From Candidatus Rokuibacteriota bacterium (lineage in GTDB: Bacteria; Methylomirabilota; Methylomirabilia; Rokubacteriales; CSP1-6): DNA of 64,000 nucleotides. The number at the start of each line of letters is the position of its first letter. Position 1 is the stretch's first letter. The position numbers and the translations under genes were made by a program. The notes under the pieces are model-generated. The model was not told where the DNA came from. It saw only the letters and a list, made by a program, of their open reading frames with translations, and did not search any database. Shown here in pieces: positions 1 to 64,000 of the stretch. The DNA is taken from positions 1 through 64,000 of the forward strand of contig QHSP01000033.1 of NCBI GenBank assembly GCA_003220495.1, in the 5' to 3' direction.

Positions 1-868
1 CGACGTAGATGTCGCCGCGCGAGTCGACCGCGAGCCCGTGCGGCGAGATGAACTGACCCGGCTCGAGTCCAGCGGGGCGTTGACCGAGCCGCGCGAGCAG
101 GTCGCCCTTGTGGCTGTAGATGCTCACGCGGGGTCCGATGTTGGGCATGTCGTAGTTCACGCCCATGCCGCCGCCGATCTCGCCGACGTAGAAGCGGCCT
201 TGAGGGCCACGCTCCATGAAGAGACCCGAGGGCCGGTGCATGTTGACCCACTGCGTCTCGAACCTGCCGTTACCGTCGAAGACCTGGACGCGATGGTTTT
301 CGCGGTCGGCGACGTAGACCCAGCCGTCGGCGTCGCAGCAGATGTTGTGCGCGATGTTGAACTGCCCCGGATCGGTCCCTGGCTCCCCCCACGATCGGAT
401 CAGGGTGCCGTTCGGCGCGAACGTGTGGACGCGCGAGTTGCCGTAGCCGTCGGAGACGTAGAGATCGCCCTGCGGCGACAGCGCCGTGTGCGTGCAGCGA
501 TGGAATGGCTCGCCGCTCATGTAAGGCTTCGGCTTGCCGGGAATTCCGATGGTCAACAGCACCTTGCCGTCGAGCGTGCAGTGCCGGACGGTGTGATCGC
601 CGTCGTCGGTCAGCCAGAGGGTGTCGTCCGGCGCCATGTGGACGCCGTGCGCGCGGGGAAACAGCCCCTCGCCCCACGAGCGCAGAAAGTTGCCCTCGCG
701 GTCGAGCACGACCATCGGGTGCTTACCGCGGTTGAACGCGTACACCCGATCCTGCCTGTCGACGCCGACCGCGGCGACGTCGGCGTTGAACTCCTGCCCG
801 GGCGGCAGCCTGGCCCAGTTGTCGACGACCTCGTAGCGATGCGCGCCGGTCCCCAGAATGATCGCCAT
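1..868 (-). CDS. NHL-repeat beta-propeller protein (partial, 3' end off window)
   Basis: About 289 N-terminal residues are visible; the C-terminus lies beyond the left edge. The start is ATG at 868, 7 bp after the stop of the upstream gene, with a GGGAGG run 11 bases before it. Blades carry the NHL pattern: a D.(D/Q)G.(V/L)YV.D..N.RV..F segment, then G....WG..G..PGQF..(P/A)H, seen about three times. No signal peptide is visible, so a cytoplasmic location is likely. Proteins of this type are often annotated as peptidyl-alpha-hydroxyglycine lyase-like, but the sequence alone supports only a propeller scaffold or lactonase/lyase-type fold. It is the last visible gene of a leftward cluster with the decarboxylase-like gene, so a role in the same catabolic pathway is possible. 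Confidence 0.85.
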   Translation of the reverse strand, partial: MAIILGTGAHRYEVVDNWARLPPGQEFNADVAAVGVDRQDRVYAFNRGKHPMVVLDREGNFLRSWGEGLFPRAHGVHMAPDDTLWLTDDGDHTVRHCTLDGKVLLTIGIPGKPKPYMSGEPFHRCTHTALSPQGDLYVSDGYGNSRVHTFAPNGTLIRSWGEPGTDPGQFNIAHNICCDADGWVYVADRENHRVQVFDGNGRFETQWVNMHRPSGLFMERGPQGRFYVGEIGGGMGVNYDMPNIGPRVSIYSHKGDLLARLGQRPAGLEPGQFISPHGLAVDSRGDIYV

Positions 869-875
869 GGCTCAC

Positions 876-1865
876 TCAGCCTCCCTGGAGGTAGTCCGCG
901 AAGTATTCCTCGATCGTGATCCGACGACTCGTCAGACCGAGCCGAAACGCCTCCCCGGTGAACGCGTCGATCTGCGCTCGGTTGCGCTCGAGCCCGTAGG
1001 GGTGGAAGTCCTCGCCCATCACGGCCGCGGTGTCTTCGAGCTCGGCCTCGAGCCACGGCGTCGCGTACGGAAACCCCTTCTGCGCGGCGGTGAAGCAATC
1101 GTTGGCGGCGCTGAACGCCTTGGTGAGGCTCTCCGCGATCCAGCGATTCGCCTCCCACGCCTCGCGCCGGAGGACGATCAGGTGCTGCGGCGGGAACGCG
1201 CCGGTCTTGAGAAAGTATTCCTGCTCGACCAGGCGAAAGTCCGGGAACAGGCGCAGGATCGGGCCTGTTCTCGGGTGGTAGGCCGCCGGGCGCGGCGGGC
1301 TGTAGATGGCGTCGAGCTCGCCGGCGATCAGCATGTTTGACAGCGAGCGGCCCTTGGCGGGCGCCTTCACGCCGGGCGGCAGGGTCTGATCCATTGGCGC
1401 CGACCAGGGCGTGTCGATGTCGCCGATCCACCACTCGATCGCCGATGGGTCGAGCCCCACGAAGCGCAGAAAGTGCCGATACCAGATCGATCCGCTCGCG
1501 GTGTAGCTATACATGCCGATCCGCTTGCCGGCCAGATCGGCCGCCGATCGGATCGGCCCGCCCCGGCGGATGTAGAGGTCGCGCGCCGTGAAGTTGCGCA
1601 GCGGGAACACCGGAATGCCGACGTAGCGGCGATCGCCCTTCTCGATGCGGTAGAGGTACTGCGCCATCGACCATTCGCCGCCCTGCACCGCCGGGTCCTG
1701 GACGGCCCGGCGGAGCATCTCGGCGCGGGCCGGCCACGAGCCGCGGCTGCCCAGGATCATCGTGAGCGCGATATTTTCGGGCTTCACCTCGCCGATCGCC
1801 AGCGGCATGATGCGCGCGTAGTCGGCGCACGTCAGCGTGATCGGGATCTCAGCCATTTCGTTCAT
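876..1865 (-). CDS. 4,5-dihydroxyphthalate decarboxylase-like / NMT1-type substrate-binding-fold protein
   Basis: 329 residues starting MNEMAEIPITLTCADYAR, with no signal peptide. It has the periplasmic-binding-protein-like alpha/beta fold of the 4,5-dihydroxyphthalate decarboxylase (Pht5-like) group: an early YAR..PL..G.V segment, a mid-protein DLAGKRIGMYSYTASGSIW segment and a late PYGLERNR segment. The start ATG at 1865 has GAGG about 8 bases upstream. Members of this family are either soluble decarboxylases of aromatic diacids or degenerate binding proteins. Absence of an export signal favours a soluble enzyme here. It sits 57 bp after a serine hydrolase and 7 bp before an NHL protein in the same direction, which suggests a catabolic operon. 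The exact substrate cannot be read from the sequence. Confidence 0.75.
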   Translation of the reverse strand: MNEMAEIPITLTCADYARIMPLAIGEVKPENIALTMILGSRGSWPARAEMLRRAVQDPAVQGGEWSMAQYLYRIEKGDRRYVGIPVFPLRNFTARDLYIRRGGPIRSAADLAGKRIGMYSYTASGSIWYRHFLRFVGLDPSAIEWWIGDIDTPWSAPMDQTLPPGVKAPAKGRSLSNMLIAGELDAIYSPPRPAAYHPRTGPILRLFPDFRLVEQEYFLKTGAFPPQHLIVLRREAWEANRWIAESLTKAFSAANDCFTAAQKGFPYATPWLEAELEDTAAVMGEDFHPYGLERNRAQIDAFTGEAFRLGLTSRRITIEEYFADYLQGG

Positions 1866-1922
1866 ATGCGCGCCTCGGCCGGCGGGGCCCCACCCCGCGA
1901 CGGCCTGCCGCGCGCACCCCCC

Positions 1923-3185
1923 TCACTGGTTCTGTCCGAACAGATCGCCATCCGGCCATCTCTTCACCTTGCCCTTGGCGACCCACAGGCCGCGGTCGAC
2001 ATCGCCTCTGAACCCGTTGCGATCCTGCGGCCGGCTGTTGAACATGACGACCCAGGCAAATCCGTCGCCGGTGCGCACGGCCAAGGTGCTCGTCCCGGGG
2101 ATCGAGCCGGTGTGGAACAGGTTGGCGCCGTTCGTGACGGGTCGGATACGGATGCCGAGGCCGTAGTACACACCGTTGCCGTTCGACTCGTCCCCCTCGG
2201 CCGTCGTCAGTTTCAGCTCGGCGCGCGCGTTCATGTCGGCGAGGGTCGCGGTGTTCAATAGAGCGGCACCGCGCCGACCGTCGATCGCGAGGATGAAGCG
2301 CAGGTAGTCGATCGGCGTGCCGATCCAGCCGCCGTACGAGCCCATCGTCTCGATCGCGAAGGCCCCGTAGGGCTGTGGCGCGAGCGTCAAGCCGAGGCCC
2401 GGCATCGCCTTGACCTGTTTCGCCCCGCGGTAGTCGTAGTACGTCACTTCCGCCTCGGCCGGCTGTAAGGTGCGGCCGATCTTCATGCGCGTGGCGCCAA
2501 CTGGCGCCAGGACGTGCTGGCGGACGTGAGTCTCGTACGGTGAACCTGTCACCCGTTCGACGACACGCCCGAGAATACAGTAGCCGATGTTCGAGTAGGC
2601 GAACCGCTCGCCCGGTGCGAAGTCGAGCTTGCGCTCGAGTGTATCGCGCAGAATGGTCGGGCAGTCGGGCGGCAGCGGCCCGCCCTGGCGATGGGCCGCG
2701 TCGGCCGCGCCCGGCAAGAACACGACGTCGCCTGATCGATCGCGGTCGAAGCCGCCGGAGTGCTGGAGCAGGTGGCGCACGGTGATGTCGTGGACGCGCG
2801 CATCCGTGATCCGGTCGGAGCGCGGCCCGGCGTCACCGAGGATCGGCAGCACCTTGTCGTCGAGCTTCACGCGTCCGTCCTGGACGAGCTGCAGCACGGC
2901 GACGGCGGTGATGGTCTTGGAGAGGCTTGCGAGGCGAAACAGGCTCGTCGGCTCCACGACGACCGCGCGTTCCTTGTTGGCGAGCCCGTAGCCCCGCACG
3001 AGGACTAGCTTGTCCTTGTGGGCGACCGCAAGCCCGGCGCCAGGGACGTCCCACTTCTTGATCAGCGCCGTCATGAGCTCGTCGTAGGCGGCGAGCCCGG
3101 GCAGCGCCGATCCCGTTGGCTCAGCCCGCGCCTCGAAGCTGGCCAGCCCGACGAGCAGAACGGCGACGAACGCGAACCGCCTCAT
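1923..3185 (-). CDS. Class C beta-lactamase-like serine hydrolase, exported
   Basis: 420 residues. The ATG at 3185 overlaps the stop of the upstream phosphotriesterase (ATGA), which fixes this start over a longer upstream frame. An N-terminal signal peptide (about residues 1-21, ending EARA) predicts export. The catalytic SxxK motif is SLSK at 87-90, the YxN motif is YSN at 197-199, and an HTG triad (358-360) stands in place of KTG, as in many esterase/peptidase relatives of AmpC. The segment RHLLQHSGGFD around 137-147 is the usual family signature. It probably acts as a periplasmic esterase, amidase or D-amino-acid peptidase rather than an antibiotic-resistance enzyme. It is likely translationally coupled to the preceding gene. 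Confidence 0.9.
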   Translation of the reverse strand: MRRFAFVAVLLVGLASFEARAEPTGSALPGLAAYDELMTALIKKWDVPGAGLAVAHKDKLVLVRGYGLANKERAVVVEPTSLFRLASLSKTITAVAVLQLVQDGRVKLDDKVLPILGDAGPRSDRITDARVHDITVRHLLQHSGGFDRDRSGDVVFLPGAADAAHRQGGPLPPDCPTILRDTLERKLDFAPGERFAYSNIGYCILGRVVERVTGSPYETHVRQHVLAPVGATRMKIGRTLQPAEAEVTYYDYRGAKQVKAMPGLGLTLAPQPYGAFAIETMGSYGGWIGTPIDYLRFILAIDGRRGAALLNTATLADMNARAELKLTTAEGDESNGNGVYYGLGIRIRPVTNGANLFHTGSIPGTSTLAVRTGDGFAWVVMFNSRPQDRNGFRGDVDRGLWVAKGKVKRWPDGDLFGQNQ

Positions 3186-4129
3186 GCTTTCTTCTGCGCC
3201 TCGAAGATCGCCCGCGGATTCCCCACGAGCATCTGCTCGATCTGATCCTCTTTGACTCCCGCCTTGCGGAGCGCCGGGAGGATATCGTCGGGGATGTGGT
3301 TGTAGTTCCACTGCGGCCGTGTCCGGAGCTTGGCGTCCTCGGAGAGCATGTCGGACCAGCAATTCGCGTCGTGCGAGAGGACCATCTTCGGCGCGTAGCC
3401 CTCGGCGCACAGGCGCGCCAGCACCTCGACCCGCTTCGGCGTCGACAGGAAGTTCTCGAGGCCGAAGCGGTCCATCCCGATCGTGCTGCCCCGCTCCATC
3501 AGCCCGCGCAGGTAACCCAGATCCTCGCTATCGCCGCTGTGGCCGATGATGACGCGGCCCAGATCGACGCCTTCCTGGGCGAAGATCGCCTGCTGCATCT
3601 CGCCCGTCCGGCCGGCCGCCCAGGTGTGCGTCGAGATCGGCACGCCGGTCGCCTTCTGGGCCCGCGCCGACGCGCGCAGGATGCTGTCGATCACCGGCGT
3701 CACGCCCGCCGTGTCGGTGGCGCACTTGATGATGGCGGCCTTCACGCCGCTGTTGCCGATGCCCTGGGTGATGTCGCGGACGAAGAGATCGGCCACCGCG
3801 TCGACGCCGTGAACGCTGAAGTAGCGCTGCGGCATCCACCAGACACCGGTGGCGACGACGATGTGCACGCGCGAGCGGCGCGCGACTGCGAGGATCAGAT
3901 CGATGTCGCGCCCGAGATCGACGGTGGTCAGGTCGACGATGGAGCGGATGCCGCGGCGATAGAGGTCGGCCATCTTGCGCTCGGCGATGTCCAGAATGGC
4001 GTTGCGATCCCAGAGGTGAGGCCAGTTCTCCTGCACGCCCGGAGAGCGGGTGACGACGTGCTCGTGCATCAAGGTTGGTCCGAGCTCGGTCGTGGCGATC
4101 GGACCCAGTGCGGTCTGGACGGTTGTCAT
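3182..4129 (-). CDS. Phosphotriesterase-family metal-dependent hydrolase
   Basis: 315 residues with the PTE/PHP metal ligands in order: HEH at 22-24, a Lys at 135 (GVKAAIIK) that would be carboxylated, H168 (STHTW), H197 (IGHSGD) and D254 (LSHDAN). The family contains lactonases, phosphotriesterases and amidohydrolases using a binuclear zinc-type centre. Natural members are mostly lactonases, so lactone or ester hydrolysis is the best guess. It has an AGGAG sequence just before the ATG at 4129. It overlaps the downstream serine hydrolase by ATGA and follows an HpcH-type aldolase, consistent with stepwise breakdown of an organic acid or lactone. Confidence 0.88.
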   Translation of the reverse strand: MTTVQTALGPIATTELGPTLMHEHVVTRSPGVQENWPHLWDRNAILDIAERKMADLYRRGIRSIVDLTTVDLGRDIDLILAVARRSRVHIVVATGVWWMPQRYFSVHGVDAVADLFVRDITQGIGNSGVKAAIIKCATDTAGVTPVIDSILRASARAQKATGVPISTHTWAAGRTGEMQQAIFAQEGVDLGRVIIGHSGDSEDLGYLRGLMERGSTIGMDRFGLENFLSTPKRVEVLARLCAEGYAPKMVLSHDANCWSDMLSEDAKLRTRPQWNYNHIPDDILPALRKAGVKEDQIEQMLVGNPRAIFEAQKKA

Positions 4130-4141
4130 CTCGATCTCCTC

Positions 4142-4291
4142 TTATCGGGTGCACACTTCGAGCACCGGCTTGTCCCCGTCCACGGCGGCGAGCACGACCG
4201 ACTCGATCGCCGGCTCGCTCAGGAGGCGCCCGGCCGGCTCGCGCGCCGGCTCCCGGTCGGCGAGGGTCTCCGCCTTGTCAGCCTCGAGCGC
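4142..4291 (-). pseudogene. Possible C-terminal gene remnant between aldolase and phosphotriesterase
   Basis: Between the two enzymes one minus-strand frame stays open for about 50 codons and ends in TAA at 4144-4142, just before the Shine-Dalgarno site of the phosphotriesterase. It ends LEVCTR and looks like the tail of a protein (SEPAIESVVLAAVDGDKP). No start codon is available, because the frame is closed by a TGA inside the end of the aldolase. It may be a relic of a deleted operon gene or chance open sequence in GC-rich DNA. I do not recognise the family. Confidence 0.3.
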
Positions 4292-5036
4292 CCGCCGCCG
4301 CGCGCTCGATCAGCTCCTTGGCGCCCGCCTGGATCCACGGGAAGAAGCTCGTCATCACCACACGCACGCCCAGGCGCGTGTAGCGCTCGACGTTGCCGAC
4401 GTTGACGAGCGTGCCGGCCACGCGGCCGGATTGGACGATCTTCTTGATCGCGCCGTCGATGGTCTGCTGGACTTCCGGGTGCCCCATATTGCCGATCTGG
4501 CCCATCGAGGTCGCCAAGTCGCTGGGCGCCACGAAGAAGCAGTCGATGTGGTCGACCTTGAGGATCTCGTCGAGGCTGCGCACGGCCACGATGTCCTCGA
4601 TCAGGACGATCAGGAGGCTCTGGTCGTTGGCGGTCTTCAGATAGCCGTCGACGCCGAAGCCCTGGCGGCTCGTGTACATGCCGCGCTTGCCGAGTGGCGC
4701 GAACTTGCCGGCCGCGACGACCGACTCGGCCTCGGCGCGGTTGTTGACGTGCGGCACCACGATCCCCTGGGCGCCGCGATCGAGCGTGCGATAGATCGTG
4801 GCGTAGTCGTTGTCCATCACTCGGACGACGGACGTCTTCCCCCAGAGGTCGCAGGCGCGCGTCAGGTTGCCGAGCTCGCCGTAGTCGACGCCGCCGTGCT
4901 CGCCCTCGAGCCAGATGCCGTCGACGTCGAGCGTGCCGAGCTGATCGATCAGGTCCGGTTCGTTGGTGCCGGCGACGATCGTCGCGACCTGGCCGGCGGC
5001 GAGCTTTTGCTTCACGCGATTCGGTCGGATGTTCAT
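4278..5036 (-). CDS. HpcH/HpaI-family aldolase
   Basis: 252 residues of the class II pyruvate-dependent aldolase family (2,4-dihydroxyhept-2-ene-1,7-dioate aldolase / citrate-lyase-like TIM barrel). Family residues are visible: E44-G-E-H47 (catalytic His), R72 (VVRVMDN), the GIVVPHV segment at 91-97, GKRGMY at 116-121, metal ligand E147 (LIEDIVAV) and D173 (APSDLA). It probably cleaves or forms a hydroxy-oxo-acid bond to pyruvate or a similar oxoacid. It is the first gene of the leftward cluster, diverging from an ABC transporter gene at 5176, with GGAGGAGG just before its ATG. Confidence 0.9.
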   Translation of the reverse strand: MNIRPNRVKQKLAAGQVATIVAGTNEPDLIDQLGTLDVDGIWLEGEHGGVDYGELGNLTRACDLWGKTSVVRVMDNDYATIYRTLDRGAQGIVVPHVNNRAEAESVVAAGKFAPLGKRGMYTSRQGFGVDGYLKTANDQSLLIVLIEDIVAVRSLDEILKVDHIDCFFVAPSDLATSMGQIGNMGHPEVQQTIDGAIKKIVQSGRVAGTLVNVGNVERYTRLGVRVVMTSFFPWIQAGAKELIERAAAGARG

Positions 5037-5175
5037 GGTGCCTCCTCCGCGGGATTCTAGCCTAAAAGGTGGGCCGGCGATCCATGCGCTTCCACTCTTC
5101 CCGCGCTTGTTGTATCGTCACCGCACGATTCGCCCGGGCGGTCCTGCCCAGTCGCGATCCCGAAGGAGGACACTC
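5037..5175. promoter_or_regulatory. Divergent intergenic region, probable promoters for both flanking operons
   Basis: 139 bp between the divergent starts of the aldolase and the ABC binding protein. On the minus strand a TAGAAT hexamer (5059-5054) lies about 18 bp before the aldolase ATG. On the plus strand a TATCGT hexamer (5112-5117) lies about 60 bp before the SBP ATG; the same hexamer occurs in the better promoter at 16164. Neither has a convincing -35. A strong GGAGGA sequence precedes 5176. Confidence 0.35.
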
Positions 5176-6705
5176 ATGAGGTGTTGGCTCACCGGCCTGT
5201 TCGCCCTGACGCTCGCAGCGCTCGTGGTGCCGATCGGCGCGGGCGCACAAGGCAAGGACACCATCACCGTCGCACTTCCGTCCCACGCGCCGACTCTCGA
5301 CCCCCACATGCACTTCGAGCGCGTGGGCGTCCTGGTCAACATCAACATGTTCGATTCGCTTCTGCATCGCTCCGCCAAGCTCGAGTTCGAGCCCTCGCTG
5401 GCCGTGTCATGGAAGGCGCTCAGCGACACGATGTGGGAGTTCAAGCTCCGCAAGGGCGTCAAATTCCACGACGGCTCGATCATGACGGCCGAGGACGTGA
5501 AGTTCTCGTTCGATCGGGTCCTGGAGCCGGGCCAGGAGAAGAAGAAGTCTCCCCAGTACGGCAACGTTCGCGCGATCAAGGAAGTGAAGATCGTCGACCC
5601 GGATACGATCCACCTGATCACCGACAAGCCGTTTCCGCTCCTGCTCGAGCGTCTCGTGTACTTCGGCATCGTGCCGAAAAAGCACATCGAGAAAGTAGGC
5701 GAGGAGGCGTTCGGCAGCACGGCGACGGTCGGCACCGGCCCGTGGAAGCTCGTGGAGTGGAAACGCGACCAGCACATCAGACTCGAGGCGTTCGATCAGC
5801 ACTGGCGCGGCAAGCCCGCGTTCAGGTACGTCGTCTTCCGGGCGATCCCCGAGGTGGCGACGGCGGTGGCCGAGCTCAAGACGGGCGGCGTGGACATCAT
5901 CCGCAACGTCAACGCCGATCTCATGCCCGACCTCAAGAGTCATCCGCAGACGCGGATCAGCACGACGCCGATCCTCCGCGTGCACTACATCTCCCTCGAC
6001 ATGCGGAGCGCGCCATTCGACAAAAAGGCCGCACGTCAGGCCGCGAACTACGCCATCGACAAGCAGGCCATGATCCAGAAGATGATGGCGGGGCTGGGCA
6101 AGCAGGTGGCAACGGTCGTCCAGCCGGCGGCCTTCGGATTCGATCCCTCTGTCGCGCCGTACTCGTACGACGCGAAGAAAGCCAAGGAGCTGCTCGCGCA
6201 GGCCGGCTATCCGAACGGCGTCGACATCACGCTGCACAGCGCCGCGGTGGACTGGCGCCCGCATTTCGAGGCGCTCGGCCAGATGCTCACCGAGGTCGGC
6301 CTCCGCACCACGGTCAAGATGTGGGACCCGGGCCCGGCGTGGAACAAGTTCTTCCAGGCCGAAGGCAAGGCCACCAACGGCCAGTACGGCAGCTGGGGGA
6401 ACTACTCGGTGTTCGACGCCGATGCGGTGCTACACCCGCTCTATCACACCGAGCCCGGCGGCTGGATCGGGAAGCACTACGCGCGCGTCGAAGGGCTCGA
6501 CAAGCTGATCGACGAGGCCCGCTCGAGCATCGATCAGGCCAAGCGCAAGCGCATCTACGCGGAGATCCAGCGGATGATCCGCGAAGAGGCGCCGTCGGTG
6601 TTCTTGTGGACGCAGAACGACACGCTCGGCATCTCGAAGAAGGTCGCGTACGAGGCGCGTCCGGACGAATGGCTCTGGCTCTTCGCGGCCAAGCCGGCGA
6701 ACTGA
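5176..6705 (+). CDS. ABC transporter peptide/nickel-type substrate-binding protein (SBP_bac_5)
   Basis: 509 residues. The start at 5176 follows AAGGAGGA with good spacing; an in-frame extension to 4963 crosses the promoter region and is rejected. The signal peptide is about residues 1-24 (ending IGAGAQ). The mature part opens TITVALPSHAPTLDPHMH, typical of DppA/OppA-like proteins, followed by the family segment FDSLLHR...LAVSWK, then W(E/K)FKLRKGVKFHDG and TAEDVKFSFDRV. It would bind oligopeptides or other small solutes in the periplasm. It heads a cassette with two permeases; no cognate ATPase follows. Confidence 0.93.
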   Translation: MRCWLTGLFALTLAALVVPIGAGAQGKDTITVALPSHAPTLDPHMHFERVGVLVNINMFDSLLHRSAKLEFEPSLAVSWKALSDTMWEFKLRKGVKFHDGSIMTAEDVKFSFDRVLEPGQEKKKSPQYGNVRAIKEVKIVDPDTIHLITDKPFPLLLERLVYFGIVPKKHIEKVGEEAFGSTATVGTGPWKLVEWKRDQHIRLEAFDQHWRGKPAFRYVVFRAIPEVATAVAELKTGGVDIIRNVNADLMPDLKSHPQTRISTTPILRVHYISLDMRSAPFDKKAARQAANYAIDKQAMIQKMMAGLGKQVATVVQPAAFGFDPSVAPYSYDAKKAKELLAQAGYPNGVDITLHSAAVDWRPHFEALGQMLTEVGLRTTVKMWDPGPAWNKFFQAEGKATNGQYGSWGNYSVFDADAVLHPLYHTEPGGWIGKHYARVEGLDKLIDEARSSIDQAKRKRIYAEIQRMIREEAPSVFLWTQNDTLGISKKVAYEARPDEWLWLFAAKPAN

Positions 6706-6726
6706 GGTCCTGAAGGAGGCGGCGCC

Positions 6727-7641
6727 GTGTCGGCATTCCTGATCCGGCGCTTCCTCCGCTTCGTCGTCGTCTGTATCGGCGTTTCGCTGGTCACCTTCTC
6801 GATCCTGCACGCCAGCGGCGACCCGGTCGCCCTGATCATGCCGGAAGCCCCCGAGGCGGACCGGGCCAAGCTCCGGGATGCGCTCGGTCTCTCGGATCCG
6901 CTTCCAACACAGTTCGTCCGCTTCGTTGCCAACGCGGCGCGCGGCGACTTCGGCCAGTCGTTCTTCCATCGCGAGCCGGCGTTCGGCCTCGTCGTCGAGC
7001 GTATGCCGACGACCCTGGGGCTGACGTGCCTCGCCGTCACGCTGGCCCTCGCGATCGCGATCCCCGTCGGCATCTACAGCGCCGTCTTTCGCAACACGCT
7101 CGGCGACCATGCGGCCACGGCGATCGTCTTCCTCGGTCAATCGATGCCCGTGTTCTGGATCGGCATCATGCTCATGCTGCTCTTCGCGGTGCAGTGGCGG
7201 CTCCTGCCCGTCTCGGGCTGGGGCACCTGGTCGTCGATGGTGCTGCCCGCGGTCACGCTCGGGGCGTTCACGACGCCGCTCTTCATGCGGATCATCCGGT
7301 CGAGCATGCTGGAGGTCATCAACCTCGACTACGTGCGGACGGCGCGGGCCAAGGGCCTGTCGGAGTGGCTGGTGATCTGCCGCCACGCGCTGCGCAACGC
7401 GGCGCTCCCGATCGTCACCGTGACCGGCCTTCAGTTCGGGCTCCTCCTCGGCGGCGCGGTGCTGACCGAAACCGTGTTCGCGGTGCCCGGCGTCGGCCGC
7501 TTGATCGTCGGGGCGATCCGCCAGCTCGATTTCCCGATCGTGCAAGCCGGCGTCTTCCTGCTCGCGATCATCATCGTGTCGGTCAACTTCCTAGTCGACG
7601 TCCTCTACGTCTACCTGAACCCCACGGTCAGGCTTCACTGA
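6727..7641 (+). CDS. ABC transporter permease, DppB type
   Basis: 304 residues from a GTG start at 6727, preceded by GAAGGAGG. N-terminal segment FLIRRFLRFVVVCIGVSLV is the conserved first membrane helix of DppB/OppB permeases, followed by the periplasmic ADRAKLRDALGLSDPLPTQ region. The cytoplasmic EAA loop that docks to the ATPase is RTARAKGLSEWLVICRHALR. Five further hydrophobic segments follow. The gene ends in TGATG overlap with the next permease, so the two are translationally coupled. Confidence 0.93.
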   Translation: MSAFLIRRFLRFVVVCIGVSLVTFSILHASGDPVALIMPEAPEADRAKLRDALGLSDPLPTQFVRFVANAARGDFGQSFFHREPAFGLVVERMPTTLGLTCLAVTLALAIAIPVGIYSAVFRNTLGDHAATAIVFLGQSMPVFWIGIMLMLLFAVQWRLLPVSGWGTWSSMVLPAVTLGAFTTPLFMRIIRSSMLEVINLDYVRTARAKGLSEWLVICRHALRNAALPIVTVTGLQFGLLLGGAVLTETVFAVPGVGRLIVGAIRQLDFPIVQAGVFLLAIIIVSVNFLVDVLYVYLNPTVRLH

Positions 7642-8546
7642 TGGCGGTCATGCTGCCTCGGGCCACGGTTGCCTACGAGGTGGGCGCGTCGATCGCCGGC
7701 GGCTCGCGAGCGTGGCGCCGGTTCGCGCTCAACCCCGCGGCACTCGTCGGCTCGGCGATCCTGCTCGTGATGGTGAGCGTCGCGCTGGCCGCGCCGTGGG
7801 TGGCGCCGCACGATCCGGCCAAGCAGTCGCTGCTCCGCCGGTTCACTCCGCCGATGTGGCAGACCGGTGGGAATGCGGCGTATCCACTCGGCACCGATCA
7901 GGTCGGCCGTGATGTGCTGAGCCGGATCATCCACGGCGCCCGCATCTCGCTGCTCGTCGGCGTGTCGGCCGTCCTCGTGAGCCTCGTCGTCGGCGTCTCG
8001 GCGGGTCTGGCGAGCGGATTCATGGGCGGCAAGGTCGATACCGCCATCGGCACCGTCGTGGACGTCTCGCTGTCGTTCCCGCAAATCTTGTTGGCGCTGG
8101 CGTTCGTGGCCGCGCTCGGGCCGAGCCTCGTCACCATCATCGTGGTGCTCGGCCTCACGGGCTGGGAGCGCTATGCGCGCGTCGTGCGGGCCGAGGTGCT
8201 GGCACTACGCGAGAAAGAGTTCGTCGAAGCGGCGCGGGCGATCGGCGTGGGCCGGCTGCGCATCATCGTCCGGCACGTCCTGCCCAACACGGTGTCGTCG
8301 ATCGTGGTGATGTCGACCTTGCAGGTCGCGCAGGCGATCCTGGCCGAGGCCGCGCTGTCGTTCCTCGGCGTCGGCTCCGGAAACGCCTACCCCACGTGGG
8401 GCCAGATGATCTCGCTCGGGCGCGACTTCGTAACCGTCGCCTGGTGGCTCGCCACGCTCCCGGGGCTCGCGATCTTGGTGACCGTGCTCGCGATCAACCT
8501 CGTCGGCGACCGGTTGCGCGACGCCCTGGATCCGCGGACGATCTGA
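7641..8546 (+). CDS. ABC transporter permease, DppC type
   Basis: 301 residues. The ATG at 7641 overlaps the stop of the DppB-type gene (TGATG), which decides the start over a much longer open frame. The N-terminal helix is followed by APWVAPHDP and the DppC hallmark PLGTDQVGRDVLSRIIHGAR. The EAA loop is EFVEAARAIGVGRLRIIVRH, and the late conserved LSFLGVG is present. It forms the membrane channel with the preceding protein. Its stop directly abuts the convergent amidase stop (TGATCA), leaving no room for a terminator, and no ATPase gene follows. Confidence 0.93.
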   Translation: MAVMLPRATVAYEVGASIAGGSRAWRRFALNPAALVGSAILLVMVSVALAAPWVAPHDPAKQSLLRRFTPPMWQTGGNAAYPLGTDQVGRDVLSRIIHGARISLLVGVSAVLVSLVVGVSAGLASGFMGGKVDTAIGTVVDVSLSFPQILLALAFVAALGPSLVTIIVVLGLTGWERYARVVRAEVLALREKEFVEAARAIGVGRLRIIVRHVLPNTVSSIVVMSTLQVAQAILAEAALSFLGVGSGNAYPTWGQMISLGRDFVTVAWWLATLPGLAILVTVLAINLVGDRLRDALDPRTI

Positions 8547-10199
8547 TCAGCTCTCCGGAGGACGAGCCGGGGGAAAGCTGAAGACGTTCGCGGGCTCGTG
8601 TGAGAGGTCGTGGTCGCGGCGCAGGCGCCGGACCATCCCGAGCGCGTACGGCGCGCCCTCCAGCAGCTGGGCCAGCATCAGATCGTCGAGCTGAAGCCCC
8701 GCGCGTCGCGCGGCCTTCACGCAGAGATCGCGGGTCTCGGCGTCGACGCCGTCGGCGGGCTCCGAGAGCACGGGCGGCGGCGTCACCTCGGGCGCGGCGG
8801 CGCCGGGTATCAGGCTCGGGCGCCGCGTGTGCCACTCGGTGGCACGCTCGTAGGCATGACCGACCTTCAAGATCGTCTCCTCGCCAAACGGACGACCGAC
8901 GATCTGCATGCCGAGCGGCAGGCCGTTGCCGCCGAAGCCGTTCGGCAGCGCCAGCACCGGCTGACTCGTCACGTTCCAGGCCGTGAGCAGGCTCGCCCTC
9001 TGCCAGAACGAGACGCTGCGATAGTCGCTGAGCCGCGGCGCCTCGCCCATGCCCGCGGTCACGAACGCGTCGAAGCGCGCGTAGAGCGGCTCCATCTCGA
9101 TCATCAGCCGGCGATGCTCCCGCGTGGCCTGGACGTAGTCGCTGGCGGTGAAGAGCACGGAGGGCAGCGCGCGCGAGCGAAAGTCGGCGCCGAAGTCCTT
9201 GGGCCGCGCGATCAGGTTCTTCTGATGGACGCTGAAGATCTCGCTCTCGGCGACGATGATCTTGACGTCGAAGTAGCTGGCGAGCGGCCGCACCCGGCAC
9301 TCCTCGAGCTCGGCGCCCAGCCGGCGCAAGACGTCGAGCGCCGCGTCCATCGCGCGGCGCACGTCGTCCGACGCCGGGATGTCGTCCTCCCAGTGGTGGC
9401 GCAGGACACCGATCCGGAGCCCGCGGAGATCCTCGCCGAGCGCGCGGCGATACTGTGGGATGGGCCGGCTCAGGCTGCCCGCGTCCTTCGGGTCGTAGCC
9501 GGCCAGCGCCTCCAGGGTCAGCGCGCAATCCTCGACGGTGCGAGCGAGCGGGCCGCAATGATCGAACGTGTACGAGTTGGTGATGACACCGGCGCGGCTC
9601 ACCAGGCCGAACGTCGGCATCAGCCCGACGATGCCGCAGAGCGATGCCGGGCCCCGGATCGATCCGCCCGTGTCCGAGCCGAGCGCGACCGGGACCATCC
9701 CCGCGGCGACGGCGGCGCCCGACCCCGACGACGAGCCGCCGGTGAAGCGCGTCAGGTTCCAGGGATTGCGCGCCGGAGGCCACGGCAGATCGAACGAGGG
9801 GCCGGCGTGCGCCATCTCGTGGGTCGCGAGCTTGCCGAGGAGCACGGCGCCCGCGTCGTAGAGCCGGCTCGTCGTGGTGGCGTCTTCGTCGGGAATCCGG
9901 TCGACGAAGACGCGCGAGTGGCCCGAGGTCAGGATGCCCTTCGTGTCGTAGATGTCCTTGAGCGCGAACGGGATCCCGTGCAATGGGCCACGGGTCTTGC
10001 CGCGCGCGATCTCGGTCTCGGCCGCCCTCGCCTGCCGCCGCGCCAGGTCGAACGTGGGCGTGATGAAGGCGCGCGTCTGAGCGTCGTACCGCTCGACGCG
10101 CTGGATCAACGCCTCGGTCAGCTCGAGGGGCGAAAGCTTTCGCGCTGCGATCAGTCCGGCGAGCTCGGCGATCGAGAGGTCGTGGAGTTCCGTGGCCAT
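8547..10199 (-). CDS. Amidase signature enzyme with C-terminal GatC/AtzG-like tail
   Basis: 550 residues, longer than the usual 450-500. The Ser-cisSer-Lys triad is visible: K81 (PFALKD), the GGSSSGSG cluster at 154-161 and nucleophile S180 ([10 protein letters not shown]). It should hydrolyse amides in the cytoplasm, as GatA, AtzE and indoleacetamide hydrolases do. About residues 485-550 form an added helical segment ([15 protein letters not shown] ... [10 protein letters not shown]). This resembles the free-standing GatC/AtzG (DUF4089) partner subunits, so the enzyme may be a natural fusion of catalytic and chaperone subunits. A GGGAGAA site precedes the ATG. Confidence 0.88.
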
Positions 10200-10230
10200 G
10201 GGGTTCTCCCTTTCGGGCCCGAGTATAGCG

Positions 10231-10259
10231 TTGACGCCCTCCGCGGCGATGGCTACCCT
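10231..10259 (+). promoter_or_regulatory. Sigma-70-like promoter for the 10341 operon
   Basis: TTGACG at 10231-10236, a 17-bp spacer, then TACCCT at 10254-10259. The gene start is about 75 bp downstream with an AAGGAGAG ribosome site at 10327. The -35 is strong, the -10 weak. Confidence 0.45.
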
Positions 10260-10340
10260 TGGGCCGCAGCGTGCGCGCCGCAGGCCGTCGCAGTGCGAGC
10301 CGCGGGGCCGGCCGCGTCAGCGAATTAAGGAGAGCGCACC

Positions 10341-11123
10341 ATGGCGTTCATGACCAAGGGCGGGTTTCGCCTCTACTACGAGGACACCGGCGGTCACGGG
10401 CCCGCGATCATGTTCCTGCACGGCGCGGGCGGCAACCACCTGAGCTGGTGGCAGCAGGTCGCGGTATTTGCCGAGGAGTACCGCTGCATCACGGTCGATC
10501 AGCGCGGCTTCGGCCAATCGCCCGACGTGTCGGGCGGGCCGGGCCCCGCCGCGCTCGGAGCCGACGCGATCGCGCTGCTCGATCATCTCGGGATCTCGCG
10601 GGTCGCGATCGTCGCCCAGTCGATGGGCGGCTGGGCCGCGGTGGGCGCCGCCGTACGGGCGCCCGAGCGATTCTGGGCGATCGTCCTGGCGAACACGGTC
10701 GGCAATCTGACCAACGCCGACATCGCCGCGGTGCGCCAGCGTCTGGCCGCCGCGAGCCCGCCGCGACCGGCCGTGCTGTGGCACGCCGCCATCGGCCCGA
10801 CGTTCCGCACGCGAGAGCCGATGCGCTCGTTCCTCTACGCGCAGATCTCGGGGCTAAACGCGCCGCTGCCCGCCGACTTCCGCGACCAGCTCCAGCGGCT
10901 CACCACGCCGGTCGAGCGCTACGCCGCCACGCGAGTGCCAACGTTCTTTCTGACCAGCGACGAGGACGGCCTGATCTGGCCCGAGCTGTCGGCCAGGGTG
11001 CACGCGCACGTGCCGGGCGCGCGCTTCGAGCGTGTCGAGGGCGCGGGCCACTCGACGTACTTCGAGCGTCCCGACGTCTTCAACCGCGAAGTGGGCGCGT
11101 TCCTCAAGGAGCATCGGCCATGA
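10341..11123 (+). CDS. Alpha/beta hydrolase
   Basis: 260 residues with the classic fold signature: oxyanion segment FLHGAGGNHLSW (25-36), DQRGFGQS (53-60), nucleophile elbow AQSMGG with S94, acid D207 or D209 (SDEDG) and base H237 (GAGHST). No signal peptide, so cytoplasmic. It resembles the esterase/lactonase branch (3-oxoadipate enol-lactonase-like). It overlaps the next gene by ATGA and is the first of four rightward genes, suggesting it opens or de-esterifies a ring-cleavage product passed to the FAH-family enzyme. Confidence 0.9.
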   Translation: MAFMTKGGFRLYYEDTGGHGPAIMFLHGAGGNHLSWWQQVAVFAEEYRCITVDQRGFGQSPDVSGGPGPAALGADAIALLDHLGISRVAIVAQSMGGWAAVGAAVRAPERFWAIVLANTVGNLTNADIAAVRQRLAAASPPRPAVLWHAAIGPTFRTREPMRSFLYAQISGLNAPLPADFRDQLQRLTTPVERYAATRVPTFFLTSDEDGLIWPELSARVHAHVPGARFERVEGAGHSTYFERPDVFNREVGAFLKEHRP

Positions 11124-11902
11124 AATGGTGTCGATTCCAGTCCGGTAAGACCGTGTCGTACGGCATCATCGACGGAACCGCGTTGACCGAGGTCACCGGC
11201 AGCCCGTTCGAGCGCTACACGAAGACGACGAACACCAGCATCCTGAGCCGGGTCAAGCTGCTGGTTCCGGTGATTCCGCCGACCTTCTACGCGGCCGGCG
11301 TGAACTATCGCGAGCACGTCACCGAGATGGCCCATCGCCGGGGCGTGAAGCCCGAGTTTCCGCCGAACGCCGACGTCGGCTACCGCGCCAACAACGCGCT
11401 GGTCGCGACCGACGAGCCGATCGTCATCCCCAAGGACGCCGGGGATCAGGTCCAGTACGAGGGCGAGCTGGTCGTGGTGATCGGCAAGCGCTGCAAGCGC
11501 GTCTCGGAAGCCGAGGCGCTCGACTACGTCTTCGGCTACACGCTCGGCAACGACGTGAGCGAGCGCGCCTGGCAGCGCGGCGACCGCACGTTCTGGCGAG
11601 GCAAGAACACGGACACCTTCAAGCCGATGGGCCCGTGGATCGTCACCGGGCTCAACCCCGACGATCTCCGCGTCACGATACGATTGAACGGCAAGGAGAT
11701 GTTCACCTACGCCGTCAAGGACGCGATCTTCGGCGTGCGCCAGTTCATCAGCCGCATGAGCCAGTACCTGACGCTCTACCCGGGCGACGTGCTGTGGATG
11801 GGCACGGACGGCGCGACCGAAAACATGAAGGACGGCGACGTCGTCGAGGTGGAGGTGCCGGAGATCGGCGTGCTCCGCAACCCGGTCGTGCGAGAACGCT
11901 GA
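11120..11902 (+). CDS. Fumarylacetoacetate hydrolase (FAH) family protein
   Basis: 260 residues. ATG at 11120 overlaps the preceding stop (ATGA). Metal-binding acids of the FAH fold are seen: E114-G-E116 in YEGELVVVIG, D145 in TLGNDVSERA, and K162. The N-terminal region (about 1-55) is the short variable domain, then FYAAGVNYREHV begins the catalytic beta-roll. Family members hydrolyse or decarboxylate diketo or oxo-enoic acids in aromatic catabolism. The neighbouring hydrolase fits the same route. Confidence 0.9.
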   Translation: MKWCRFQSGKTVSYGIIDGTALTEVTGSPFERYTKTTNTSILSRVKLLVPVIPPTFYAAGVNYREHVTEMAHRRGVKPEFPPNADVGYRANNALVATDEPIVIPKDAGDQVQYEGELVVVIGKRCKRVSEAEALDYVFGYTLGNDVSERAWQRGDRTFWRGKNTDTFKPMGPWIVTGLNPDDLRVTIRLNGKEMFTYAVKDAIFGVRQFISRMSQYLTLYPGDVLWMGTDGATENMKDGDVVEVEVPEIGVLRNPVVRER

Positions 11903-12765
11903 TCGCGAACGACGCGTTTCCGATCATCCGGCGGCCGCCGGCGGAGGCGCGCACGCCGGTGCTCGTCAGCGTGCCCCACTACGGCACCAAGCCCCTGCCC
12001 CACATCACCCGCGACCACTACAGCGAGCCCTGGTTCGAGACCTTCGCCTACGGGTTCGCCGACACGTTCGTGGGCGATCTCTACGGCGACCTGCACGAGC
12101 ACGGGGCCACCGTGCTCGCGACGCCGTTTTCCCGGATGTTCGTCGACGTCAACCGGCGCCGCGACGACTTCGAGCACCACGACGGCGAGGTGCGCTCGCG
12201 CCGCGGGGTCGTGCGCACGCACACGATGCGCGAGGCGCCGATCTTCCGGCACCCGCTCGGGCTCGCCGATCTCGAGGAGCGGCTGCGCGCACTGTACGAC
12301 CCGTACTATTCGACCCTGGACACCTTGCTCGCCGAGCTCTCGCGGCACTACGGCTATGCGCTCCTCCTCGACGGCCACACCGGGAGCCCGCGGCGGATGA
12401 AAGACCACCAGGTGATCATCGGCACGCGTCACGACACGACGTGCGCGCCGGAGCTCGCGAAAGCCGTGGCCGCGATCTTCGCCCGCCACGGCTTCGAGGT
12501 GCACGAGAACGTCAGCGGCTACGCCGGCGGCAACATCGTGACGACGTACGGCCAGCCCGGGGCGCGGCGCGTGCACGCGCTCCAGCTGGAGGTCAACGCC
12601 TCGCTCCTCATGACGACCGGCCGCGACGAGTTCATCGCCCAGGTGTCGCGCGGCGAGATCCCCCGGAAGGCCGAGGCCAACATCGCCCGGGTTCGCGCGT
12701 GCCTCCGGGACGTGCTGGCGGCGTTGCCCGCGGCGCTCGCGAGCGTCTGCGAGCCCTCGCGATGA
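11899..12765 (+). CDS. N-formylglutamate amidohydrolase-like protein (likely CTG start)
   Basis: About 288 residues. Conserved FGase segments: VLVSVPHYGT near the N-terminus, DTFVGDL, FVDVNRRRDD, the metal/catalytic DGHTGS, YAGGNIV..YG and ALQLEVNASL. The family removes formyl groups from N-formyl amino acids (HutG) or hydrolyses related amides. There is no ATG, GTG or TTG in a sensible position. The conserved N-terminus begins within a few codons of the CTG at 11899, which overlaps the FAH stop as CTGA. The first in-frame ATG (12136) would remove the conserved N-terminus. A CTG start or a start lost by sequencing error are the options. Confidence 0.78.
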   Translation: MIANDAFPIIRRPPAEARTPVLVSVPHYGTKPLPHITRDHYSEPWFETFAYGFADTFVGDLYGDLHEHGATVLATPFSRMFVDVNRRRDDFEHHDGEVRSRRGVVRTHTMREAPIFRHPLGLADLEERLRALYDPYYSTLDTLLAELSRHYGYALLLDGHTGSPRRMKDHQVIIGTRHDTTCAPELAKAVAAIFARHGFEVHENVSGYAGGNIVTTYGQPGARRVHALQLEVNASLLMTTGRDEFIAQVSRGEIPRKAEANIARVRACLRDVLAALPAALASVCEPSR

Positions 12766-13376
12766 GCCGGCTCTTCCTGATCCGCCACGGCGAGACGGAG
12801 GGCAACGCCCTCCGGATCGTCCAGCACCCGCACATCCCGCTCTCGCCGCGCGGCCTCGTCCAGGCCGAGCGGCTGGCGCGCCGCCTCGCGGGCGAGGGCA
12901 TCGCGCGGATCGTCTCGAGCGACTACGCGCGCGCGCTGACGACGGCCGAGCATCTCCAGCGCGCGACCGGCGCCCCCCTCGCCATCGAGCCGCTGCTACG
13001 CGAGCGGAACTTCGGCGATCTCCGCGGCAAACCGTACGCGGAGCTCGGCTTCGACATGTTCGAGCCCGACTACGCGCCGCCGAATGGCGAGACGTGGCCC
13101 ACGTTCCACGCGCGTGTCGACCGGGCGTGGGCCCGGGTGCAGGAGATCGCGGCGCCCACGGGCGGCGGCCTGGCGGTGGTGACGCACGGCCTCGTGTGTC
13201 GATCGCTCGCCGCCCGGCATCTCGTCCTCGGCGATGGCGAATCGGCGCCCGAGCGCTGGGACAACACCTCGCTGACCATCGTCGACTGGCCGGCGCCGTG
13301 GCGGGTGCGCCTGCTGAACTGTATCGCCCACCTCGACGGCCTCGAACCGCCGCCGGCCGACTCGGGCCCGGCCTGA
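12762..13376 (+). CDS. Histidine phosphatase (phosphoglycerate mutase-like)
   Basis: 204 residues with ATGA overlap to the preceding gene. The phosphohistidine motif is LIRHGETEGN, with H9 as the phosphate acceptor. The second half shows ERNFGDLRG and the second catalytic His in VVTHGLVCR. Members dephosphorylate sugar phosphates, nucleotides or cofactor intermediates; some act as cofactor-dependent mutases. The four-gene overlap chain suggests co-translation, though a phosphatase is an unusual partner for amide and diketo-acid hydrolases. Confidence 0.9.
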   Translation: MSRLFLIRHGETEGNALRIVQHPHIPLSPRGLVQAERLARRLAGEGIARIVSSDYARALTTAEHLQRATGAPLAIEPLLRERNFGDLRGKPYAELGFDMFEPDYAPPNGETWPTFHARVDRAWARVQEIAAPTGGGLAVVTHGLVCRSLAARHLVLGDGESAPERWDNTSLTIVDWPAPWRVRLLNCIAHLDGLEPPPADSGPA

Positions 13377-13387
13377 CGCCGCGCTGT

Positions 13388-14107
13388 CTACCAGCGCGCG
13401 GACAAACCCAGGACCGCGGTGTGCGAGTCGAGATTCAGGTGCAACGGCGTCTGCTTGAGGAGCGCCGAGTCGCGAAGGTCTACCGAGACCTCGGTGTGCG
13501 TGAAGCGGTACTCGGCGAAGAGCATGAGGCTCGGCGCGACCTGGAACGCGATGCCGGCGCCGGCCTTGTAGCCGACCGAGTAGTCGGTATCACCGTCCTG
13601 GTTACGGAACTGCGCCGTCGTCCGCGGCGTGACGGTGGTCTTGAAAAACGGCACGCCGCCCGTGATGTAGGGCTGGAGCGCCCCCCACGGCGCGGTCTCC
13701 GACTTCAAGAGCGGCAGGCGCAGCATGAGGTCGAGCGAGAGCGCGATGGCCTCCACGTCGATGCGGCCGGTGGTGCCGCCCTGGCCTCCGCTACAGCCAC
13801 CCGATGGCACACACCCGTCGATGTGGAGTTGTTGCGGGCCGATCGTCGGCGAGAAGGCGAACAGATCGACACCGAAGCCGAGAAAGGGCACGCGGTCCAG
13901 GTAGCGGCCGAAGCGCCCACCGATGATCCACGATTGATCGAGCTCGGTGTCGCGATAGATGCTGAGCCCGGACGGGCTGTGCACGGTCACGTCGTCGCTC
14001 AACGTGAGGCTCCGGCCGGCGTACACATCGCCATACCATTCGGCCGACGCGGGCGCGGCCGTCAGCAGCAGCAGGCACATGACGATCACGGAGATCACGA
14101 CGTTCAT
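13388..14107 (-). CDS. Outer-membrane beta-barrel protein
   Basis: 239 residues with a signal peptide (hydrophobic 3-17, ending APASA before EWYGDVYAG). Alternating-residue strands (WYGDVYAGRSLTLSDD, WIIGGRFGRYLD, APSLMLFAEYRFTHTEV) and the final AVLGLSARW with terminal aromatic residue are the marks of an OmpA/OmpX-like eight-stranded barrel inserted by Bam. One Cys pair (CVPSGGC) lies in an extracellular-type loop. It points to a diderm cell envelope. It is 11 bp from the convergent phosphatase stop. The ligand is unknown. Confidence 0.85.
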   Translation of the reverse strand: MNVVISVIVMCLLLLTAAPASAEWYGDVYAGRSLTLSDDVTVHSPSGLSIYRDTELDQSWIIGGRFGRYLDRVPFLGFGVDLFAFSPTIGPQQLHIDGCVPSGGCSGGQGGTTGRIDVEAIALSLDLMLRLPLLKSETAPWGALQPYITGGVPFFKTTVTPRTTAQFRNQDGDTDYSVGYKAGAGIAFQVAPSLMLFAEYRFTHTEVSVDLRDSALLKQTPLHLNLDSHTAVLGLSARW

Positions 14108-14126
14108 CGGCAGCTCGCTCTTTCGT

Positions 14127-15005
14127 CTAGACCTGAGCGGTGGTGGCCGCGTGGCCCGCGACCGTGGTGCGGCGCATGTCGCGTGGCTGGCTCTCGTCGT
14201 AGCGGCGCACGCGGTGCATCATCTGGCGGTTGTCCCACACGACGAGATCCCATACGCGCCACTGGTGGACGTAGACGAACTTCGGCCGGGTGGCGTGCTC
14301 GTTCAGGTCTTTCAACAAGATCCGCGCCTCCGGCATCGGCATCCCGAGAATCGCGCCGGCGTGCGACGAGAGATAGAGCGACTTGCGGCCCGTCACGGGG
14401 TGGGTGCGCACGAGCCGCTGGCGCACCGGCCGGAACATCGTCCGCTCCTCTTCCGAATAGTCGAGCAGGCCGAGCGAGCCGCGCGAATACATGAGCGAGT
14501 GCTCGCAGATCAGGTCTTCGATCTGCGCCTTCGTCCCCGCGTCGAGCGTGTCGTACGCCGCGCGCATGTCGGCGAACTCGGTGTTGCCGCCGGTCGGGTT
14601 CACGACACGCGCCGACAGGAGCGAGTACTTCGCCGGGATGGGCCGGAACGAGCTGTCGGAGTGCCAGAGCATGTTGCCGAGATTGAACAGGCGCACGCGG
14701 GAGTCGCGCGCGAGCGGCTGGCCGTCGCGGCCTAGGTTCGAGACGTCGTTCATGCCGGTCTGCAGGCGCTTGTCCTCGGGCTTGGTGATGTTGCCCCCGC
14801 GCGCGTCTTCGAGCGGGCCGAAGTTCTCGCTGAACGCCATCTGCTGCTCGTCGGTGATCTTCTGGTCGCGGAACACGAGCACCGCGTACCGATCCATCCC
14901 CGCCTCGATCGCCGCCACCTCGTCGGGGGTGAGCGGCCTGGCGATGTCGACGCCAGACACCTCGCCCACGAAGACCGGATGGATCTGGCGGATGGAGAGG
15001 CTCAT
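14127..15005 (-). CDS. TauD/TfdA-family 2-oxoglutarate-dependent dioxygenase
   Basis: 292 residues. The iron ligands are H115 and D117 (LWHSDSSF) with the distal His at 264 (NRQMMHRV). The 2-oxoglutarate-binding Arg lies just after (DMRRTTV, about 278-279). The N-terminus MSLSIRQIHPVFVGEV..VD is typical of TauD/TfdA. Such enzymes hydroxylate taurine, 2,4-D, alkyl sulfates or similar acids and release sulfite, phenol or aldehyde. The gene is coupled by an ATGA overlap to an upstream LLM monooxygenase, another oxidative enzyme often acting on sulfonates, so a sulfur- or ether-scavenging pair is plausible. Confidence 0.9.
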   Translation of the reverse strand: MSLSIRQIHPVFVGEVSGVDIARPLTPDEVAAIEAGMDRYAVLVFRDQKITDEQQMAFSENFGPLEDARGGNITKPEDKRLQTGMNDVSNLGRDGQPLARDSRVRLFNLGNMLWHSDSSFRPIPAKYSLLSARVVNPTGGNTEFADMRAAYDTLDAGTKAQIEDLICEHSLMYSRGSLGLLDYSEEERTMFRPVRQRLVRTHPVTGRKSLYLSSHAGAILGMPMPEARILLKDLNEHATRPKFVYVHQWRVWDLVVWDNRQMMHRVRRYDESQPRDMRRTTVAGHAATTAQV

Positions 15006-16057
15006 GGGCTCAAGTCTACCGTAACCGGGCCGGCGAGGCTGGCCATCAGCTCCATCGCCTCGGGCTGGTCGGTGGTGATGGTCAGCCCGGTGATGCCGGA
15101 GTCGGCCCAGGCGCGGTAGCGTTCGCGGATCCGCGCGACCGGCCCCACCAGCGCCATCTCGTCGCAGAACTCGTCGGGCACCGCGGCGACCGCCTCGTCC
15201 TTCCGCCTGGCGAGGAACAGCTCCTGGATCTTCTGGGCCGCGTCGCCGAAGCCGCGCCGGATCATCATCTCCTTGTGGAAGTTCTTGTCGCGATGGCCCA
15301 TGCCGCCGACGTAGAGCGCCACGCGCGGCTTCATGCGCGCGAGCGCGCCACGCACGTCGTCGGTGATCGCCACCTCGGCGCGCGGCTGGATCTCGAAATC
15401 GGCGAAGCCCTTGCCGCCACCCGCGCGGCGAAAGCCCTCCTCGAGCCAGGGACGCAGCATCGGCATCAGCCGCGGCACGAAGCCGAGCGGTAACCAGCCG
15501 TCGGCGATCTCGGCGGTCAGCTTCACGTTCGCCTCCGTGCCGGTGCCGAGCCAGATCGGCAGACGCGGGTTCATGTGCAGGATCGACGTGAGCGGCTTAC
15601 CCACGCCGAGTGCGCCCGGCCCGGTATACGGAAGCGAGATCTCGCGCCCGGCGTGGGCGACGGGATCCTTGCGCTCGAAGACCTTCCGCATGATCGTCAC
15701 GTAGTCGCGGATGCGCCAGTACGGCTTGCCCCACGGCTGGCCGTACCAGCCCTCGACGATCTGCGGGCCCGAGACGCCCAGGCCGGCGATGACGCGGCCG
15801 CCTCCCGCGAGGGCGTCGACCGTGCCGGCGGCCATCGCCGCCGAGGCCGGGGGGCGCGCCGCGAGCTGCATGATGCCCGTGCCGAGGCGGATCCGCCTCG
15901 TGAGGGCGGCCAGGTACGCGAGCGGCGTGATCGCGTCCGAGCCGTACGCCTCCGCCGTCCAGACCGAGTCGAAGCCCAGCCGCTCCGCGAGCAGGATCTG
16001 CTCGACCGGCAGGCGTAGCTCCGCACCCGAGTAGCCGATGCTCAGCCCGAGCTTCAT
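15002..16057 (-). CDS. LLM-class flavin-dependent oxidoreductase
   Basis: 351 residues, luciferase-like TIM barrel. It begins MKLGLSIGYSGAELRL; AERLGFDSVWTAEAYGSDA is the family's second strand, and TRRIRLGTGIMQLAARPP the third. Family segments GRVIAGLGVSGPQIVEGWYG and LPIWLGTGTEANVKL are present. The group uses FMN or F420, so the cofactor needs testing. It is first of a two-gene unit with the TauD dioxygenase. A GGAGAAC site precedes the start. Confidence 0.9.
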   Translation of the reverse strand: MKLGLSIGYSGAELRLPVEQILLAERLGFDSVWTAEAYGSDAITPLAYLAALTRRIRLGTGIMQLAARPPASAAMAAGTVDALAGGGRVIAGLGVSGPQIVEGWYGQPWGKPYWRIRDYVTIMRKVFERKDPVAHAGREISLPYTGPGALGVGKPLTSILHMNPRLPIWLGTGTEANVKLTAEIADGWLPLGFVPRLMPMLRPWLEEGFRRAGGGKGFADFEIQPRAEVAITDDVRGALARMKPRVALYVGGMGHRDKNFHKEMMIRRGFGDAAQKIQELFLARRKDEAVAAVPDEFCDEMALVGPVARIRERYRAWADSGITGLTITTDQPEAMELMASLAGPVTVDLSP

Positions 16058-16140
16058 GGCACGTTCTCCTGGTCGTGCGTTCCATCAATCGCGGCGCCGA
16101 CGCGCGGACATGATAGCCGCTCGAGGGCGCCAGCGCTCGA

Positions 16141-16169
16141 TTGCGTCGCGCGCACGCCCGCGCTATCGT
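16141..16169 (+). promoter_or_regulatory. Sigma-70-like promoter for the deacetylase gene
   Basis: TTGCGT at 16141-16146, 17-bp spacer, TATCGT at 16164-16169. Transcription would begin about 16176, leaving a short leader with AGAGGAGGA before the ATG at 16199. Confidence 0.45.
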
Positions 16170-16198
16170 CCGCCGAGCAAGGTCGAGAGGAGGACATC

Positions 16199-17164
16199 AT
16201 GCGTCGTCGACCAAAAGCTTCCTTCGTCAAGCGCGCCCCGGCACGACCCGCCGCTCATCATGCGGCCGGCAACGGCGCCGGCGACCCCGCCTGGATGTGG
16301 GACGAGCCGCGCTGGCGGGCGGCCGTGAACAGGGTGCGCGCGGGCCGCTCGCTCAAGCCCCCGTGCTGGAAGAACGGCGCACGGGTGGGCGTGGCCCTGT
16401 CGTTCGACTCCGACCACGAGACGAGCACGTTGCGCGAGGGCTCGACCTCGCCGGGCCGTCTGGCCCAGGGCGAGTACGGCGCACGCGTCGGTGTCCCGCG
16501 CATCCTGGACTTGCTACGCCGCCACGACCTCCGCGCCTCGTTCTTCGTGCCGGGCGTGATCGCGCGCCTGCACCCGGACGAGCAGCGCCGCGTGGTCGCC
16601 GAGGGCCACGAGGTCGGCATGCACGGCTGGATCCACGAAGGCACCAGCGAGCTCACCGAGTCGTCGGAGCGAGACCTCATGCGGCGGGCCTTCGACACCC
16701 TGACGAAGGTCACCGGCCGGCCGCCGGTCGGGGTGCGCGTGCCGTCGTGGGACTTCAGCGCGACCACCTTGCCGCTGATCCGCGAGCTGGGTCTGCTCTA
16801 CGACTCATCGCTCATGGCCGACGACGAGCCCTACGAGCTCCTCGATGACGGCGAGCCCACCGGGATCGTGGAGCTCCCGGTCGAGTGGATCAAGGACGAC
16901 GCGCCGTATCTCAACATGAACCGCGCCACCGCCATTCGCCCGTACACCGCGCCGTCCGCGGTGCATGAGATCTTTCGAGCCGAGTTCGAGGGGGCGCTGG
17001 CCGAAGGCGGGCTCTTCCTGCTCACGATGCATCCGCACATCATCGGGCACCGCTCACGGATCGCGATGCTCGATGAGCTGATTCGCTACATGAAGGGCGT
17101 GCCCGGGGTCTGGTTCGCCACGCACGAAGAACTCGCCCGCTACTGCAAGGCCGCTGCGTCGTGA
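16199..17164 (+). CDS. Polysaccharide deacetylase (NodB-like) family protein
   Basis: 321 residues. The NodB metal site is visible: D70-S-D72-H73-E74 (LSFDSDHE) and H142/H146 (GMHGWIHEG). The later segment PPVGVRVPSWDFS and the MHPHIIGHRSR segment match the peptidoglycan deacetylase / PuuE allantoinase-like branch. No signal peptide is seen; the first 30 residues are basic and low-complexity. The likely reaction is removal of acetyl or another acyl group from an amide in the cytoplasm. A promoter and an AGGAGGA site lie directly upstream. A propeller gene follows in the same direction. Confidence 0.88.
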   Translation: MRRRPKASFVKRAPARPAAHHAAGNGAGDPAWMWDEPRWRAAVNRVRAGRSLKPPCWKNGARVGVALSFDSDHETSTLREGSTSPGRLAQGEYGARVGVPRILDLLRRHDLRASFFVPGVIARLHPDEQRRVVAEGHEVGMHGWIHEGTSELTESSERDLMRRAFDTLTKVTGRPPVGVRVPSWDFSATTLPLIRELGLLYDSSLMADDEPYELLDDGEPTGIVELPVEWIKDDAPYLNMNRATAIRPYTAPSAVHEIFRAEFEGALAEGGLFLLTMHPHIIGHRSRIAMLDELIRYMKGVPGVWFATHEELARYCKAAAS

Positions 17165-17225
17165 GGCGGCGCCGAGGGCAAGACCATTGCCCACGCCGGT
17201 GCCTTCGTGTAGTGGTGTTTTCACC

Positions 17226-18185
17226 ATGGACTACAACATCGTTCTCGGAACCGCCGGGTGGGGCGTGTGGCACAGTCCAGACGCGGGCAAGTCGTGGCTT
17301 CGCCATCGAAAGCCTTTCCCGCTGAACAGCCGGATCCAGGCGCTGGCCGTGGTCCCGGGCGAGCCCCGCGGGCTCGTGGCCGCCGGAGACACCGGCGTGT
17401 TCCGGAGCCGGGACGGCGGCGCATCCTGGTCGCGGGTCGGCGCCGCCGGAGACCTGCCGACGGTCTGGGCGCTGGCCGTGGATCCGGGCGATCCCCAGAC
17501 GCTCTTCGCGGGCACGCGGCCGGCCGCGATCTATCGCTCGCGCGACGGCGGAGCGACCTGGAAGCGGCTCGACGTCGCCATCGCGACCGAGTGCTCCATC
17601 GGGACGCCGTTCGTAACCCGCGTGCTCGTCGACCCCGCCGACCGGACGGTGTGGGCCGGCGTCGAGATCGACGGCGTCTTTCGCAGCCGTGACGGCGGCG
17701 ACACGTGGACGAAGGTCGTCCACGGCCTTCACGATCTCGACGTCCACGACATGGCCCTCGCGCCCACCACACCGCCTCGCGTCTACACGAGCACGAACGG
17801 CGAGCTGTTCTGGAGCGACGATCGCGGTGAGACGTGGACACCGATCGGCGTGAAGACGCTCTGGCCACTCCCCTACGCTCGCGGCATCGCGGTGAAGAGC
17901 GACGAGCCGCGCGTGCTGTTCGCCGGGTGCGGTCAGACGACCACCGGAGAGACCGGCGGCGTCCTCCGCTCGAACGACGGCGGGCAGAGCTGGCGAAGCC
18001 TTCCCCTGCCCACCCGGCCCAACGCCACCATGTGGGGCCTCGCCACCCACCCCGCCGACGCCGGACGTATCGTCGCGTTCAGCCTGTTCGGCGAGGTCTA
18101 CGTGAGCGAGGACGCCGGGGAGTCGTGGCGCAAGATCGCGCGCGAGTTCGGAGAAGTCCGCTCCGCGGCCTGGGTACCGGAGTGA
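17226..18185 (+). CDS. Asp-box (BNR/sortilin-type) seven-bladed propeller protein
   Basis: 319 residues. Seven Asp-boxes (S.D.G..W) occur at regular spacing: SPDAGKSW, SRDGGASW, SRDGGATW, SRDGGDTW, SDDRGETW, SNDGGQSW and SEDAGESW, each ending one blade. Such YCF48/sortilin-like propellers serve as glycosidase-type or protein-binding scaffolds. No signal peptide follows the ATG at 17226; a TTG at 17187 would add 13 residues but not an export signal. It lies 61 bp after the deacetylase and 16 bp before a lactonase-type propeller. Confidence 0.85.
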   Translation: MDYNIVLGTAGWGVWHSPDAGKSWLRHRKPFPLNSRIQALAVVPGEPRGLVAAGDTGVFRSRDGGASWSRVGAAGDLPTVWALAVDPGDPQTLFAGTRPAAIYRSRDGGATWKRLDVAIATECSIGTPFVTRVLVDPADRTVWAGVEIDGVFRSRDGGDTWTKVVHGLHDLDVHDMALAPTTPPRVYTSTNGELFWSDDRGETWTPIGVKTLWPLPYARGIAVKSDEPRVLFAGCGQTTTGETGGVLRSNDGGQSWRSLPLPTRPNATMWGLATHPADAGRIVAFSLFGEVYVSEDAGESWRKIAREFGEVRSAAWVPE

Positions 18186-18201
18186 CCCAACGGAGGACAT
18201 C

Positions 18202-19317
18202 ATGCGTGGAGCACATCGTGTCGCGATCTGGGCTCGGATGGCCGTCGTCGCCGCGCTGGTCGTGGGCGCACTGATGGCCTCGCCGGTCGGCGCCGCCACC
18301 TTCGTCTATGTCGGCAACGCCGAGAGCAACGAGGTCTACGTGCTCCAGCTCAACCAGCAGAACGGCGACCTCACGGTCCTCGACAAGACGGCGATCCCGG
18401 GCATCGAGAAGCCGGGCATCTCGACGCCGATGTCGGTGAGCCCCGATCGCCGCGTCCTCTACGTCGGCACGCGCGGCGAGCCGAAGGTCGCGGCCGGCTT
18501 CGCGATCGATCCTTCGACCGGCAAGCTGCAGTACATCGCGAGCGGTCCGCTCGCCGACAGCCTGGCCTACATCGCCGTCGACCGGACGGGCCGCTTCCTG
18601 CTGGGCGCGTCGTATCCGGGTCACCGGGTCACGGTGAATCCGATCGGAGCGCCGGGCAAGGTGCTGCCGCCGCAGCAGGTGCTGGAGAACTATCCCAACG
18701 CGCACTCGATCTTCGCCGACGCGTCGAATCGCTTCGTGCTGGTGCCGACCCTGGGCAACGACCGCATCAACCAGTTCGCGTTCGACGCGACGACGGGCAA
18801 GCTGACGCCCACCGCATCGCCAGCGGCAGAGACGCGGCCGAAGGCCGGCCCTCGCCATTTCGTCTACCATCCGGGCGGCAAGCTCGTGTACGTCATCGGC
18901 GAGCTCGACGGCGCGGTCTACGTCTTCGACTACGACGCCGCGACCGGAGACCTCAAGCAGAAGCAGATCGTCAGCGCGCTGCCGACCGACTTCCAGGGCA
19001 AGCCCTCGGCTGCCGACCTCCACATCACACCCAACGGCAAGTTCCTCTACGGCTCGGAGCGCACGACCAGTACCCTGGCCGGCTTCCAGGTCGACGCGGG
19101 CAAAGGCACCCTGACCGCGATCGGCAGCGTGCCGACCGAGAAGCAACCGCGCGGCTTCGGGATCGATCCGTCGGGGCGCTATCTGCTCGCGGTCGGCCAG
19201 CTCTCGCACGGCCTGTCGAGCTACTCGATCGATCAGTCGAGCGGCAAGCTGACGAAGCTCAAGGAGTATCCGATGGGCAAGAATCCGAACTGGGTCGAGA
19301 TCATCGACCTTCCGTGA
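18202..19317 (+). CDS. Exported lactonase-family beta-propeller
   Basis: 371 residues with a signal peptide (hydrophobic residues 12-30, ending VGAA). The mature domain repeats the 7-bladed lactonase pattern (FVYVGN..SNEVYVLQL, VSPDRRVLYVGTRG, DRTGRFLLGASY, ITPNGKFLYGSERTT, FGIDPSGRYLLAVG). This is the family of cytoplasmic 6-phosphogluconolactonase YbhE and of exported propellers. The signal peptide argues against a pentose-phosphate role and for periplasmic lactone hydrolysis. GGAGGA precedes the ATG. Confidence 0.88.
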   Translation: MRGAHRVAIWARMAVVAALVVGALMASPVGAATFVYVGNAESNEVYVLQLNQQNGDLTVLDKTAIPGIEKPGISTPMSVSPDRRVLYVGTRGEPKVAAGFAIDPSTGKLQYIASGPLADSLAYIAVDRTGRFLLGASYPGHRVTVNPIGAPGKVLPPQQVLENYPNAHSIFADASNRFVLVPTLGNDRINQFAFDATTGKLTPTASPAAETRPKAGPRHFVYHPGGKLVYVIGELDGAVYVFDYDAATGDLKQKQIVSALPTDFQGKPSAADLHITPNGKFLYGSERTTSTLAGFQVDAGKGTLTAIGSVPTEKQPRGFGIDPSGRYLLAVGQLSHGLSSYSIDQSSGKLTKLKEYPMGKNPNWVEIIDLP

Positions 19318-19330
19318 AGGGGACCGGACG

Positions 19331-19588
19331 ATGGCGAGGCTCGAGCCGCTGAGCATCGACGCAGTCGACGACGAGACGTCCGATCTCCTGAGCCCGCGCG
19401 AGCGGGCCGCCATCCGGTTCGCCGAGAAGCTCGCCGTCGACCACCACAAGGTCGACGACGCGCTCTGGTCCGAGCTGCGCGCGCACTTCTCGGAGGCCGA
19501 GATCGTCGAGCTGGTCGCCCACGCGACGCTCTACATCGGCTTCGGCCGGTTCAACGAGATCGTGGGCGTGGACCCGGCCTCGCGGTGA
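19331..19588 (+). pseudogene. AhpD/carboxymuconolactone-decarboxylase-like fragment lacking its CxxC core
   Basis: 85 residues. The first 20 (MARLEPLSID) match the usual start of this family. From residue 21 on (LSPRERAAIRFAEKLA..HHKVDDALW, HFSEAEIVELVAHATLY) it matches the C-terminal half. The middle of about 80-100 residues that carries the CxxC/His peroxidase site is absent, so the reading frame looks like the product of an in-frame internal deletion. It could be a translated but inactive remnant. It overlaps the next tiny frame by GTGA. Confidence 0.6.
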
Positions 19589-19683
19589 GCGCGGAGCCAC
19601 TCGCCTGCCTGAGACTGCGGCTGGCCGAGGGCCGGCCGACCCTCGGATATCTCGTCACGACGCCGAGCGCCCAGATCGTGTAA
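19585..19683 (+). pseudogene. Truncated N-terminal remnant of an HpcH/HpaI aldolase
   Basis: 32 codons from GTG (19585-19587, overlapping the preceding TGA) to TAA at 19681-19683. The peptide LRLRLAEGRPTLGYLVTTPS is the characteristic N-terminus of HpcH/HpaI aldolases (L..RL..G.PTLG....PS). It stops where the barrel should continue and runs straight into the ribosome site of the LLM gene. It looks like a gene whose remaining 220 or so codons were deleted. A functional micropeptide is less likely. Confidence 0.55.
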
Positions 19684-19692
19684 GGAGCCCGC

Positions 19693-20766
19693 ATGCAGTT
19701 CGGCCTGTTCATGATGCCGCTCCACCCGCCCCATCGCGCGTTCGCCGACGGCTACGACCGCGACGTCGCGCAGATCGTGCTGGCCGATCAGCTCGGCTTC
19801 CGCGAGGTCTGGGTGGGCGAGCACCTCACGGAGCGCTGGGAAAACGCGCCGGCCCCCGATCTGCTGCTCGCCCAGGCGCTGACGTTGACGAAGACCGTGA
19901 GGCTCGGGACCGGCGTGACCTTGCTGGCTCTGCACAATCCGGTCTACCTCGCGCACCGGCTGGCCATGCTCGACCACATGGCCCGTGGCCGGTTTCAATG
20001 GGGCATCGGCGGCGGCGGCATCCCAACGGACCTCTCGCTGTTCGGTCTGGAGGCGTCGACGGTTCGTGCCCGCTCGGCCGAGGTGCTCGACGTCGTGCTC
20101 AAGCTCTGGGCATCCGACGGCCGGTTCACGTACCGGGGAAAGTTCTTCGACATCGACACGCCCGTGCTCGATCCGGTGAAGGGCCGCGGCTACTACATGA
20201 AGCCCTACCAGCAGCCGCATCCGCCGATCGCGGTGGCGGCCAGCACCCCGAGCTCGAGCTCGATGCGCATGGCCGGCGAGCGCGGGTGGATCCCGATGTC
20301 GAGCTCGCTTCTCTCCCGGGCGTTCCTCGCCGACCACTGGCGACTGGTCGAGGCCGGCGCGGCGGCCGCCGGACGCCCCGCGAATCGGAGCGACTGGCGC
20401 ATCGCGCGCGACATCCTGGTCGCGCCCACGTCTGCGATGGCGCGCGAGCGCGCGCGGGCCGTGCTCGGACGGAACTACGTGCAGCATCAGTACCCCAATC
20501 GCATCGGCACGGCGCAGATGGCGTCGACCAAGCTCGAGCCGTCCATGGCCGACGAGGCGGTGACGGTCGACTATCTGATGGAGAACCTCTGGATCGTCGG
20601 CGACCCCTCCGAGTGCGCCGACAAGATCCGGCAGATCCACGAGGAGAGCGGGGGCTTCGGCGCGCTCCTCACGATCACGACGGATTCGGACGATGCCGGG
20701 TGGGACCACGAGAGCCTGCGCCTCCTGATGGAGGACGTCGCGCCGCGGGTCGCCGACCTGAGATAG
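19693..20766 (+). CDS. LLM-class flavin-dependent oxidoreductase
   Basis: 357 residues, preceded by AAGGAG. It starts MQFGLFMMPLHPPHR with DGYDRDVAQI..ADQLGFREVWVGEH, the alkanal-monooxygenase-like signature, then TVRLGTGVTLLALHNPVYLA. LDHMARGRFQWGIGGGGIP is the flavin/F420-binding strand-loop. The length and the MKPYQQPHPPIAVAAST segment resemble group enzymes acting on long-chain or ring substrates. It is first of four close rightward genes (VOC, small barrel protein, cupin), which may form a ring-oxidation set. Confidence 0.92.
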   Translation: MQFGLFMMPLHPPHRAFADGYDRDVAQIVLADQLGFREVWVGEHLTERWENAPAPDLLLAQALTLTKTVRLGTGVTLLALHNPVYLAHRLAMLDHMARGRFQWGIGGGGIPTDLSLFGLEASTVRARSAEVLDVVLKLWASDGRFTYRGKFFDIDTPVLDPVKGRGYYMKPYQQPHPPIAVAASTPSSSSMRMAGERGWIPMSSSLLSRAFLADHWRLVEAGAAAAGRPANRSDWRIARDILVAPTSAMARERARAVLGRNYVQHQYPNRIGTAQMASTKLEPSMADEAVTVDYLMENLWIVGDPSECADKIRQIHEESGGFGALLTITTDSDDAGWDHESLRLLMEDVAPRVADLR

Positions 20767-20775
20767 GAGAAGCTC

Positions 20776-21159
20776 ATGGCCTACCGTTACGACCACATGC
20801 ACCTGCGCACTCGAGACGTGAAGAAGACCGCCGAGTACTATCGGCGCGTGTTCGGCGCCAAGATCGTCGAGTCGATCCAGTCCGACGGCAAGCCGCGGAC
20901 CGATCTCGACCTGGACGGGCTAACGATCTTCATCGCGCCCGTCGCGCCCGAGGCCACCATCCCGTCCGCCCCGACGGAGCCCTACATCGGCCTGGATCAC
21001 TTCGGGCTGCGCGTCGACGACATGGACGAGGCCGTCGCCGAGCTCAAGCGCCGTGGCGCCACCTTCAAGATGGAGCCGCGCATTATCCGTCCCGGCGTCA
21101 AGATCGCCTTCATCGAGGCGCCCGACAACGTACGGATCGAGCTGCTCGAGCGCACCTAG
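20776..21159 (+). CDS. VOC (glyoxalase/bleomycin-resistance/dioxygenase) superfamily protein
   Basis: 127 residues with paired beta-alpha-beta-beta-beta units: YRYDHMHLRTRDVKKTAEYY at the start and IGLDHFGLRVDDMDEAV in the second half. Metal ligands would be H7 or H9, the second-half His in LDHFGL and E at IEAPDNVRIELLE. Members are glyoxalases, extradiol dioxygenases or epimerases. Start ATG 20776 follows AGGAG. It is 9 bp after the LLM enzyme and so probably handles its product. Confidence 0.88.
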   Translation: MAYRYDHMHLRTRDVKKTAEYYRRVFGAKIVESIQSDGKPRTDLDLDGLTIFIAPVAPEATIPSAPTEPYIGLDHFGLRVDDMDEAVAELKRRGATFKMEPRIIRPGVKIAFIEAPDNVRIELLERT

Positions 21160-21177
21160 GCCCGAGGCGATCGCGCC

Positions 21178-21696
21178 ATGATCTACATGGTCGAGATGGC
21201 GCTGCTCGACACCGCGCGCCGCGCCGAGTGGGAGGCATGGTACGTCGCCCACCAGCACACGCTCCTCTCCATTCCCGGCATTCACGCCAGCCAGCGCTTC
21301 GAGACGATCCACAAGGCCGACTCGCCCTTCGTGGCGCTCCACGAGGTCGACTCGCCGGAGATCTTCACGAGCCCGGGCTATCGCGCCAAGGCGGGCCCGA
21401 CGAACACCGGCGAGTGGCAGGCGAGGATGAACAACTGGCACCGCAACGTGTTCGACGGAGTCGAGCACACTCCCGACGTCTCGATGGACTCGCGCCTGCT
21501 AGTGGTCGAGGCTCACGGCGGCGCGGCGCTGCCGGGCGGCGTGAAGGTCGCGTGGATGACCGCTGTCGGGCTCGATCGCAGCGTGCCGCGACGCGGCCTG
21601 GCGGTCGTGGAGGCCGCGGCCGCGCATCGATTCGTCGGTACGCCCGGTGTCCGCGTGATGAAACCGCTCGGACCGCGGCTCCGCCGTGGAGATTGA
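21178..21696 (+). CDS. Conserved hypothetical protein, dimeric alpha/beta-barrel-like
   Basis: 172 residues. The opening MIYMVEMALLDTARRAEWEAW followed by LLSIPGIHASQRFE has the look of an EthD/ABM-type ferredoxin-like barrel (strand, helix with W..W, strand). Around 60-90 is a S(P)F.ALHEVDSPE motif and a conserved NNWHRNVFDG. The C-terminal half repeats a weaker unit. I do not know a specific activity; relatives sit with LLM and VOC enzymes and may bind or degrade aromatic intermediates. No signal peptide. It is 18 bp after the VOC gene. Confidence 0.6.
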   Translation: MIYMVEMALLDTARRAEWEAWYVAHQHTLLSIPGIHASQRFETIHKADSPFVALHEVDSPEIFTSPGYRAKAGPTNTGEWQARMNNWHRNVFDGVEHTPDVSMDSRLLVVEAHGGAALPGGVKVAWMTAVGLDRSVPRRGLAVVEAAAAHRFVGTPGVRVMKPLGPRLRRGD

Positions 21697-21720
21697 TCCT
21701 CGACCTCGCAAGGAGATGGC

Positions 21721-22185
21721 ATGATCCGCGATCGCACGATCGCCCTCACCGCGGCAGTCCTCGCCGTGATTCTCGGTGTGCCGTCGGGCTACGGTGCCGG
21801 TGACATCGACCGCACCGCGGTCGATGTCAAGACTCCGGCGGAGATCACATGGGTCAGGAACGCTGCCGGTACGAACGAATCCGCCGTGCTGTTCGGGGAC
21901 CCGAGCAAGCCGGGCCCCTACGTCGTGCGCGTGAAATGGCTCCCCGGCAACATGAGCCGGCCGCACTTCCATCCCAACGACCGGTTCTTCGCGGTCCTGT
22001 CGGGTACCTGGTGGATGGGCACCGGCGAGAAGTTCGATCCGGAGAGCACCGTGCCGGCGCCCGCGGGCAGCTACGTGATCCACTACGGGGGAAAAGTCCA
22101 CTACGACGGCGCGAAGAACGAGGAGACGATCATCCAGGTCTCGGGCATGGGCCCCGCGACGTCGACTCCCGCTGAGAAGCGCTGA
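21721..22185 (+). CDS. Exported cupin-domain protein
   Basis: 154 residues with a signal peptide (about 1-27, ending GYGAG). The single cupin fold shows the first motif around GNMSRPHFHPNDRFFAVLSG (H.H.....F with G) and the second around YVIHYGGKVHYDG. The usual Glu of motif 1 is replaced by Arg/Phe, so metal binding rests on the three His. Exported cupins of this kind often handle organic acids or sulfur compounds. AAGGAGAT precedes the ATG. It ends the rightward run facing the convergent MFS gene 20 bp away. Confidence 0.85.
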   Translation: MIRDRTIALTAAVLAVILGVPSGYGAGDIDRTAVDVKTPAEITWVRNAAGTNESAVLFGDPSKPGPYVVRVKWLPGNMSRPHFHPNDRFFAVLSGTWWMGTGEKFDPESTVPAPAGSYVIHYGGKVHYDGAKNEETIIQVSGMGPATSTPAEKR

Positions 22186-22204
22186 CGGCTCGGAGACTCG
22201 AAAA

Positions 22205-23464
22205 CTACTGAGCTGGCGCGGCGCGCCAGATCCGGCGCGCGCCCGCCGTGTCGATCCTGAGCGCGACGACCGACGCGGTGGCCAGGAACACGCACGCAAC
22301 CGCGAACGCTGCGCCGTAGCCGCCGGTCGCCTCGAAGAGCACGCCAGCGAGCGAAGATCCAATGGCGGCGCCGGTCTGGTGCACGAGGAAGATGACGCCG
22401 AGCACCGGACTCACCGAGAAGCGACCCCAGATATCGGCGGTGAGTGCGGACGTCATCGAGCCCGTCCCCGCCATCGTGATGCCGCCGAGGACGGCGACCA
22501 TGATGATCGCGCCCGGGTTGTCGCGAATCAGGAAGAACCCCGAGAAAATCAGCACCCTACCCGCGTAGATCCCGGCCAGGACGGGACGGCGTCCGAACCG
22601 ATCGGAAAGCGTGCCCAGCAGCACGGTGCAGCCGATGGCCGAGCCGCCGAGCACGCCGAAGGCCCACGAGGCGAACATCGGCGTGTAGCCATGGTCGGTC
22701 AGCATCGGGATGCCATGCGCGGACAGAAGACTCATCGAGAAGCCACACGTGAAGAACGAGCCGGCGAGCTGCCAGAACGCGAGCGTCTGCATGGCCGTGG
22801 TCGCGGTCACCCGCTCACGCGACGCGGCGCCGGCGGCCTTCGCGTCGAGCGGCGCGCCATCCGGCGTGAGCCCCATCTGCTCCGGCGACTCGCGGATCAC
22901 CCAGAGCGCGACCGGCAGGATCCCGACCAGGACCAGCCCGGCGATCAGCACGTAGGCGGTCCGCCAGCCGCGGGTGAGAATGAGCCAGGTCACCAGCGGC
23001 ACCAGCATGCTCATACCCGTCATCGACGCACTGCCCAGCAGCGAGAGCGCGGTGCCGCGCCGCTTGCTGAACCATCGGGCGACCACGCCGGAGGCCATCA
23101 CCGGTCCCGTCACCGCGAGGCCGAGCGGCAAGATCACTCCATAGACGACGGCGAATTCCCAGAAGCTGCGCACCTGCGACGTCAGCACGAGCGATCCTAC
23201 GAGCAAGATCGTTCCGACGGAGGCCGTGAGTCGCGCGCCGAACCGATCGAGCGCCAGGCCGACCAGGGGACCGAACACGCCGTAGAGGAAGAGGCTCACC
23301 GCGATCACGAGCGAGAAGCTGGCGCGATCGAGCCCGAGGTCGGTCACGATCGGCTTGAGGAACGGGCCCACCGCGTGGCGGATGCCGGTGGAGATGAACG
23401 TCATGAAGGAGAATCCGGCGACGACCCACCAGCCGTAGAACACCGATCCCGTCCTCATTGACAT
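22205..23464 (-). CDS. MFS transporter (monocarboxylate/oxalate-type)
   Basis: 419 residues, 12 hydrophobic helices. Starts MSMRTGSVFYGWWVVAGFSF; YGWWVV is typical of the OFA/monocarboxylate porter group. The loop 2-3 signature is LVGLALDRFGAR, and the second-half copy is GTLSDRFGRRPVLAG. It likely imports a carboxylic acid. No Shine-Dalgarno is visible. The ATG at 23464 lies 5 bp after a TATAGT -10, so the mRNA may be leaderless; TTG (23470) and GTG (23467) are in-frame alternatives and ATG at 23452 is possible. Confidence 0.9.
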   Translation of the reverse strand: MSMRTGSVFYGWWVVAGFSFMTFISTGIRHAVGPFLKPIVTDLGLDRASFSLVIAVSLFLYGVFGPLVGLALDRFGARLTASVGTILLVGSLVLTSQVRSFWEFAVVYGVILPLGLAVTGPVMASGVVARWFSKRRGTALSLLGSASMTGMSMLVPLVTWLILTRGWRTAYVLIAGLVLVGILPVALWVIRESPEQMGLTPDGAPLDAKAAGAASRERVTATTAMQTLAFWQLAGSFFTCGFSMSLLSAHGIPMLTDHGYTPMFASWAFGVLGGSAIGCTVLLGTLSDRFGRRPVLAGIYAGRVLIFSGFFLIRDNPGAIIMVAVLGGITMAGTGSMTSALTADIWGRFSVSPVLGVIFLVHQTGAAIGSSLAGVLFEATGGYGAAFAVACVFLATASVVALRIDTAGARRIWRAAPAQ

Positions 23465-23469
23465 CACCA

Positions 23470-23497
23470 ACTATACTCGGTTTGCGATAGGCCTCAA
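23470..23497 (-). promoter_or_regulatory. Promoter of the MFS gene, placed for a leaderless transcript
   Basis: On the minus strand TTGAGG (23497-23492), 16-bp spacer, TATAGT (23475-23470). The ATG at 23464 begins 5 bp after the -10, at the expected transcription start. Confidence 0.5.
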
Positions 23498-23640
23498 GTC
23501 TGGCGGAATCTTCCGGGTCCGAGGTTGAAGATCGCGGCAGATCGCGGCACCGGACGCAACCCAAGCGCAGCCCACTCAGCGTCACGCCACGGCGGCCCGG
23601 GCCGTGCTCGTCCCCCAAGAAGTCAGAGCGACGAGTCCTC

Positions 23641-24360
23641 TCAGGCAAGCCAATCAGCCAGCTCCGTCAAGGTCCGAAACTCCCGATCCGGCCGGGCGGC
23701 CCCGGTCGGCGGCTCGCTCTTCCGGTTGATCCAGGCGACAGGGATCTTCTGCGCGACCGCTGGCGTCACGTCGTGAAAGTAGCTCTGTGCGGCGTGGAGC
23801 CAGCGTCGGCCGCCGACCCGCTCCCGCGCCGTAGTGAAGTGACCTGGAGCCGGCTTGTAGGAGCGGACCTGCTGCGCGGTAACGAGCAATGAGAAGCTCA
23901 CCGCCAGATGCTGTCTCGTTCCCGCCAGGAGATCATCGTCCACATTCGATAGGATGCCAAGGGCATAGCCGGCTTGACTCAGCCGCGTGAGGGCCTCGTT
24001 GGTGTCAGGGAAGGGCTTCCATCGAGGCAGGCTCTCCGGCAGGAAGGTCGCCCGCTCTCGGCTGATCGCCCAGCCGAAGCGTTCCCCAACCCGCACCGCC
24101 GCATCCGTAAGGAGCTCGCGGTAGTTTCGGTACTCGGCCGCTTGGGCCTCGGGCTCCTTCTCGAACAGAGCCCGCAGAGAGGCCGCAGGGTCCAGGCCGA
24201 CACCATCGGCGGCCGCGGCCTCCCGGAAGGCGTCGATAATGCCTGCCTCCCAGTCGATGAGGGTGCCATAGCAGTCGAAGGTGATGACGTCGAAGGGGCG
24301 GGTCACTTCAGACAGTAACCGCCGCGAGGCGACAGGTTCTTTGGCAGCGCAGGCCATCAT
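23641..24360 (-). CDS. Haloacid dehalogenase-like (type II) HAD hydrolase
   Basis: 239 residues. HAD motif I is FDCYGTLIDW with nucleophile D29; motif II is ILSNVDDD; motif III Lys is in SYKPAPGHF; a late HDVTPAVAQKIPVAWINR replaces motif IV. The FD(A/C)YGTL start and the length match (S)-2-haloacid dehalogenase type II and close phosphatases. Whether the substrate is a halo-acid or a phosphate cannot be decided. A doubled ATG (24360 and 24357) makes the exact start uncertain. No clear ribosome site is seen. Confidence 0.85.
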   Translation of the reverse strand: MMACAAKEPVASRRLLSEVTRPFDVITFDCYGTLIDWEAGIIDAFREAAAADGVGLDPAASLRALFEKEPEAQAAEYRNYRELLTDAAVRVGERFGWAISRERATFLPESLPRWKPFPDTNEALTRLSQAGYALGILSNVDDDLLAGTRQHLAVSFSLLVTAQQVRSYKPAPGHFTTARERVGGRRWLHAAQSYFHDVTPAVAQKIPVAWINRKSEPPTGAARPDREFRTLTELADWLA

Positions 24361-24409
24361 CGCGACGGATTGGTTCACCCTCAGTGTTGATCGCCACCGC
24401 GTGCCGGCT

Positions 24410-27400
24410 CTAGTCGCGGAGGAGTTCGCGTCGCGCGTGCGCCCGGACGAGCGGCCCGGCGCGCTCGAACGAAGTCCGAAGCGCCGGATCGCTGAGGCTG
24501 GCGGCCACCGCCTCCAGCGTCCGCAGCGCCTCCTCGGCCTCCGCGCGAGACTCGGAGCGCCGCCCGGCGCGCTCGAGCACTTCTGATAGCGAAAGCGTGG
24601 CGCGCCAGTGAGGCGGGGCGGCCGCGACCGTGAGCGCAATGGCTTTGGCGTCACGCAGCGCTCCGATGGCGGCCTCCACCTCGCCGAGCGAGGCCAGCGC
24701 CTCACCCTCGACGCGGCGGCATTCCGCGACCTGGACGGGCCACTGCGTGATATACGCCGCCGCCGCGCGCGCGGCCGCGAGGGCGCGCGCGGCCTCGCCG
24801 ACGCGGAGGGACAGCTCGGCTTCGAGTAACATCGGGCGCAGCGCGAACTTCCGAGCGCCCCCGGCCGATCGGATCGCCGCGGCGACGTGCTCCGAGGCTT
24901 TGGCGATCTCGCCGGCCGCCACGAGGTCCTCGGCGAGCCCGCTATGCGCGTCGGCGATCCACAGCGCGGTGCCGAGCTTCACCGCGATGTCAAGCATCTC
25001 TCCGTGCAGATCGCGTGCGCGGCCGACGTCGCCGCAGGCGAGGGCGGTGCGGCCCAGCACCGCCAGCGCGAGCGCCGTCCACTCGCGGTGGTCGATCTCA
25101 CGCGCGATCGTCAAGCAGGCGGTTGCCTCCCGCTGGGCCAGGTCGAGGGCGCCCAGGGGCATGGCCGATTCGGCGGCGATGACGTGCGCGTAAGCTTCGC
25201 CGCCGGGAGCATCGATCGCCGTGAAGATCTCGAGCGCGCGGCGCAGCGAGGGCTCCCCGGCCCGCCAGCCGGCGCGATACGTCTGGACGGCGCCCAGGGT
25301 CAGGAGCGCCGAGGCCTCGGTGGGCCGATCGCCGAGGTCGCGCAGGCGATGGGCCGCGTCCTCGGCATACCGAATGCTCGCCTCGACGTCGACGACCAGC
25401 CACGCGTTCATCGCGAGCATCTCGAGGGTGCGCGCCTGACCGAGCTCGTCGCCCAGCGCGGCCAGCAACTGCAACGCCTGCTCGAGCTCGCGCCGGCCTT
25501 CGTCCACCTGCGCGAGGTTCAGCTGCATGATGCCCAGGCCCGCCCGCGCCTCGGCCAGCGCGCGGTGATCGCCGGTGTCCTCGATCACCGCGACCGCCTG
25601 TCGGGTCAACGCGAGACCGCGCGCGTAGTCCTTGTGGCCGCCCCACAACGCACCGAGCGCGGCGAGGAGTCGGCCGCGCGTCAAGGCATCGCCGGCCGCC
25701 TCGGCCAGCGCCAGCGCGGCGTCGAGGTCGGCGCGGGCAGCCTCGAAGGCACCGAGCGTGGAGTGCACGTCGGCGCGGGCCTCGAGCAGCGCCGAGCGCT
25801 CCGGTCCAGGCGTCCCGGCGCGCTCGCTGGCCGCCATCGCCTGGTCGTAGAGCGCGAGGGCCTCGCGGTTGGCGTGGGCACGACGTGCGGCCGCCGCGGC
25901 GAGGCGCGCGTAGCGCGCGGCGTCGGGCCATGCCGCGGCCTCGTAGTAGTGGTGCGCGAGCACGGGCGCCAGCTCGTCCGCGCGCTCGCGCTCCCGCCGG
26001 CGCAGGGCCTCGGCCGCGCGCCGATGCAGCTCGTGGCGGCGCGCCGCGATAAGGGTGGCGCGCGCGACCTCCTGCGTGAGCGCGTGCTTGAAGACGTAGA
26101 CGGGCTCCTCGGCGTCCGTCTTGGCGTAGACGAACTCCAGACGCGCAAGCTCGGCCAGTGGCGCGCCGAGCGGCCCTGGCTCCTCGCTGATCGCCTCCAG
26201 GAGCGCGACCGGGAACTCGCGTCCGAGGATCGAGGCCGTCTGCAGCACGCGCTTGGGCGTCTCGGGCAGCCGGTCGATGCGCGCCGTCAGCACGCCGTGC
26301 ACCGTGTCGGGGACGGCGATCGCCTCGGGGCCGCCGGCGTGATCGGCGACCACGCGAGCCAGCTCTTCGAGGAAGAACGGGTTGCCTTCAGCCCGGTCGA
26401 GGATACGCCGGGCAAGCGGGTCCGCAGGCTGCACCCGGGGGGCGATGGCGCTGACGATGGCCAGGCTCGCCTGCGGTCCCAGGGGCCGCAGGGCGAGCTG
26501 CGTCACGTACGAGCGTTCGCTCCAGGGCGGGCGGTACCCTGGACGGTAGGTCGCGAGCAGCATCACGGGCGCCGCCGCGATGCGTTCGACGAGAGCGCCC
26601 AGAAAGGCCTCCGAGGTCTGGTCGATCCAGTGCAGGTCCTCGACGAGGAGGACGAGGGGCTGGCGCCGGCTCGATCGCACCAGGAGCTCGAGCAGCGTGT
26701 CGAACGTGCGCGCCATCAGCGCCCCGGACTCGAGGGCCGCGAGCCGCTCGTCCGTCGCCTTGATCCCGAGCAGGTGGACGAGATACGGAGCGCGATTGGC
26801 AGCGTCCATGCCCACGGCCGCGAGCGTAGCGCCGAGCCGCGTGAGCACTTGCTCGGGCGTATCAGTGTCCGCGATACCGCTGACCGAGCGCAGCAGGTCG
26901 AGGACCGGGACGTACGGGATCGCGCTACCGTACGACAGGCAGCGGCCCTCGAATCGCGTGATCCCGCGCTCGCCGAGCGCACGGGCGAACTCGAAGACGA
27001 GGCGCGACTTGCCGGTGCCGGGCTCCCCGACCACCGATGTCGCGTGGCCGCGACCCGCCTCCACCTCGGACAGCAGATCGGTCAACGTGCGCAGCTCACG
27101 CTCGCGGCCCACGAAGAGACTCGAGCTGCGACCGGGCGCCGCCGGGCCGACGCGCCGAGTGCCCCGTCCGGTGAGCTCGTGGACGACGAGGGGCTCCGTC
27201 CGGCCCCGGATCGGAGTCGGGCCCCGCGAGTGGAGCCGCACTTCTTCGCCCACCAGGCGCGCGGTCGCGTCGCTGAGCAAGATACGACCGGGCTCGGCCA
27301 GCTGCTGTAGACGAGCCGCGAGATGGGTGACGTCGCCGACCGCGGTGTAGTCCATCCGGAGGTTGTCGCCGATGGCACCCACGACCACGAAGCCGGTATG

Positions 27401-27973
27401 CAGTCCCATCCGGAGGGTCAGGTGTACATCGCCGCCGGTCGACACGGCCATCGCGTGCGACTCGATCGCGCTTCGGATGTCGAGCGCGGCCAGTACCGCC
27501 CGGCGCGCGTGGTCCTCGTGCGCGATCGGCGCGCCGAACAGCGCCATGAAACCGTCGCCCAGGAACTGATTGACAGTGCCCTCGTAGCGATGGACCTCAG
27601 CCAGCGCGCGGTCGAAGAAGCGGCTCAGCAGCGCGTGCATTTCGTCGGGGCCGAGCTGCTCGGCGAGCGCCGTCGAACTGACGACGTCGCAGAACAGCAC
27701 GGTCACCGGCTTGCGCTCGCCTTGCAGGGTGCTGCGCGACGTGAGGATCTTTTCGGCGAGATGCCGGGGCGTATAGGCTTCCGGCGCGGCGGCTCGGTTC
27801 GCCGTCTCGACCGCCTGGCCGCAGGCCGGACAGAATCTCGCCCGCTCCGACAGGTCGGCGCCGCACGCCGCACAGCGTGAGCCCATCGGCGCGCCGCAGG
27901 CGGCGCAGAAGCGGGCGCCGAGCGGGGCGATTTCCTGGCAGCGTGGGCACGCGCGGCCGGCGGGCTCGGCCAT
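24410..27973 (-). CDS. Zinc-ribbon / class III cyclase-like / AAA ATPase / TPR regulator
   Basis: 1187 residues. Residues 9-52 hold four CxxC zinc-ribbon pairs. Residues 85-265 are a class III nucleotide cyclase domain with metal Asp D96 (FCDVVSST) and D140 (LGDGFMALFG) and catalytic R221. The transition-state Asn of the usual VNLAARL is His217 (VTHLAARL), so activity is uncertain. A P-loop GEPGTGKS at 316-323 and Walker B LVLLVEDLHW define a STAND-like AAA ATPase. From about 640 to the end are TPR-like helical repeats. Such proteins couple nucleotide signalling to protein interaction. A TGGGATAAT sequence ends 7 bp before the ATG, indicating a leaderless start. Confidence 0.9.
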   Translation of the reverse strand: MAEPAGRACPRCQEIAPLGARFCAACGAPMGSRCAACGADLSERARFCPACGQAVETANRAAAPEAYTPRHLAEKILTSRSTLQGERKPVTVLFCDVVSSTALAEQLGPDEMHALLSRFFDRALAEVHRYEGTVNQFLGDGFMALFGAPIAHEDHARRAVLAALDIRSAIESHAMAVSTGGDVHLTLRMGLHTGFVVVGAIGDNLRMDYTAVGDVTHLAARLQQLAEPGRILLSDATARLVGEEVRLHSRGPTPIRGRTEPLVVHELTGRGTRRVGPAAPGRSSSLFVGRERELRTLTDLLSEVEAGRGHATSVVGEPGTGKSRLVFEFARALGERGITRFEGRCLSYGSAIPYVPVLDLLRSVSGIADTDTPEQVLTRLGATLAAVGMDAANRAPYLVHLLGIKATDERLAALESGALMARTFDTLLELLVRSSRRQPLVLLVEDLHWIDQTSEAFLGALVERIAAAPVMLLATYRPGYRPPWSERSYVTQLALRPLGPQASLAIVSAIAPRVQPADPLARRILDRAEGNPFFLEELARVVADHAGGPEAIAVPDTVHGVLTARIDRLPETPKRVLQTASILGREFPVALLEAISEEPGPLGAPLAELARLEFVYAKTDAEEPVYVFKHALTQEVARATLIAARRHELHRRAAEALRRRERERADELAPVLAHHYYEAAAWPDAARYARLAAAAARRAHANREALALYDQAMAASERAGTPGPERSALLEARADVHSTLGAFEAARADLDAALALAEAAGDALTRGRLLAALGALWGGHKDYARGLALTRQAVAVIEDTGDHRALAEARAGLGIMQLNLAQVDEGRRELEQALQLLAALGDELGQARTLEMLAMNAWLVVDVEASIRYAEDAAHRLRDLGDRPTEASALLTLGAVQTYRAGWRAGEPSLRRALEIFTAIDAPGGEAYAHVIAAESAMPLGALDLAQREATACLTIAREIDHREWTALALAVLGRTALACGDVGRARDLHGEMLDIAVKLGTALWIADAHSGLAEDLVAAGEIAKASEHVAAAIRSAGGARKFALRPMLLEAELSLRVGEAARALAAARAAAAYITQWPVQVAECRRVEGEALASLGEVEAAIGALRDAKAIALTVAAAPPHWRATLSLSEVLERAGRRSESRAEAEEALRTLEAVAASLSDPALRTSFERAGPLVRAHARRELLRD

Positions 27974-28418
27974 GCGCTGGATTATCCCACTGCGGTCAGT
28001 TTCGGCCGTGGCTGTCCTACCTCACCGCGTCCATTTCTGATCGCTGGCCTTCGGCCCGGCCGGAGCCTTCGGCGCCGACTTCGCCATCGAACATTTCGCC
28101 CCGCGACCGTGAACGACGCGGAGTTAGCCGACGCGCTCGTCTGATAGACTCAGGCTGCAATCAGCGTGCAATGAAATCGCGTATTTTTGAATTCTGCAAG
28201 TTCGATCGTGTCCCGTCGGGGAATCACCCGCAAGGGCGAACGCCCGGGCGGTGAACGCGGCGTGGCGTCGCGTGCTCGCTCGGGCCCACGTCCGCTACCG
28301 AATCCGGAGCAGCTGAGGCACACGCTCGCCAGCGTGCTCCTCTCGCGCAACGCCCCCCTACTCGACGTGCCGCGGGTGGGCGGCTGCGGGTAGGCTAGGC
28401 AAAGGGAGAGTCCTTGAC
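27974..28418. other. 445-bp intergenic region without a supported gene
   Basis: The region separates two divergent genes. It contains a relatively AT-rich patch (about 28168-28205) inside GC-rich flanks and a short plus-strand open frame (28187-28393) of low-complexity Arg/Gly/Pro composition with no recognisable family. I see no tRNA or convincing hairpin. It probably carries the promoter for the aldo/keto reductase, but no clear -35/-10 pair stands out. Confidence 0.4.
27981..27989 (-). promoter_or_regulatory. Extended -10 promoter of the cyclase/AAA gene (leaderless arrangement)
   Basis: Minus-strand TGGGATAAT (27989-27981) fits an extended -10 (TGn + GATAAT). The ATG at 27973 is 7 bp further on, and no ribosome site intervenes. 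Confidence 0.45.
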
Positions 28419-29387
28419 ATGTTGATGCGACGGTTAGGTCGGACCGGGCTGCGGGTGTCCGGGCTATGTCTCGGCGGCAACACGTTCGGCTGGACCACTG
28501 ACCAGAAAGCCTCGGAGGCGGTACTCGACGCCTACGTCGAGGCCGGTGGCAACTTCATCGACACGGCGGATGTGTATTCACGCTGGGTGCCCGGCCACAA
28601 AGGCGGAGAGTCCGAGGAAGTCCTCGGCACGTGGATGAAGACGCGTGGCACTCGTCGCGCCGTCATCATCGCCACCAAGGTGATGGGGCCGATGGGGTCC
28701 GGCCCGAACGACACCGGGCTCTCACGCCAGCACATCGTCGAGGGCGTCGAGGACTCGCTGCGGCGGCTGCAGACCGACTTCATCGATCTCTATCAGGCGC
28801 ACTGGGACGACCGCGACACGCCGCTCGAGGAGACGTTGCGCGCGTTCGACGATCTGATCCGCCAGGGCAAGGTGCGCTACATCGGCGCCTCGAACTACCA
28901 CGCGTGGCGCCTGACGCGCGCGCTCTGGGAGAGCGACCGGCGCGCCTACGCGCGTTACGAGTCGATCCAGCCGAAATACAACCTCGTCTTCCGCGACGAG
29001 TACGAGCGCGAGCTCGAGCCGCTCTGTCTCGAGCAGTCGATCGGCGTCATCCCCTACTCATCGCTCGGCAGCGGCTTTCTCTCCGGCAAGTACCATCGCG
29101 GCCGCGATCTGCCGAAGACCGCGCGCGCCGGCAACGTGCAGAAGGTCTACATGACCGACCGCGGCTTCACGGTGCTGGAGGCGGTCGAGAAGGTCGCGGC
29201 GGCCGCGGGCGCGACTCCGGCGCAAGTCGCGCTGTCGTGGCTCGCCCATCGGCCCGGCATTACCGCGCCGATCGCCAGCGCCACCTCGGTGACGCAGCTC
29301 AAAGAGCTGCTCGGTGGGATCGAGCTCCAGCTCGACTCGGATGCGCGCGCAGCGCTCGATCGCGCGAGCGCCTGGCTGGAAAGCTAG
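28419..29387 (+). CDS. Aldo/keto reductase
   Basis: 322 residues of the NADPH-dependent AKR TIM barrel. The catalytic tetrad is D48 and Y53 (FIDTADVYS), the Lys in IIATKVMGP and the His in YQAHWDD. C-terminal cofactor segments are GVIPYSSLGSGFLSGKY and the IASATSVTQL loop, as in YghZ/Tas-like enzymes. It should reduce a carbonyl or oxidise an alcohol. The GGGAGAG site precedes the ATG at 28419; a second in-frame ATG is two codons later. It is convergent with the MoaD/xanthine-dehydrogenase operon. Confidence 0.92.
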   Translation: MLMRRLGRTGLRVSGLCLGGNTFGWTTDQKASEAVLDAYVEAGGNFIDTADVYSRWVPGHKGGESEEVLGTWMKTRGTRRAVIIATKVMGPMGSGPNDTGLSRQHIVEGVEDSLRRLQTDFIDLYQAHWDDRDTPLEETLRAFDDLIRQGKVRYIGASNYHAWRLTRALWESDRRAYARYESIQPKYNLVFRDEYERELEPLCLEQSIGVIPYSSLGSGFLSGKYHRGRDLPKTARAGNVQKVYMTDRGFTVLEAVEKVAAAAGATPAQVALSWLAHRPGITAPIASATSVTQLKELLGGIELQLDSDARAALDRASAWLES

Positions 29388-29400
29388 CGGGCGGCTTCGT

Positions 29401-29646
29401 TCATCCTCCGGCGATCTGCGGGAGGATGAACACTTCGCTGTCGGGATCGATCGGCTGGAGGAGCGTCTCCTGATAGATCTGGCCGTCGATCGCGACGGCC
29501 ACGCCGTCCTCGAGGTGCGGACCGAGCTCGGGGTGGAGCGCGGCGAGCTGCTGATAGAGCTGCTTCACGGACGTCGCCGGCAGATTGAACTCGGCGACGC
29601 CCCCCGTGAGCTGCGCGAGGTTACCGATCAGAACCACTCGCGCCAT
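29401..29646 (-). CDS. MoaD/ThiS-family ubiquitin-like sulfur carrier
   Basis: 81 residues with beta-grasp pattern and the functional C-terminal Gly-Gly (PQIAGG), which would be adenylated and thiocarboxylated to donate sulfur. MoaD serves molybdopterin synthase; ThiS serves thiamine. It overlaps by 26 bp the end of the molybdopterin-binding subunit gene in another frame, so it is almost certainly co-translated with the molybdoenzyme and probably dedicated to its cofactor. No MoaE or E1-like gene is nearby. It is the last gene of the operon. Confidence 0.85.
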   Translation of the reverse strand: MARVVLIGNLAQLTGGVAEFNLPATSVKQLYQQLAALHPELGPHLEDGVAVAIDGQIYQETLLQPIDPDSEVFILPQIAGG

Positions 29647-31924
29647 TGGCGCCCTTCTCCTTGAGCGCCTTCAGCACCTTGGGCGGCGACATCGGAAGCT
29701 CGGTGAAGCGGATGCCGGTCGCCGCTTCCATCGCGTTGGCGATCGCTCCCAGCGGCGGCACGATCGGCGTCTCGCCGACGCCGCGCACGCCGTACGGGTG
29801 CTTGGGGTTCGCTACCTCGACCAGGATCGCGTCGATCATCGGCACGTCGGAGGCCACGGGCATCCGGTAGTCGAGGAAGCCCGCGTTCTGCAGCTTCCCG
29901 TCCTCGCCGTAGATGTATTCCTCGTTCAACGCCCAGCCGATGCCCTGGACCGCGCCGCCCTGGAACTGGCCCTCGACGTAGCTCGGGTGGATGGCGCGCC
30001 CGGCGTCCTGCGCGACCGTGTAGCGCAGAATCGTCACGCGCCCGGTCTCCGGATCCACCTCGAGATCGACCAGGTGCGTGCCGAGGCTCGGGCCCGCGCC
30101 CTGGGCGTTGATCCGGCCGTAGCCGCCAATCGGGCCGCCGGTCTTGCCGGCGATCTTCGCAAAGTCGGCGATCGACATCGGCTTGAACTTCTCGGCCGCC
30201 GACCCGAGCGCCCTGACGGAGCCGCCCGAGAACTCGACCTGGTCGGGCTTGAGCTCCCAGAGCTTGGCCGCGCGCGCGCAGAGCTCGGTCTTGATCTGCT
30301 TGGCCGCCTCGACGATCGCCATCGAGCCCGAGAACGCGGAGCGACTGCCGCCGGTAAGGAAGGTGAAGCCGAGCGAGCCGGTGTCGCCGATGATCGGACG
30401 CACCTTGTCGTAGGGGATCCCGAGCTCGTCGGCCGCGACCATCGACAAGGATGCGCGCAGCCCGCCGATGTCGGGGGTGCCGGCCATCAAGGACACGGTG
30501 CCGTCCTCGTTGATCGTGAGCGACGCGCACGTCTCGCCGCCGATGTTGAACCAGAAGCCCGACGCGACGCCGCGGCCCTGCCACTTCCGGAGCGGCGTGT
30601 TCCAGTGCTCGGTCTTCTTGATCGAGTTGAGCGTCTCCTCCAGGCCGATCGGCCCGAACTTCGGACCGTACGCGGCCTTGGTGCCCTCGCGCGCCGCGTT
30701 CATCATGCGCAGCTCGATCGGGTCGAGGCGGAGCTTCTTGGCGATCTCGTCGACGACGCTTTCGACGGCGAATTCGGAGATCGGCGCGCCGGGCGCCCGG
30801 TAGGCCGCCACCTTCGGGCGGTTCGAGACGACGTCGTAGCCGATCACCTTGACGTTCTCGATGTCGTACGGCGCGTACGCGCACATGACACCGGGCTGCA
30901 CCGGCGAGCCCTGGAAGGCTCCCGCCTGATACTTGAGCTCGGCGAAGCCGGCGACGAACTTGCCGTCCTTCGTCGCGCCCATCTTCACCTTGACCGTGGC
31001 GCCCGACGTCGGGCCCGAGGCCTTGAACACTTCCTCGCGCGACATGACCATCTTCACCGGGCGCTTGGCCTTGCGCGAGAGCGCGATGGCCAGGGGCTCG
31101 AGGTAGACGACGGTCTTGCCGCCGAAGCCGCCGCCGATCTCCGAAGCGGTGACGCGGATCTTGCTGATGTCCAGGCCCAGCAAGCGCGCGCAGTGGGCGC
31201 GCACGATGAAGTGGCCCTGCGTGCAGCACCAGAGCTCGGTCGACCCGTCCTCGGACACGCTCGCCAGCGCCGCGTGCGGCTCGATGTAGCCCTGGTGCAC
31301 CGGCGCGGTCTTGAACTCGCGCTCGACGACGACGTCGGCCTTCTTGAAGCCGGCCTCGATGTCGCCCAGCGAGATCTCGACGCGCTTGGCCACGTTCGAG
31401 GGCTTCTCGGGCTTGGGCTCCACGCCGGCAGTGAAGAGATCGTCGTGCAGGAGCGGCGCGCCCGGCTCCATCGCCTCGACGACGTCGATCACGTGCGGGA
31501 GCACCTCGTACTTCACGTCGATGAGCTTCAGCGCGCGCCGGGCGATCGCGGTGCTCGTGGCGGCGACCGCGGCCACCGCGTGGCCTTCGTACAGGGCTTT
31601 CTCGCGCGCCATGACGTTCCGGACGACGTCCTTGTAGTTCATCATCATCTCGCCGGCCGGGATGAACTCCGAGGGCTGGTCGGCGAAATCGGCGCGGGTG
31701 ATCACGGCCTTCACCCCGGGCAGCGCCTCGGCCTTCGAGGTATCGATCGAGATGATCCGCGCGTGCGGATGGGGGCTCCGCAGCACGCGGCCGATGAGCT
31801 GGCCGGGCAGGCTGAAGTCGGCGCCGAAGCGCGCGCGCCCGGTCACCTTGTCGACGCCGTCCGGGCGGATCGTGCGGGTCCCGACGTAGCTCTGCGCGTG
31901 CCCGTTCGTCAGTGTCTCGGCCAT
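29621..31924 (-). CDS. Xanthine dehydrogenase-family molybdopterin-binding (large) subunit
   Basis: 767 residues. The start at 31924 (MAETLTNGHAQSYVGTRTIR) lies 2 bp after the stop of the iron-sulfur gene; a longer open frame upstream is a shadow. Early RPDGVDKVTGRARFGAD and LRSPHPHARI are typical. SEIGGGFGGK contacts the cofactor, and the catalytic Glu is in VRGVGETPIVPPLGA near the C-terminus. It hydroxylates an aromatic heterocycle or aldehyde, or oxidises CO or carboxylates, depending on the active-site loop. No AYxCSFR loop of CO dehydrogenase is seen, so it is a hydroxylase-type member. It forms a trimer unit with the FeS and FAD subunits. Confidence 0.94.
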   Translation of the reverse strand: MAETLTNGHAQSYVGTRTIRPDGVDKVTGRARFGADFSLPGQLIGRVLRSPHPHARIISIDTSKAEALPGVKAVITRADFADQPSEFIPAGEMMMNYKDVVRNVMAREKALYEGHAVAAVAATSTAIARRALKLIDVKYEVLPHVIDVVEAMEPGAPLLHDDLFTAGVEPKPEKPSNVAKRVEISLGDIEAGFKKADVVVEREFKTAPVHQGYIEPHAALASVSEDGSTELWCCTQGHFIVRAHCARLLGLDISKIRVTASEIGGGFGGKTVVYLEPLAIALSRKAKRPVKMVMSREEVFKASGPTSGATVKVKMGATKDGKFVAGFAELKYQAGAFQGSPVQPGVMCAYAPYDIENVKVIGYDVVSNRPKVAAYRAPGAPISEFAVESVVDEIAKKLRLDPIELRMMNAAREGTKAAYGPKFGPIGLEETLNSIKKTEHWNTPLRKWQGRGVASGFWFNIGGETCASLTINEDGTVSLMAGTPDIGGLRASLSMVAADELGIPYDKVRPIIGDTGSLGFTFLTGGSRSAFSGSMAIVEAAKQIKTELCARAAKLWELKPDQVEFSGGSVRALGSAAEKFKPMSIADFAKIAGKTGGPIGGYGRINAQGAGPSLGTHLVDLEVDPETGRVTILRYTVAQDAGRAIHPSYVEGQFQGGAVQGIGWALNEEYIYGEDGKLQNAGFLDYRMPVASDVPMIDAILVEVANPKHPYGVRGVGETPIVPPLGAIANAMEAATGIRFTELPMSPPKVLKALKEKGANGASGSDR

Positions 31925-31926
31925 GG

Positions 31927-32403
31927 TTATCCCTTTCTCATCGTCGCGGCCGCGTCCTTCACCGCGCTCACGATCTTGTCGTACCCGGTGCACCGGCAGA
32001 GGTTGCCGGCCAGCCAGAATCGGATCTCGTGCTCCGACGGCTCGGGCGTGCGCTCCAGCAGCGCCTTGCTGGCCACCAGGAACCCCGGCGTGCAGATCCC
32101 GCACTGAAGCGCCGCGTGCTCCAGGAAGCGCTGCTGCAACGGATGGAGCGTCTCGCCCTTCGCCATGCCCTCGATCGTCTCGATGCGCCGCCCGCCGACC
32201 TCGCAGCCCAGCACGAGGCAGGAGCAGACCAGGCGCCCGTCGAGCGTCACGCTGCACGCGCCGCAGTCACCGGAGGCGCAGCCTTCCTTGCTGCCGGTGA
32301 GGTTCAGGGTGTCGCGGAGCACGTCCAGAAGCGTCTCTTCGGTCTCGCAGAGGAACTCGACCGCGTCGCCGTTCACGATTGCTTCGATGTGGTGCTTGGC
32401 CAT
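31927..32403 (-). CDS. Xanthine dehydrogenase-family 2Fe-2S (small) subunit
   Basis: 158 residues. First cluster (plant-type ferredoxin fold): C(x4)C(x2)C in GCASGDCGAC with a fourth Cys in LVCSC. Second cluster: QCGICTPG and LCRCTGY in the helical domain. It passes electrons from the molybdenum centre to FAD. The ATG at 32403 overlaps the TGA of the FAD subunit by one base; the TAA is 2 bp before the large subunit. The longer open frame beginning at 32514 is rejected because of this junction. Confidence 0.95.
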   Translation of the reverse strand: MAKHHIEAIVNGDAVEFLCETEETLLDVLRDTLNLTGSKEGCASGDCGACSVTLDGRLVCSCLVLGCEVGGRRIETIEGMAKGETLHPLQQRFLEHAALQCGICTPGFLVASKALLERTPEPSEHEIRFWLAGNLCRCTGYDKIVSAVKDAAATMRKG

Positions 32404-33263
32404 CAGCTCGTCCTCGCTCGGTCCAGCGCGATCAGGGCCGCTCGTCGCGTCAGCACGGCGGCCACGTCGGTGCGGAACTCGACCGTTCCTCGCTTGTCGT
32501 CGATGGGCCGGCACGCCGCTCGCGCCGCCGCCTCGAGCCGCCGCTGGGCCGGCGCGTCGAGCCGGCTTCCCACGATGGCCTGCGCCGCCTCCTGAACGAG
32601 CAGGACCCGTGCCGCTACCGCGCCCAGCGACACCCGCGCGGCGGAGATCGTCCCGGCGCCGTCGAGCGTCAAGCTCACGCCCGCTCCGACAACGGCGATG
32701 TCCATTTCCGTGCGCGGGATGAAGCGCAGGTACGCGTCGCTCGATCTGGGCGGACGTGGCGGCAGCAAGAAGGAGACGACGATCTCGCCCTTCTTCAGGG
32801 CGAGCTTGCGGGGCCCGAGCATGACGTCCTCGACCGGCAGATCGCGCCGGCCTTGCGGCCCGGCCAGAGTCGCGACCGCTCCGGCGGCGATGAGCGCCGG
32901 CACGCTGTCAGCCGCCGGCGAGCCGTTACAGAGGTTGCCCCCGAGGGTCGCCCGCCCCTGGACCTGGGTGGATCCGATCAGGTTCGCGGCCTCGACCACA
33001 CCCGGCCAAGCTCGCTTGAGCTTCGCATGCTCCTTGAGCTCGGCCCCGGTCACGGCGGCGCCGATGCGCCATCCGCCCTTTTCTTCCCTGACGGCGCGGG
33101 TCTCGGCGATCTTCTTGATGTCGACGATCAGCTCCGGATCGACGACGTCGGCGCGCATCTGGACGAGGAGGTCGGTGCCGCCGGCCAGCACGCGCGCCTC
33201 GCCCGTCGCCGCCGAGAGCAGGGCGACCGCTCCCTCTACCGATTCTGGTGCCTCGTAGCGCAT
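32403..33263 (-). CDS. Xanthine dehydrogenase-family FAD-binding (medium) subunit
   Basis: 286 residues of the CoxM/CutM type. FAD contacts: ARVLAGGTDLLVQMRAD near the N-terminus (pyrophosphate loop) and ATLGGNLCNGSPAAD at about 124-138. The C-terminal domain (DLPVEDVMLGPRKLALKKGE onward) is typical. It takes electrons from the FeS subunit and passes them to NAD or another acceptor. It is the first gene of the four-gene operon (FAD, FeS, Mo, MoaD). No strong promoter is seen in the 86 bp upstream. Confidence 0.95.
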   Translation of the reverse strand: MRYEAPESVEGAVALLSAATGEARVLAGGTDLLVQMRADVVDPELIVDIKKIAETRAVREEKGGWRIGAAVTGAELKEHAKLKRAWPGVVEAANLIGSTQVQGRATLGGNLCNGSPAADSVPALIAAGAVATLAGPQGRRDLPVEDVMLGPRKLALKKGEIVVSFLLPPRPPRSSDAYLRFIPRTEMDIAVVGAGVSLTLDGAGTISAARVSLGAVAARVLLVQEAAQAIVGSRLDAPAQRRLEAAARAACRPIDDKRGTVEFRTDVAAVLTRRAALIALDRARTS

Positions 33264-33349
33264 GGGCTCTGGTCTCGCCTTTCGTAAGGTTCTGAAGAAT
33301 GATCGATGATGCCGCCACGCGTGTCAACGCCTCGGCGGGCGGCGCAACC

Positions 33350-33787
33350 TCAGATGCGCTCGAGGATCACGACCGGGATCTCGCGCGCCGTCCGCTGCTG
33401 ATATTCGTCGTACGGCGGCCAGATCGCGGTCATCGTCGTCCAGAGAGCCGGCTTCTCGGCCGGCGTCGCCGTGCGGGCGCGCGCCTTGAAGCGGTCCGCC
33501 ATGACCTGCACCTGGACGATCGGCTGAGCCACGAGATTGTCGTACCAGCTCGGGTGAGCCGGCGCGCCGCCGCGCGAGGCGACGACGAGATAACGATCGC
33601 CAGCACGGCCGTAGATCAACGGGGTCGTCCTTGGCTGACCCGAGCGCCTGCCGGTCGTGGTCAGGAGCAAGGTCGTGACGCCCTCCCAGATATGGCCGTC
33701 GCGGCCCTCAGTCTCGATGTACCGGCGCGCGTGCGCCTGCTGCCATCCGGGCGGTCGACCGCCGGGTCCGGGTCGTGCTGTCGACAT
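33350..33787 (-). CDS. Deazaflavin (F420)-dependent nitroreductase-like (Ddn) family protein
   Basis: 145 residues. The start at 33787 (MSTARPGPGG) follows an AGGAAT-type site 17 bp after the preceding stop. Split-barrel fold signatures: TTTGRRSGQPRTTPLIYG, YLVVASRGGAPAHPSWYDNL and VVILERI at the end. This is the Ddn/Rv3547-type pattern of F420H2-dependent quinone or enone reductases. It is last in an operon with P450 and Gfo/Idh enzymes, so it may reduce a double bond after oxidation. Presence of F420 in this organism is inferred only from this and the LLM genes. Confidence 0.85.
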   Translation of the reverse strand: MSTARPGPGGRPPGWQQAHARRYIETEGRDGHIWEGVTTLLLTTTGRRSGQPRTTPLIYGRAGDRYLVVASRGGAPAHPSWYDNLVAQPIVQVQVMADRFKARARTATPAEKPALWTTMTAIWPPYDEYQQRTAREIPVVILERI

Positions 33788-33804
33788 GGATTCCTCCGAT
33801 CCCC

Positions 33805-34869
33805 CTATTTGATCGAGTCGGGCGACACCGCGCGGCCGACGCGCGAGGCCTCGTAGATCGCCAGCGGCACCTGAAGGATGTGCTTCGCGGTGTGGATGTC
33901 CTGCGCCGGCTGGCGCCCGGCGAGGAGGCTGTCGATGAAGTCCGCCGCGGCGCCGTCGAAGCCGAGCCGCCAGTCGGCCGGCACCTGGTAGTTGACGGTC
34001 TCCGAGCCGCGGATCAAGACCACGGCGGGCATGTCGAGCATCTCGCCGGTCCCCCGTGTCACCCAGATGATGCCGCGACTGCCGTGAATCTCGAAGAACT
34101 CGTCGGCGCGGTAGTAGCGGGCGCGGATCGTCATCTCGGGCGCCGCGGTGTAGTCGATGACGCCCAGACACTCGCGTCCCTTGAAGCGCCAGATCGCCGC
34201 CGCCGGCGTCTCGGCGAGAAAGTCCGTGCCCCGCGTGACGATGGCGGAGATGTCGCCGATCTCGCCGATCCAGAGGACCGCCGTCGCATACTTGTGCACG
34301 CCGTCGTCGTAGAGCGGGCCGCCCGGGTTCCGGCCGGGATCGCGGCGCCACACCATCGCGTCGGGATCAAGATCCATCGCCTGCCCGGTGATCTGCACGG
34401 CACGCGTCGTGTGGATCCGCACCAGCGACGGCTCGCCGATCGCGCCGCTATCGAGTAGCTCCTTGGCCTTCAAGATCGGCGGGTAGTAGAGGAAGTTCTC
34501 GGTCACGCGGAAGGTCGTCCGCGCGCGCGCCACCGCCGCGGCGATGCGATCGGCCTCGGGCACGGAGATCGCCAGTGGCTTCTGCGCCGAGACGTGCTTG
34601 CCCGCCGCGAGCGCCGCCACGATCTGGTCGGCGTGCATCCAGGTGGGCGTCAGGAGCTCGACGGCGTCGACCGCGGGATCGTCCAGGACTTGCTTGAAGT
34701 CCGAATAGATCCGGGGTGTGATGCCCCACTCGCGAGCCCGGCGCGTCGCGCGTTCCGGCATCGTGTCGCAGAGCGCCACCACGTCGCACCGGGGGTGCTG
34801 CAGATAGCCGGGCGCGTTGAGCTGAGAGATGTTGCCGCAGCCGACGATCGCGAGGCGGACTCTATCCAT
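33805..34869 (-). CDS. Gfo/Idh/MocA-family oxidoreductase
   Basis: 354 residues. The Rossmann start is RLAIVGCGNISQLNAPGY, and the conserved sugar-dehydrogenase Lys lies in SAQKPLA (usually EKP). The C-terminal alpha/beta domain contains YDDGVHKYATAVLWIGEI, giving H and D candidates for catalysis. It uses NAD(P) to oxidise or reduce a sugar, inositol or similar alcohol. It lies 24 bp after the P450 stop and 17 bp before the Ddn gene, so all three are likely co-transcribed. Confidence 0.9.
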   Translation of the reverse strand: MDRVRLAIVGCGNISQLNAPGYLQHPRCDVVALCDTMPERATRRAREWGITPRIYSDFKQVLDDPAVDAVELLTPTWMHADQIVAALAAGKHVSAQKPLAISVPEADRIAAAVARARTTFRVTENFLYYPPILKAKELLDSGAIGEPSLVRIHTTRAVQITGQAMDLDPDAMVWRRDPGRNPGGPLYDDGVHKYATAVLWIGEIGDISAIVTRGTDFLAETPAAAIWRFKGRECLGVIDYTAAPEMTIRARYYRADEFFEIHGSRGIIWVTRGTGEMLDMPAVVLIRGSETVNYQVPADWRLGFDGAAADFIDSLLAGRQPAQDIHTAKHILQVPLAIYEASRVGRAVSPDSIK

Positions 34870-34893
34870 CGTTCGTCATCAATATCAGAAGTG

Positions 34894-36108
34894 TCAGAAC
34901 GTGACCGGCAAGGTCTTCAATCCGCGCAAGGTGAGGCTCTGGCGATACTCCGGCTCCTCGGTGACGAGCGCGAGCCCTGGCAGCCGGCGCACGAGGGTGT
35001 CGATCGCGATCCGCCCTTCCACCCGCGCGAGCGGGGCGCCCAGGCAGAAGTGGATGCCCCAGCCGAAGGCGATGTGCCGGTTGTCGCCGCGGGAAAAATC
35101 TAGCCGGTCGGGGTCGGGGAACTGAGCGGGGTCGCGGTCCGCGGCGCCGATGAAGGGCATCACCATGTCGCCTTTGCGGATCGTTCGGTCACCGATCGTG
35201 GCGTCGTCGCTGGCCACGCGCGCCGTGCGCTGGACCGGCCCGTCGTACCGCAGGAGCTCTTCGACGGCGCTCGTGATGAGCGCGGGCGCCTGACGCAAGT
35301 GGCGCAGCTGATCCGGGTGGCGCAGGAGCGCGAGGACGCCGTTGCCGATCAGGTTGACCGTCGTTTCGTGGCCGGCGATCAGGATGAGGATGCACGTCGC
35401 CAACAGCTCCTCCTCGTTCAGCTTGTCACCCGCCTCCTCGGCGGCAATCAGCGCCGAGAGGAGGTCGCCGCGGGGCGAGGCGCGGCGCTGCGCGATCAGC
35501 TCCCGGAAGTAGTCGTTGATGGCATGGCGCGCGGCGGCGCTGCGCCGCGGCACCTCCGAATCGGGAGGCAGCCAGATCGAATCCAGCCCGCGAGCGATGT
35601 CGAGGCTCCAGCCCTTGAATCGCTCGTGGTCTTTCACGGGCACGCCCATCATCTCGCAGATGACGTTGACCGGGATCGGGTACGCGAACTCCTCGATCAG
35701 ATCCATCGAGCCCACGGTCTGGGCGCGCGCGATGAGCCCGTCGACGATCTGCTGGATGCGCGGCCGAAGCCCCTCGACGACGCGCGGCGTGAACGCCTTG
35801 CTGACGAGGCTTCGCAGCCGCGTGTGATCCGGCGGATCGCGATCCAGCATCGACAGACCGACCCCGCGCGGCACCTCGGCGCCGAAGCGGGCCGCGACGA
35901 GCGCGGCGATCGGCTCTTTGATGAACCGAGGATCGCGAAGCACCGCCGACACGTCCTCGTATCGCGTGAGCACCCAGAACCCGAGCGGACTGTGATGGAC
36001 GGGGTCCTCCGCGCGCAGACGATGGTAGGTCGGATACGGATCCGCCAGGAACTCCGGGTCCATCGGGTTGAAGCTCTTCATATCGCCCGTCGGCTTCTCT
36101 CGACTCAC
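34894..36108 (-). CDS. Cytochrome P450
   Basis: 404 residues, soluble bacterial type. Oxygen-activation helix motif AGHETT (245-250), ExxR at E284-R287, and haem loop FGWGIHFCLG with the axial C355. RDPPDHTRLR is the helix C signature. It hydroxylates a small substrate using ferredoxin or a fused partner; no ferredoxin gene is adjacent. The GTG start at 36108 overlaps the previous gene's stop (GTGA); an ATG further in, at 36081, is an alternative. Operon with a membrane-anchored protein, a Gfo/Idh enzyme and a Ddn-like protein. Confidence 0.94.
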   Translation of the reverse strand: MSREKPTGDMKSFNPMDPEFLADPYPTYHRLRAEDPVHHSPLGFWVLTRYEDVSAVLRDPRFIKEPIAALVAARFGAEVPRGVGLSMLDRDPPDHTRLRSLVSKAFTPRVVEGLRPRIQQIVDGLIARAQTVGSMDLIEEFAYPIPVNVICEMMGVPVKDHERFKGWSLDIARGLDSIWLPPDSEVPRRSAAARHAINDYFRELIAQRRASPRGDLLSALIAAEEAGDKLNEEELLATCILILIAGHETTVNLIGNGVLALLRHPDQLRHLRQAPALITSAVEELLRYDGPVQRTARVASDDATIGDRTIRKGDMVMPFIGAADRDPAQFPDPDRLDFSRGDNRHIAFGWGIHFCLGAPLARVEGRIAIDTLVRRLPGLALVTEEPEYRQSLTLRGLKTLPVTF

Positions 36109-36590
36109 TTCGGCGGCGGCGCCGGCGCCGCGGGGGCCGGCGCCACCGGCGCGTTCGGTGCGCCCGGCGCGAGCGGCGTCGGGACGACGACTCCCGGAGC
36201 GAGCGGGATCTCTTCGACGGGCGTCACCTGGGTCACGTAGTAGCGGGTCTCGCCGAAGCAGCTCGTCGGCAGCCCGACCTTTTGCTCGTAGTGGAGGTTC
36301 ACGCGCCGACCCATCAGCTTGTTGATGTGCTCGACGGTGGAGTCATCCCACACGGTAAACGCGAACTTTTCGGTGGTCGACCCGGGCATCGACACCATCG
36401 CCATCTCGCCTTCCCAGGTCTTGCAGATCCACCCCTTGCGCGACAATTTTTGCACCCAGCCCGCACGCTCGCCGGACGCGTAGCTCCAGCTCACAGCGGA
36501 CCAGAAATACCCGACGACCAGCGCCGCGATCACCAGCACGCCGATCAACACGCGGAGCTTGCCGATGCCACGTTGATCGTATGCCGTCAT
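36105..36590 (-). CDS. Single-pass membrane protein with proline/alanine-rich tail
   Basis: 161 residues. ATG at 36590 with AGGAGGG 7 bases upstream. One transmembrane helix (about residues 14-30, VLIGVLVIAALVVGYFW) is followed by a soluble domain (GWVQKLSRKGWICKTWEGEM ... ETRYYVTQVTPVEEIP) and a Pro/Ala-rich tail from about 130 (APAPAAPAPPPK). Two Cys (in GWICKTW and PTSCFGE) may pair outside the membrane. I do not recognise a named family. It is coupled by GTGA to the P450, so it could be a scaffold or carrier for it. Confidence 0.7.
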   Translation of the reverse strand: MTAYDQRGIGKLRVLIGVLVIAALVVGYFWSAVSWSYASGERAGWVQKLSRKGWICKTWEGEMAMVSMPGSTTEKFAFTVWDDSTVEHINKLMGRRVNLHYEQKVGLPTSCFGETRYYVTQVTPVEEIPLAPGVVVPTPLAPGAPNAPVAPAPAAPAPPPK

Positions 36591-36684
36591 CTGGCGCCCC
36601 TCCTGTCGCCGGCCATGGGTTGGCGCGCGATTGTCTCTCATTACGCGCGATCGCGCGAGCGGTCTTCTGGGCTTCGCCGGCCCA

Positions 36685-37040
36685 TCAGGGCGCGGCGCGC
36701 TCGAAGGTCAGGTCGCTCGAGGCGCCGCTCAAGACCAGCCGTCCGCCGGCGAGCGTGTAATCGGCGTTGCCCCAGAACTCGGAGCCGGTGTCGCGACCGC
36801 CGCTCATGACGCTTTGAGGGTCAGGAGCAAGTCGACGTCGAACATCACGCCCTTCTTGCCAAGCTCCTCGCGCAGGCCGAGCCAGCTTCCGGTGAGGCGC
36901 GGACGGGACCAGACGTCGCCGCCCCAGGTCGCAGGCACGTCGATCGGTTGCGCGCTCGCCGGCAGGATGGAGAGCAGCACGAGGAGCCCGAACCGGACGA
37001 TCGAGGCGTGCCGTGCGCTCCCGATCCGGAGCACGCTCAT
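36685..37040 (-). pseudogene. Frameshifted, truncated OprB-like carbohydrate porin
   Basis: ATG at 37040 with a GGAGG site starts a protein with a signal peptide (ending PASAQ) and then TWGGDVWSRPRLTGSWLGLR and GVMFDVDLLLTL, the OprB N-terminus. That frame stops at 36804. Another frame directly continues the porin with QSVMSGGRDTGSEFWGNADYTL, so one base was lost near 36822. Homology ends after YTL; the remaining 20 residues to the stop at 36685 do not match a porin, and some 350 barrel residues are missing. It is a dead gene or, for the frameshift alone, an assembly error. Confidence 0.65.
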
Positions 37041-37089
37041 TCGCGACCTCCAAAAGCTCCGTACACGATTCGGGTAACGCCGAAAAGAT

Positions 37090-37773
37090 TCAATCGGACC
37101 TTGGTCCCACATAGCGCTCCAGAATTCGCGCGAAGGCAGCCGGCACCGCCACGCCGCCCATCAGCTCGCTCGTCTCGCGGAAGTAGACCCGGCCGAGCGT
37201 GGTGCCGTCGAAGAGCCAGAGCGTGACCAGATACCGCGGCTCGCCGACCGCGTGCACCTGCGGCTTGCGCACGGCGCCCGTCGTGATCATCTCGACGAGC
37301 GCGGCGACGTCGTCCGACGACGTGATCGCCGTGGGCGTCGTCGCCGCCGCCTGCGGCGGCTCGCCGGGTCGGACGTCGATCGCGCGAACCTTGCCCACGA
37401 TGTCGTAGAGGTCGGCGCCGACCTTCGCGCGCGGATTGCGCCAGGCCTGATAGAGGAAGATGCGGTCCCGCCAGACGGCGGCGAGGCGGAAGTTGGTTGG
37501 ATAGCCCTGGACCGCGTACACGCGCGTCCCTGACGGCAGAAAGGCCGCGGCCGCGTCGAGGCCGTAGGGGCAGCGGCGCGTGTCCTCGCCGAACGAGCAC
37601 TCGACGACCGCGAACTCGGGCCCGAGGTCGGCACGCGTGAGCGGGCGACCCGGCTCGTCGGTTGTCCAGCGGATGTAGTCGATGCCGTCGAAGGTGATGT
37701 AGTCGAGGAGCGTCGTCGCGCCCGCGGTCGCGGACCCGAGAGCGAGCGCCAGGAGCAGGAGCGCGACCCTCAT
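37090..37773 (-). CDS. Exported hypothetical protein
   Basis: 227 residues with a signal peptide (MRVALLLLALALGSATAGA). The mature part begins TTLLDYITFDGIDYIRW and contains one Cys pair (VVECSFGEDTRRCPYG) likely to form a disulfide. The C-terminal half has a conserved-looking ALVEMITTGAVRK and LFDGTTLGRVYFRE. No domain is recognised. The ATG at 37773 is chosen because the signal peptide begins there; the longer frame upstream has no support. The gene stands alone between broken loci. Confidence 0.65.
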   Translation of the reverse strand: MRVALLLLALALGSATAGATTLLDYITFDGIDYIRWTTDEPGRPLTRADLGPEFAVVECSFGEDTRRCPYGLDAAAAFLPSGTRVYAVQGYPTNFRLAAVWRDRIFLYQAWRNPRAKVGADLYDIVGKVRAIDVRPGEPPQAAATTPTAITSSDDVAALVEMITTGAVRKPQVHAVGEPRYLVTLWLFDGTTLGRVYFRETSELMGGVAVPAAFARILERYVGPRSD

Positions 37774-37835
37774 GGCGCTGACACCGTAGTCGCCCGCCGT
37801 CGGCGGGTCAAGCAACGGAGAGCCCGCGCGGCGCG

Positions 37836-38054
37836 CTAACCACCCGCCACCAGCGTCGCGAGCGCGTTCTCCGGAGGCTGCGGCCGCATCAGGCGCGCGA
37901 CCAGCACGACGCGGGCGATGTCGACGGCATACCCGAGGACCACGGGAGAAACGCGACCACGTTGAACAGGCAGACACCGAAGGCACCCGACGGGAACCGC
38001 TTGATGAAGCGCCCTTGACCTGACGCGCACGAGCCTGAGATCTTATCGGCCATG
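37836..38054 (-). pseudogene. Possible frameshifted small membrane protein
   Basis: Two overlapping minus frames join sensibly: a first part FIKRFPSGAFGVCLFNVVAF and, one base shifted near 37950, VVLGYAVDIARVVLVARLMR running to TAG at 37836. Together they would give about 72 residues with one or two hydrophobic helices. The ATG (38054) overlaps the divergent start of the zinc-ribbon gene. I do not recognise it; it may be noise. Confidence 0.3.
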
Positions 38055-38465
38055 AGCGACCGAAAATATCGCCAGCAGGGATACCGGAGCTCCAACGCCG
38101 AGCCCCGCAAACCGTCACCACCGCCGCCGCCGCCCGCCGACGCGCCGAGGGGCGGCGGCATGCTCGCCAAGCGCACCGTCTCGCGGTGCGCGGCATGCGG
38201 CGCGGTCTTGCCGATCGCGACCGCCTCGCTCGAGCAGTGCCCGAACTGCCGGGCGGCCATTCACGCCTGCCGCCAGTGCACCCACTTCGAGCCGAGCCGG
38301 CGCTTCGAGTGCACGGAGCCCATCACCGAGAAGATCGCCGACAAGAACGCACGGAACGACTGCGGCGTGTTCTCGCTCCGGGTCACCGTCGAGCGCGACG
38401 CCTCGCCCGACTCGACGCGCCCCGGCGACATCCGTCGCGGCTTCGACAACCTCTTCAAGAAGTAG
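38052..38465 (+). CDS. Zinc-ribbon protein
   Basis: 137 residues. A disordered N-terminus with six prolines in a row is followed by a zinc ribbon at about 46-80: SRCAACGAVLP, EQCPNCRAAIH and HACRQCTHFEPS, giving three CxxC pairs, with additional Cys at FECTEP and NDCGVF. The end RPGDIRRGFDNLFKK is basic. It may be an RNA/DNA- or protein-binding factor; no specific role is known. The AlgH-like gene starts 7 bp downstream, so they are probably co-expressed. Confidence 0.75.
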   Translation: MSDRKYRQQGYRSSNAEPRKPSPPPPPPADAPRGGGMLAKRTVSRCAACGAVLPIATASLEQCPNCRAAIHACRQCTHFEPSRRFECTEPITEKIADKNARNDCGVFSLRVTVERDASPDSTRPGDIRRGFDNLFKK

Positions 38466-38472
38466 TCCGGCG

Positions 38473-39069
38473 GTGACCGCGCTCCTCCTCGCCGCGTTGC
38501 TCGTCGTGACGGCGGCGGCGGACGGGCGCGCCCAGTCGCCGACCGGCCGCTCGCTGACCGGCCGCCTGCTCGTGGCGACCGATGCGCTCCGCGATCCGCG
38601 GTTCGCCCGGACCGTCATCTACATCGTGCGGCATCGCGCCGAGGGCGCGTTCGGGCTGGTGGTCAACCTCCCCATGGGCGAGATCCCCTTCGAGCGAGCC
38701 CTGCAGCCGTTCGGCCTGGCGGTGCCGCCCGGCAGCGGCGACGTCCGCGTCCATTACGGTGGCCCCGTGGAGGAGCGGCGCGGCTTCGTCCTGCACACGC
38801 CGGACTGGACGGGCGAGGGCACGACCGTGATCGACGATCATTTCGCGATCACCGACGATCCGCGGATCCTCCAGGCGATCGCCGGCGGCGCCGGTCCGCG
38901 CCGGGCACTCTTCTGTCTGGGTTACGCCGGGTGGGGCCCGGGCCAGCTCGACGCCGAGATGACGACCGGCGCCTGGGGCGTCGCCCGCGCCGACGAGCGA
39001 CTCGTCTTCGACGAAGACCCGATGCAGAAATGGATCGAGGCCACGACCCGCCGGCTCCTCGACCTCTAG
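38473..39069 (+). CDS. AlgH/YqgE-family protein with N-terminal signal peptide
   Basis: 198 residues. The YqgE core is clear: GRLLVATDALRDPRFARTVI, GAFGLVVNLPMG, VHYGGPVEERRGFVLH, DDPRILQAIAGG and LGYAGWGPGQLD. Normal members start directly at this core and are cytoplasmic. Here the GTG start at 38473 adds a hydrophobic leader (ALLLAALLVVTAAADGRAQ) with a plausible cleavage site, and no later start codon exists before the core. The protein is therefore likely exported. Function of the family is unsettled (transcription or envelope roles). Confidence 0.88.
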   Translation: MTALLLAALLVVTAAADGRAQSPTGRSLTGRLLVATDALRDPRFARTVIYIVRHRAEGAFGLVVNLPMGEIPFERALQPFGLAVPPGSGDVRVHYGGPVEERRGFVLHTPDWTGEGTTVIDDHFAITDDPRILQAIAGGAGPRRALFCLGYAGWGPGQLDAEMTTGAWGVARADERLVFDEDPMQKWIEATTRRLLDL

Positions 39070-39094
39070 CGCCCGAACCAAGGAGAACGCGCTC

Positions 39095-40090
39095 ATGAAG
39101 ACCATCGACATCCACGCGCACCTCGTGCCGAAGTCCCTGTGGCAAGCCGCGGACGCCGGCCGTGAATGGTACGGCTTTCGTCACGAGCCCGGCGACGGTC
39201 TCGGCTCCATGCTGGGAGGCGGCCGACGCACGAGCTTCTCGTCGCCCAAGGTGCGCTTCACGACGGAAGAGCGGCTCAAGGACATGGACGCGCAGGGCGT
39301 CGACGTTCAAGTCGTCTCGATCCACACGCCGTTCTTCGGCTACCACCTGGACCCGGCGCAGGGCCGCGCGCTGGCGCGCGAGGTGAACGACGAGATCGCC
39401 GGAATGGTCCGGCAGTGGCCGCAGCGCTTCGCCGGCCTCGCCACCTTGCCGGTCCAGGACGTCAAGGCGGCGATCGACGAGCTGGAGCGCGCCGTCACCG
39501 TGCTCGGTCTGAAGGGCGCCGAGCTCGACACGATCGTGAACGGCGAGAACTGGGACGAGCCGAAGTTCCTCCCGCTGTTCAAGGCGGCCGAAGCCCTGGG
39601 CGCCGTCCTCTTCTTCCATCCACAGCCGCAGCACAACTTCTTGATACAGCGCACGACCAGGTACGGGCTCTTCAACAGCCTCGGCGTCATCCTGGACGAC
39701 GCGATCGTCGTCGCGATCCTTATCTTCGGCGTGCTCGACGCCTGCCCCAATCTCAAAGTGTGCATCGCTCACGGCGGCGGGCCGGCCTGCTACGCGATGG
39801 GCCGCCTCGACCGCGGGTGGCAGGGCCTCCCGGCCGAGCGGCGCAGCATCGCGCAGCCGCCGAGCTCGTACCAGCGCCGTCTCTATTACGACAGCGTCGT
39901 CGGCAGCGAGAAGGCGCTCCGCTTCCTGATCGACGAGGTCGGCGTCGACCGGGTGGTGCTCGGCAGCGACTGGCCCTTCGTGCCGTGGCATCCCTCCCCG
40001 GTCAGCTGGGTGCAGGGCCTGAAGACCCTGACGCCGGACGAGAAAGAAAAGGTGCTCTGGCGCAATCTCGAGTCGCTGCTGAAGCTGTAG
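39095..40090 (+). CDS. Amidohydrolase 2 (ACMSD/gamma-resorcylate decarboxylase-like)
   Basis: 331 residues. Metal ligands of the amidohydrolase barrel: H7 and H9 (IDIHAHLVP), His in FFHPQPQHN, His in IAHGGGPACY and the catalytic Asp in LGSDWPF. These features place it with ACMSD-type non-oxidative decarboxylases and hydratases acting on aromatic or muconate acids. AAGGAGAA precedes the ATG. A thioredoxin-like gene follows 23 bp later. It fits the window's theme of aromatic acid breakdown. Confidence 0.9.
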   Translation: MKTIDIHAHLVPKSLWQAADAGREWYGFRHEPGDGLGSMLGGGRRTSFSSPKVRFTTEERLKDMDAQGVDVQVVSIHTPFFGYHLDPAQGRALAREVNDEIAGMVRQWPQRFAGLATLPVQDVKAAIDELERAVTVLGLKGAELDTIVNGENWDEPKFLPLFKAAEALGAVLFFHPQPQHNFLIQRTTRYGLFNSLGVILDDAIVVAILIFGVLDACPNLKVCIAHGGGPACYAMGRLDRGWQGLPAERRSIAQPPSSYQRRLYYDSVVGSEKALRFLIDEVGVDRVVLGSDWPFVPWHPSPVSWVQGLKTLTPDEKEKVLWRNLESLLKL

Positions 40091-40113
40091 GCTCACGAAA
40101 GGCTGGTGTCCTG

Positions 40114-40812
40114 ATGACGCCCGAACGCTTCGCCCACGGCATGACCTTCGACGACTACGTGAAGTTCACCGGCTCGCCGGAGAACCTCCGGCGCGAGGGC
40201 TTCGACATCCGGCGGTTCAGCCTGGCCAAGCCGCGCCTCGACTGGAGTGCGTTTCTCCGCGAGCGCCACGCGAAGGCGCGCCTCAGCGAGGAGCAGACCG
40301 CAGCCATCAAGTGGCTGGCCGCTCAGCCCGGCGGGCCCGCGAAAGTCCTGGTGATCTCCGAGGACTGGTCGTCCGATTGCCGGCGCGACGTGCCGTATCT
40401 GGCGCGATTGGCGGAAGCGGGCGGCCTGGAGCTACGCATCTTCAACCGCGACACCGAGACGATGCTGCGTCAGGGGCTCCCCGAGCCCGGCTCGCATCCC
40501 AATGCCGACCTCGTGCGGGAGTACGCCAACGAGAAGAACGGCCAGCAATTCGCCTCGGTGCCGGTCGCGGTCTTCTTCACCCGCGACTTCGTCGAGCTCT
40601 ACCGCTACATCGAGTATCCGGCCATCTACCGCAAGGACCGCGTGCTCGGCGCCCTTCGCAAGGCGCGGCCCGGCGAGACGGAAGAACAGTCGAAGGCACG
40701 CGGTGGCCGCGAGATCGCGACCTTGCTCGAGTCGCCGTTCTATGACGTGTGGGCCCGCGCCGGGATCGCGGAGATTCTGAGCGCGCTCCACGAGCGGCTC
40801 GTGACGGCGTGA
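40114..40812 (+). CDS. Thioredoxin-like fold protein
   Basis: 232 residues. The central segment VLVISEDWSSDCRRDVPYLA corresponds to the thioredoxin strand and active-site loop. WSSDC keeps only the second position of a CxxC, giving a single redox Cys; relatives (Thioredoxin_9 group) have the same pattern. The N-terminal 60 residues are helical and unrelated to thioredoxin. It may be a single-Cys reductase or monothiol carrier. No export signal. It is next to the ACMSD-like gene in the same direction. Confidence 0.75.
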   Translation: MTPERFAHGMTFDDYVKFTGSPENLRREGFDIRRFSLAKPRLDWSAFLRERHAKARLSEEQTAAIKWLAAQPGGPAKVLVISEDWSSDCRRDVPYLARLAEAGGLELRIFNRDTETMLRQGLPEPGSHPNADLVREYANEKNGQQFASVPVAVFFTRDFVELYRYIEYPAIYRKDRVLGALRKARPGETEEQSKARGGREIATLLESPFYDVWARAGIAEILSALHERLVTA

Positions 40813-40819
40813 CCCGCCA

Positions 40820-41620
40820 CTACGGTTTCCGGTACGTCACGCGCCACACCTCGAGGCCGTAGGGCCCGCGGCCCTGATCGTCGCCGGGACGAAGCAGCGC
40901 CACCAGGCTCGCCGGGACGGAGATCGACATCGCCTTGTAGAACGGCGCATCGCCCTGGAATACCGGATAGGCGCGGCCGCTCGCGACGTGGAGGATGCGG
41001 ACGCCGCGGTCGTGCATGTCCGGCGCGAAGAGCCATTCGCCGTCCTGGCTGAAGGCGAGCGACCGGCGCATCTCGGCGTGCATGCCGTGGCCCGGCGCCT
41101 CCGGCGTGTTCCACCACGTGCACCCGGCCCAGGAGACCGTTCGCCGCGGCGCGCGTACCCTGGCGCCCCAAGGTGAGCGAGACCGGCGCCATCGCCTCGA
41201 GTGACTTCGACATCGTCAGCGACGTGCGCAGCGTGAGCGCCGGCCAAGTCCGCACCTTGAGGGAGCCCTGGTCCGAGACGGTCACCAAGAGCTGCCCGTC
41301 CGAGGCAAACGCCGCGCCGTCGATGCGCTCCCCCGCGTGGGCGTTCGGAAGCGTGCGCGTGATCTGGCCGCGCTCCGCGTCGACCACGTAGAGGCTCGCG
41401 CCTGCCCCGACGACCAGAGTCGGCTCGGTCGGGTGGAACGCGGCCGCGCGGCTGTCGCGGACGTCGAGCACCGCGACCTGACGACCGGTCAACACCTGCC
41501 ACAGCTCGAGCGTGCGCGCTTCGTGCGCGGTCGCGGCCAGCAGCGAGCCGTCGGCCGAGAAGACCAGCCCCGTCGACTCGGCGAGCCGCCACGCGCCCTC
41601 TCCATCGCTCGGTTCCGGAC
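40820..41620 (-). pseudogene. Broken WD40-repeat propeller gene
   Basis: From about 41620 one minus frame encodes WD40-type blades (LVFSADGSLLAATAHEARTL, VRDSRAAAFHPTEPTLVVGA, GAAFASDGQLLVTVSDQGS). The protein then continues in another frame from about 41100 (RRSLAFSQDGEWLFAPDMHD to the stop at 40820). A single-base indel in a GCCGGGCC run near 41100-41106 separates them. No start codon exists in the first frame and the N-terminus is missing. Two defects suggest a real pseudogene rather than one sequencing error. Upstream it abuts an equally broken plus-strand gene. Confidence 0.6.
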
Positions 41621-41633
41621 GGCAGCTCGCTAC

Positions 41634-42145
41634 TTGCTGGGCCTCGCCATTGCCGCGGCGGTGCTGGCGGCTCTCTTCATGGTCGTTCGGCGAGCGCCCC
41701 GGCGGTCGAGCTTCGGGCCGATCGATATCGTGCCGATCGCCGGCCTGGCCGCCGCGCTCACCCTGGCCGTGATCTGGCTCGGCGGAGGCGACACGCAGCT
41801 CCGGCCTTGCCGCCTCGGCAACGACCTGGCCTGCGCGAAGATCGCGACCCGGCTGATCGAGACCGCGGAGCACGCGCCCTCGGCGCCGCCACGCCTTGGG
41901 AGGCGCGCGCTGCGCGCGTGCTCGACGCCGATCTCTGCCCGGCGGCCGCGTCGGGTCTCTGCGGCGCGAGGCGCTACGCCGTCGGCTCCGTCGCGCTGCG
42001 CGCCGGCCGGGTCGACGCCGCGAAACTCGCGTTCCGCCAGGCCTGCGACTTCGAGCCGGGATGGTGCGCGCGCGCCGCCAAGGAACAGGCGGTGCCGTGG
42101 ACACCGGCCGAGCGAGATCGGCTGGAGCGCCGCGCGCGGCCCTGA
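41634..42145 (+). pseudogene. Frameshifted membrane-anchored protein with possible Sel1/TPR-like tail
   Basis: One plus frame encodes two hydrophobic helices (LLGLAIAAAVLAALFMVV and IVPIAGLAAALTLAVIWLGG) followed by CRLGNDLACAKIATRLIET. Another frame continues from about 41885 with WEARAARVLDADLCPAAASG and AVGSVALRAGRVDAAKLAFR to TGA at 42145. A one- or two-base indel near 41880-41895 divides them. Only a TTG (41634) could serve as start. The repeated C....C and A..L.A.R pattern suggests a Sel1/TPR-like tail. It lies head to head with the broken WD40 gene. Confidence 0.45.
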
Positions 42146-42160
42146 CGGCGAGACGGGGCG

Positions 42161-43063
42161 TTACTCGCCCTTGAGGCGCGGATCGAGCAGGTCGCGCAGG
42201 GCGTCGCCGACCAGATTGAACGCGAGGACGGCCACCATGATCGCGAGCCCCGAGAACGTCGTGATCCACGGGCAGCACTTGATGTACTGGCGACCCTCGC
42301 TGAGGATGTTCCCCCAGCTCGGCGTGGGCGGCGGGATCCCGAGCCCGAGGAACGACAGGCCGGCCTCGGTGCGAATGGCGGTGGCGATGTAGAGGGTGGC
42401 CACGACGACGAGCGCGTAGACGGTGTTCGGGAACACGTGGCGGGCCATCACGCGGAGCTGCCCGCCGCCGAGCGCGCGCGCGGCCAGGATGTAGTCCTGC
42501 TCGCGGATCGTGAGGGCCAGGCTCCGCGCCAGCCGAAGGAAGTTCGGCGTCAACGCCACGCCGATCGCGAGGATCTCGTTCAGCAAGGTGCCGCCCAGCG
42601 CCGTGACGATGATCAGCGCCAGCAGCAGGGTGGGAAACGCCATCAGCATGTCGGCGCACCGCATGATGGCCGTCTCCACGCGCCCGCCGCGCACACCGGC
42701 CACGATGCCGAGCGGCACCCCCAGCACGAACGCGAAGAGCACCGAGGCGAGGCCGACCTCGAGCGAGACGCGCGCGCCCCAGATGATCCGGCTCAGGATG
42801 TCCCGTCCGAACTCGTCCGTCCCGAGGAGATGTCGCTCGATCGCCCCCGGCCCCTTGAGCACCGAGTCGGAGAACTGGGCCGACGGGCTCAGCGGCGCGA
42901 TGAGGGGCGCGGCCGCGGCCACCACGATCATGATGACGGCCATCGCGAGCCCGATCCCGATGGGCAGCCATCGGCGCAGCCGCCCGCGGCTCGCGGCGCG
43001 CGACCCTTCCCCTGCTCCCGGAAGGAGCAGATCGACCGGATCGGCTCGGCGAACGAGCGCCAT
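42161..43063 (-). CDS. ABC transporter permease, DppC type
   Basis: 300 residues from ATG 43063. First helix, then APLIAPLSP and the DppC hallmark HLLGTDEFGRDILSRIIWGA, the EAA loop AARALGGGQLRVMARHVFPN and LSFLGLG..PPTPSWGN. It pairs with the DppB-type permease 13 bp upstream. No ATPase gene is adjacent; the next sequence to the left is pseudogene material, so if an ATPase gene was once here it has been lost. Confidence 0.93.
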   Translation of the reverse strand: MALVRRADPVDLLLPGAGEGSRAASRGRLRRWLPIGIGLAMAVIMIVVAAAAPLIAPLSPSAQFSDSVLKGPGAIERHLLGTDEFGRDILSRIIWGARVSLEVGLASVLFAFVLGVPLGIVAGVRGGRVETAIMRCADMLMAFPTLLLALIIVTALGGTLLNEILAIGVALTPNFLRLARSLALTIREQDYILAARALGGGQLRVMARHVFPNTVYALVVVATLYIATAIRTEAGLSFLGLGIPPPTPSWGNILSEGRQYIKCCPWITTFSGLAIMVAVLAFNLVGDALRDLLDPRLKGE

Positions 43064-43076
43064 GTCGCTCCCCCGC

Positions 43077-44081
<1,005 letters not shown>

Positions 44082-44102
44082 GGCGCTCTGCGCCTGGCCC
44101 GC

Positions 44103-45704
44103 TCAGTTCAGCACTTTCAGGAGCTCGGGATAGTTGTAGCTGTAGTGCAGTGAGAACTCGCCGTACTCGGGAGCGAACGGCGTGCTCACGCGCTTGGGGT
44201 TCCGCGCCCACTGCCCCGGCACGTCGCTGATCGGCAGGCAGACCAGGTCCTTCTGGATGCGCTTCTGGGCCTCGTGATAGATCGCGGCGCGCTTCTTCAC
44301 GTCGCGCTCGACCCGCCCCGCGGCCAGCAGATCGTCGATCCCGCGGTAGTGGGCGAAGTTGGTCCCCTTGTTGCCGGTCGCCGGGTCCGGGATCTCCTTG
44401 GAGTCGAAGAACAGCGAGAGCCACGGATCGGCGTCGGTGATGCGCGTGCCGCCGTAGAGCACGAACGGGTCGAGGTTCTTCCGGATGTTCTCGTGGAAGG
44501 TCGCGTGCTCGACCACCTGGAGCTCCACGATGATGCCGACTTTTCGCAGCTGCTCCTGGGCCAGGGTCAAGACTTTTGGATAGAAGAACGACTTGCTGAT
44601 GAAGTAATTCTTGATCGTGAACCCGTTCGGGTGGCCGGCCTCGGCCAGGAGCTTCTTCGCGAGCTCCGGATTATGGGGCGGGAACTCCATCGGGATGTGC
44701 CCGAAGTAGCCGTCCGGCAGACAGCTCGTCGCCACGCGCGCCAGCCCGCCCGGGTACATCGTCTCCTTGATGGCCTTGCGGTCGATCGCGTGCATGAACG
44801 CTCGGCGCACGCGGATGTCGTCGAAGGGCGGCTGGGTCATGTTGATGTAGAAGCGCTCCTGCCCGCCCGGGCCGCGACGATCGATGACGGCGCCCATCTT
44901 CTTCACCTGGTCGGCGAAGTCGGCGGTGACCGCTTCCGGATAGAGCAGGTCGAACGTGCCCTTCTCGAGGCCGATCAGCTTGGTCGCATCCTCCGGCACG
45001 TCGTACCAGTGCACCTCGTCGATCTGGGGACGGCCAGCGTAGAACTTGTCGAAGGCCTTGAGGACGATCTTCTCCCGCGGCGAGTGCCGCTCGAAATAGA
45101 ACGGCCCGGTGCCGACCGGGCTCCACTTGAACTGGTCGCCGAGCTTCTCGGCCGCCTTCTTCGAGATGATGTAGCCCTGCTGATAGCCGACCATTCGCAG
45201 GAGGAAGATCGGATCGAACGACTTGAGCGCGATCTGGACCGTGTACGGGTTGACGGCCTCGATCGACTTGATCACGTCGAGGTTGACGCCGTAGCGCGTG
45301 CCCGGCGCCTTGTTGATCTGCCGCTCGAAGCTGAACTTGACGTCCTCGGCCGTCAGCTCGCCGTAGCCCTTGTGAAACTGCACGCCCTTCCTGAGCCTGA
45401 GCGTCCAGATCGTGCCCTCGGGCGAGAGCGTCCAGCTCTCGGCCAGATCCGGCTCGACCTCGGCCGTGGTGACCTTGCCGTCCTTGATGGCGAAGCGCGT
45501 GAGCCCCCGGAACATGAACCGGGCGATGGCCTGGCTCTGTCCGAGGGTGCTCGAGTGCGGGTCGAGCGTATCGGGCTCCTTGGCGGCGATGTTGAGGACC
45601 TTCTTCTGCGCCTCGGCGGCCGGCGGCGCAACGAAGCCGGCGGTGCCGAGCGCGGCGACGAGCACGAGGAACAAGAACAAGCAGAGCCGGATCGGCCGTG
45701 CCAT
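44103..45704 (-). CDS. ABC transporter peptide-type substrate-binding protein
   Basis: 533 residues. ATG 45704 begins a signal peptide (RLCLFLFLVLVAALGTAGF ... AEAQ). The mature start KVLNIAAKEPDTLDPHSS and the WTLRLRKGVQFHKG ... TAEDVKFSFERQ segment are diagnostic of SBP_bac_5. It likely captures oligopeptides or other amphipathic solutes in the periplasm. The longer frame upstream overlaps the small cysteine-rich gene and is rejected. It is the first transporter gene of the cassette with DppB and DppC types. Confidence 0.93.
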   Translation of the reverse strand: MARPIRLCLFLFLVLVAALGTAGFVAPPAAEAQKKVLNIAAKEPDTLDPHSSTLGQSQAIARFMFRGLTRFAIKDGKVTTAEVEPDLAESWTLSPEGTIWTLRLRKGVQFHKGYGELTAEDVKFSFERQINKAPGTRYGVNLDVIKSIEAVNPYTVQIALKSFDPIFLLRMVGYQQGYIISKKAAEKLGDQFKWSPVGTGPFYFERHSPREKIVLKAFDKFYAGRPQIDEVHWYDVPEDATKLIGLEKGTFDLLYPEAVTADFADQVKKMGAVIDRRGPGGQERFYINMTQPPFDDIRVRRAFMHAIDRKAIKETMYPGGLARVATSCLPDGYFGHIPMEFPPHNPELAKKLLAEAGHPNGFTIKNYFISKSFFYPKVLTLAQEQLRKVGIIVELQVVEHATFHENIRKNLDPFVLYGGTRITDADPWLSLFFDSKEIPDPATGNKGTNFAHYRGIDDLLAAGRVERDVKKRAAIYHEAQKRIQKDLVCLPISDVPGQWARNPKRVSTPFAPEYGEFSLHYSYNYPELLKVLN

Positions 45705-45733
45705 AGATCTCTCCTCTTTCGCTGAGCGAGCAG

Positions 45734-45886
45734 TTACCCCTTCTTCGCCGTCTTCTGATCCCAGCACGTCGAATGGTAGGTCACGTGCTCGACCGCCCTC
45801 GTGCAGGCGTCGATCTGCTGGACTGTCCACTTGCGGTCGGTGGACAGGACCGGCCTGGAGCACTCGGCGCACAGAGGGTCAGCCAC
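45734..45886 (-). CDS. Small cysteine-rich (zinc-knuckle-like) protein
   Basis: 50 residues from GTG 45886 to TAA at 45734, read in a frame different from the SBP extension. MADPLCAECSRPVLSTDRKW gives a CxxC, followed by Cys in IDACTRA and Cys in HSTCWDQ, with two His nearby (EHVTYHSTC). This is enough for one zinc site. No family is recognised. Upstream TGCGATACT ends 6 bp before the GTG, so the mRNA may be leaderless. The SBP gene follows 29 bp later and may share the transcript. Confidence 0.6.
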   Translation of the reverse strand: MADPLCAECSRPVLSTDRKWTVQQIDACTRAVEHVTYHSTCWDQKTAKKG

Positions 45887-45892
45887 GGGGGG

Positions 45893-45901
45893 AGTATCGC
45901 A
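45893..45901 (-). promoter_or_regulatory. Extended -10 promoter before the small cysteine-rich gene
   Basis: Minus-strand TGCGATACT (45901-45893): TGn followed by GATACT. The GTG start lies 6 bp downstream with no ribosome site between. Confidence 0.4.
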
Positions 45902-45931
45902 CGGCCGGCCGGGTCCGCGGACGCCGCAGCC

Positions 45932-46255
45932 TTACTCGATCGGGATCGGCACGTCGAAGAGCGGCGCGTACTGCTGCGCCCCGAACACGTCGCGCTCGCC
46001 CGGGCTCCCGCTCGGCCGCTCGCGGCGGATGGTGAACTTGATCGCGAGCGCCGGATCGAACTCGACGAACGCGGTGATCCGCTCGGGCGGAATCGAGTAG
46101 AGGCGCGCGACCACCTCGGGGCTGAGCGCCCGGCTCCGCTTCACGAGCTCGTACGTCTCGCGATCCCTGAACACGATGTCGAAGGTGATCTGGTCGACTC
46201 CGGCGTTCTTGCTGCGGATCGTCTTCGCCAGCTCGACCAGCGGCTTCGTCGTCAT
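45932..46255 (-). CDS. DUF4387 protein (AtuA partner)
   Basis: 107 residues. Opening LVELAKTIRSKNAGVDQITF and the motif VKRSRALSPEVVARLYSIP identify the DUF4387 family, which accompanies AtuA-type acyl-CoA carboxylation or lyase systems. The ATG at 46255 overlaps the AtuA stop (ATGA). Relatives form a small second subunit of AtuA-like enzymes acting in branched or terpene acid breakdown; the biochemical role is poorly known. No signal peptide. Confidence 0.85.
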   Translation of the reverse strand: MTTKPLVELAKTIRSKNAGVDQITFDIVFRDRETYELVKRSRALSPEVVARLYSIPPERITAFVEFDPALAIKFTIRRERPSGSPGERDVFGAQQYAPLFDVPIPIE

Positions 46256-47610
46256 CGGCCCACCACCTCGAGCTTCACGCTCGTGAGCTCGAGCGGATCG
46301 GCCAGCGGCATGACGTGGTTCACCGTCCACTCGTACCCCGGCTTGCCGCGCAGGACCTCGTCCATCATCAGGGCCGCGGTGCCCGCGGTGCCCCTGACCT
46401 CGGGGAGCCGCGCATAGAAGAGGTTGCGCGTGCCGAGGGCGCAGACGACCTCGGCGTCCTCCCAGCGTGGGGCGACGGCCTCCACCACCACGCACAGCTC
46501 GTGACCGGGCACCGCGCGCCGAGGCTCCGACGAGCCCATGACGCCGTCGCGCCCGTAGACGTGGTAGTAGAGCTGGTAGCGCGTGCCCGGCTCGCCCCAG
46601 CGCTCTTCCACCTTCGAGCGCGCCCAGCCGATGACCGCGTCGATGTGGCGGATGGTGTACGGATCGCGGATCCCGGCGATGGACACCGCGCGCTCGCCCA
46701 CCTTGCCCGAGCCCTCCAGCTTGATGCGATAGACCGCGTCGCGCCGGAACGCGAATCCGCTCACGCGAGTCGTGCGCTCGTCGACCTGCTCGTAGCGGCA
46801 ATGGGTCATGTCGAGGACGCCGCCCGCCACGTGTTCGAAGAACGGGCTGGCTCGCTCGTACATGGCGTGGCTCGCCACCGAGGCCACGGTGCAGCGCTGG
46901 CCCGGGTGCATCGCGGTGACCGAGACGGCGTCCGCGGTCACGGTGCCGAGGATACTCTCCTTGCCCATGAAGGGCTCGGCGGCGAACGACGCGCACTCCA
47001 GCACCTTGCCCAGGTAGTACGCGCTGGCTTCGGGAAAGCCCGCGCGGATCGCCGGCGCCGCGAAGAGGCAGGAGTCGCCCGACCGGCCGGCGATGACCAC
47101 GTCGGCGCCCTGGCCGAGCGCCTGGATGATCGGCTCGACCCCCATCACCGCGACCAGCCGATCCGTGCGCGCGAGCACCGCGGGCGTGAGGTCGGCTCGG
47201 CCGTCGAGGCCCTCGATCCGGACGCCGCTTCGAAGCCGCCGGGCTACCTCGTCACGGCTCACCTCGGAGAAGATCGTGGCCAGATTGAAGGGCGCGAGCC
47301 GGTGGCGCCGCGCCAGCTCGCGGACGATCTCGGCGTACTGGTTCACGCCGCGATCGGTGCCCGCGTCGGATGCCGAGCCGACGATCATCGGCACGCCGAG
47401 TCGGCGAGCGGCCAGCAGCATCAGCTCGAGGTCGTGCCGCTGCCACTCTTCGGGGCTACAGTGCTCGTCCGCGCCGAGCGGTTGCGGGCCGATGTCGCAG
47501 CTTCCCGAGTCGGCCACGATCGCGTCGGGCCGGCGGGTCACGCCGATCTCGAAGCTGCCTCGCTCGATCGGCGTGAACCCGAGGTGGCCCGTCGGCGAGA
47601 GGATGTTCAT
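46252..47610 (-). CDS. AtuA (DUF1446)-family protein
   Basis: 452 residues. The family signature is near the N-terminus: SPTGHLGFTPIERGSFEIG and IVADSGSCDIGPQPLG. ADVVIAGRSGDSCLFAAPAI is another conserved block. AtuA is required for growth on acyclic terpenes in Pseudomonas, where it acts with AtuC/F carboxylase and AtuE; related proteins occur in other carboxylic-acid pathways. No acyl-CoA carboxylase gene is nearby here, so another substrate is likely. The ATG at 47610 overlaps the LLM gene's stop (ATGA). Confidence 0.88.
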   Translation of the reverse strand: MNILSPTGHLGFTPIERGSFEIGVTRRPDAIVADSGSCDIGPQPLGADEHCSPEEWQRHDLELMLLAARRLGVPMIVGSASDAGTDRGVNQYAEIVRELARRHRLAPFNLATIFSEVSRDEVARRLRSGVRIEGLDGRADLTPAVLARTDRLVAVMGVEPIIQALGQGADVVIAGRSGDSCLFAAPAIRAGFPEASAYYLGKVLECASFAAEPFMGKESILGTVTADAVSVTAMHPGQRCTVASVASHAMYERASPFFEHVAGGVLDMTHCRYEQVDERTTRVSGFAFRRDAVYRIKLEGSGKVGERAVSIAGIRDPYTIRHIDAVIGWARSKVEERWGEPGTRYQLYYHVYGRDGVMGSSEPRRAVPGHELCVVVEAVAPRWEDAEVVCALGTRNLFYARLPEVRGTAGTAALMMDEVLRGKPGYEWTVNHVMPLADPLELTSVKLEVVGR

Positions 47611-48458
47611 CCGGCTTGACGCATCAACCCGGCGCAGCGGTCGAGCGCCGGCAGCACCTCGTCGGCCTTCGCCGGATTCAGGTTGAACACGAGCCGGGCC
47701 ACGCCGGCGTCGCCGTAACGCTTGATGAGGTCCGCGTCTTCCGCGACGCCGAAGACCGTGATCGGCAGGGTCGCCGGATCGCGGCCGGACTCGGCGACGA
47801 GCTTCTTGAAGTCCGGCAGGAGCTTGATGACGTCGCCGTACTCCGGCCGCCGCGCGTGCGGCATCCAGCCGTCGCCGTAGGCGATCGCGCGGCGCGCGCC
47901 GTAGGGAAACGCGCCGCCCACGATCACCGGCGGGTGCGGCTTCTGCACGGGCTTCGGCCACGTCATCATCGGCGGGAACTTGACGAACTCGCCGTTGTAC
48001 TCGGGCTTCGACTTGGTCCAGATCGCGCGCATCGCCTCGACACGCTCGCGCATCACCTTGAAGCGCGCCTTGAAGTCAGTCCCGTGATCGAGCATTTCTT
48101 CGGCGTTCCAGCCGGCGCCGATGCCGAAGAGGAAGCGCCCGCCCGAGACCTGATCGAGGCTCGCCACGAGCTTGGCGGTCTGGATCGGATCGCGCTGAAC
48201 GACCAGGCATACGCCGGTGCCGACGCGCAGCCGCGTCGTCGCCGCGGCCGCGGCCGCGAGCGTCACGAAGGGGTCCATGACGTCGTAGTACTTCTTGGGC
48301 AGGTCGCCGCCCTGCGGAAATGCAGAGCGGCGCGACAGCGGGATGTGCGAGTGCTCCGGCGCCCAGAGCGATTCAAAGCCGCGCTCTTCCAGCGCTCGGC
48401 CGAGCTCGGCTGGCCCCATCGAATAGTCCGTGAAGAAGATCGCCGCCCCGAAATTCAT
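47607..48458 (-). CDS. LLM-class flavin-dependent oxidoreductase
   Basis: 283 residues, short form. MNFGAAIFFTDYSMGPAELG, then EERGFESLWAPEHSHIPLSR, TTRLRVGTGVCLVVQRDPIQ and SGGRFLFGIGAGWNAEEMLDH. These match the F420-dependent LLM group (TIGR03619-like length and pattern). AGGAGAAGG precedes the ATG. It is first of an overlapping unit with AtuA and DUF4387, a combination that suggests oxidation of a branched or cyclic acid. Confidence 0.92.
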   Translation of the reverse strand: MNFGAAIFFTDYSMGPAELGRALEERGFESLWAPEHSHIPLSRRSAFPQGGDLPKKYYDVMDPFVTLAAAAAATTRLRVGTGVCLVVQRDPIQTAKLVASLDQVSGGRFLFGIGAGWNAEEMLDHGTDFKARFKVMRERVEAMRAIWTKSKPEYNGEFVKFPPMMTWPKPVQKPHPPVIVGGAFPYGARRAIAYGDGWMPHARRPEYGDVIKLLPDFKKLVAESGRDPATLPITVFGVAEDADLIKRYGDAGVARLVFNLNPAKADEVLPALDRCAGLMRQAG

Positions 48459-48685
48459 GCCTTCTCCTCTACACCGTCCTCTTCGCGCCGGTCTGTGCCT
48501 CGTTGAACTCTATCGCTCGCGCCAAGCCCGCACGGCGTACGCGCGGTCTGGGCGGAGTGGGACCCCCTCGTCCCGCCCGCAGCTCGAAGAGCTGCGATTC
48601 GGGCGAGCGGGTGACGGAGTCGCCCCGGCGGGGCCGTGCCCTGCGCCAGGCCCCGCCCGCCTCGCGCGCCTGGCGCTCATGACAG
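48459..48685. other. Intergenic region with a 17-base perfect hairpin
   Basis: 227 bp between two leftward genes. It holds a perfect inverted repeat GCAGCTC-GAA-GAGCTGC at 48579-48595, extendable by GC-rich outer arms (CCGCCC left, GGGCG right). No U-tract follows on either strand, so it is a weak intrinsic-terminator candidate or a protein-binding palindrome. The promoter of the LLM operon must lie here, but I see no clear -35/-10. Confidence 0.4.
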
Positions 48686-49234
48686 CTAAACCGGAAGCTT
48701 ATCGCCGTCCGCCGGTGCCGCGACCTCGAACGCGTTGACGACGCCGGACAGGAGCGCGAAGTAGTTCGCGGCCGCCGTGAGCTCGACGAGCCACTGCGCG
48801 TCGTGACGCTTCTTGAGCGCGTCGAAGGCCGCCTGGTCGACGCGGTTCGTCCGCATGAGCTGCCGGACGTATGTCACGATCTCGCGCTCCTCCGGGGGCA
48901 GCTTGCCCGCGTCGCCCTTGGCGCGGAGCACGTCGATGATCTCGTCGCTCACCCCGTTGCGGCGCGCGGCAGCGACCTGCGCCGACCACACGTAGGCGGC
49001 CTCGCGCTCGCGGACGGCCGCCAGGATGGCGACCGAGCGAAGCTTCGGCTCGGTCACGGTCTCGTCGCGGAAGAACGTGACGAGACCAAGCACACGCTCC
49101 GCCAGCTTGGGGCTGTGCAGGAGCATGCTGAACGGGCCTCGCACGCCCCCGAAGACCTTCACGACCTGGTCGACGACGGCGTGCTGCTCGGCGGGGACGT
49201 CGGACTTGCCAGTCACCGGAGTGAGTCGCGGCAT
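48686..49234 (-). CDS. AhpD/carboxymuconolactone decarboxylase-family protein
   Basis: 182 residues. Family order is visible: N-terminal MPRLTPVTGKSD, LLHSPKLAERV, LRSVAILAAVREREAAYVWS and late PPEEREIVTYVRQLM and LVELTAAANYFALLS. The CxxC of alkylhydroperoxidase-type members is absent (EAAYVWSAQ), so it is not a redox peroxidase; it resembles the gamma-carboxymuconolactone decarboxylase branch. AGGAG precedes ATG 49234. Longer frames to the right are shadows of the divergent binding-protein gene. Confidence 0.88.
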   Translation of the reverse strand: MPRLTPVTGKSDVPAEQHAVVDQVVKVFGGVRGPFSMLLHSPKLAERVLGLVTFFRDETVTEPKLRSVAILAAVREREAAYVWSAQVAAARRNGVSDEIIDVLRAKGDAGKLPPEEREIVTYVRQLMRTNRVDQAAFDALKKRHDAQWLVELTAAANYFALLSGVVNAFEVAAPADGDKLPV

Positions 49235-49325
49235 GATGGGCTCCTTTCGCGAGATCGTTCGTCGGGCGGCCTCTCGGCAGCCGCCGGAAGGATGGCACAA
49301 AATCGGCCCGAGAGCCGAAGATCCG

Positions 49326-49354
49326 TTGACATTCCGCGCCGGGCTCTCCACAAT
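49326..49354 (+). promoter_or_regulatory. Strong sigma-70-like promoter for the 49377 gene
   Basis: TTGACA at 49326-49331 (consensus), exactly 17-bp spacer, CACAAT at 49349-49354. Transcription would start near 49361, and AGAGGAG at 49363-49369 is the ribosome site. Confidence 0.6.
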
Positions 49355-49376
49355 CCCGCGGCGAGAGGAGCTTCTC

Positions 49377-50597
49377 ATGGCCCGCCGCGTCCTCGTTCTC
49401 GTCTGGCTCTGCGTCCTCGTCGTGGTCCCGGTGGCGGCGCAGGAACCGGTGCGGCTCGGCGTCCTGACGATTCGCTCCGGACCGATCGCGTCGTGCGGCC
49501 GCCAGATGGAGGAAGGGCTCCAGTTCGCGCTCAAGGAGCGCGGCGGCGTCCTCGCCGGTCGGAAGGTCGAGGTCTTCTTCGGCGACTCCGCCGGTCAGCC
49601 GGCCCAGACGCGCGCCAAGACGCTGGAGCTCGTCGAGCGCAATCGAGTGCACGTGCTGACCGGACCGGTCGCCGCGTTCGAGGCCTACGCGATCAGCGAT
49701 TATGTGCGCCAGACCGAAATGCCGATGGTCATCTCCCCGGCGGCAGCCGACGACATCACCCAGCGCAAGACGAACCCGTGGTTCGTTCGCGCGACGATGA
49801 GCGGCTCGCAGGTCACCCACCCGCTCGGCGAATACGCGGCCAAGAAGCTCGGCTACAAGCGGATCGCGACGATCTCGGACGACTTCGCCTACGGCCACGA
49901 GCACACGGCCGGCTTCCAGCGGACGTTCGAGGAGAACGGCGGCAAGATCGTGCAGAAGCTCTGGCCGCCGATCGTCACGCCCGACTACGGGCCCTTCATC
50001 GCCCAGCTCAAGACCAACGTCGACGCGATCTACGCGGGCTTCGGCCCCACCAACGGCCAGCGCTTCCTCAAGCAGTATTCGGAGTTCGGCCTGAAGCTGC
50101 CCGTGCTCGGCATGGTGACGACCACCGAGGAGTCGAGCCTGAAGTCGATGGGCGACGAGGCACTTGGCGTGGTCACCGCGGGGACGTACAGCGCGGCCAT
50201 CGACACGCCGACCAACCGCAAGTGGGTCCAGGCGATGCGCGCGGAGTACAAGGACGACCCGGGCTACTGCACGATCGGCGGCTACCTCGGCGTGCTGTTC
50301 GTCGAGGCCGGCATGAAGGGTGTCAACGGGCGCGTCGAGGACAAGGCCGCCTTCATGAAGGCGCTCCGCGCCGTGCAGCTCGCCGACACGCCGCAGGGGC
50401 CGATCCGTCTCGACGCCTACGGCAACCCCATCGTCAACGTCTACATCCGCCGGGTCGAGCGGCGTGACGGCCGGCTCATGAACGTCGTGATCGACACGTA
50501 CCGCGACGTGAGCCAGTTCTGGAAGTACGACCCGGCGGCGTTCCTGGCCGCCCCGGTCTACTCGCGCGACTATCCGCCGGCGAAGAACATCGAGTGA
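49377..50597 (+). CDS. ABC transporter branched-chain amino acid/urea-type substrate-binding protein
   Basis: 406 residues. ATG 49377 follows a good promoter and ribosome site and begins a signal peptide (VLVWLCVLVVVPVAAQ). Mature signatures: PVRLGVLTIRSGPIASCGRQ, VEVFFGDSAGQPAQTRAKTL, VLTGPVAAFEAYA and IATISDDFAYGHEHTAGF match the LivJ/Peripla_BP_6 fold. It would bind amino acids, amides or aromatic acids. No LivHMGF permease or ATPase genes are in the window, so it either works with a remote transporter or serves as a sensor input. SDR and serine hydrolase genes follow. Confidence 0.92.
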   Translation: MARRVLVLVWLCVLVVVPVAAQEPVRLGVLTIRSGPIASCGRQMEEGLQFALKERGGVLAGRKVEVFFGDSAGQPAQTRAKTLELVERNRVHVLTGPVAAFEAYAISDYVRQTEMPMVISPAAADDITQRKTNPWFVRATMSGSQVTHPLGEYAAKKLGYKRIATISDDFAYGHEHTAGFQRTFEENGGKIVQKLWPPIVTPDYGPFIAQLKTNVDAIYAGFGPTNGQRFLKQYSEFGLKLPVLGMVTTTEESSLKSMGDEALGVVTAGTYSAAIDTPTNRKWVQAMRAEYKDDPGYCTIGGYLGVLFVEAGMKGVNGRVEDKAAFMKALRAVQLADTPQGPIRLDAYGNPIVNVYIRRVERRDGRLMNVVIDTYRDVSQFWKYDPAAFLAAPVYSRDYPPAKNIE

Positions 50598-50633
50598 TTC
50601 GGCCGGCGGCGCGCGTCCGCGCCGCAGCGCGCG

Positions 50634-50662
50634 TTGACAAGCCGGACGTTTGCCCCGATAAC
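50634..50662 (+). promoter_or_regulatory. Sigma-70-like promoter for the SDR gene
   Basis: TTGACA at 50634-50639 (consensus), 17-bp spacer, GATAAC at 50657-50662. The start codon at 50723 is about 55 bp after the predicted transcription start. Confidence 0.55.
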
Positions 50663-50722
50663 ACCGTCGATAGACTCTCGACCTGAACGACATGGGACTG
50701 ACCTCGAACAGAAAGACACGGT

Positions 50723-51514
50723 ATGGACCTCGAGCTGAACGACAAGGTCGCGATCGTCGGCGGGGCTTCCAAGGGACTGGGCCGGGCGTGCGCGGAGGTG
50801 CTGGCGCAGGAAGGCGTCAAGGTCGCGCTGTGTAGCCGATCCCAGCCCGACCTCGACAAGGCGGCGAAGGAGATCCGGGGCACGACTGGTCGCGACGTGC
50901 TCGTCTACGCCGGCGATCTGGATCGGCACGAGACGATCAAGGATCTCGTCACGAAGACCGTCGAGCGCTTCGGGCGGCTCGACATCATGATCAACAACTC
51001 CGGTGGCCCGCCGCTGGCCCGCGCTCAGACGGCCACCGAAGAGCAGTGGGCGACGGCCGTCCAGCGCTCGCTCCTGTTCTTCGCGCGGATGTCGCGTGAG
51101 GCGCTGCCTCATCTGAAACGGCAGAAAGCCGGTCGCATCATCAACATCCTGGCCAGCACCGTGTACCAGCCCATCCCGAATCTGGCGCTCTCCGGCGCCA
51201 CGCGCATGGGCGTGGTGGCGTTCGCGAAGAGCCTCGCCGACGAGGTCGGACGCGACGGCATCCTGGTCAACAACGTGTGTCCGGGCTCCATCCTGAGCGA
51301 GCGCATGCTCTCCAACGTGACGAACCGCGCGAAGGAGCTCGGCATCTCGGTGGACGAGGCGCTGGCCCAGCGCGCGGCGGAGACCGCGGTGGGCCGCATC
51401 GGCGAGCCGAAAGAGCTGGCCCATCTGGTCGCGTTCCTCGCCTCGGGCAAATCGAGCTACATCACCGGGACGACGATCCTCGTCGATGGCGGGCTCGTGC
51501 GCTCGGTGCTATGA
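50723..51514 (+). CDS. Short-chain dehydrogenase/reductase, divergent type without YxxxK
   Basis: 263 residues. NAD(P) loop GGASKGLGRA (14-23), D65 region (AGDLDRH), NNSGG (91-95) and the catalytic-type Ser145 (ILAST). The expected YxxxK is missing: at that place the sequence is NLALSGATRMGVVAFAKSLA. The C-terminal VNNVCPGSILSERM and SSYITGTTILVDGG are normal. The cofactor fold is intact but classic SDR catalysis is not possible, as in a known divergent FabG-like branch with LS..xR. A consensus promoter lies upstream. Confidence 0.88.
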   Translation: MDLELNDKVAIVGGASKGLGRACAEVLAQEGVKVALCSRSQPDLDKAAKEIRGTTGRDVLVYAGDLDRHETIKDLVTKTVERFGRLDIMINNSGGPPLARAQTATEEQWATAVQRSLLFFARMSREALPHLKRQKAGRIINILASTVYQPIPNLALSGATRMGVVAFAKSLADEVGRDGILVNNVCPGSILSERMLSNVTNRAKELGISVDEALAQRAAETAVGRIGEPKELAHLVAFLASGKSSYITGTTILVDGGLVRSVL

Positions 51515-51567
51515 CCGCGTGTCGTGTACCCCGCTGCTCTGACCCGTGAGACCAGGAGGACGCGATC

Positions 51568-52851
51568 ATGACTCCCACATCGCCCAGCCGTCGTGACCTG
51601 CTCAAAGGCGCGGTCGCCATCACAGCCGCGACCGCCGTCGGCAACGTCACCCGCCGAGCCCACGCTCAGACGGCGCCGGCGTCGCGCGCGCGGATCGACT
51701 CGGTGCTGAAGCAGGCCGTCGACGCGAAGGAGGTGCCCGGCGTCGTGGCGATGGTGGCCACCGACAAGGGCCTCTTCTACGAGGGGGCCTTCGGCGTGCG
51801 CGAGCTCGGCCGCGGCCCGGATATGACGCTCGATTCCGTATTTCGCATCGCCTCGATGACCAAGGCGATCACGTCTGTGGCGGCGATGCAGCTCGTCGAG
51901 CAGGGCAAGCTCAAGCTCGAGGAGCCCGTGCCCAACATCGATCCGGCGCTGAGCTCGCCTCAGGTGCTCGAGGGGTTCGACGCGTCCGGCACGCCCAAGC
52001 TTCGCCCCGCGAAGCGGCCGATCACCTTGCGCCACCTGCTGACCCATACGGCTGGATTCAGCTACGAGATCTGGGACGCGAACATGGTGCGCTACGTGAA
52101 GGCGTCGGGGATGCCCTCGACCGCGACCGGCAAGGTGGCGTCCATCCGCATGCCGCTGGTGTTCGACCCGGGCGACAAGTGGGAGTACGGGGTCAACATC
52201 GACTGGGTCGGCCGTCTCATCGAGTCCGCCAGCGGCCAGACGCTCGACGCCTACTTCCGCGACAAGATCTTCGCGCCGCTCGGCATGAAGGACAGCGGCT
52301 ACGTCACCTCGGAGGAGCAGCGCGCGCGCCAGGCTCGCGTGCATCAGCGGCAGGCCGACGGGGCGCTGGCCCCCCAGCCCCTGGAGACGCCGTTCACGCC
52401 GGAGTTCTGGTCGGGCGGCGGCCCGCTCTACTCGACGGGCCGAGACTACCTCACCTTCCTCCAGGCGCTGCTGCACGGCGGAAGTCACAACGGCACGCGA
52501 ATCTTGAAGCCGGAGACCGTCGCGTTGATGGGCAAGAACCACACCGGCGCCATCCCGGCCGGCATCATGAAGACGACGACGCCGGCGCGCTCGAACGACG
52601 TCGATCTCTTCCCCGGCGCCCCGATCCGGTGGGGGCTCGGCTACATGCTGAACATGGAGCCCGGGCCGAACGGCCGGAGCGCCGGCACGGTGAGCTGGGG
52701 CGGGATCTTCAATACGTACTACTGGCTCGATCCGGCCAAGCGCGTGACCGGGCTGATCATGACGCAGATTCTTCCCTTCGCCGACACGAAGACCCTGAAG
52801 CTCTACGGTCAGTTCGAGCGGAGCGTGTACGAGACGTTGAAGGCGGTGTGA
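51568..52851 (+). CDS. Tat-exported class C beta-lactamase-like serine hydrolase
   Basis: 427 residues. SRRDLLKGAVAI is a twin-arginine signal followed by AHAQ, so it should be exported folded. SxxK is SMTK at 96-99; the YxN-type motif is YGVN at 207-210; the third triad is in SWGGIFNTYYW. LRHLLTHTAGFSYE is the family block. It resembles EstB-type esterases or 6-aminohexanoate-dimer hydrolases. A second homologue lies at 1923-3185. An AGGAGGA site precedes the ATG, and the gene is 53 bp after the SDR. Confidence 0.92.
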   Translation: MTPTSPSRRDLLKGAVAITAATAVGNVTRRAHAQTAPASRARIDSVLKQAVDAKEVPGVVAMVATDKGLFYEGAFGVRELGRGPDMTLDSVFRIASMTKAITSVAAMQLVEQGKLKLEEPVPNIDPALSSPQVLEGFDASGTPKLRPAKRPITLRHLLTHTAGFSYEIWDANMVRYVKASGMPSTATGKVASIRMPLVFDPGDKWEYGVNIDWVGRLIESASGQTLDAYFRDKIFAPLGMKDSGYVTSEEQRARQARVHQRQADGALAPQPLETPFTPEFWSGGGPLYSTGRDYLTFLQALLHGGSHNGTRILKPETVALMGKNHTGAIPAGIMKTTTPARSNDVDLFPGAPIRWGLGYMLNMEPGPNGRSAGTVSWGGIFNTYYWLDPAKRVTGLIMTQILPFADTKTLKLYGQFERSVYETLKAV

Positions 52852-52906
52852 TCCGACGCGGGGCGCTCCGCTCCAACGGCGCGGAGCGCCCGTGTCTTCC
52901 CCGGGA

Positions 52907-53479
52907 TCAGGCGCCGGGTGTCTTCACCAGCAGATCGAGGTCAGCCTGTGCGCCATACGCTGACCTCAGCGCGTCTGGATCCTCCAGCCCCAGCCGCTTC
53001 ACGGACATCTCGAAGCGATCCTGCATCCGCGCGTCGTTGGCGTTCAGATTGCGGGTGAAGCAGCAGAACTCGAGCTGGATCCCGTTGGGGTCCTTGAAGT
53101 AGATCGACTTCGCCCAGTCGTGGTCGACGACGTCCGTCACCTCGACGCCCTTCGCGATGAGCTCGTGGCGCTTCTCGTCGAGCCCCGCCTCCGAGCCCGC
53201 CTCGAAGGCGAAGTGATAGAAGGCGCTCGGCACGCCGAGTCCGCGGGTGATCCCGGCGTCGTAGCGGGCCGGCACCCCGGGCACGCCGCGGGCTTCCATG
53301 AACGCGATGAGCTGATCGCGTCCGGTGTCGAAGAAGATGTGGCGGATCTGGCCGCCCTCCTTGACCTTGATGATGTCGCAGCGAACCGCCTTGAACCCGA
53401 GCACGTTCTCGTAGAAGTCGCGCGTCTTGTCCAGATCCAGCGTCGAGAGACCGAGGTGGGAGAACCCTTTGTTGGTCAT
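52907..53479 (-). CDS. VOC-family (glyoxalase/extradiol dioxygenase-like) protein
   Basis: 190 residues from ATG 53479, preceded by AGGAGAG. MTNKGFSHLGLSTLDLDKTR is a typical VOC first strand with His8. AFYHFAFEAGSEA carries the second-half His, and GIQLEFCCFTR the Glu ligand in a YFKDPNGIQLE segment. The first halves of both modules are present, so the metal site H-H-E is complete. It could be a ring-cleavage dioxygenase or lyase. The longer upstream frame is rejected because the family start is here. It is convergent with the serine hydrolase. Confidence 0.9.
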   Translation of the reverse strand: MTNKGFSHLGLSTLDLDKTRDFYENVLGFKAVRCDIIKVKEGGQIRHIFFDTGRDQLIAFMEARGVPGVPARYDAGITRGLGVPSAFYHFAFEAGSEAGLDEKRHELIAKGVEVTDVVDHDWAKSIYFKDPNGIQLEFCCFTRNLNANDARMQDRFEMSVKRLGLEDPDALRSAYGAQADLDLLVKTPGA

Positions 53480-53642
53480 GCCAGCGCTCTCCTGTCTGTG
53501 TGGTGCGATGAGCTCCCCTCGTGACCCCGACAGCATAGCAGGAGACGCGCGCGGCCGCGCGGTGGCTCCTGACTCGTCGGTAGCTTATGCTACGGGCGGC
53601 GCAACGAGGCGCCCTCACGACTTCGATAAAGGAGATCTCCGC
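53480..53642. promoter_or_regulatory. Divergent intergenic region with weak promoter for the iron-type ABC operon
   Basis: 163 bp between the divergent VOC and SBP genes. A plus-strand TATGCT (53586-53591) with a poor TGGCTC 17 bp upstream could drive the SBP gene; AAAGGAGAT lies at 53630-53638. No other structure is seen. Confidence 0.3.
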
Positions 53643-54749
53643 ATGCCCGAGCCCGCAGATACCGCCGTCACGCGGCGCGGCTTCCTGAAGACCGGCGCGC
53701 TCGCCGCCGCCGTGCCGCTGCTGGCCGACGTGCCGTTCGCCGCGGCCCAGAGCCCGGCGCGCAACGTCAGCAAGGTGCACGATTTCCAGACTTCGGCCGA
53801 CGTCGCCAAGGCCGAGCAGGAGGGCGAGGTCGTCTACTACGGCCACGACAGCGAGCCCGGGATCGCCGCCTTGCTCGACGCCTTCAAGAAGGACTTCCCG
53901 AAGATCAAGACCAGCTACGTGCGGCTCCAGACCGGCTCCCTCTACGCCAAGATCACGGCGGAGCGGTCATCAGGGCGGTTTGGCGTCGACGTGCTCCAGC
54001 TCTCGGACATCTCGCCGGCCATCGACTTCCAGAAGAAGGGCGGCTGGGAGCAGTACATGTCGCCCGAGTACGCCGTCTACAAGCCGGAATATCAGTCGAC
54101 CCCGGCGGGCTACTACGGCGTGCCGGGCGTCGGCTTCTCCGGGATCTCCTACAACCGCACCAAGGTGAAACCCGAGCAGGCGCCGAAGACGTGGAAAGAC
54201 ATCAACAACCCGGTCTTCAAGGACGGCATCAGCGCCAAGCTCGCGACCTCGGGCATGCAGCACGCCCAGTGGTACATCTTGCGCAAGATGTACGGCAACG
54301 ATTTCTGGCAGGAGTTCGCCAAGCAGCGGCCGAAAGGCTTCGACGCGCGCGCCCAGCTCTTCGACCGGCTGGCCAAGGGCGAGGACCGCATCTGCGCGCT
54401 CGCCGAATACGCCGGCTACACGCTCTATCAGGAGAAGGGCGCCGAGCTCGAGTTCGTGGCGCCGCCCGAGGGCATGCCGGCCATCGCGATCTACATCGGC
54501 GTCGTCAACAAGGCGCCCCACCCGGAGGCGGCGAAGCTCTTCGTCGACTGGGCGCTCTCCAAGCGCGGCCAGCTCGTCTACCAGAACCAGAAGATCCTCC
54601 TCTACGGCTCGCTGCGGCCCGACGCCGGGCCGATGCCGACGGGCAAGCGCCTGGCCGACTTCAAGCTGCTCTTCCCCACGGACTGGAACGACTACGTGGC
54701 GAGCCATCCCGTGTTCGTCAAGGAGTGGAACTCGATCATGGGCTTGTGA
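53643..54749 (+). CDS. ABC transporter iron(III)-type substrate-binding protein (Tat signal)
   Basis: 368 residues. Twin-arginine signal TRRGFLKTGALAAAVPLL, cleaved near AAAQ. Mature: VYYGHDSEPGIAALLDAFKK and the FGVDVLQLSDI segment, a family 1/6 periplasmic fold as in AfuA/FbpA. The chelating Tyr pair of ferric-binding proteins is not clearly conserved, so the ligand may be a metal-phosphonate, polyamine or sulfonate. It overlaps the following permease by GTGA and belongs to a complete importer with ATPase. Confidence 0.88.
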   Translation: MPEPADTAVTRRGFLKTGALAAAVPLLADVPFAAAQSPARNVSKVHDFQTSADVAKAEQEGEVVYYGHDSEPGIAALLDAFKKDFPKIKTSYVRLQTGSLYAKITAERSSGRFGVDVLQLSDISPAIDFQKKGGWEQYMSPEYAVYKPEYQSTPAGYYGVPGVGFSGISYNRTKVKPEQAPKTWKDINNPVFKDGISAKLATSGMQHAQWYILRKMYGNDFWQEFAKQRPKGFDARAQLFDRLAKGEDRICALAEYAGYTLYQEKGAELEFVAPPEGMPAIAIYIGVVNKAPHPEAAKLFVDWALSKRGQLVYQNQKILLYGSLRPDAGPMPTGKRLADFKLLFPTDWNDYVASHPVFVKEWNSIMGL

Positions 54750-56515
54750 GCCGCACGCGTGACCGAGGCACGCCCCGGGTTCCCCGCGGCGTGACGAGCG
54801 TACGGCGGGCATGGGGGGCGCTCGGAGCCCCCCATTGGTCTTTATCGCCGGGGCCACGCCTCGTCAGCGCGCTGGTCGGCGGCGCGACCGCCGTGCTGGT
54901 CCTCTATCCGATCGCGTATCTGATCCAGGCCTCGCTCAGCGTCGGCGACCCGCAGGCCCGGCCGCCGGAGGCGTACGGGCTCGACAACTACACCGGCCTC
55001 GGCCGCTATGCGCACATCTTCGGCAACACACTGCTCGTCGCGGCGCTGGCGACGATGCTCGCCGTCGTCGTCGGGTTCGCGATGGGGTGGATCCTCTCCC
55101 GCACCAACGTGCCCGGCCGCGCGGCGTTCGAGCAGCTCATGGCGTTGCCGTACTACGTGACGCCCCTCATGGGCGCCCTCGCCTGGGCGCTCATCGCCTC
55201 GCCCAACAGCGGCTTCGTCAACCAGTTCTGGCGAGCGCTCGGCGGCTCGGACCACCTCGTCGACATCAACACGCCCTGGGGCATCGCCTGGGTGATGGCG
55301 TTGTTCGAGGGCTCCGTCGCCTTCGTGATGATCGGCGCCGTGATGAAGTCGATGGACCCGGCGATGGAGGAAGCCTCGCAGGTCCTTGGCGCCGGCCGCG
55401 TCCGGACGATGCTGCGCATCACCTTGCCGCTGGTGCTGCCCGGCGTCCTCGGCGCAGCGGTGTTCGTCTTCGCCGAGATGCTCGGCTCGTTCTCCGCCGC
55501 GCTGGTGCTCGGGCTCCCCAACCGCTTCTACGTCGTGACCACCGCCATGTACCAGCTCGTGTCCCAGTATCCGCCGCGCTTCCCGACCGCGGCCGCGATG
55601 GGCGTCTCGCTCTTCGCCGTCATGTTCGCGATGGTGTGGATCTACCGCCGGATCGTGAGCTCCGGCACCTATGTCACGATCACCGGCAGGGCCTTCAGAC
55701 CGCGGGCCATGGACGTCGGGGGCCTGCGCTGGCCGTTCCTCGGCGTCTGCGTCGCGTATCTCGCCGTTGCCGTGATCCTGCCGGTGCTGACGATCACCTA
55801 CGCGTCGTTCCAGCACCTGACGACCGCGTTCCCGCGCGCCGCCAACTTCACCCTGGTCAACTACGAGACCGCACTCTCGCTCGACGCGGTGCGCTCGGCG
55901 CTCGGCAACAGTCTGCTTCTCGGACTGGCCACGGCGAGCGTCGGCGTCGTGCTGATGGGATTTCTCTCGTGGCTGATCTATCGCTCGCGCCTGCCCGGTG
56001 CCGGCGTCATCGAGTATCTGCTGATGTTTCCGCAGGCGGTGCCGCGGCTGGTGTTCGCCTTCGGGATGCTCTGGGCGTGGCTGATCTTCCCGATCCCGAT
56101 CTACGGCACTCTGTGGCTCCTGCTGATCGTCTATCTCACGGTGTTCCTGCCGCTGGGCTTCCGGACGATCTCCGGTGTGATTCTCCAGATCGACCGCTCG
56201 CTCGAGGAATGCGCCCAGATGTGCGGGGCGACGTGGGGCTATCGGCTGCGCACGGTGACCATGCCGCTGCTGAAGCCCGGTCTGATCGCGGCGTGGCTGC
56301 TGCTCTTCATCGCCAGCGTCCGCGAGCTGGGCGCGTCGATCTTGCTGATGGGCCCCAAGGCCAAGGTCATCACGCCGGCCATCGTGGAGTCCTGGTTCTC
56401 GACCAGCACCGAGCTCACCGCGGCCATGGCGCTCTTGCAGACCCTGGCGGTCGTCGCGGCGCTGGTGCTCCTGTTCGCGGTCGCTCGCCGCGCGGTCCAG
56501 CCCGGAGGCGAGTGA
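54746..56515 (+). CDS. ABC transporter permease with two fused membrane domains
   Basis: 589 residues from GTG 54746 (overlapping the SBP stop); a second GTG at 54791 is possible. It contains two complete BPD_transp_1 domains. The first EAA loop is [20 protein letters not shown] and the second [20 protein letters not shown]. Around 12 helices are predicted in total. The fused form (as in FbpB/AfuB) replaces the usual two permease genes, so one polypeptide makes the channel. The ATPase follows 2 bp after. Confidence 0.92.
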
Positions 56516-56517
56516 GG

Positions 56518-57612
56518 ATGGCGCGCGCGTCGATCGAGGTGCGTGATCTCGTCGTCCGCTACGGCAGCGTCGTCGCGGTGCGGGGCGTGACGTTCACCGT
56601 CGCCGCCGGCGAGCACCTCACCCTGCTCGGACCATCCGGGTGCGGCAAGACGACCACCTTGCGAGCGATCGCCGGGCTCGAGAAGCCCACGGCGGGCGAG
56701 ATCCGGATCGGCGGAGCCCCGGTGTTCTCGTCATCCTCCCCCGCGGTCAACATCCCGGCCGAGCGGCGCGGGCTCTCGATGGTCTTCCAGTCCTACGCGA
56801 TCTGGCCGCACATGAGCGTGTTCGACAACGTGGCGTACGGCCTGCGGGTGCGGAAGCGACCGGAAGCCGAGGTGACGACCCGCGTCCGCGAGGCGCTCGA
56901 CCTGGTCCAGCTCGGCGAGCTCGGGACGCGCAGCGCCTCGAAGCTCTCCGGGGGCCAGCAGCAGCGCGTCGCGCTGGCCCGGGCCTTCGTGTTCTCGCCC
57001 TCGGTCCTTCTCTTCGACGAGCCCCTGTCGAACCTCGACGCGAAGCTGCGCGCCGAGATGCGCGTGGAGCTGAAGGAGCTGCAGCGCCGGCTCGATATCA
57101 CCTCGGTGTACGTCACCCACGATCTGGAAGAAGCGCTCGCGATCTCCGACCGGATCGTCGTGATGCGGGACGGCGTGATCGAGCAGATCGGCAGCCCGGC
57201 CGAGATCTACGACCGGCCGCGCAACACCTTCGTCGCCGACTTCGTGGGGTCGGCCAACTTGATCCGCGGCCGGCGACGGACCGATCTCGAGCGCGACGGG
57301 CTCGTCGTCATCCAGACCCACGGTGGCGCGCTGGTCCACGGCACTGCGCCCGGTCGCGCGGCGGGCGACGAGGTGCTGATGGCCATCCGCACCGTGCGTC
57401 TCCGGCTCGAGCGCGCGCGGCCGGCGACGCCTTTCAACGTGTGGCCGGCCCGGATCCGCCAGCGCGTGTTCCAGGGCGACTTCACGCAGTACCACGTCGA
57501 CTGGGATGGCCGGGTGCTGATCGTGCGCGTGGCGGCGCCGGATCCGCTGGCCGAAGGCGACGAGGTCTTCGTCAGCGCCGATCCGCGATACTGTGTGTTG
57601 CTGGAGGAGTGA
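56518..57612 (+). CDS. ABC transporter ATP-binding protein, FbpC/PotA type
   Basis: 364 residues. Walker A GPSGCGKT at 38-45, Q-loop in [11 protein letters not shown], signature LSGGQQQR, Walker [13 protein letters not shown], switch His in [11 protein letters not shown]-terminal extension after about 240 ([12 protein letters not shown] ... VFVSADPRY) is the TOBE/OB regulatory domain typical of importers. It energises the fused permease. It overlaps the TIM-barrel gene by TGATG. Confidence 0.94.
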
Positions 57613-58424
57613 TGCGTCATCCGATCTCGCTCGCTCATCTCACCGTGCTCGACACTACGCCTCCCGAGCTGGTCACCGTGGCCGCGGCCGCCGGCTTTCG
57701 GACCATCGGCATTCGATTGACGGCCACGCCGAGCGTGGGCGTGCCCCCGTACGACATCCTGCGTGACGGCCCGGTCTTGCGCGAGACCTTGCGCCGCCTG
57801 GCCGACACGGGGGTGACCGTGCTCGACACGGAGTTCCTGCGCTTCGAGCCCGAGCAGCCCGTCGGTATCCCCGAGGGCTTTCTCGAGGTCTCGGCGCGGC
57901 TCGGCGCCAAGAACGTCCTGGTGATGAGCGCCGAACCCGACGAGGCTCGCACGATCGAGCGATTCGGCGAGCTCTGCGACCGCGCGGCGCAGTACGGCCT
58001 GAACGTCGGCCTGGAGTTTGCGGTCTACACCGGCGTGCGAACGCTCGCCCACGCCACGAGCGTCCTCGCCAAGGCGAAGCGCTCGAACGCGTCGGTCTTG
58101 ATCGATGCCCTGCACTTCAGCCGGTCAGGGGGATTGCCGGCTCACGTGAAGCAGGTGGATCCGGCGCTGTTCCGCTACGTCCAGATCTGCGATGCTTCAC
58201 CTGACATGCCCGGCCCGACCGATTCACCAGCGCTCATCCGCGAGGCCCGCACGGGCCGTCTGCTGCCCGGCGAGGGCGTCTTGCCGCTCGGCGAGCTGGT
58301 CGCGGCGCTGCCCGCCGGCCTGCCGCTGGCGATCGAGGCGCCGTGCCGGGCGACCGCCGATCTCCCCGCGCTCGAGCGCGCCAGGCGCGCGTACCGGGCG
58401 CTCTCAGCCCTGGGAGGAGCCTGA
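57612..58424 (+). CDS. Sugar phosphate isomerase/epimerase-like TIM barrel
   Basis: 270 residues of the AP endonuclease 2 / xylose isomerase-like fold. [40 protein letters not shown] and VLIDALHFSRSGG give strand-end Glu, Asp and His candidates for a metal. Activity in this group ranges from isomerases to 2-keto-myo-inositol dehydratase. It is coupled by TGATG to the ABC ATPase and lies 1 bp before an LLM gene, suggesting catabolism of the imported compound. Confidence 0.85.
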   Translation: MRHPISLAHLTVLDTTPPELVTVAAAAGFRTIGIRLTATPSVGVPPYDILRDGPVLRETLRRLADTGVTVLDTEFLRFEPEQPVGIPEGFLEVSARLGAKNVLVMSAEPDEARTIERFGELCDRAAQYGLNVGLEFAVYTGVRTLAHATSVLAKAKRSNASVLIDALHFSRSGGLPAHVKQVDPALFRYVQICDASPDMPGPTDSPALIREARTGRLLPGEGVLPLGELVAALPAGLPLAIEAPCRATADLPALERARRAYRALSALGGA

Positions 58425-58425
58425 C

Positions 58426-59364
58426 ATGAACTTCGGGATCCACATCGGCGCCATGGGCGGGCCGCTCGGCGAGATGCGCAAGCTGTGGCAGTTCGCCGAC
58501 GCGAAGGGCTTCGACTGGTTCTCCGTCTCCGACCACTTCCAGGAGTCGCCGCCCCGCGGCGGGGATATGGACTGCTACGAGGCGATCGCGACCTTGGCCG
58601 CGGCCGCGATGGACACGACGCGCGTCCGCCTCGGCAGCGGCGTCTACTGCGTCGCCTACAGGAATCCCGGGCTGCTGGCCAAGTCGCTCACGACCATCGA
58701 CCACCTGTCGAACGGGCGCGTCGATTGCGGGCTCGGCGCCGGCTGGCACGACGTCGAGGCCAGGGCGTTCGGCTACGCGTTTCCGTCGATCGGGCCCCGT
58801 GAGGACATGCTGGAAGAGTACGCGCAGATCCTCAGATTGCTCCTCGACCCCGAGCAGAAGCGCGCGAACTTCCCGGGCAAGCACTTCCAGGTGTCCAACG
58901 CTCCCAACTATCCCAAGCCGCTGCAGCCCCGCATCCCGATCTGGATCGGCGGGCGCGGCGAGAAGCGCACGCTCCGCGCCGCGGCGAAGTACGCGGATGG
59001 ATGGAACGGCGCCTACATCGGCCCGGACGACTGGAAGCACAAGAGCCAGGTGCTCGACCGCTGGTGCGAGACGGAAGGGCGCGACCCGAAGACGATCATG
59101 CGCGCGGTGAACCTCGGCTTCTACCTCGGCGCGGACGCGAAGGGCATCGCCCGCGCCGACGAGCTGTGGCGCAGCCATTTCGGCGGCAGCCCGGCGCGCG
59201 CCGAGCGCACGGGCTACCTGAGAGGATCCGTGAAGGACGCGCGCGAGATGGTGGACCAGTTCCGCGCGCTCGGCTGCACGCGGCTCAGCATCGCGCTGCG
59301 CGAGGGGCCGTACGACTGGGACGCGCTGGAGGCGTTCGCGGCCGAGATCGTCCGCGCGCGCTGA
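58426..59364 (+). CDS. LLM-class flavin-dependent oxidoreductase (F420-type length)
   Basis: 312 residues. MNFGIHIGAMGGPLGEMRKL, AKGFDWFSVSDHFQESPP, TTRVRLGSGVYCVAYRNPGL and SNGRVDCGLGAGWHDVEARA are family blocks. Length and pattern resemble F420-dependent enzymes. It is last of a possible six-gene unit starting at 53643 and probably oxidises the product of the TIM-barrel protein or an imported ether or sulfonate. GGGAGGAG precedes its ATG. The peroxiredoxin gene follows 28 bp later and may protect against by-product peroxide. Confidence 0.92.
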   Translation: MNFGIHIGAMGGPLGEMRKLWQFADAKGFDWFSVSDHFQESPPRGGDMDCYEAIATLAAAAMDTTRVRLGSGVYCVAYRNPGLLAKSLTTIDHLSNGRVDCGLGAGWHDVEARAFGYAFPSIGPREDMLEEYAQILRLLLDPEQKRANFPGKHFQVSNAPNYPKPLQPRIPIWIGGRGEKRTLRAAAKYADGWNGAYIGPDDWKHKSQVLDRWCETEGRDPKTIMRAVNLGFYLGADAKGIARADELWRSHFGGSPARAERTGYLRGSVKDAREMVDQFRALGCTRLSIALREGPYDWDALEAFAAEIVRAR

Positions 59365-59392
59365 TCGATACCACTATCCAACAGGAGGGGTC

Positions 59393-59827
59393 ATGCTGAA
59401 TCCAGGGGACAAGGCGCCGGACTTCGTCGGGCGCGACCACAACGGCAACACCGTCAAGCTCTCCGACTTCAAGGGCAAGACGATCGTGCTCTGGTTCTTT
59501 CCCAAGGCCGACACGCCTGGTTGAACCGCCGAGGGTTGCGGGTTCCGCGACCTCAAGGCCGACTACGACCGGAAGAATGCCGTGATCGTCGGCGTGTCGT
59601 TCGACACCCCTGCCGACAACAAGAAGTTCGCCGAGAAGTTCCACTTCACCTTCCCGCTGATCTGCGATACCGACCGGACGATCGGCACCGCCTACGGCGC
59701 CAACGTCGACCCGGCGAAGGGCGCTCAGCGCGTCGGCGTCGTGATCGACCGAGACGGCAAGATCAAAGAATGGCACGACCGCGTCGACGCCCGCTCCTGG
59801 CCCGCCGAGGTGGTGAAAACGATCTAG
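59393..59827 (+). CDS. Selenocysteine-containing peroxiredoxin (BCP/PrxQ type), in-frame TGA
   Basis: 145 codons including stop, 144 residues. ATG 59393 follows AGGAGGGG. The reading frame shows a normal peroxiredoxin N-terminus (NPGDKAPDFVGRDHNG, VLWFFPKADTPG), then TGA at codon 44 (59522-59524), then continues TAEGCGFRDLKADYDRKN, FDTPADNKKFAEKFHFTFPL, DTDRTIGTAYGA and ends EVVKTI. In BCP/PrxQ proteins this position is the peroxidatic Cys (TPGCT....C). Here it would be Sec44 with resolving Cys49 (x4 spacing). A SECIS-like hairpin begins 6 bases after the TGA. The alternative, a nonsense mutation, would need to hit the catalytic codon exactly and keep the rest conserved. SelA, SelB, SelC and SelD must be elsewhere. 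It reduces peroxides with thiol donors, in the cytoplasm. Confidence 0.88.
59522..59554 (+). promoter_or_regulatory. TGA(Sec) codon and SECIS-like hairpin
   Basis: TGA at 59522-59524, then a hairpin at 59531-59554: GAGG(G)T-T-GCGG, loop GTT, CCGC-G-ACCTC. The lower stem is GAGG/CCTC with T-A above it, a T opposite G (possible bulged U), and four GC pairs under the loop. It closely resembles the E. coli fdhF element, where GGUUGC...GC.CC carries bulged U17 and a GGU loop; here the U is at positions 15-16 counted from the U of UGA. A plain GC-rich hairpin by chance is possible, but position and loop fit. Confidence 0.75.
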
Positions 59828-59845
59828 CCGTACGCGTCGAGCAGC

Positions 59846-59895
59846 AACAAGCGCTTAGCAGCAGTAAGTGTCCAGCGGGAACAAGCGCCTAGCAG
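59846..59895 (+). repeat. Two 16-bp direct repeats, 34-bp period
   Basis: AACAAGCGCTTAGCAG at 59846-59861 and AACAAGCGCCTAGCAG at 59880-59895 differ at one base. The second copy overlaps the left end of the inverted-repeat element. They may be parts of the same repetitive family. Confidence 0.7.
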
Positions 59896-60015
59896 GCTGC
59901 TGAGAAGGGTGCAGATGCGAGGCGGAGCCCGAGGCCCGACTGAGGCGTATGCCGCATACGCCGCAGGGAGGGGCGAGGGCTCCAACGAAGCAGATGCGCC
60001 CTTATCAGCAGCCTC
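59893..60015. repeat. MITE/REP-like element with terminal inverted repeats
   Basis: About 123 bp bounded by near-perfect inverted repeats: AGGCTGCTGAGAAGGG (from 59894) and, on the other strand, AGGCTGCTGATAAGGG (from 60014 leftwards). The inside is itself palindromic, with GAGCCC/GGGCTC arms and a central GCGTATGC-C-GCATACGC. No open reading frame fits inside. It fills the space between the peroxiredoxin stop and the convergent permease stop and may also act as a terminator. Other copies in the genome are expected but none occurs in this window. Confidence 0.75.
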
Positions 60016-60017
60016 GC

Positions 60018-60866
60018 CTAGCGGCGATATCGACGCTGGATCCAAAGGTTCGAAACCGCGCTAAGCGACAGAGTGGCCGTCATGAGCACGAACGACAGCG
60101 CCGCCCCGAACGGCCAGTTGTTGAGCCCCGCAAACTGGCCATAAACAAGCGGCCCCATCATCTGGAAGCGCGGCCCGCCCAGGAGGATCGGCGTGGCGTA
60201 GGCGTTCATCCCGAGGATGAATACTAGAATTGTGCCGGCGAGCACGCCCGGCAGCGCCAGCGGCAGGATCACGCGCCGGAACACCTGGAGCGGCCGCGCG
60301 CCGAGGCTCGCCGCGGCGTCCTCGATGGCCGGGTCGATGCCTTCGATCACGCTCTCGAGCGTGAGCACCATGAACGGCAGGTTGATCGCCGTGATGCCGA
60401 CGATCACCGCGCCCTCGGTGTACATGAGCTGGAGCGGCCGGTCGATCAGCCCGACCACGCCGAGAAGCGTATTGAGCAGGCCCCGCGAGCCGAACATGAC
60501 CATCCAGCCGGCGGCGCGCACGGCGTTGCCGACGAACAACGGCAGCACCACCAGCATGACCAGGACGCTCTTCCAGCGCGACCCGGTGCGCGCGAGCGCG
60601 TAGGCCAGCGGGAATCCCAGCACCAGGCAGAGCACCATGCAAATCCCGGACACGCGTAACGTGCGCAGCAGCACCGCGACGTAATAGGGATCGGTGAAGA
60701 ACTTGACGTAGTTCTCGGCGGTGAGCGCCTCGACCATGAGGCGCCCGGGCACGAATCGGTTGAGGCTGTAACGAAAGAGGATCGCCAGCGGCACCAGCAG
60801 GCCGAGCACGACGGCCAGGGTGGCCGGGCCCACGAGGGCGCCGGCCACCGACCGCCGGGGCGCCAT
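60018..60866 (-). CDS. ABC transporter permease, PotB type
   Basis: 282 residues. ATG 60866 overlaps the SBP stop (TGATG). First helix PATLAVVLGLLVPLAILFRY, then TAENYVKFFTDPYYVAVLLR, LVLPLFVGNAVRAAGW and the EAA loop AAASLGARPLQVFRRVILPL. Six helices in total. It belongs to the spermidine/putrescine or 2-aminoethylphosphonate importer type. It pairs with the PotC-type permease at 63048. It is the last gene of the operon. Confidence 0.93.
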   Translation of the reverse strand: MAPRRSVAGALVGPATLAVVLGLLVPLAILFRYSLNRFVPGRLMVEALTAENYVKFFTDPYYVAVLLRTLRVSGICMVLCLVLGFPLAYALARTGSRWKSVLVMLVVLPLFVGNAVRAAGWMVMFGSRGLLNTLLGVVGLIDRPLQLMYTEGAVIVGITAINLPFMVLTLESVIEGIDPAIEDAAASLGARPLQVFRRVILPLALPGVLAGTILVFILGMNAYATPILLGGPRFQMMGPLVYGQFAGLNNWPFGAALSFVLMTATLSLSAVSNLWIQRRYRR

Positions 60867-61912
60867 CAGGCCTTGAAGATCTTGTCCCACCACTCTTTGA
60901 GCTGGCTGTCGTTCTTGGCGATGTAGTCGTAGTTCGGCGAGAGCAGCCGCGCCTGCTCGTCCTTGGTGAAGCCGATGCGCCTGGCCACCGCGTCGGGCAC
61001 CTTGGCGTTCGAGACGGTCGGGTTGTAGCCCATCGTCTCGGCGAAGCCGATCTGCGCCGAGGGCGCCAGCATCGCGTCCAGGTAGGCGTAGGCGGCCGCC
61101 TTGTTCGGCGCGTTCTTCGGGATGACGAAGTCGGAGACGTAGAGAACCACGCCCTCCTTCGGCGCGACCGCTTGCACGGGCACGCCCGCGTTCTGCCACA
61201 TGACGCCGCGCGCCTTCCACATGACGCACATGCCGACCTCGCCGGTCTTGAGCGCCTGGGCCATCGCCTCGTTGGTCGGGTACATCTTGAAGTTCAGCTT
61301 GCGCAGCTCCATCAGCTTGGCCTTGCCCGGCTCGAAATTCTCCATGTTGCCGCCGGAGATGAGCGTGGCAGCCTCGAGCATCCCGACGTACTGGATGTCG
61401 ATGACGCCCACCTTGCCGGCGTGCCTGGAATCCCACAGGTCGTTGTACGACGTCGGGGCCGGGCTGATCATCGCCGGATTGTAGAGAATGACCTGGCCGC
61501 TGTAGATGTGGCCGACCGAGAACGGCGTCTTCATCGGCGCCAGGAGATGGGGCGCGCTGGCGATCTTCGTGTAGTCGATCGGCTCCAGGACGCCCGCGTT
61601 GAACATCTCGCGCGACCCGGCGGCGCTCAGCGCCTGCAGATCGGTCGTCCCGCGCGGCAGGCGCTGCTCGGCCACCAGCTTGGCGCGCCGCTGCGGGTCA
61701 CCGGCGATGTCGTGGACCACCTCGATGCCCTTGGGCGCGAGGATCGGCGTCTCCACGTTCTGCGTGAGGAGCTTGGAGTAATCGCCGCCCCAGGTGCCCA
61801 GCACCATCTTCTCGGCCGCCGTGCCGCGCCCGGGACGCCCGAGCGTGGCAACGCCGGCGACGGCCAAGCCCTTCACGAACCGCCGGCGTGTGAAATCGTT
61901 CGACTTGTTCAT
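60866..61912 (-). CDS. ABC transporter spermidine/putrescine-type substrate-binding protein
   Basis: 348 residues with a Tat-type signal (TRRRFVKGLAVAGVATLG). The mature part: EKMVLGTWGGDYSKLLTQNV, ILAPKGIEVVHDIAGDPQRR, VILYNPAMISPAPTSYNDLW and AVAPKEGVVLYVSDFVIPKN. These match the PotD/PhnS group that binds polyamines, aminoethylphosphonate or opines. It overlaps the ATPase by ATGA and the PotB-type permease by TGATG. Confidence 0.92.
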   Translation of the reverse strand: MNKSNDFTRRRFVKGLAVAGVATLGRPGRGTAAEKMVLGTWGGDYSKLLTQNVETPILAPKGIEVVHDIAGDPQRRAKLVAEQRLPRGTTDLQALSAAGSREMFNAGVLEPIDYTKIASAPHLLAPMKTPFSVGHIYSGQVILYNPAMISPAPTSYNDLWDSRHAGKVGVIDIQYVGMLEAATLISGGNMENFEPGKAKLMELRKLNFKMYPTNEAMAQALKTGEVGMCVMWKARGVMWQNAGVPVQAVAPKEGVVLYVSDFVIPKNAPNKAAAYAYLDAMLAPSAQIGFAETMGYNPTVSNAKVPDAVARRIGFTKDEQARLLSPNYDYIAKNDSQLKEWWDKIFKA

Positions 61913-63033
61913 CGATGATCCTCCTCTGGCTGATGTTCGTCTTCGAGCACGAGGCCCACTTCGACCGGCCACGACACGTGGACCGTCTCGCCGAGCGCCC
62001 ACGCCCGATCGCCGGCGGCGCCGGTGTTGGGCGCGTGAACGCGCAAGATCTCTCCCGAGCTCAACCGCACGTAATACTCGATGATGGCGCCGAGGTACGA
62101 GGCGAATTCCACGGTGCCCGCCACGCGGTTAGCGCGCGCGCTGTCCGCGAGGGCGCCGATCGCCAGACGCTCCGGCCGCAGCGCGAGCGCCCGCCGAGCG
62201 CCCGACGGCGACGCGCCCGGCGCTACCGCGCCGGCTGGCGCCGAGCGGCCGTCGTAGCGGAGCGTGAGGCCGCCGTCGCTCCGGAACACGCCGGGCTCGA
62301 CGAGCAGGCCCCGCAGGAAGTTCGTACGTCCGACGAAGCCGGCCACGAAGCGGTTGCGCGGATGCTCGTAGAGCTCTCGCTGGGTGCCGATCTGCTGGAT
62401 GGCGCCGGCCGACATGACCACGAGGCGGTCGGCCATCGCGAGCGCCTCGTCCTGGTCGTGCGTGACCATCACGGTGGTCAATCCGAGCGCGCGCTGGAGC
62501 TGGCGGATCTCGACGCGCACTTCTTCGCGCAGCTTCGCGTCCAGGTTCGACAGCGGCTCGTCGAGCAAGAGCGCGTCGGGCTCGATGACCAGCGCCCGCG
62601 CCAGCGCGACCCGCTGCTGCTGCCCGCCCGAGAGCTGGCGCGGCAGGCGATCGCCGAGGTCGTCGAGCCGCACCAGGCGTAGCGCCCGCGTCACCTTCTC
62701 ACGCACGACGGGCTCCGGCAGCTTGCGCATCTGCAGACCGAACGCGATGTTCTCGGCGGCGGTGAGGTGCGGGAAGAGCGCGTAGCCCTGGAAGACGAGC
62801 CCGGTATTCCGGCGGTGGGCCGGCATGTTCGTCACGTCGCGGCCGCCGAGCCGGATGCGGCCCGACGTCGCGGGGACGAACCCGGCGATCATCCGGAGGG
62901 TCGTCGTCTTCCCACACCCGCTCGGGCCGAGCAGCACGACCAGCTCGCCATGCTCGATCACGAGCGAGAAATCACGGACCGCGTGGACGTCGCCGTACCG
63001 CTTGGAGATTGCTTCCAGCTCGATGCGCGCCAT
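61909..63033 (-). CDS. ABC transporter ATP-binding protein, PotA type
   Basis: 374 residues. Walker [10 protein letters not shown] at about 36-44, VFQGYALFPHLTAAENIAFG with Q-loop, [15 protein letters not shown], Walker [22 protein letters not shown] switch. Long C-terminal TOBE region after about 240 (RPERLAIG ... RLSSGEILRVHAPN) binds regulator or substrate signals. It energises the PotB/PotC-type permeases. ATGA overlap with the SBP gene ties expression. Confidence 0.94.
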   Translation of the reverse strand: MARIELEAISKRYGDVHAVRDFSLVIEHGELVVLLGPSGCGKTTTLRMIAGFVPATSGRIRLGGRDVTNMPAHRRNTGLVFQGYALFPHLTAAENIAFGLQMRKLPEPVVREKVTRALRLVRLDDLGDRLPRQLSGGQQQRVALARALVIEPDALLLDEPLSNLDAKLREEVRVEIRQLQRALGLTTVMVTHDQDEALAMADRLVVMSAGAIQQIGTQRELYEHPRNRFVAGFVGRTNFLRGLLVEPGVFRSDGGLTLRYDGRSAPAGAVAPGASPSGARRALALRPERLAIGALADSARANRVAGTVEFASYLGAIIEYYVRLSSGEILRVHAPNTGAAGDRAWALGETVHVSWPVEVGLVLEDEHQPEEDHR

Positions 63034-63047
63034 TCGTTCGCGGCTCC

Positions 63048-63848
63048 TCACAGCACCCGCGCGAGCTTCACGTACCGGTCGGTGGCGACCATGGCCGCCC
63101 CGATGATGACAATCTGGAGCAGCGAGACCGCGGCGATGACCGGATCGATCCGCCACTCGAGATACTGCAAGATCGCGATGGGCAAGGTCGTCCGGCCCGG
63201 GCCGATCAGGAAGAGCGTCATCTCGAGATTGCCGAACGAGATGACGAAACCGAACAGCGCGGCCGCCACCATGCCCGGCCGGATGAGCGGCAAGGTGACG
63301 CGGCGAAACGTCGTCCACGGACCCGCGCCGAGATTCTGCGCCGCCTCCTCGACCGTGCGGTCGAACCCCACCAGGCTGGCGGTGACGAGCCGCACCGTCC
63401 ACGGGATCGTGACGACGACGTGGGCGAGGACGAGGCCGGGCAGCGAGGCGACGAGCGGCAGCCGCGTGAGGATCTCGGTCTCGACCTGGAACACGTAGAT
63501 CGCCGTGCCCGCCACCACGCCAGGGACGACGAGCGGCGTCAAGAGCACCAGGCCGAGGCTTTCCCTCCCCGGGAACCGATAGCGCGCCAGGCACAAGCTG
63601 GCCGGTACACCCAGGGCCAGTCCCGCCAGCATCGCGAACACGCCGACCTCGAGGCTGGTCACGAAGCCGTCCACGAAGTTGCGCTGGTCGAGAATCGCGC
63701 GGAACCAGCGCAGGGTGTACCCCGAGGGCGGGAACACGACCACCTCGTCGCGGAAGAAGCTGAGCCACGAGACGAGCACGAGCGGAAGCAGGATGAAGCC
63801 GAGGGCCAGGCCGGCGGCGACGAGGAGTGCCGCGCGGCCGGCGGTCAT
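63048..63848 (-). CDS. ABC transporter permease, PotC type
   Basis: 266 residues from ATG 63848, which overlaps the stop of the upstream amidohydrolase (ATGA); a TTG at 63863 would add 5 residues. First helix LLVAAGLALGFILLPLVLVS, EAA loop EAAQNLGAGPWTTFRRVTLP, and FVISFGNLEMTLFLIGPG near the end. It completes the importer with the PotB-type permease. Confidence 0.93.
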   Translation of the reverse strand: MTAGRAALLVAAGLALGFILLPLVLVSWLSFFRDEVVVFPPSGYTLRWFRAILDQRNFVDGFVTSLEVGVFAMLAGLALGVPASLCLARYRFPGRESLGLVLLTPLVVPGVVAGTAIYVFQVETEILTRLPLVASLPGLVLAHVVVTIPWTVRLVTASLVGFDRTVEEAAQNLGAGPWTTFRRVTLPLIRPGMVAAALFGFVISFGNLEMTLFLIGPGRTTLPIAILQYLEWRIDPVIAAVSLLQIVIIGAAMVATDRYVKLARVL

Positions 63849-64000
63849 GCCGCGGGCAGACAATTCCGGTGCAGCGCGCCGGCTTTCATGATGAGGGCCA
63901 GGCGCTCGCCCTGGCCCTGCAGCAGGCTGAGGTCGCGGAGGGGATTACCGTCCACGACCAGGAGGTCCGCGAACGCGCCCGGCGCGATGGTGCCGAGCTC
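63845..64000 (-). CDS. Amidohydrolase, C-terminal end (partial, 5' end off window)
   Basis: 51 C-terminal residues to the TGA at 63845. LGTIAPGAFADLLVVDGNPL is the signature of the cyclic amidohydrolase/imidazolonepropionase-like C-terminal beta-sandwich, followed by LALIMKAGALHRN. The catalytic barrel lies beyond the right edge. It is upstream and overlapping in the importer operon, suggesting that the imported compound is an amide or cyclic amidine. Confidence 0.85.
   Translation of the reverse strand, partial: ELGTIAPGAFADLLVVDGNPLRDLSLLQGQGERLALIMKAGALHRNCLPAA

Follow-up and report, generated by a model that had tools for sequence, protein, structure and literature searches.

Probable loss of a predicted AhpD-like selenoprotein gene by a repeat-associated deletion, next to a truncated aldolase gene, in a Candidatus Rokuibacteriota genome

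Results

Two gene remnants between an intact lactonase and an intact monooxygenase gene

The stretch of DNA analyzed here (the window, 64,000 nucleotides) is contig C55 of a draft genome of 6.0 Mb in 159 contigs (referred to as G000). Two short adjacent reading frames in it lie between genes for a lactonase and a luciferase-like monooxygenase (LLM). The first of these is, very probably, what is left of a CMD/AhpD-family selenoprotein gene lost by a deletion between repeats, and the second is the beginning of a truncated aldolase gene, while the genome kept the selenocysteine (Sec) trait. The original prediction, made from the window alone, had recognized both frames, and its coordinates for them, along with the GTGA by which they overlap, were right (Table 1). 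The product name of the upstream gene used for placing the locus is one that we take to be YCF48-like.

Table 1. Features of the locus in the window
Feature	Position	Strand	Basis
YCF48-like repeat protein gene	17187..18185	+	ORF; upstream neighbor, used for placing the locus in relatives
7-bladed beta-propeller lactonase gene, intact	18202..19317	+	PF10282, 273.9 bits
Remnant of a predicted AhpD/CMD-family selenoprotein gene, 85 aa	19331..19588	+	Relatives with 267 bp more; PF02627, 16 bits
CMD deletion junction, one copy of TCGACGACGAGA	19365..19376	+	Found twice at 267-bp spacing in G007 and G008
GTGA overlap (stop TGA, next start GTG)	19585..19588	+	Sequence
5′ remnant of an HpcH/HpaI-type aldolase gene, 32 aa, GTG start	19585..19683	+	Comparison with the G003 gene
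TAAGGAG, stop of the remnant joined with the LLM ribosome site; right-hand border of the aldolase deletion	19681..19687	+	
Luciferase-like monooxygenase (LLM) gene, intact	19693..20766	+	PF00296, 180 bits
Glyoxalase/VOC-family gene, intact, next in cluster	20776..21159	+	PF00903, 50.7 bits

The missing segment of the CMD frame

When a full-length CMD gene was used as query against 99 genomes, 18 close members were obtained besides the short form of the window. The member in G007 appeared in two pieces in the search listing, and 17 of the 18 were read base by base. All 17 orthologs contained the segment that is missing from the window. Compared with them, the window frame has lost 89 of 172 residues (267 bp), corresponding to ortholog residues 14–102 approximately, and with these the CxxC/CxxU motif at 77–80. 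The view that the frame had lost its middle, active site included, without a change of frame was thus borne out. The retained parts had been given as the first 20 and the last 65 residues; the longer orthologs correct this to about the first 14 and the last 69–71. Aligned with six orthologs, the window protein shows two extra residues at its C-terminal end. The G001 ortholog, with its TGA read as Cys, is a member of PF02627 (64.3 bits; cut-off 23), and the window frame falls below that cut-off.

The exact junction of the window was seen in 1 of 57 family genomes, in a search that allowed no mismatches and that an altered junction would escape. Nine related loci were listed, and the six of these that were read, all from Rokubacteria, were full-length; the nine also include L120 and L121, actinobacterial loci of 43–49% identity outside the six. 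The existence of a conserved family of short 85-residue proteins, named in the original prediction as a finding that would speak against a deletion, was rejected on these grounds.

A predicted selenocysteine codon and hairpin in the intact orthologs

An in-frame TGA was found at codon 80 in all 17 orthologs, at the second Cys position of CxxC and after an N-x-C-x-Y stretch. The 18th close member, in G030, also has TGA there, and solved homologs have Cys at the aligned position. The UGA is followed after 13 nucleotides by a hairpin, AUGCCGG-GGC-CCGGCAU, with a 7-bp stem and a GGC loop, which was exact in 14 of the 17. The intact orthologs therefore carry what characterizes a bacterial SECIS element: a hairpin with a G in a small apical loop, soon after the UGA.

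Codons 85–90, behind the TGA, are nearly fixed in the orthologs beyond amino-acid need. Tyr85 was TAT in 16 of 16 rows, as against 3 TAT and 41 TAC among the 44 elsewhere in these genes; His90 was CAT in each of the 14 His rows (of 16 rows), as against 14 CAT and 71 CAC among 85 elsewhere. These counts omit L078, the G007 gene with a frame change.

Pairing of the stem was further assessed on an alignment of 27 paralog stretches (26 distinct). The alignment was taken from 32 loci. Left out were L140 (the window), L147 and L172, in which the script did not detect the motif (SAY-stop in the case of L172), as well as L151 and L171, whose spacing differs. Paired bases occupied 84.6% of the cells, a value reached by none of 500 shuffles, and 23.6–42.3% when the stem was slid along the alignment. 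The covariation score of 0.242 was higher than in all 500 shuffles. Two of the five hairpin measures failed against the shuffles, as 75 of 500 had at least as many pairs with both partners changed (4), and 399 of 500 at least as many further pair types. RNAalifold gave for the same alignment a consensus stem of three pairs only. Four hairpins folded singly had z values of −2.70, −2.04, −1.55, and +0.46, one of the four being no better than shuffles.

Because all 17 orthologs combine TGA at the second Cys position with a constrained SECIS-like hairpin, the ancestor of the window gene is predicted to have been an AhpD-like selenoprotein with a CxxU motif, in which Sec would be inserted at the UGA as presumed for the orthologs. 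The UGA, the SECIS-like hairpin, and the active-site helix went together in the window deletion. That the lost segment contained a predicted Sec codon and SECIS hairpin had been missed by the original prediction.

Direct repeats and the in-frame deletion

The 12-bp sequence TCGACGACGAGA occurs twice in the CMD genes of G007 and G008, 267 bp apart and in one frame, coding for VDDE and IDDE, and no longer direct repeat exists in the gene of either genome. At the 267-bp spacing the repeat measures 12 bp in G007 and G008, 11 bp in G015, and 9–10 bp in G026, G033, and G043. Since it is only 3–7 bp in the other 11 of the 17 orthologs, congeners G001, G002, and G004 included, the presence of all 12 bp in the actual ancestor of the window is something that we infer. 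The CMD deletion has the form of a deletion between short direct repeats, with a repeat at both ends and one copy left. When the codons of the G008 gene were shuffled, 20 of 300 versions contained a repeat of at least 12 bp somewhere, so that the repeat by itself is unremarkable; what deserves attention is the coincidence of the breakpoint with the longest repeat. Slippage or recombination between the copies would be the simplest cause of the CMD deletion.

Forty window genes, picked by length and a GC3 rule, contained 176 direct repeats of at least 10 bp lying no more than 1 kb apart. The copies were in one frame for 140 of them, compared with a fraction of 0.38 in a Markov control. As most long intragenic repeats are in frame, a clean in-frame outcome is expected without selection, and the in-frame deletion was rejected as a sign of selection.

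Between the window and G006, 20 length differences of at least 60 bp are spread over the 64 kb. Hence the locus is not exceptional, and a special deletion hot spot was rejected. At 14 window/G006 junctions no clear repeat was seen, 13 having matches of 4–7 bp and one a match of 9 bp (with 20-bp slack). It may be noted that two stretches of about 6 kb in the window (23482–29352 and 41110–47335) are absent at the syntenic place in G006.

The aldolase remnant

The second frame had been read as the N-terminus of an HpcH/HpaI aldolase. It matches the start of the intact G003 aldolase (72% over its residues 5–33), which agrees with that reading. The G003 protein has 259 aa, is encoded at the corresponding place, flanked by the lactonase and LLM genes, and scored 119.4 bits for PF03328 (cut-off 25). 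The 32-aa frame of the window gave no Pfam match, that to PF03328 included, and its homology rests on the comparison with G003. With the G003 gene as reference, the aldolase deletion amounts to ~688 bp (791 − 97 − 6), old stop included; as this is no multiple of three, the deletion is not in frame. A new TAA arose at its edge. The frame had been said to end just before the LLM ribosome site, which gives the position correctly, except that the TAA does not precede the site but is fused with it in TAAGGAG. No repeat was shown at the aldolase junction.

The locus in congeners

The close relatives of the window genome are Candidatus Rokuibacteriota MAGs, presumably from soil, as judged by the sample names. 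The YCF48-like gene adjoins the locus in G001, G003, G004, G006, G007, and G008, and partly in G002. In G001, the CMD and LLM genes are open and the lactonase gene is cut. In G008, the CMD gene is open, only the last codons of the lactonase gene are left, and the LLM gene is broken by an N run. G003 has lactonase, aldolase, and LLM genes and no CMD gene at the locus; the GTG of its aldolase overlaps the lactonase stop, as that of the window aldolase overlaps the CMD stop. G006 has neither CMD nor aldolase gene, and its lactonase gene is without the first half. G002, G004, and G007 have the lactonase followed by the CMD gene, with LLM located elsewhere. The locus was not found in G005 (eight congeners searched). 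No close CMD copy was found elsewhere in G003 or G006 either (best E 4.2e-21 and 3.6e-21).

Copies of the LLM gene with 85–94% identity over nearly the full length were present in five of the eight congeners searched (G001, G002, G003, G006, and G007) and partial ones in G004 and G008; G005 had no close copy. Two further observations concern single genes. The G001 lactonase (L069, ~8490–8630) has an internal deletion of ~0.94 kb that kept the frame and spared the start region together with the final 17 residues. The G007 CMD gene (L078, 6533–7046) has a frame change near codon 129, possibly a further inactivation or a sequence error.

Since relatives have an intact CMD gene beside the lactonase, and G003 an intact aldolase gene before LLM, erosion of the locus by deletion is supported. 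The expected order CMD–aldolase–LLM was recovered as pairs (CMD–LLM in G001 and G008, aldolase–LLM in G003), and in no relative read at this locus were the three intact together. As for operon erosion by clean in-frame deletions, the erosion stands, and so does the frame of the CMD deletion. The aldolase deletion does not conform, and the lactonase deletions of the sister genomes are mixed, with the frame kept in G001 and the start lost in G006 and G008.

In a tree of the YCF48 gene from seven genomes, midpoint-rooted for drawing only, G000 grouped with G006 (99/95), and these two with G003 stood apart from the other four (97/95). A tree of the LLM gene from twelve genomes was weak, with one of nine inner branches well supported, and had G003 with others (89/95, short of the mark). 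By the YCF48 tree, the nearest relative of G000 is probably G006, the gene having been lost in each by different deletions; the place of G003 differs between the two trees. Upstream, at window positions 17154–17186, G003, G007, and G008 have ~0.9–1.1 kb more between two genes, which is missing in the window. A minus-strand frame in the G008 insert has what we take, from its HHxFDH motif, to be a metallo-beta-lactamase-like look.

Sec machinery and other CMD genes

The window genome contains genes for SelB (356.6 bits, cut-off 242.25), tRNA-Sec (69.8, cut-off 47), and SelA (591.3, cut-off 267.9; searched in this genome only). They are clustered at G000:C152:29930–34658. SelB exceeded the cut-off in 56 of 59 genomes, this one included, and in 2 of 14 controls; the corresponding figures for tRNA-Sec were 51 of 59 and 5 of 14. 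The genome also has two other CMD genes with one in-frame TGA each, one on C99 (C-x-x-stop) and one on C88 (with Ser replacing the first Cys). As the machinery and these two genes remain, one selenoprotein gene would have been lost and not the Sec trait. Loss of the Sec trait as the cause was rejected, SelA, SelB, and tRNA-Sec being present.

Among the CMD/AhpD matches listed from the 99 genomes searched (more matches exist), 141 of 150 had an in-frame TGA, and the C-x-x-stop motif was confirmed by script at 28 of 30 loci and at one of two further loci of the window genome. This family of Rokubacteria seems to have undergone a strong expansion of AhpD-type selenoproteins. An HpcH/HpaI-type aldolase match beside a CMD match was seen at G029:C206, G030:C234, G033:C258, G059:C269, G031:C52, and G000:C63, four of these CMD matches having the TGA and two not. 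Because the two are adjacent on the same strand at six places, the CMD–aldolase pair may be a functional unit.

Age and structure of the remnant

The dN/dS of the remnant was 0.16–0.21 against four congeners and 0.10–0.41 against nine more distant rows. These values resemble those of intact pairs, the median over 78 pairs being 0.1985 (G007, G034, G010, and G023 omitted). In 69 codons of 14 rows, one silent and no amino-acid-changing difference was private to the remnant. Relaxed selection was therefore not seen. Such a lack of decay means that the event was recent, that the frame was kept, or that it is an assembly variant; a recent CMD deletion is what we infer.

The AlphaFold2 model of the G001 ortholog had a mean pLDDT of 70.9, with blocks within residues 61–150 at 77–92. 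It resembles solved AhpD structures, although a single one, 7xw1, matched at E ≤ 0.001 (E 3.3e-4; TM-score by query, 0.54). In this model, the lost residues 14–102 span most of the first helix and five more, among them helix 78–90 with the predicted Sec, and the C-terminal helices are those retained in the remnant. With the helix of the predicted Sec and most of the N-terminal helices gone, the remnant would be very unlikely to have a redox function like that of AhpD.

Discussion

The course of events that we favor would be as follows. A Rokubacteria-type ancestor would have had a CxxU AhpD/CMD gene and an HpcH/HpaI-type aldolase gene between lactonase and LLM. Slippage or recombination between the TCGACGACGAGA copies (VDDE and IDDE) would have taken out 267 bp with the UGA, the SECIS hairpin, and the CxxU helix, leaving an open frame of 85 codons presumably incapable of a redox enzyme role. 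A second deletion of ~0.7 kb would have cut the aldolase to its first ~31 codons and created a stop codon within the LLM ribosome site. The overlap into the next frame is kept, and the lactonase, LLM, and VOC genes are open.

Could the full-length genes really be present, and the short path be an assembly or binning artefact, i.e. a collapse or a minor strain variant? The draft state of the assembly in 159 contigs, a remnant without decay, and sister assemblies that show several different deletions at this very locus would fit such an artefact. It would nevertheless have to account for two separate breakpoints, in a genome where indels also occur elsewhere (the 20 length differences against G006). 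Repeats of 12 bp are far below the usual assembly k-mer length, and a collapse over TCGACGACGAGA is unlikely for this reason. On balance we regard the artefact as improbable. The 85-residue frame might, on the other hand, encode a small protein that has been kept, in which the helical C-terminal half of the AhpD fold plays a non-catalytic role such as oligomerization or regulation. Its start, its two-residue extension, its dN/dS like that of intact genes, and the C-terminal helices that remain are what such a protein would show. Yet the exact junction is confined to one of the 57 family genomes, the six related Rokubacteria loci are all full-length, most N-terminal helices (residues ~14–102) are lost, and G003 and G006 do without a copy at the locus or a close one elsewhere, which makes retention very unlikely.

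It is also conceivable, though we give it little weight, that the loss was favored. A UGA-containing gene heading a coupled string would lower LLM expression at scarce selenium, and the deletion would make run-through to LLM independent of selenium. The GTGA and the TAAGGAG do couple the frames without a break between 19331 and the start of LLM, and the CMD gene is gone from the locus in G003 and G006 too. However, in-frame deletions are expected without selection, and the window genome kept its two other TGA-containing CMD genes. That a selected deletion freed LLM from a selenium-dependent UGA, the VDDE/IDDE repeats offering a ready-made, in-frame escape from dependence on Sec, is accordingly a doubtful proposal. 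If it were true and applied generally, a single step would suffice to lose a Sec gene whose UGA and SECIS lie between in-frame repeats, and annotation would take the leftover open frames for normal small genes.

Loss of the CMD gene by deletion between repeats, with truncation of the aldolase, thus remains the reading that we hold very probable. It would offer, in a single genome, a view of one selenoprotein gene lost with Sec decoding kept. One step between short repeats could remove the UGA, the SECIS, and the active site and leave a normal-looking frame, and remnants of this kind can go unnoticed among small ‘CMD-like’ genes. Clean in-frame deletions in these high-GC genes follow from codon-periodic repeats and must not be taken for selection. 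The locus further suggests that AhpD-type selenoproteins are densely represented in Rokubacteria.

AhpD-like selenoproteins with CxxU are described in the passages on these proteins in PMC13188914 (as TIGR01926) and PMC1088965 (as COG2128, reported there as new). As far as those passages go, the family, the CxxU, and a hairpin behind the UGA whose small apical loop contains G are the same here, and the window copy differs in being without motif, UGA, and hairpin. Judged by title, none of the few open-access papers that turned up for Rokubacteria with selenoproteins, selenocysteine, or AhpD deals with this subject. The G001 ortholog scored 58.3 for TIGR01926, below the cut-off of 81.8. The best-scoring named family was NF053654, GroundWater_YciW (‘YciW-related (seleno)protein’), with 84.6 bits for the G001 ortholog and 31.9 for the remnant; its cut-off is 310 bits, so the ortholog is not a member. 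The domain model TIGR00778 was the only NCBIfam model whose cut-off was reached (32.2 vs 27.8). AhpD-type proteins of Pseudomonas aeruginosa provide the closest solved structures, both by sequence (2o4d and 2ijc, PA0269; E ~4e-14 to 5e-14) and by fold (7xw1), and they have Cys where the window orthologs have the predicted Sec. The G003 gene belongs to the HpcH/HpaI aldolase family (PF03328); of such an aldolase, the window frame has 32 residues left.

No prior report of a selenoprotein gene caught broken like this one was found in the open-access literature, searched mostly by title. The event is of a known kind in a known kind of protein, and represents ordinary erosion in an indel-rich genome. 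Losses of single selenoproteins with Sec decoding kept are reported in the relevant section of PMC1794560, which, by comparing sister genomes, infers 38 events across 12 families and also shows remnant SECIS-like structures in Cys homologs. The losses in that section were deduced from absence or from a Sec-to-Cys change, whereas at the present locus the broken gene and its junction are both visible.
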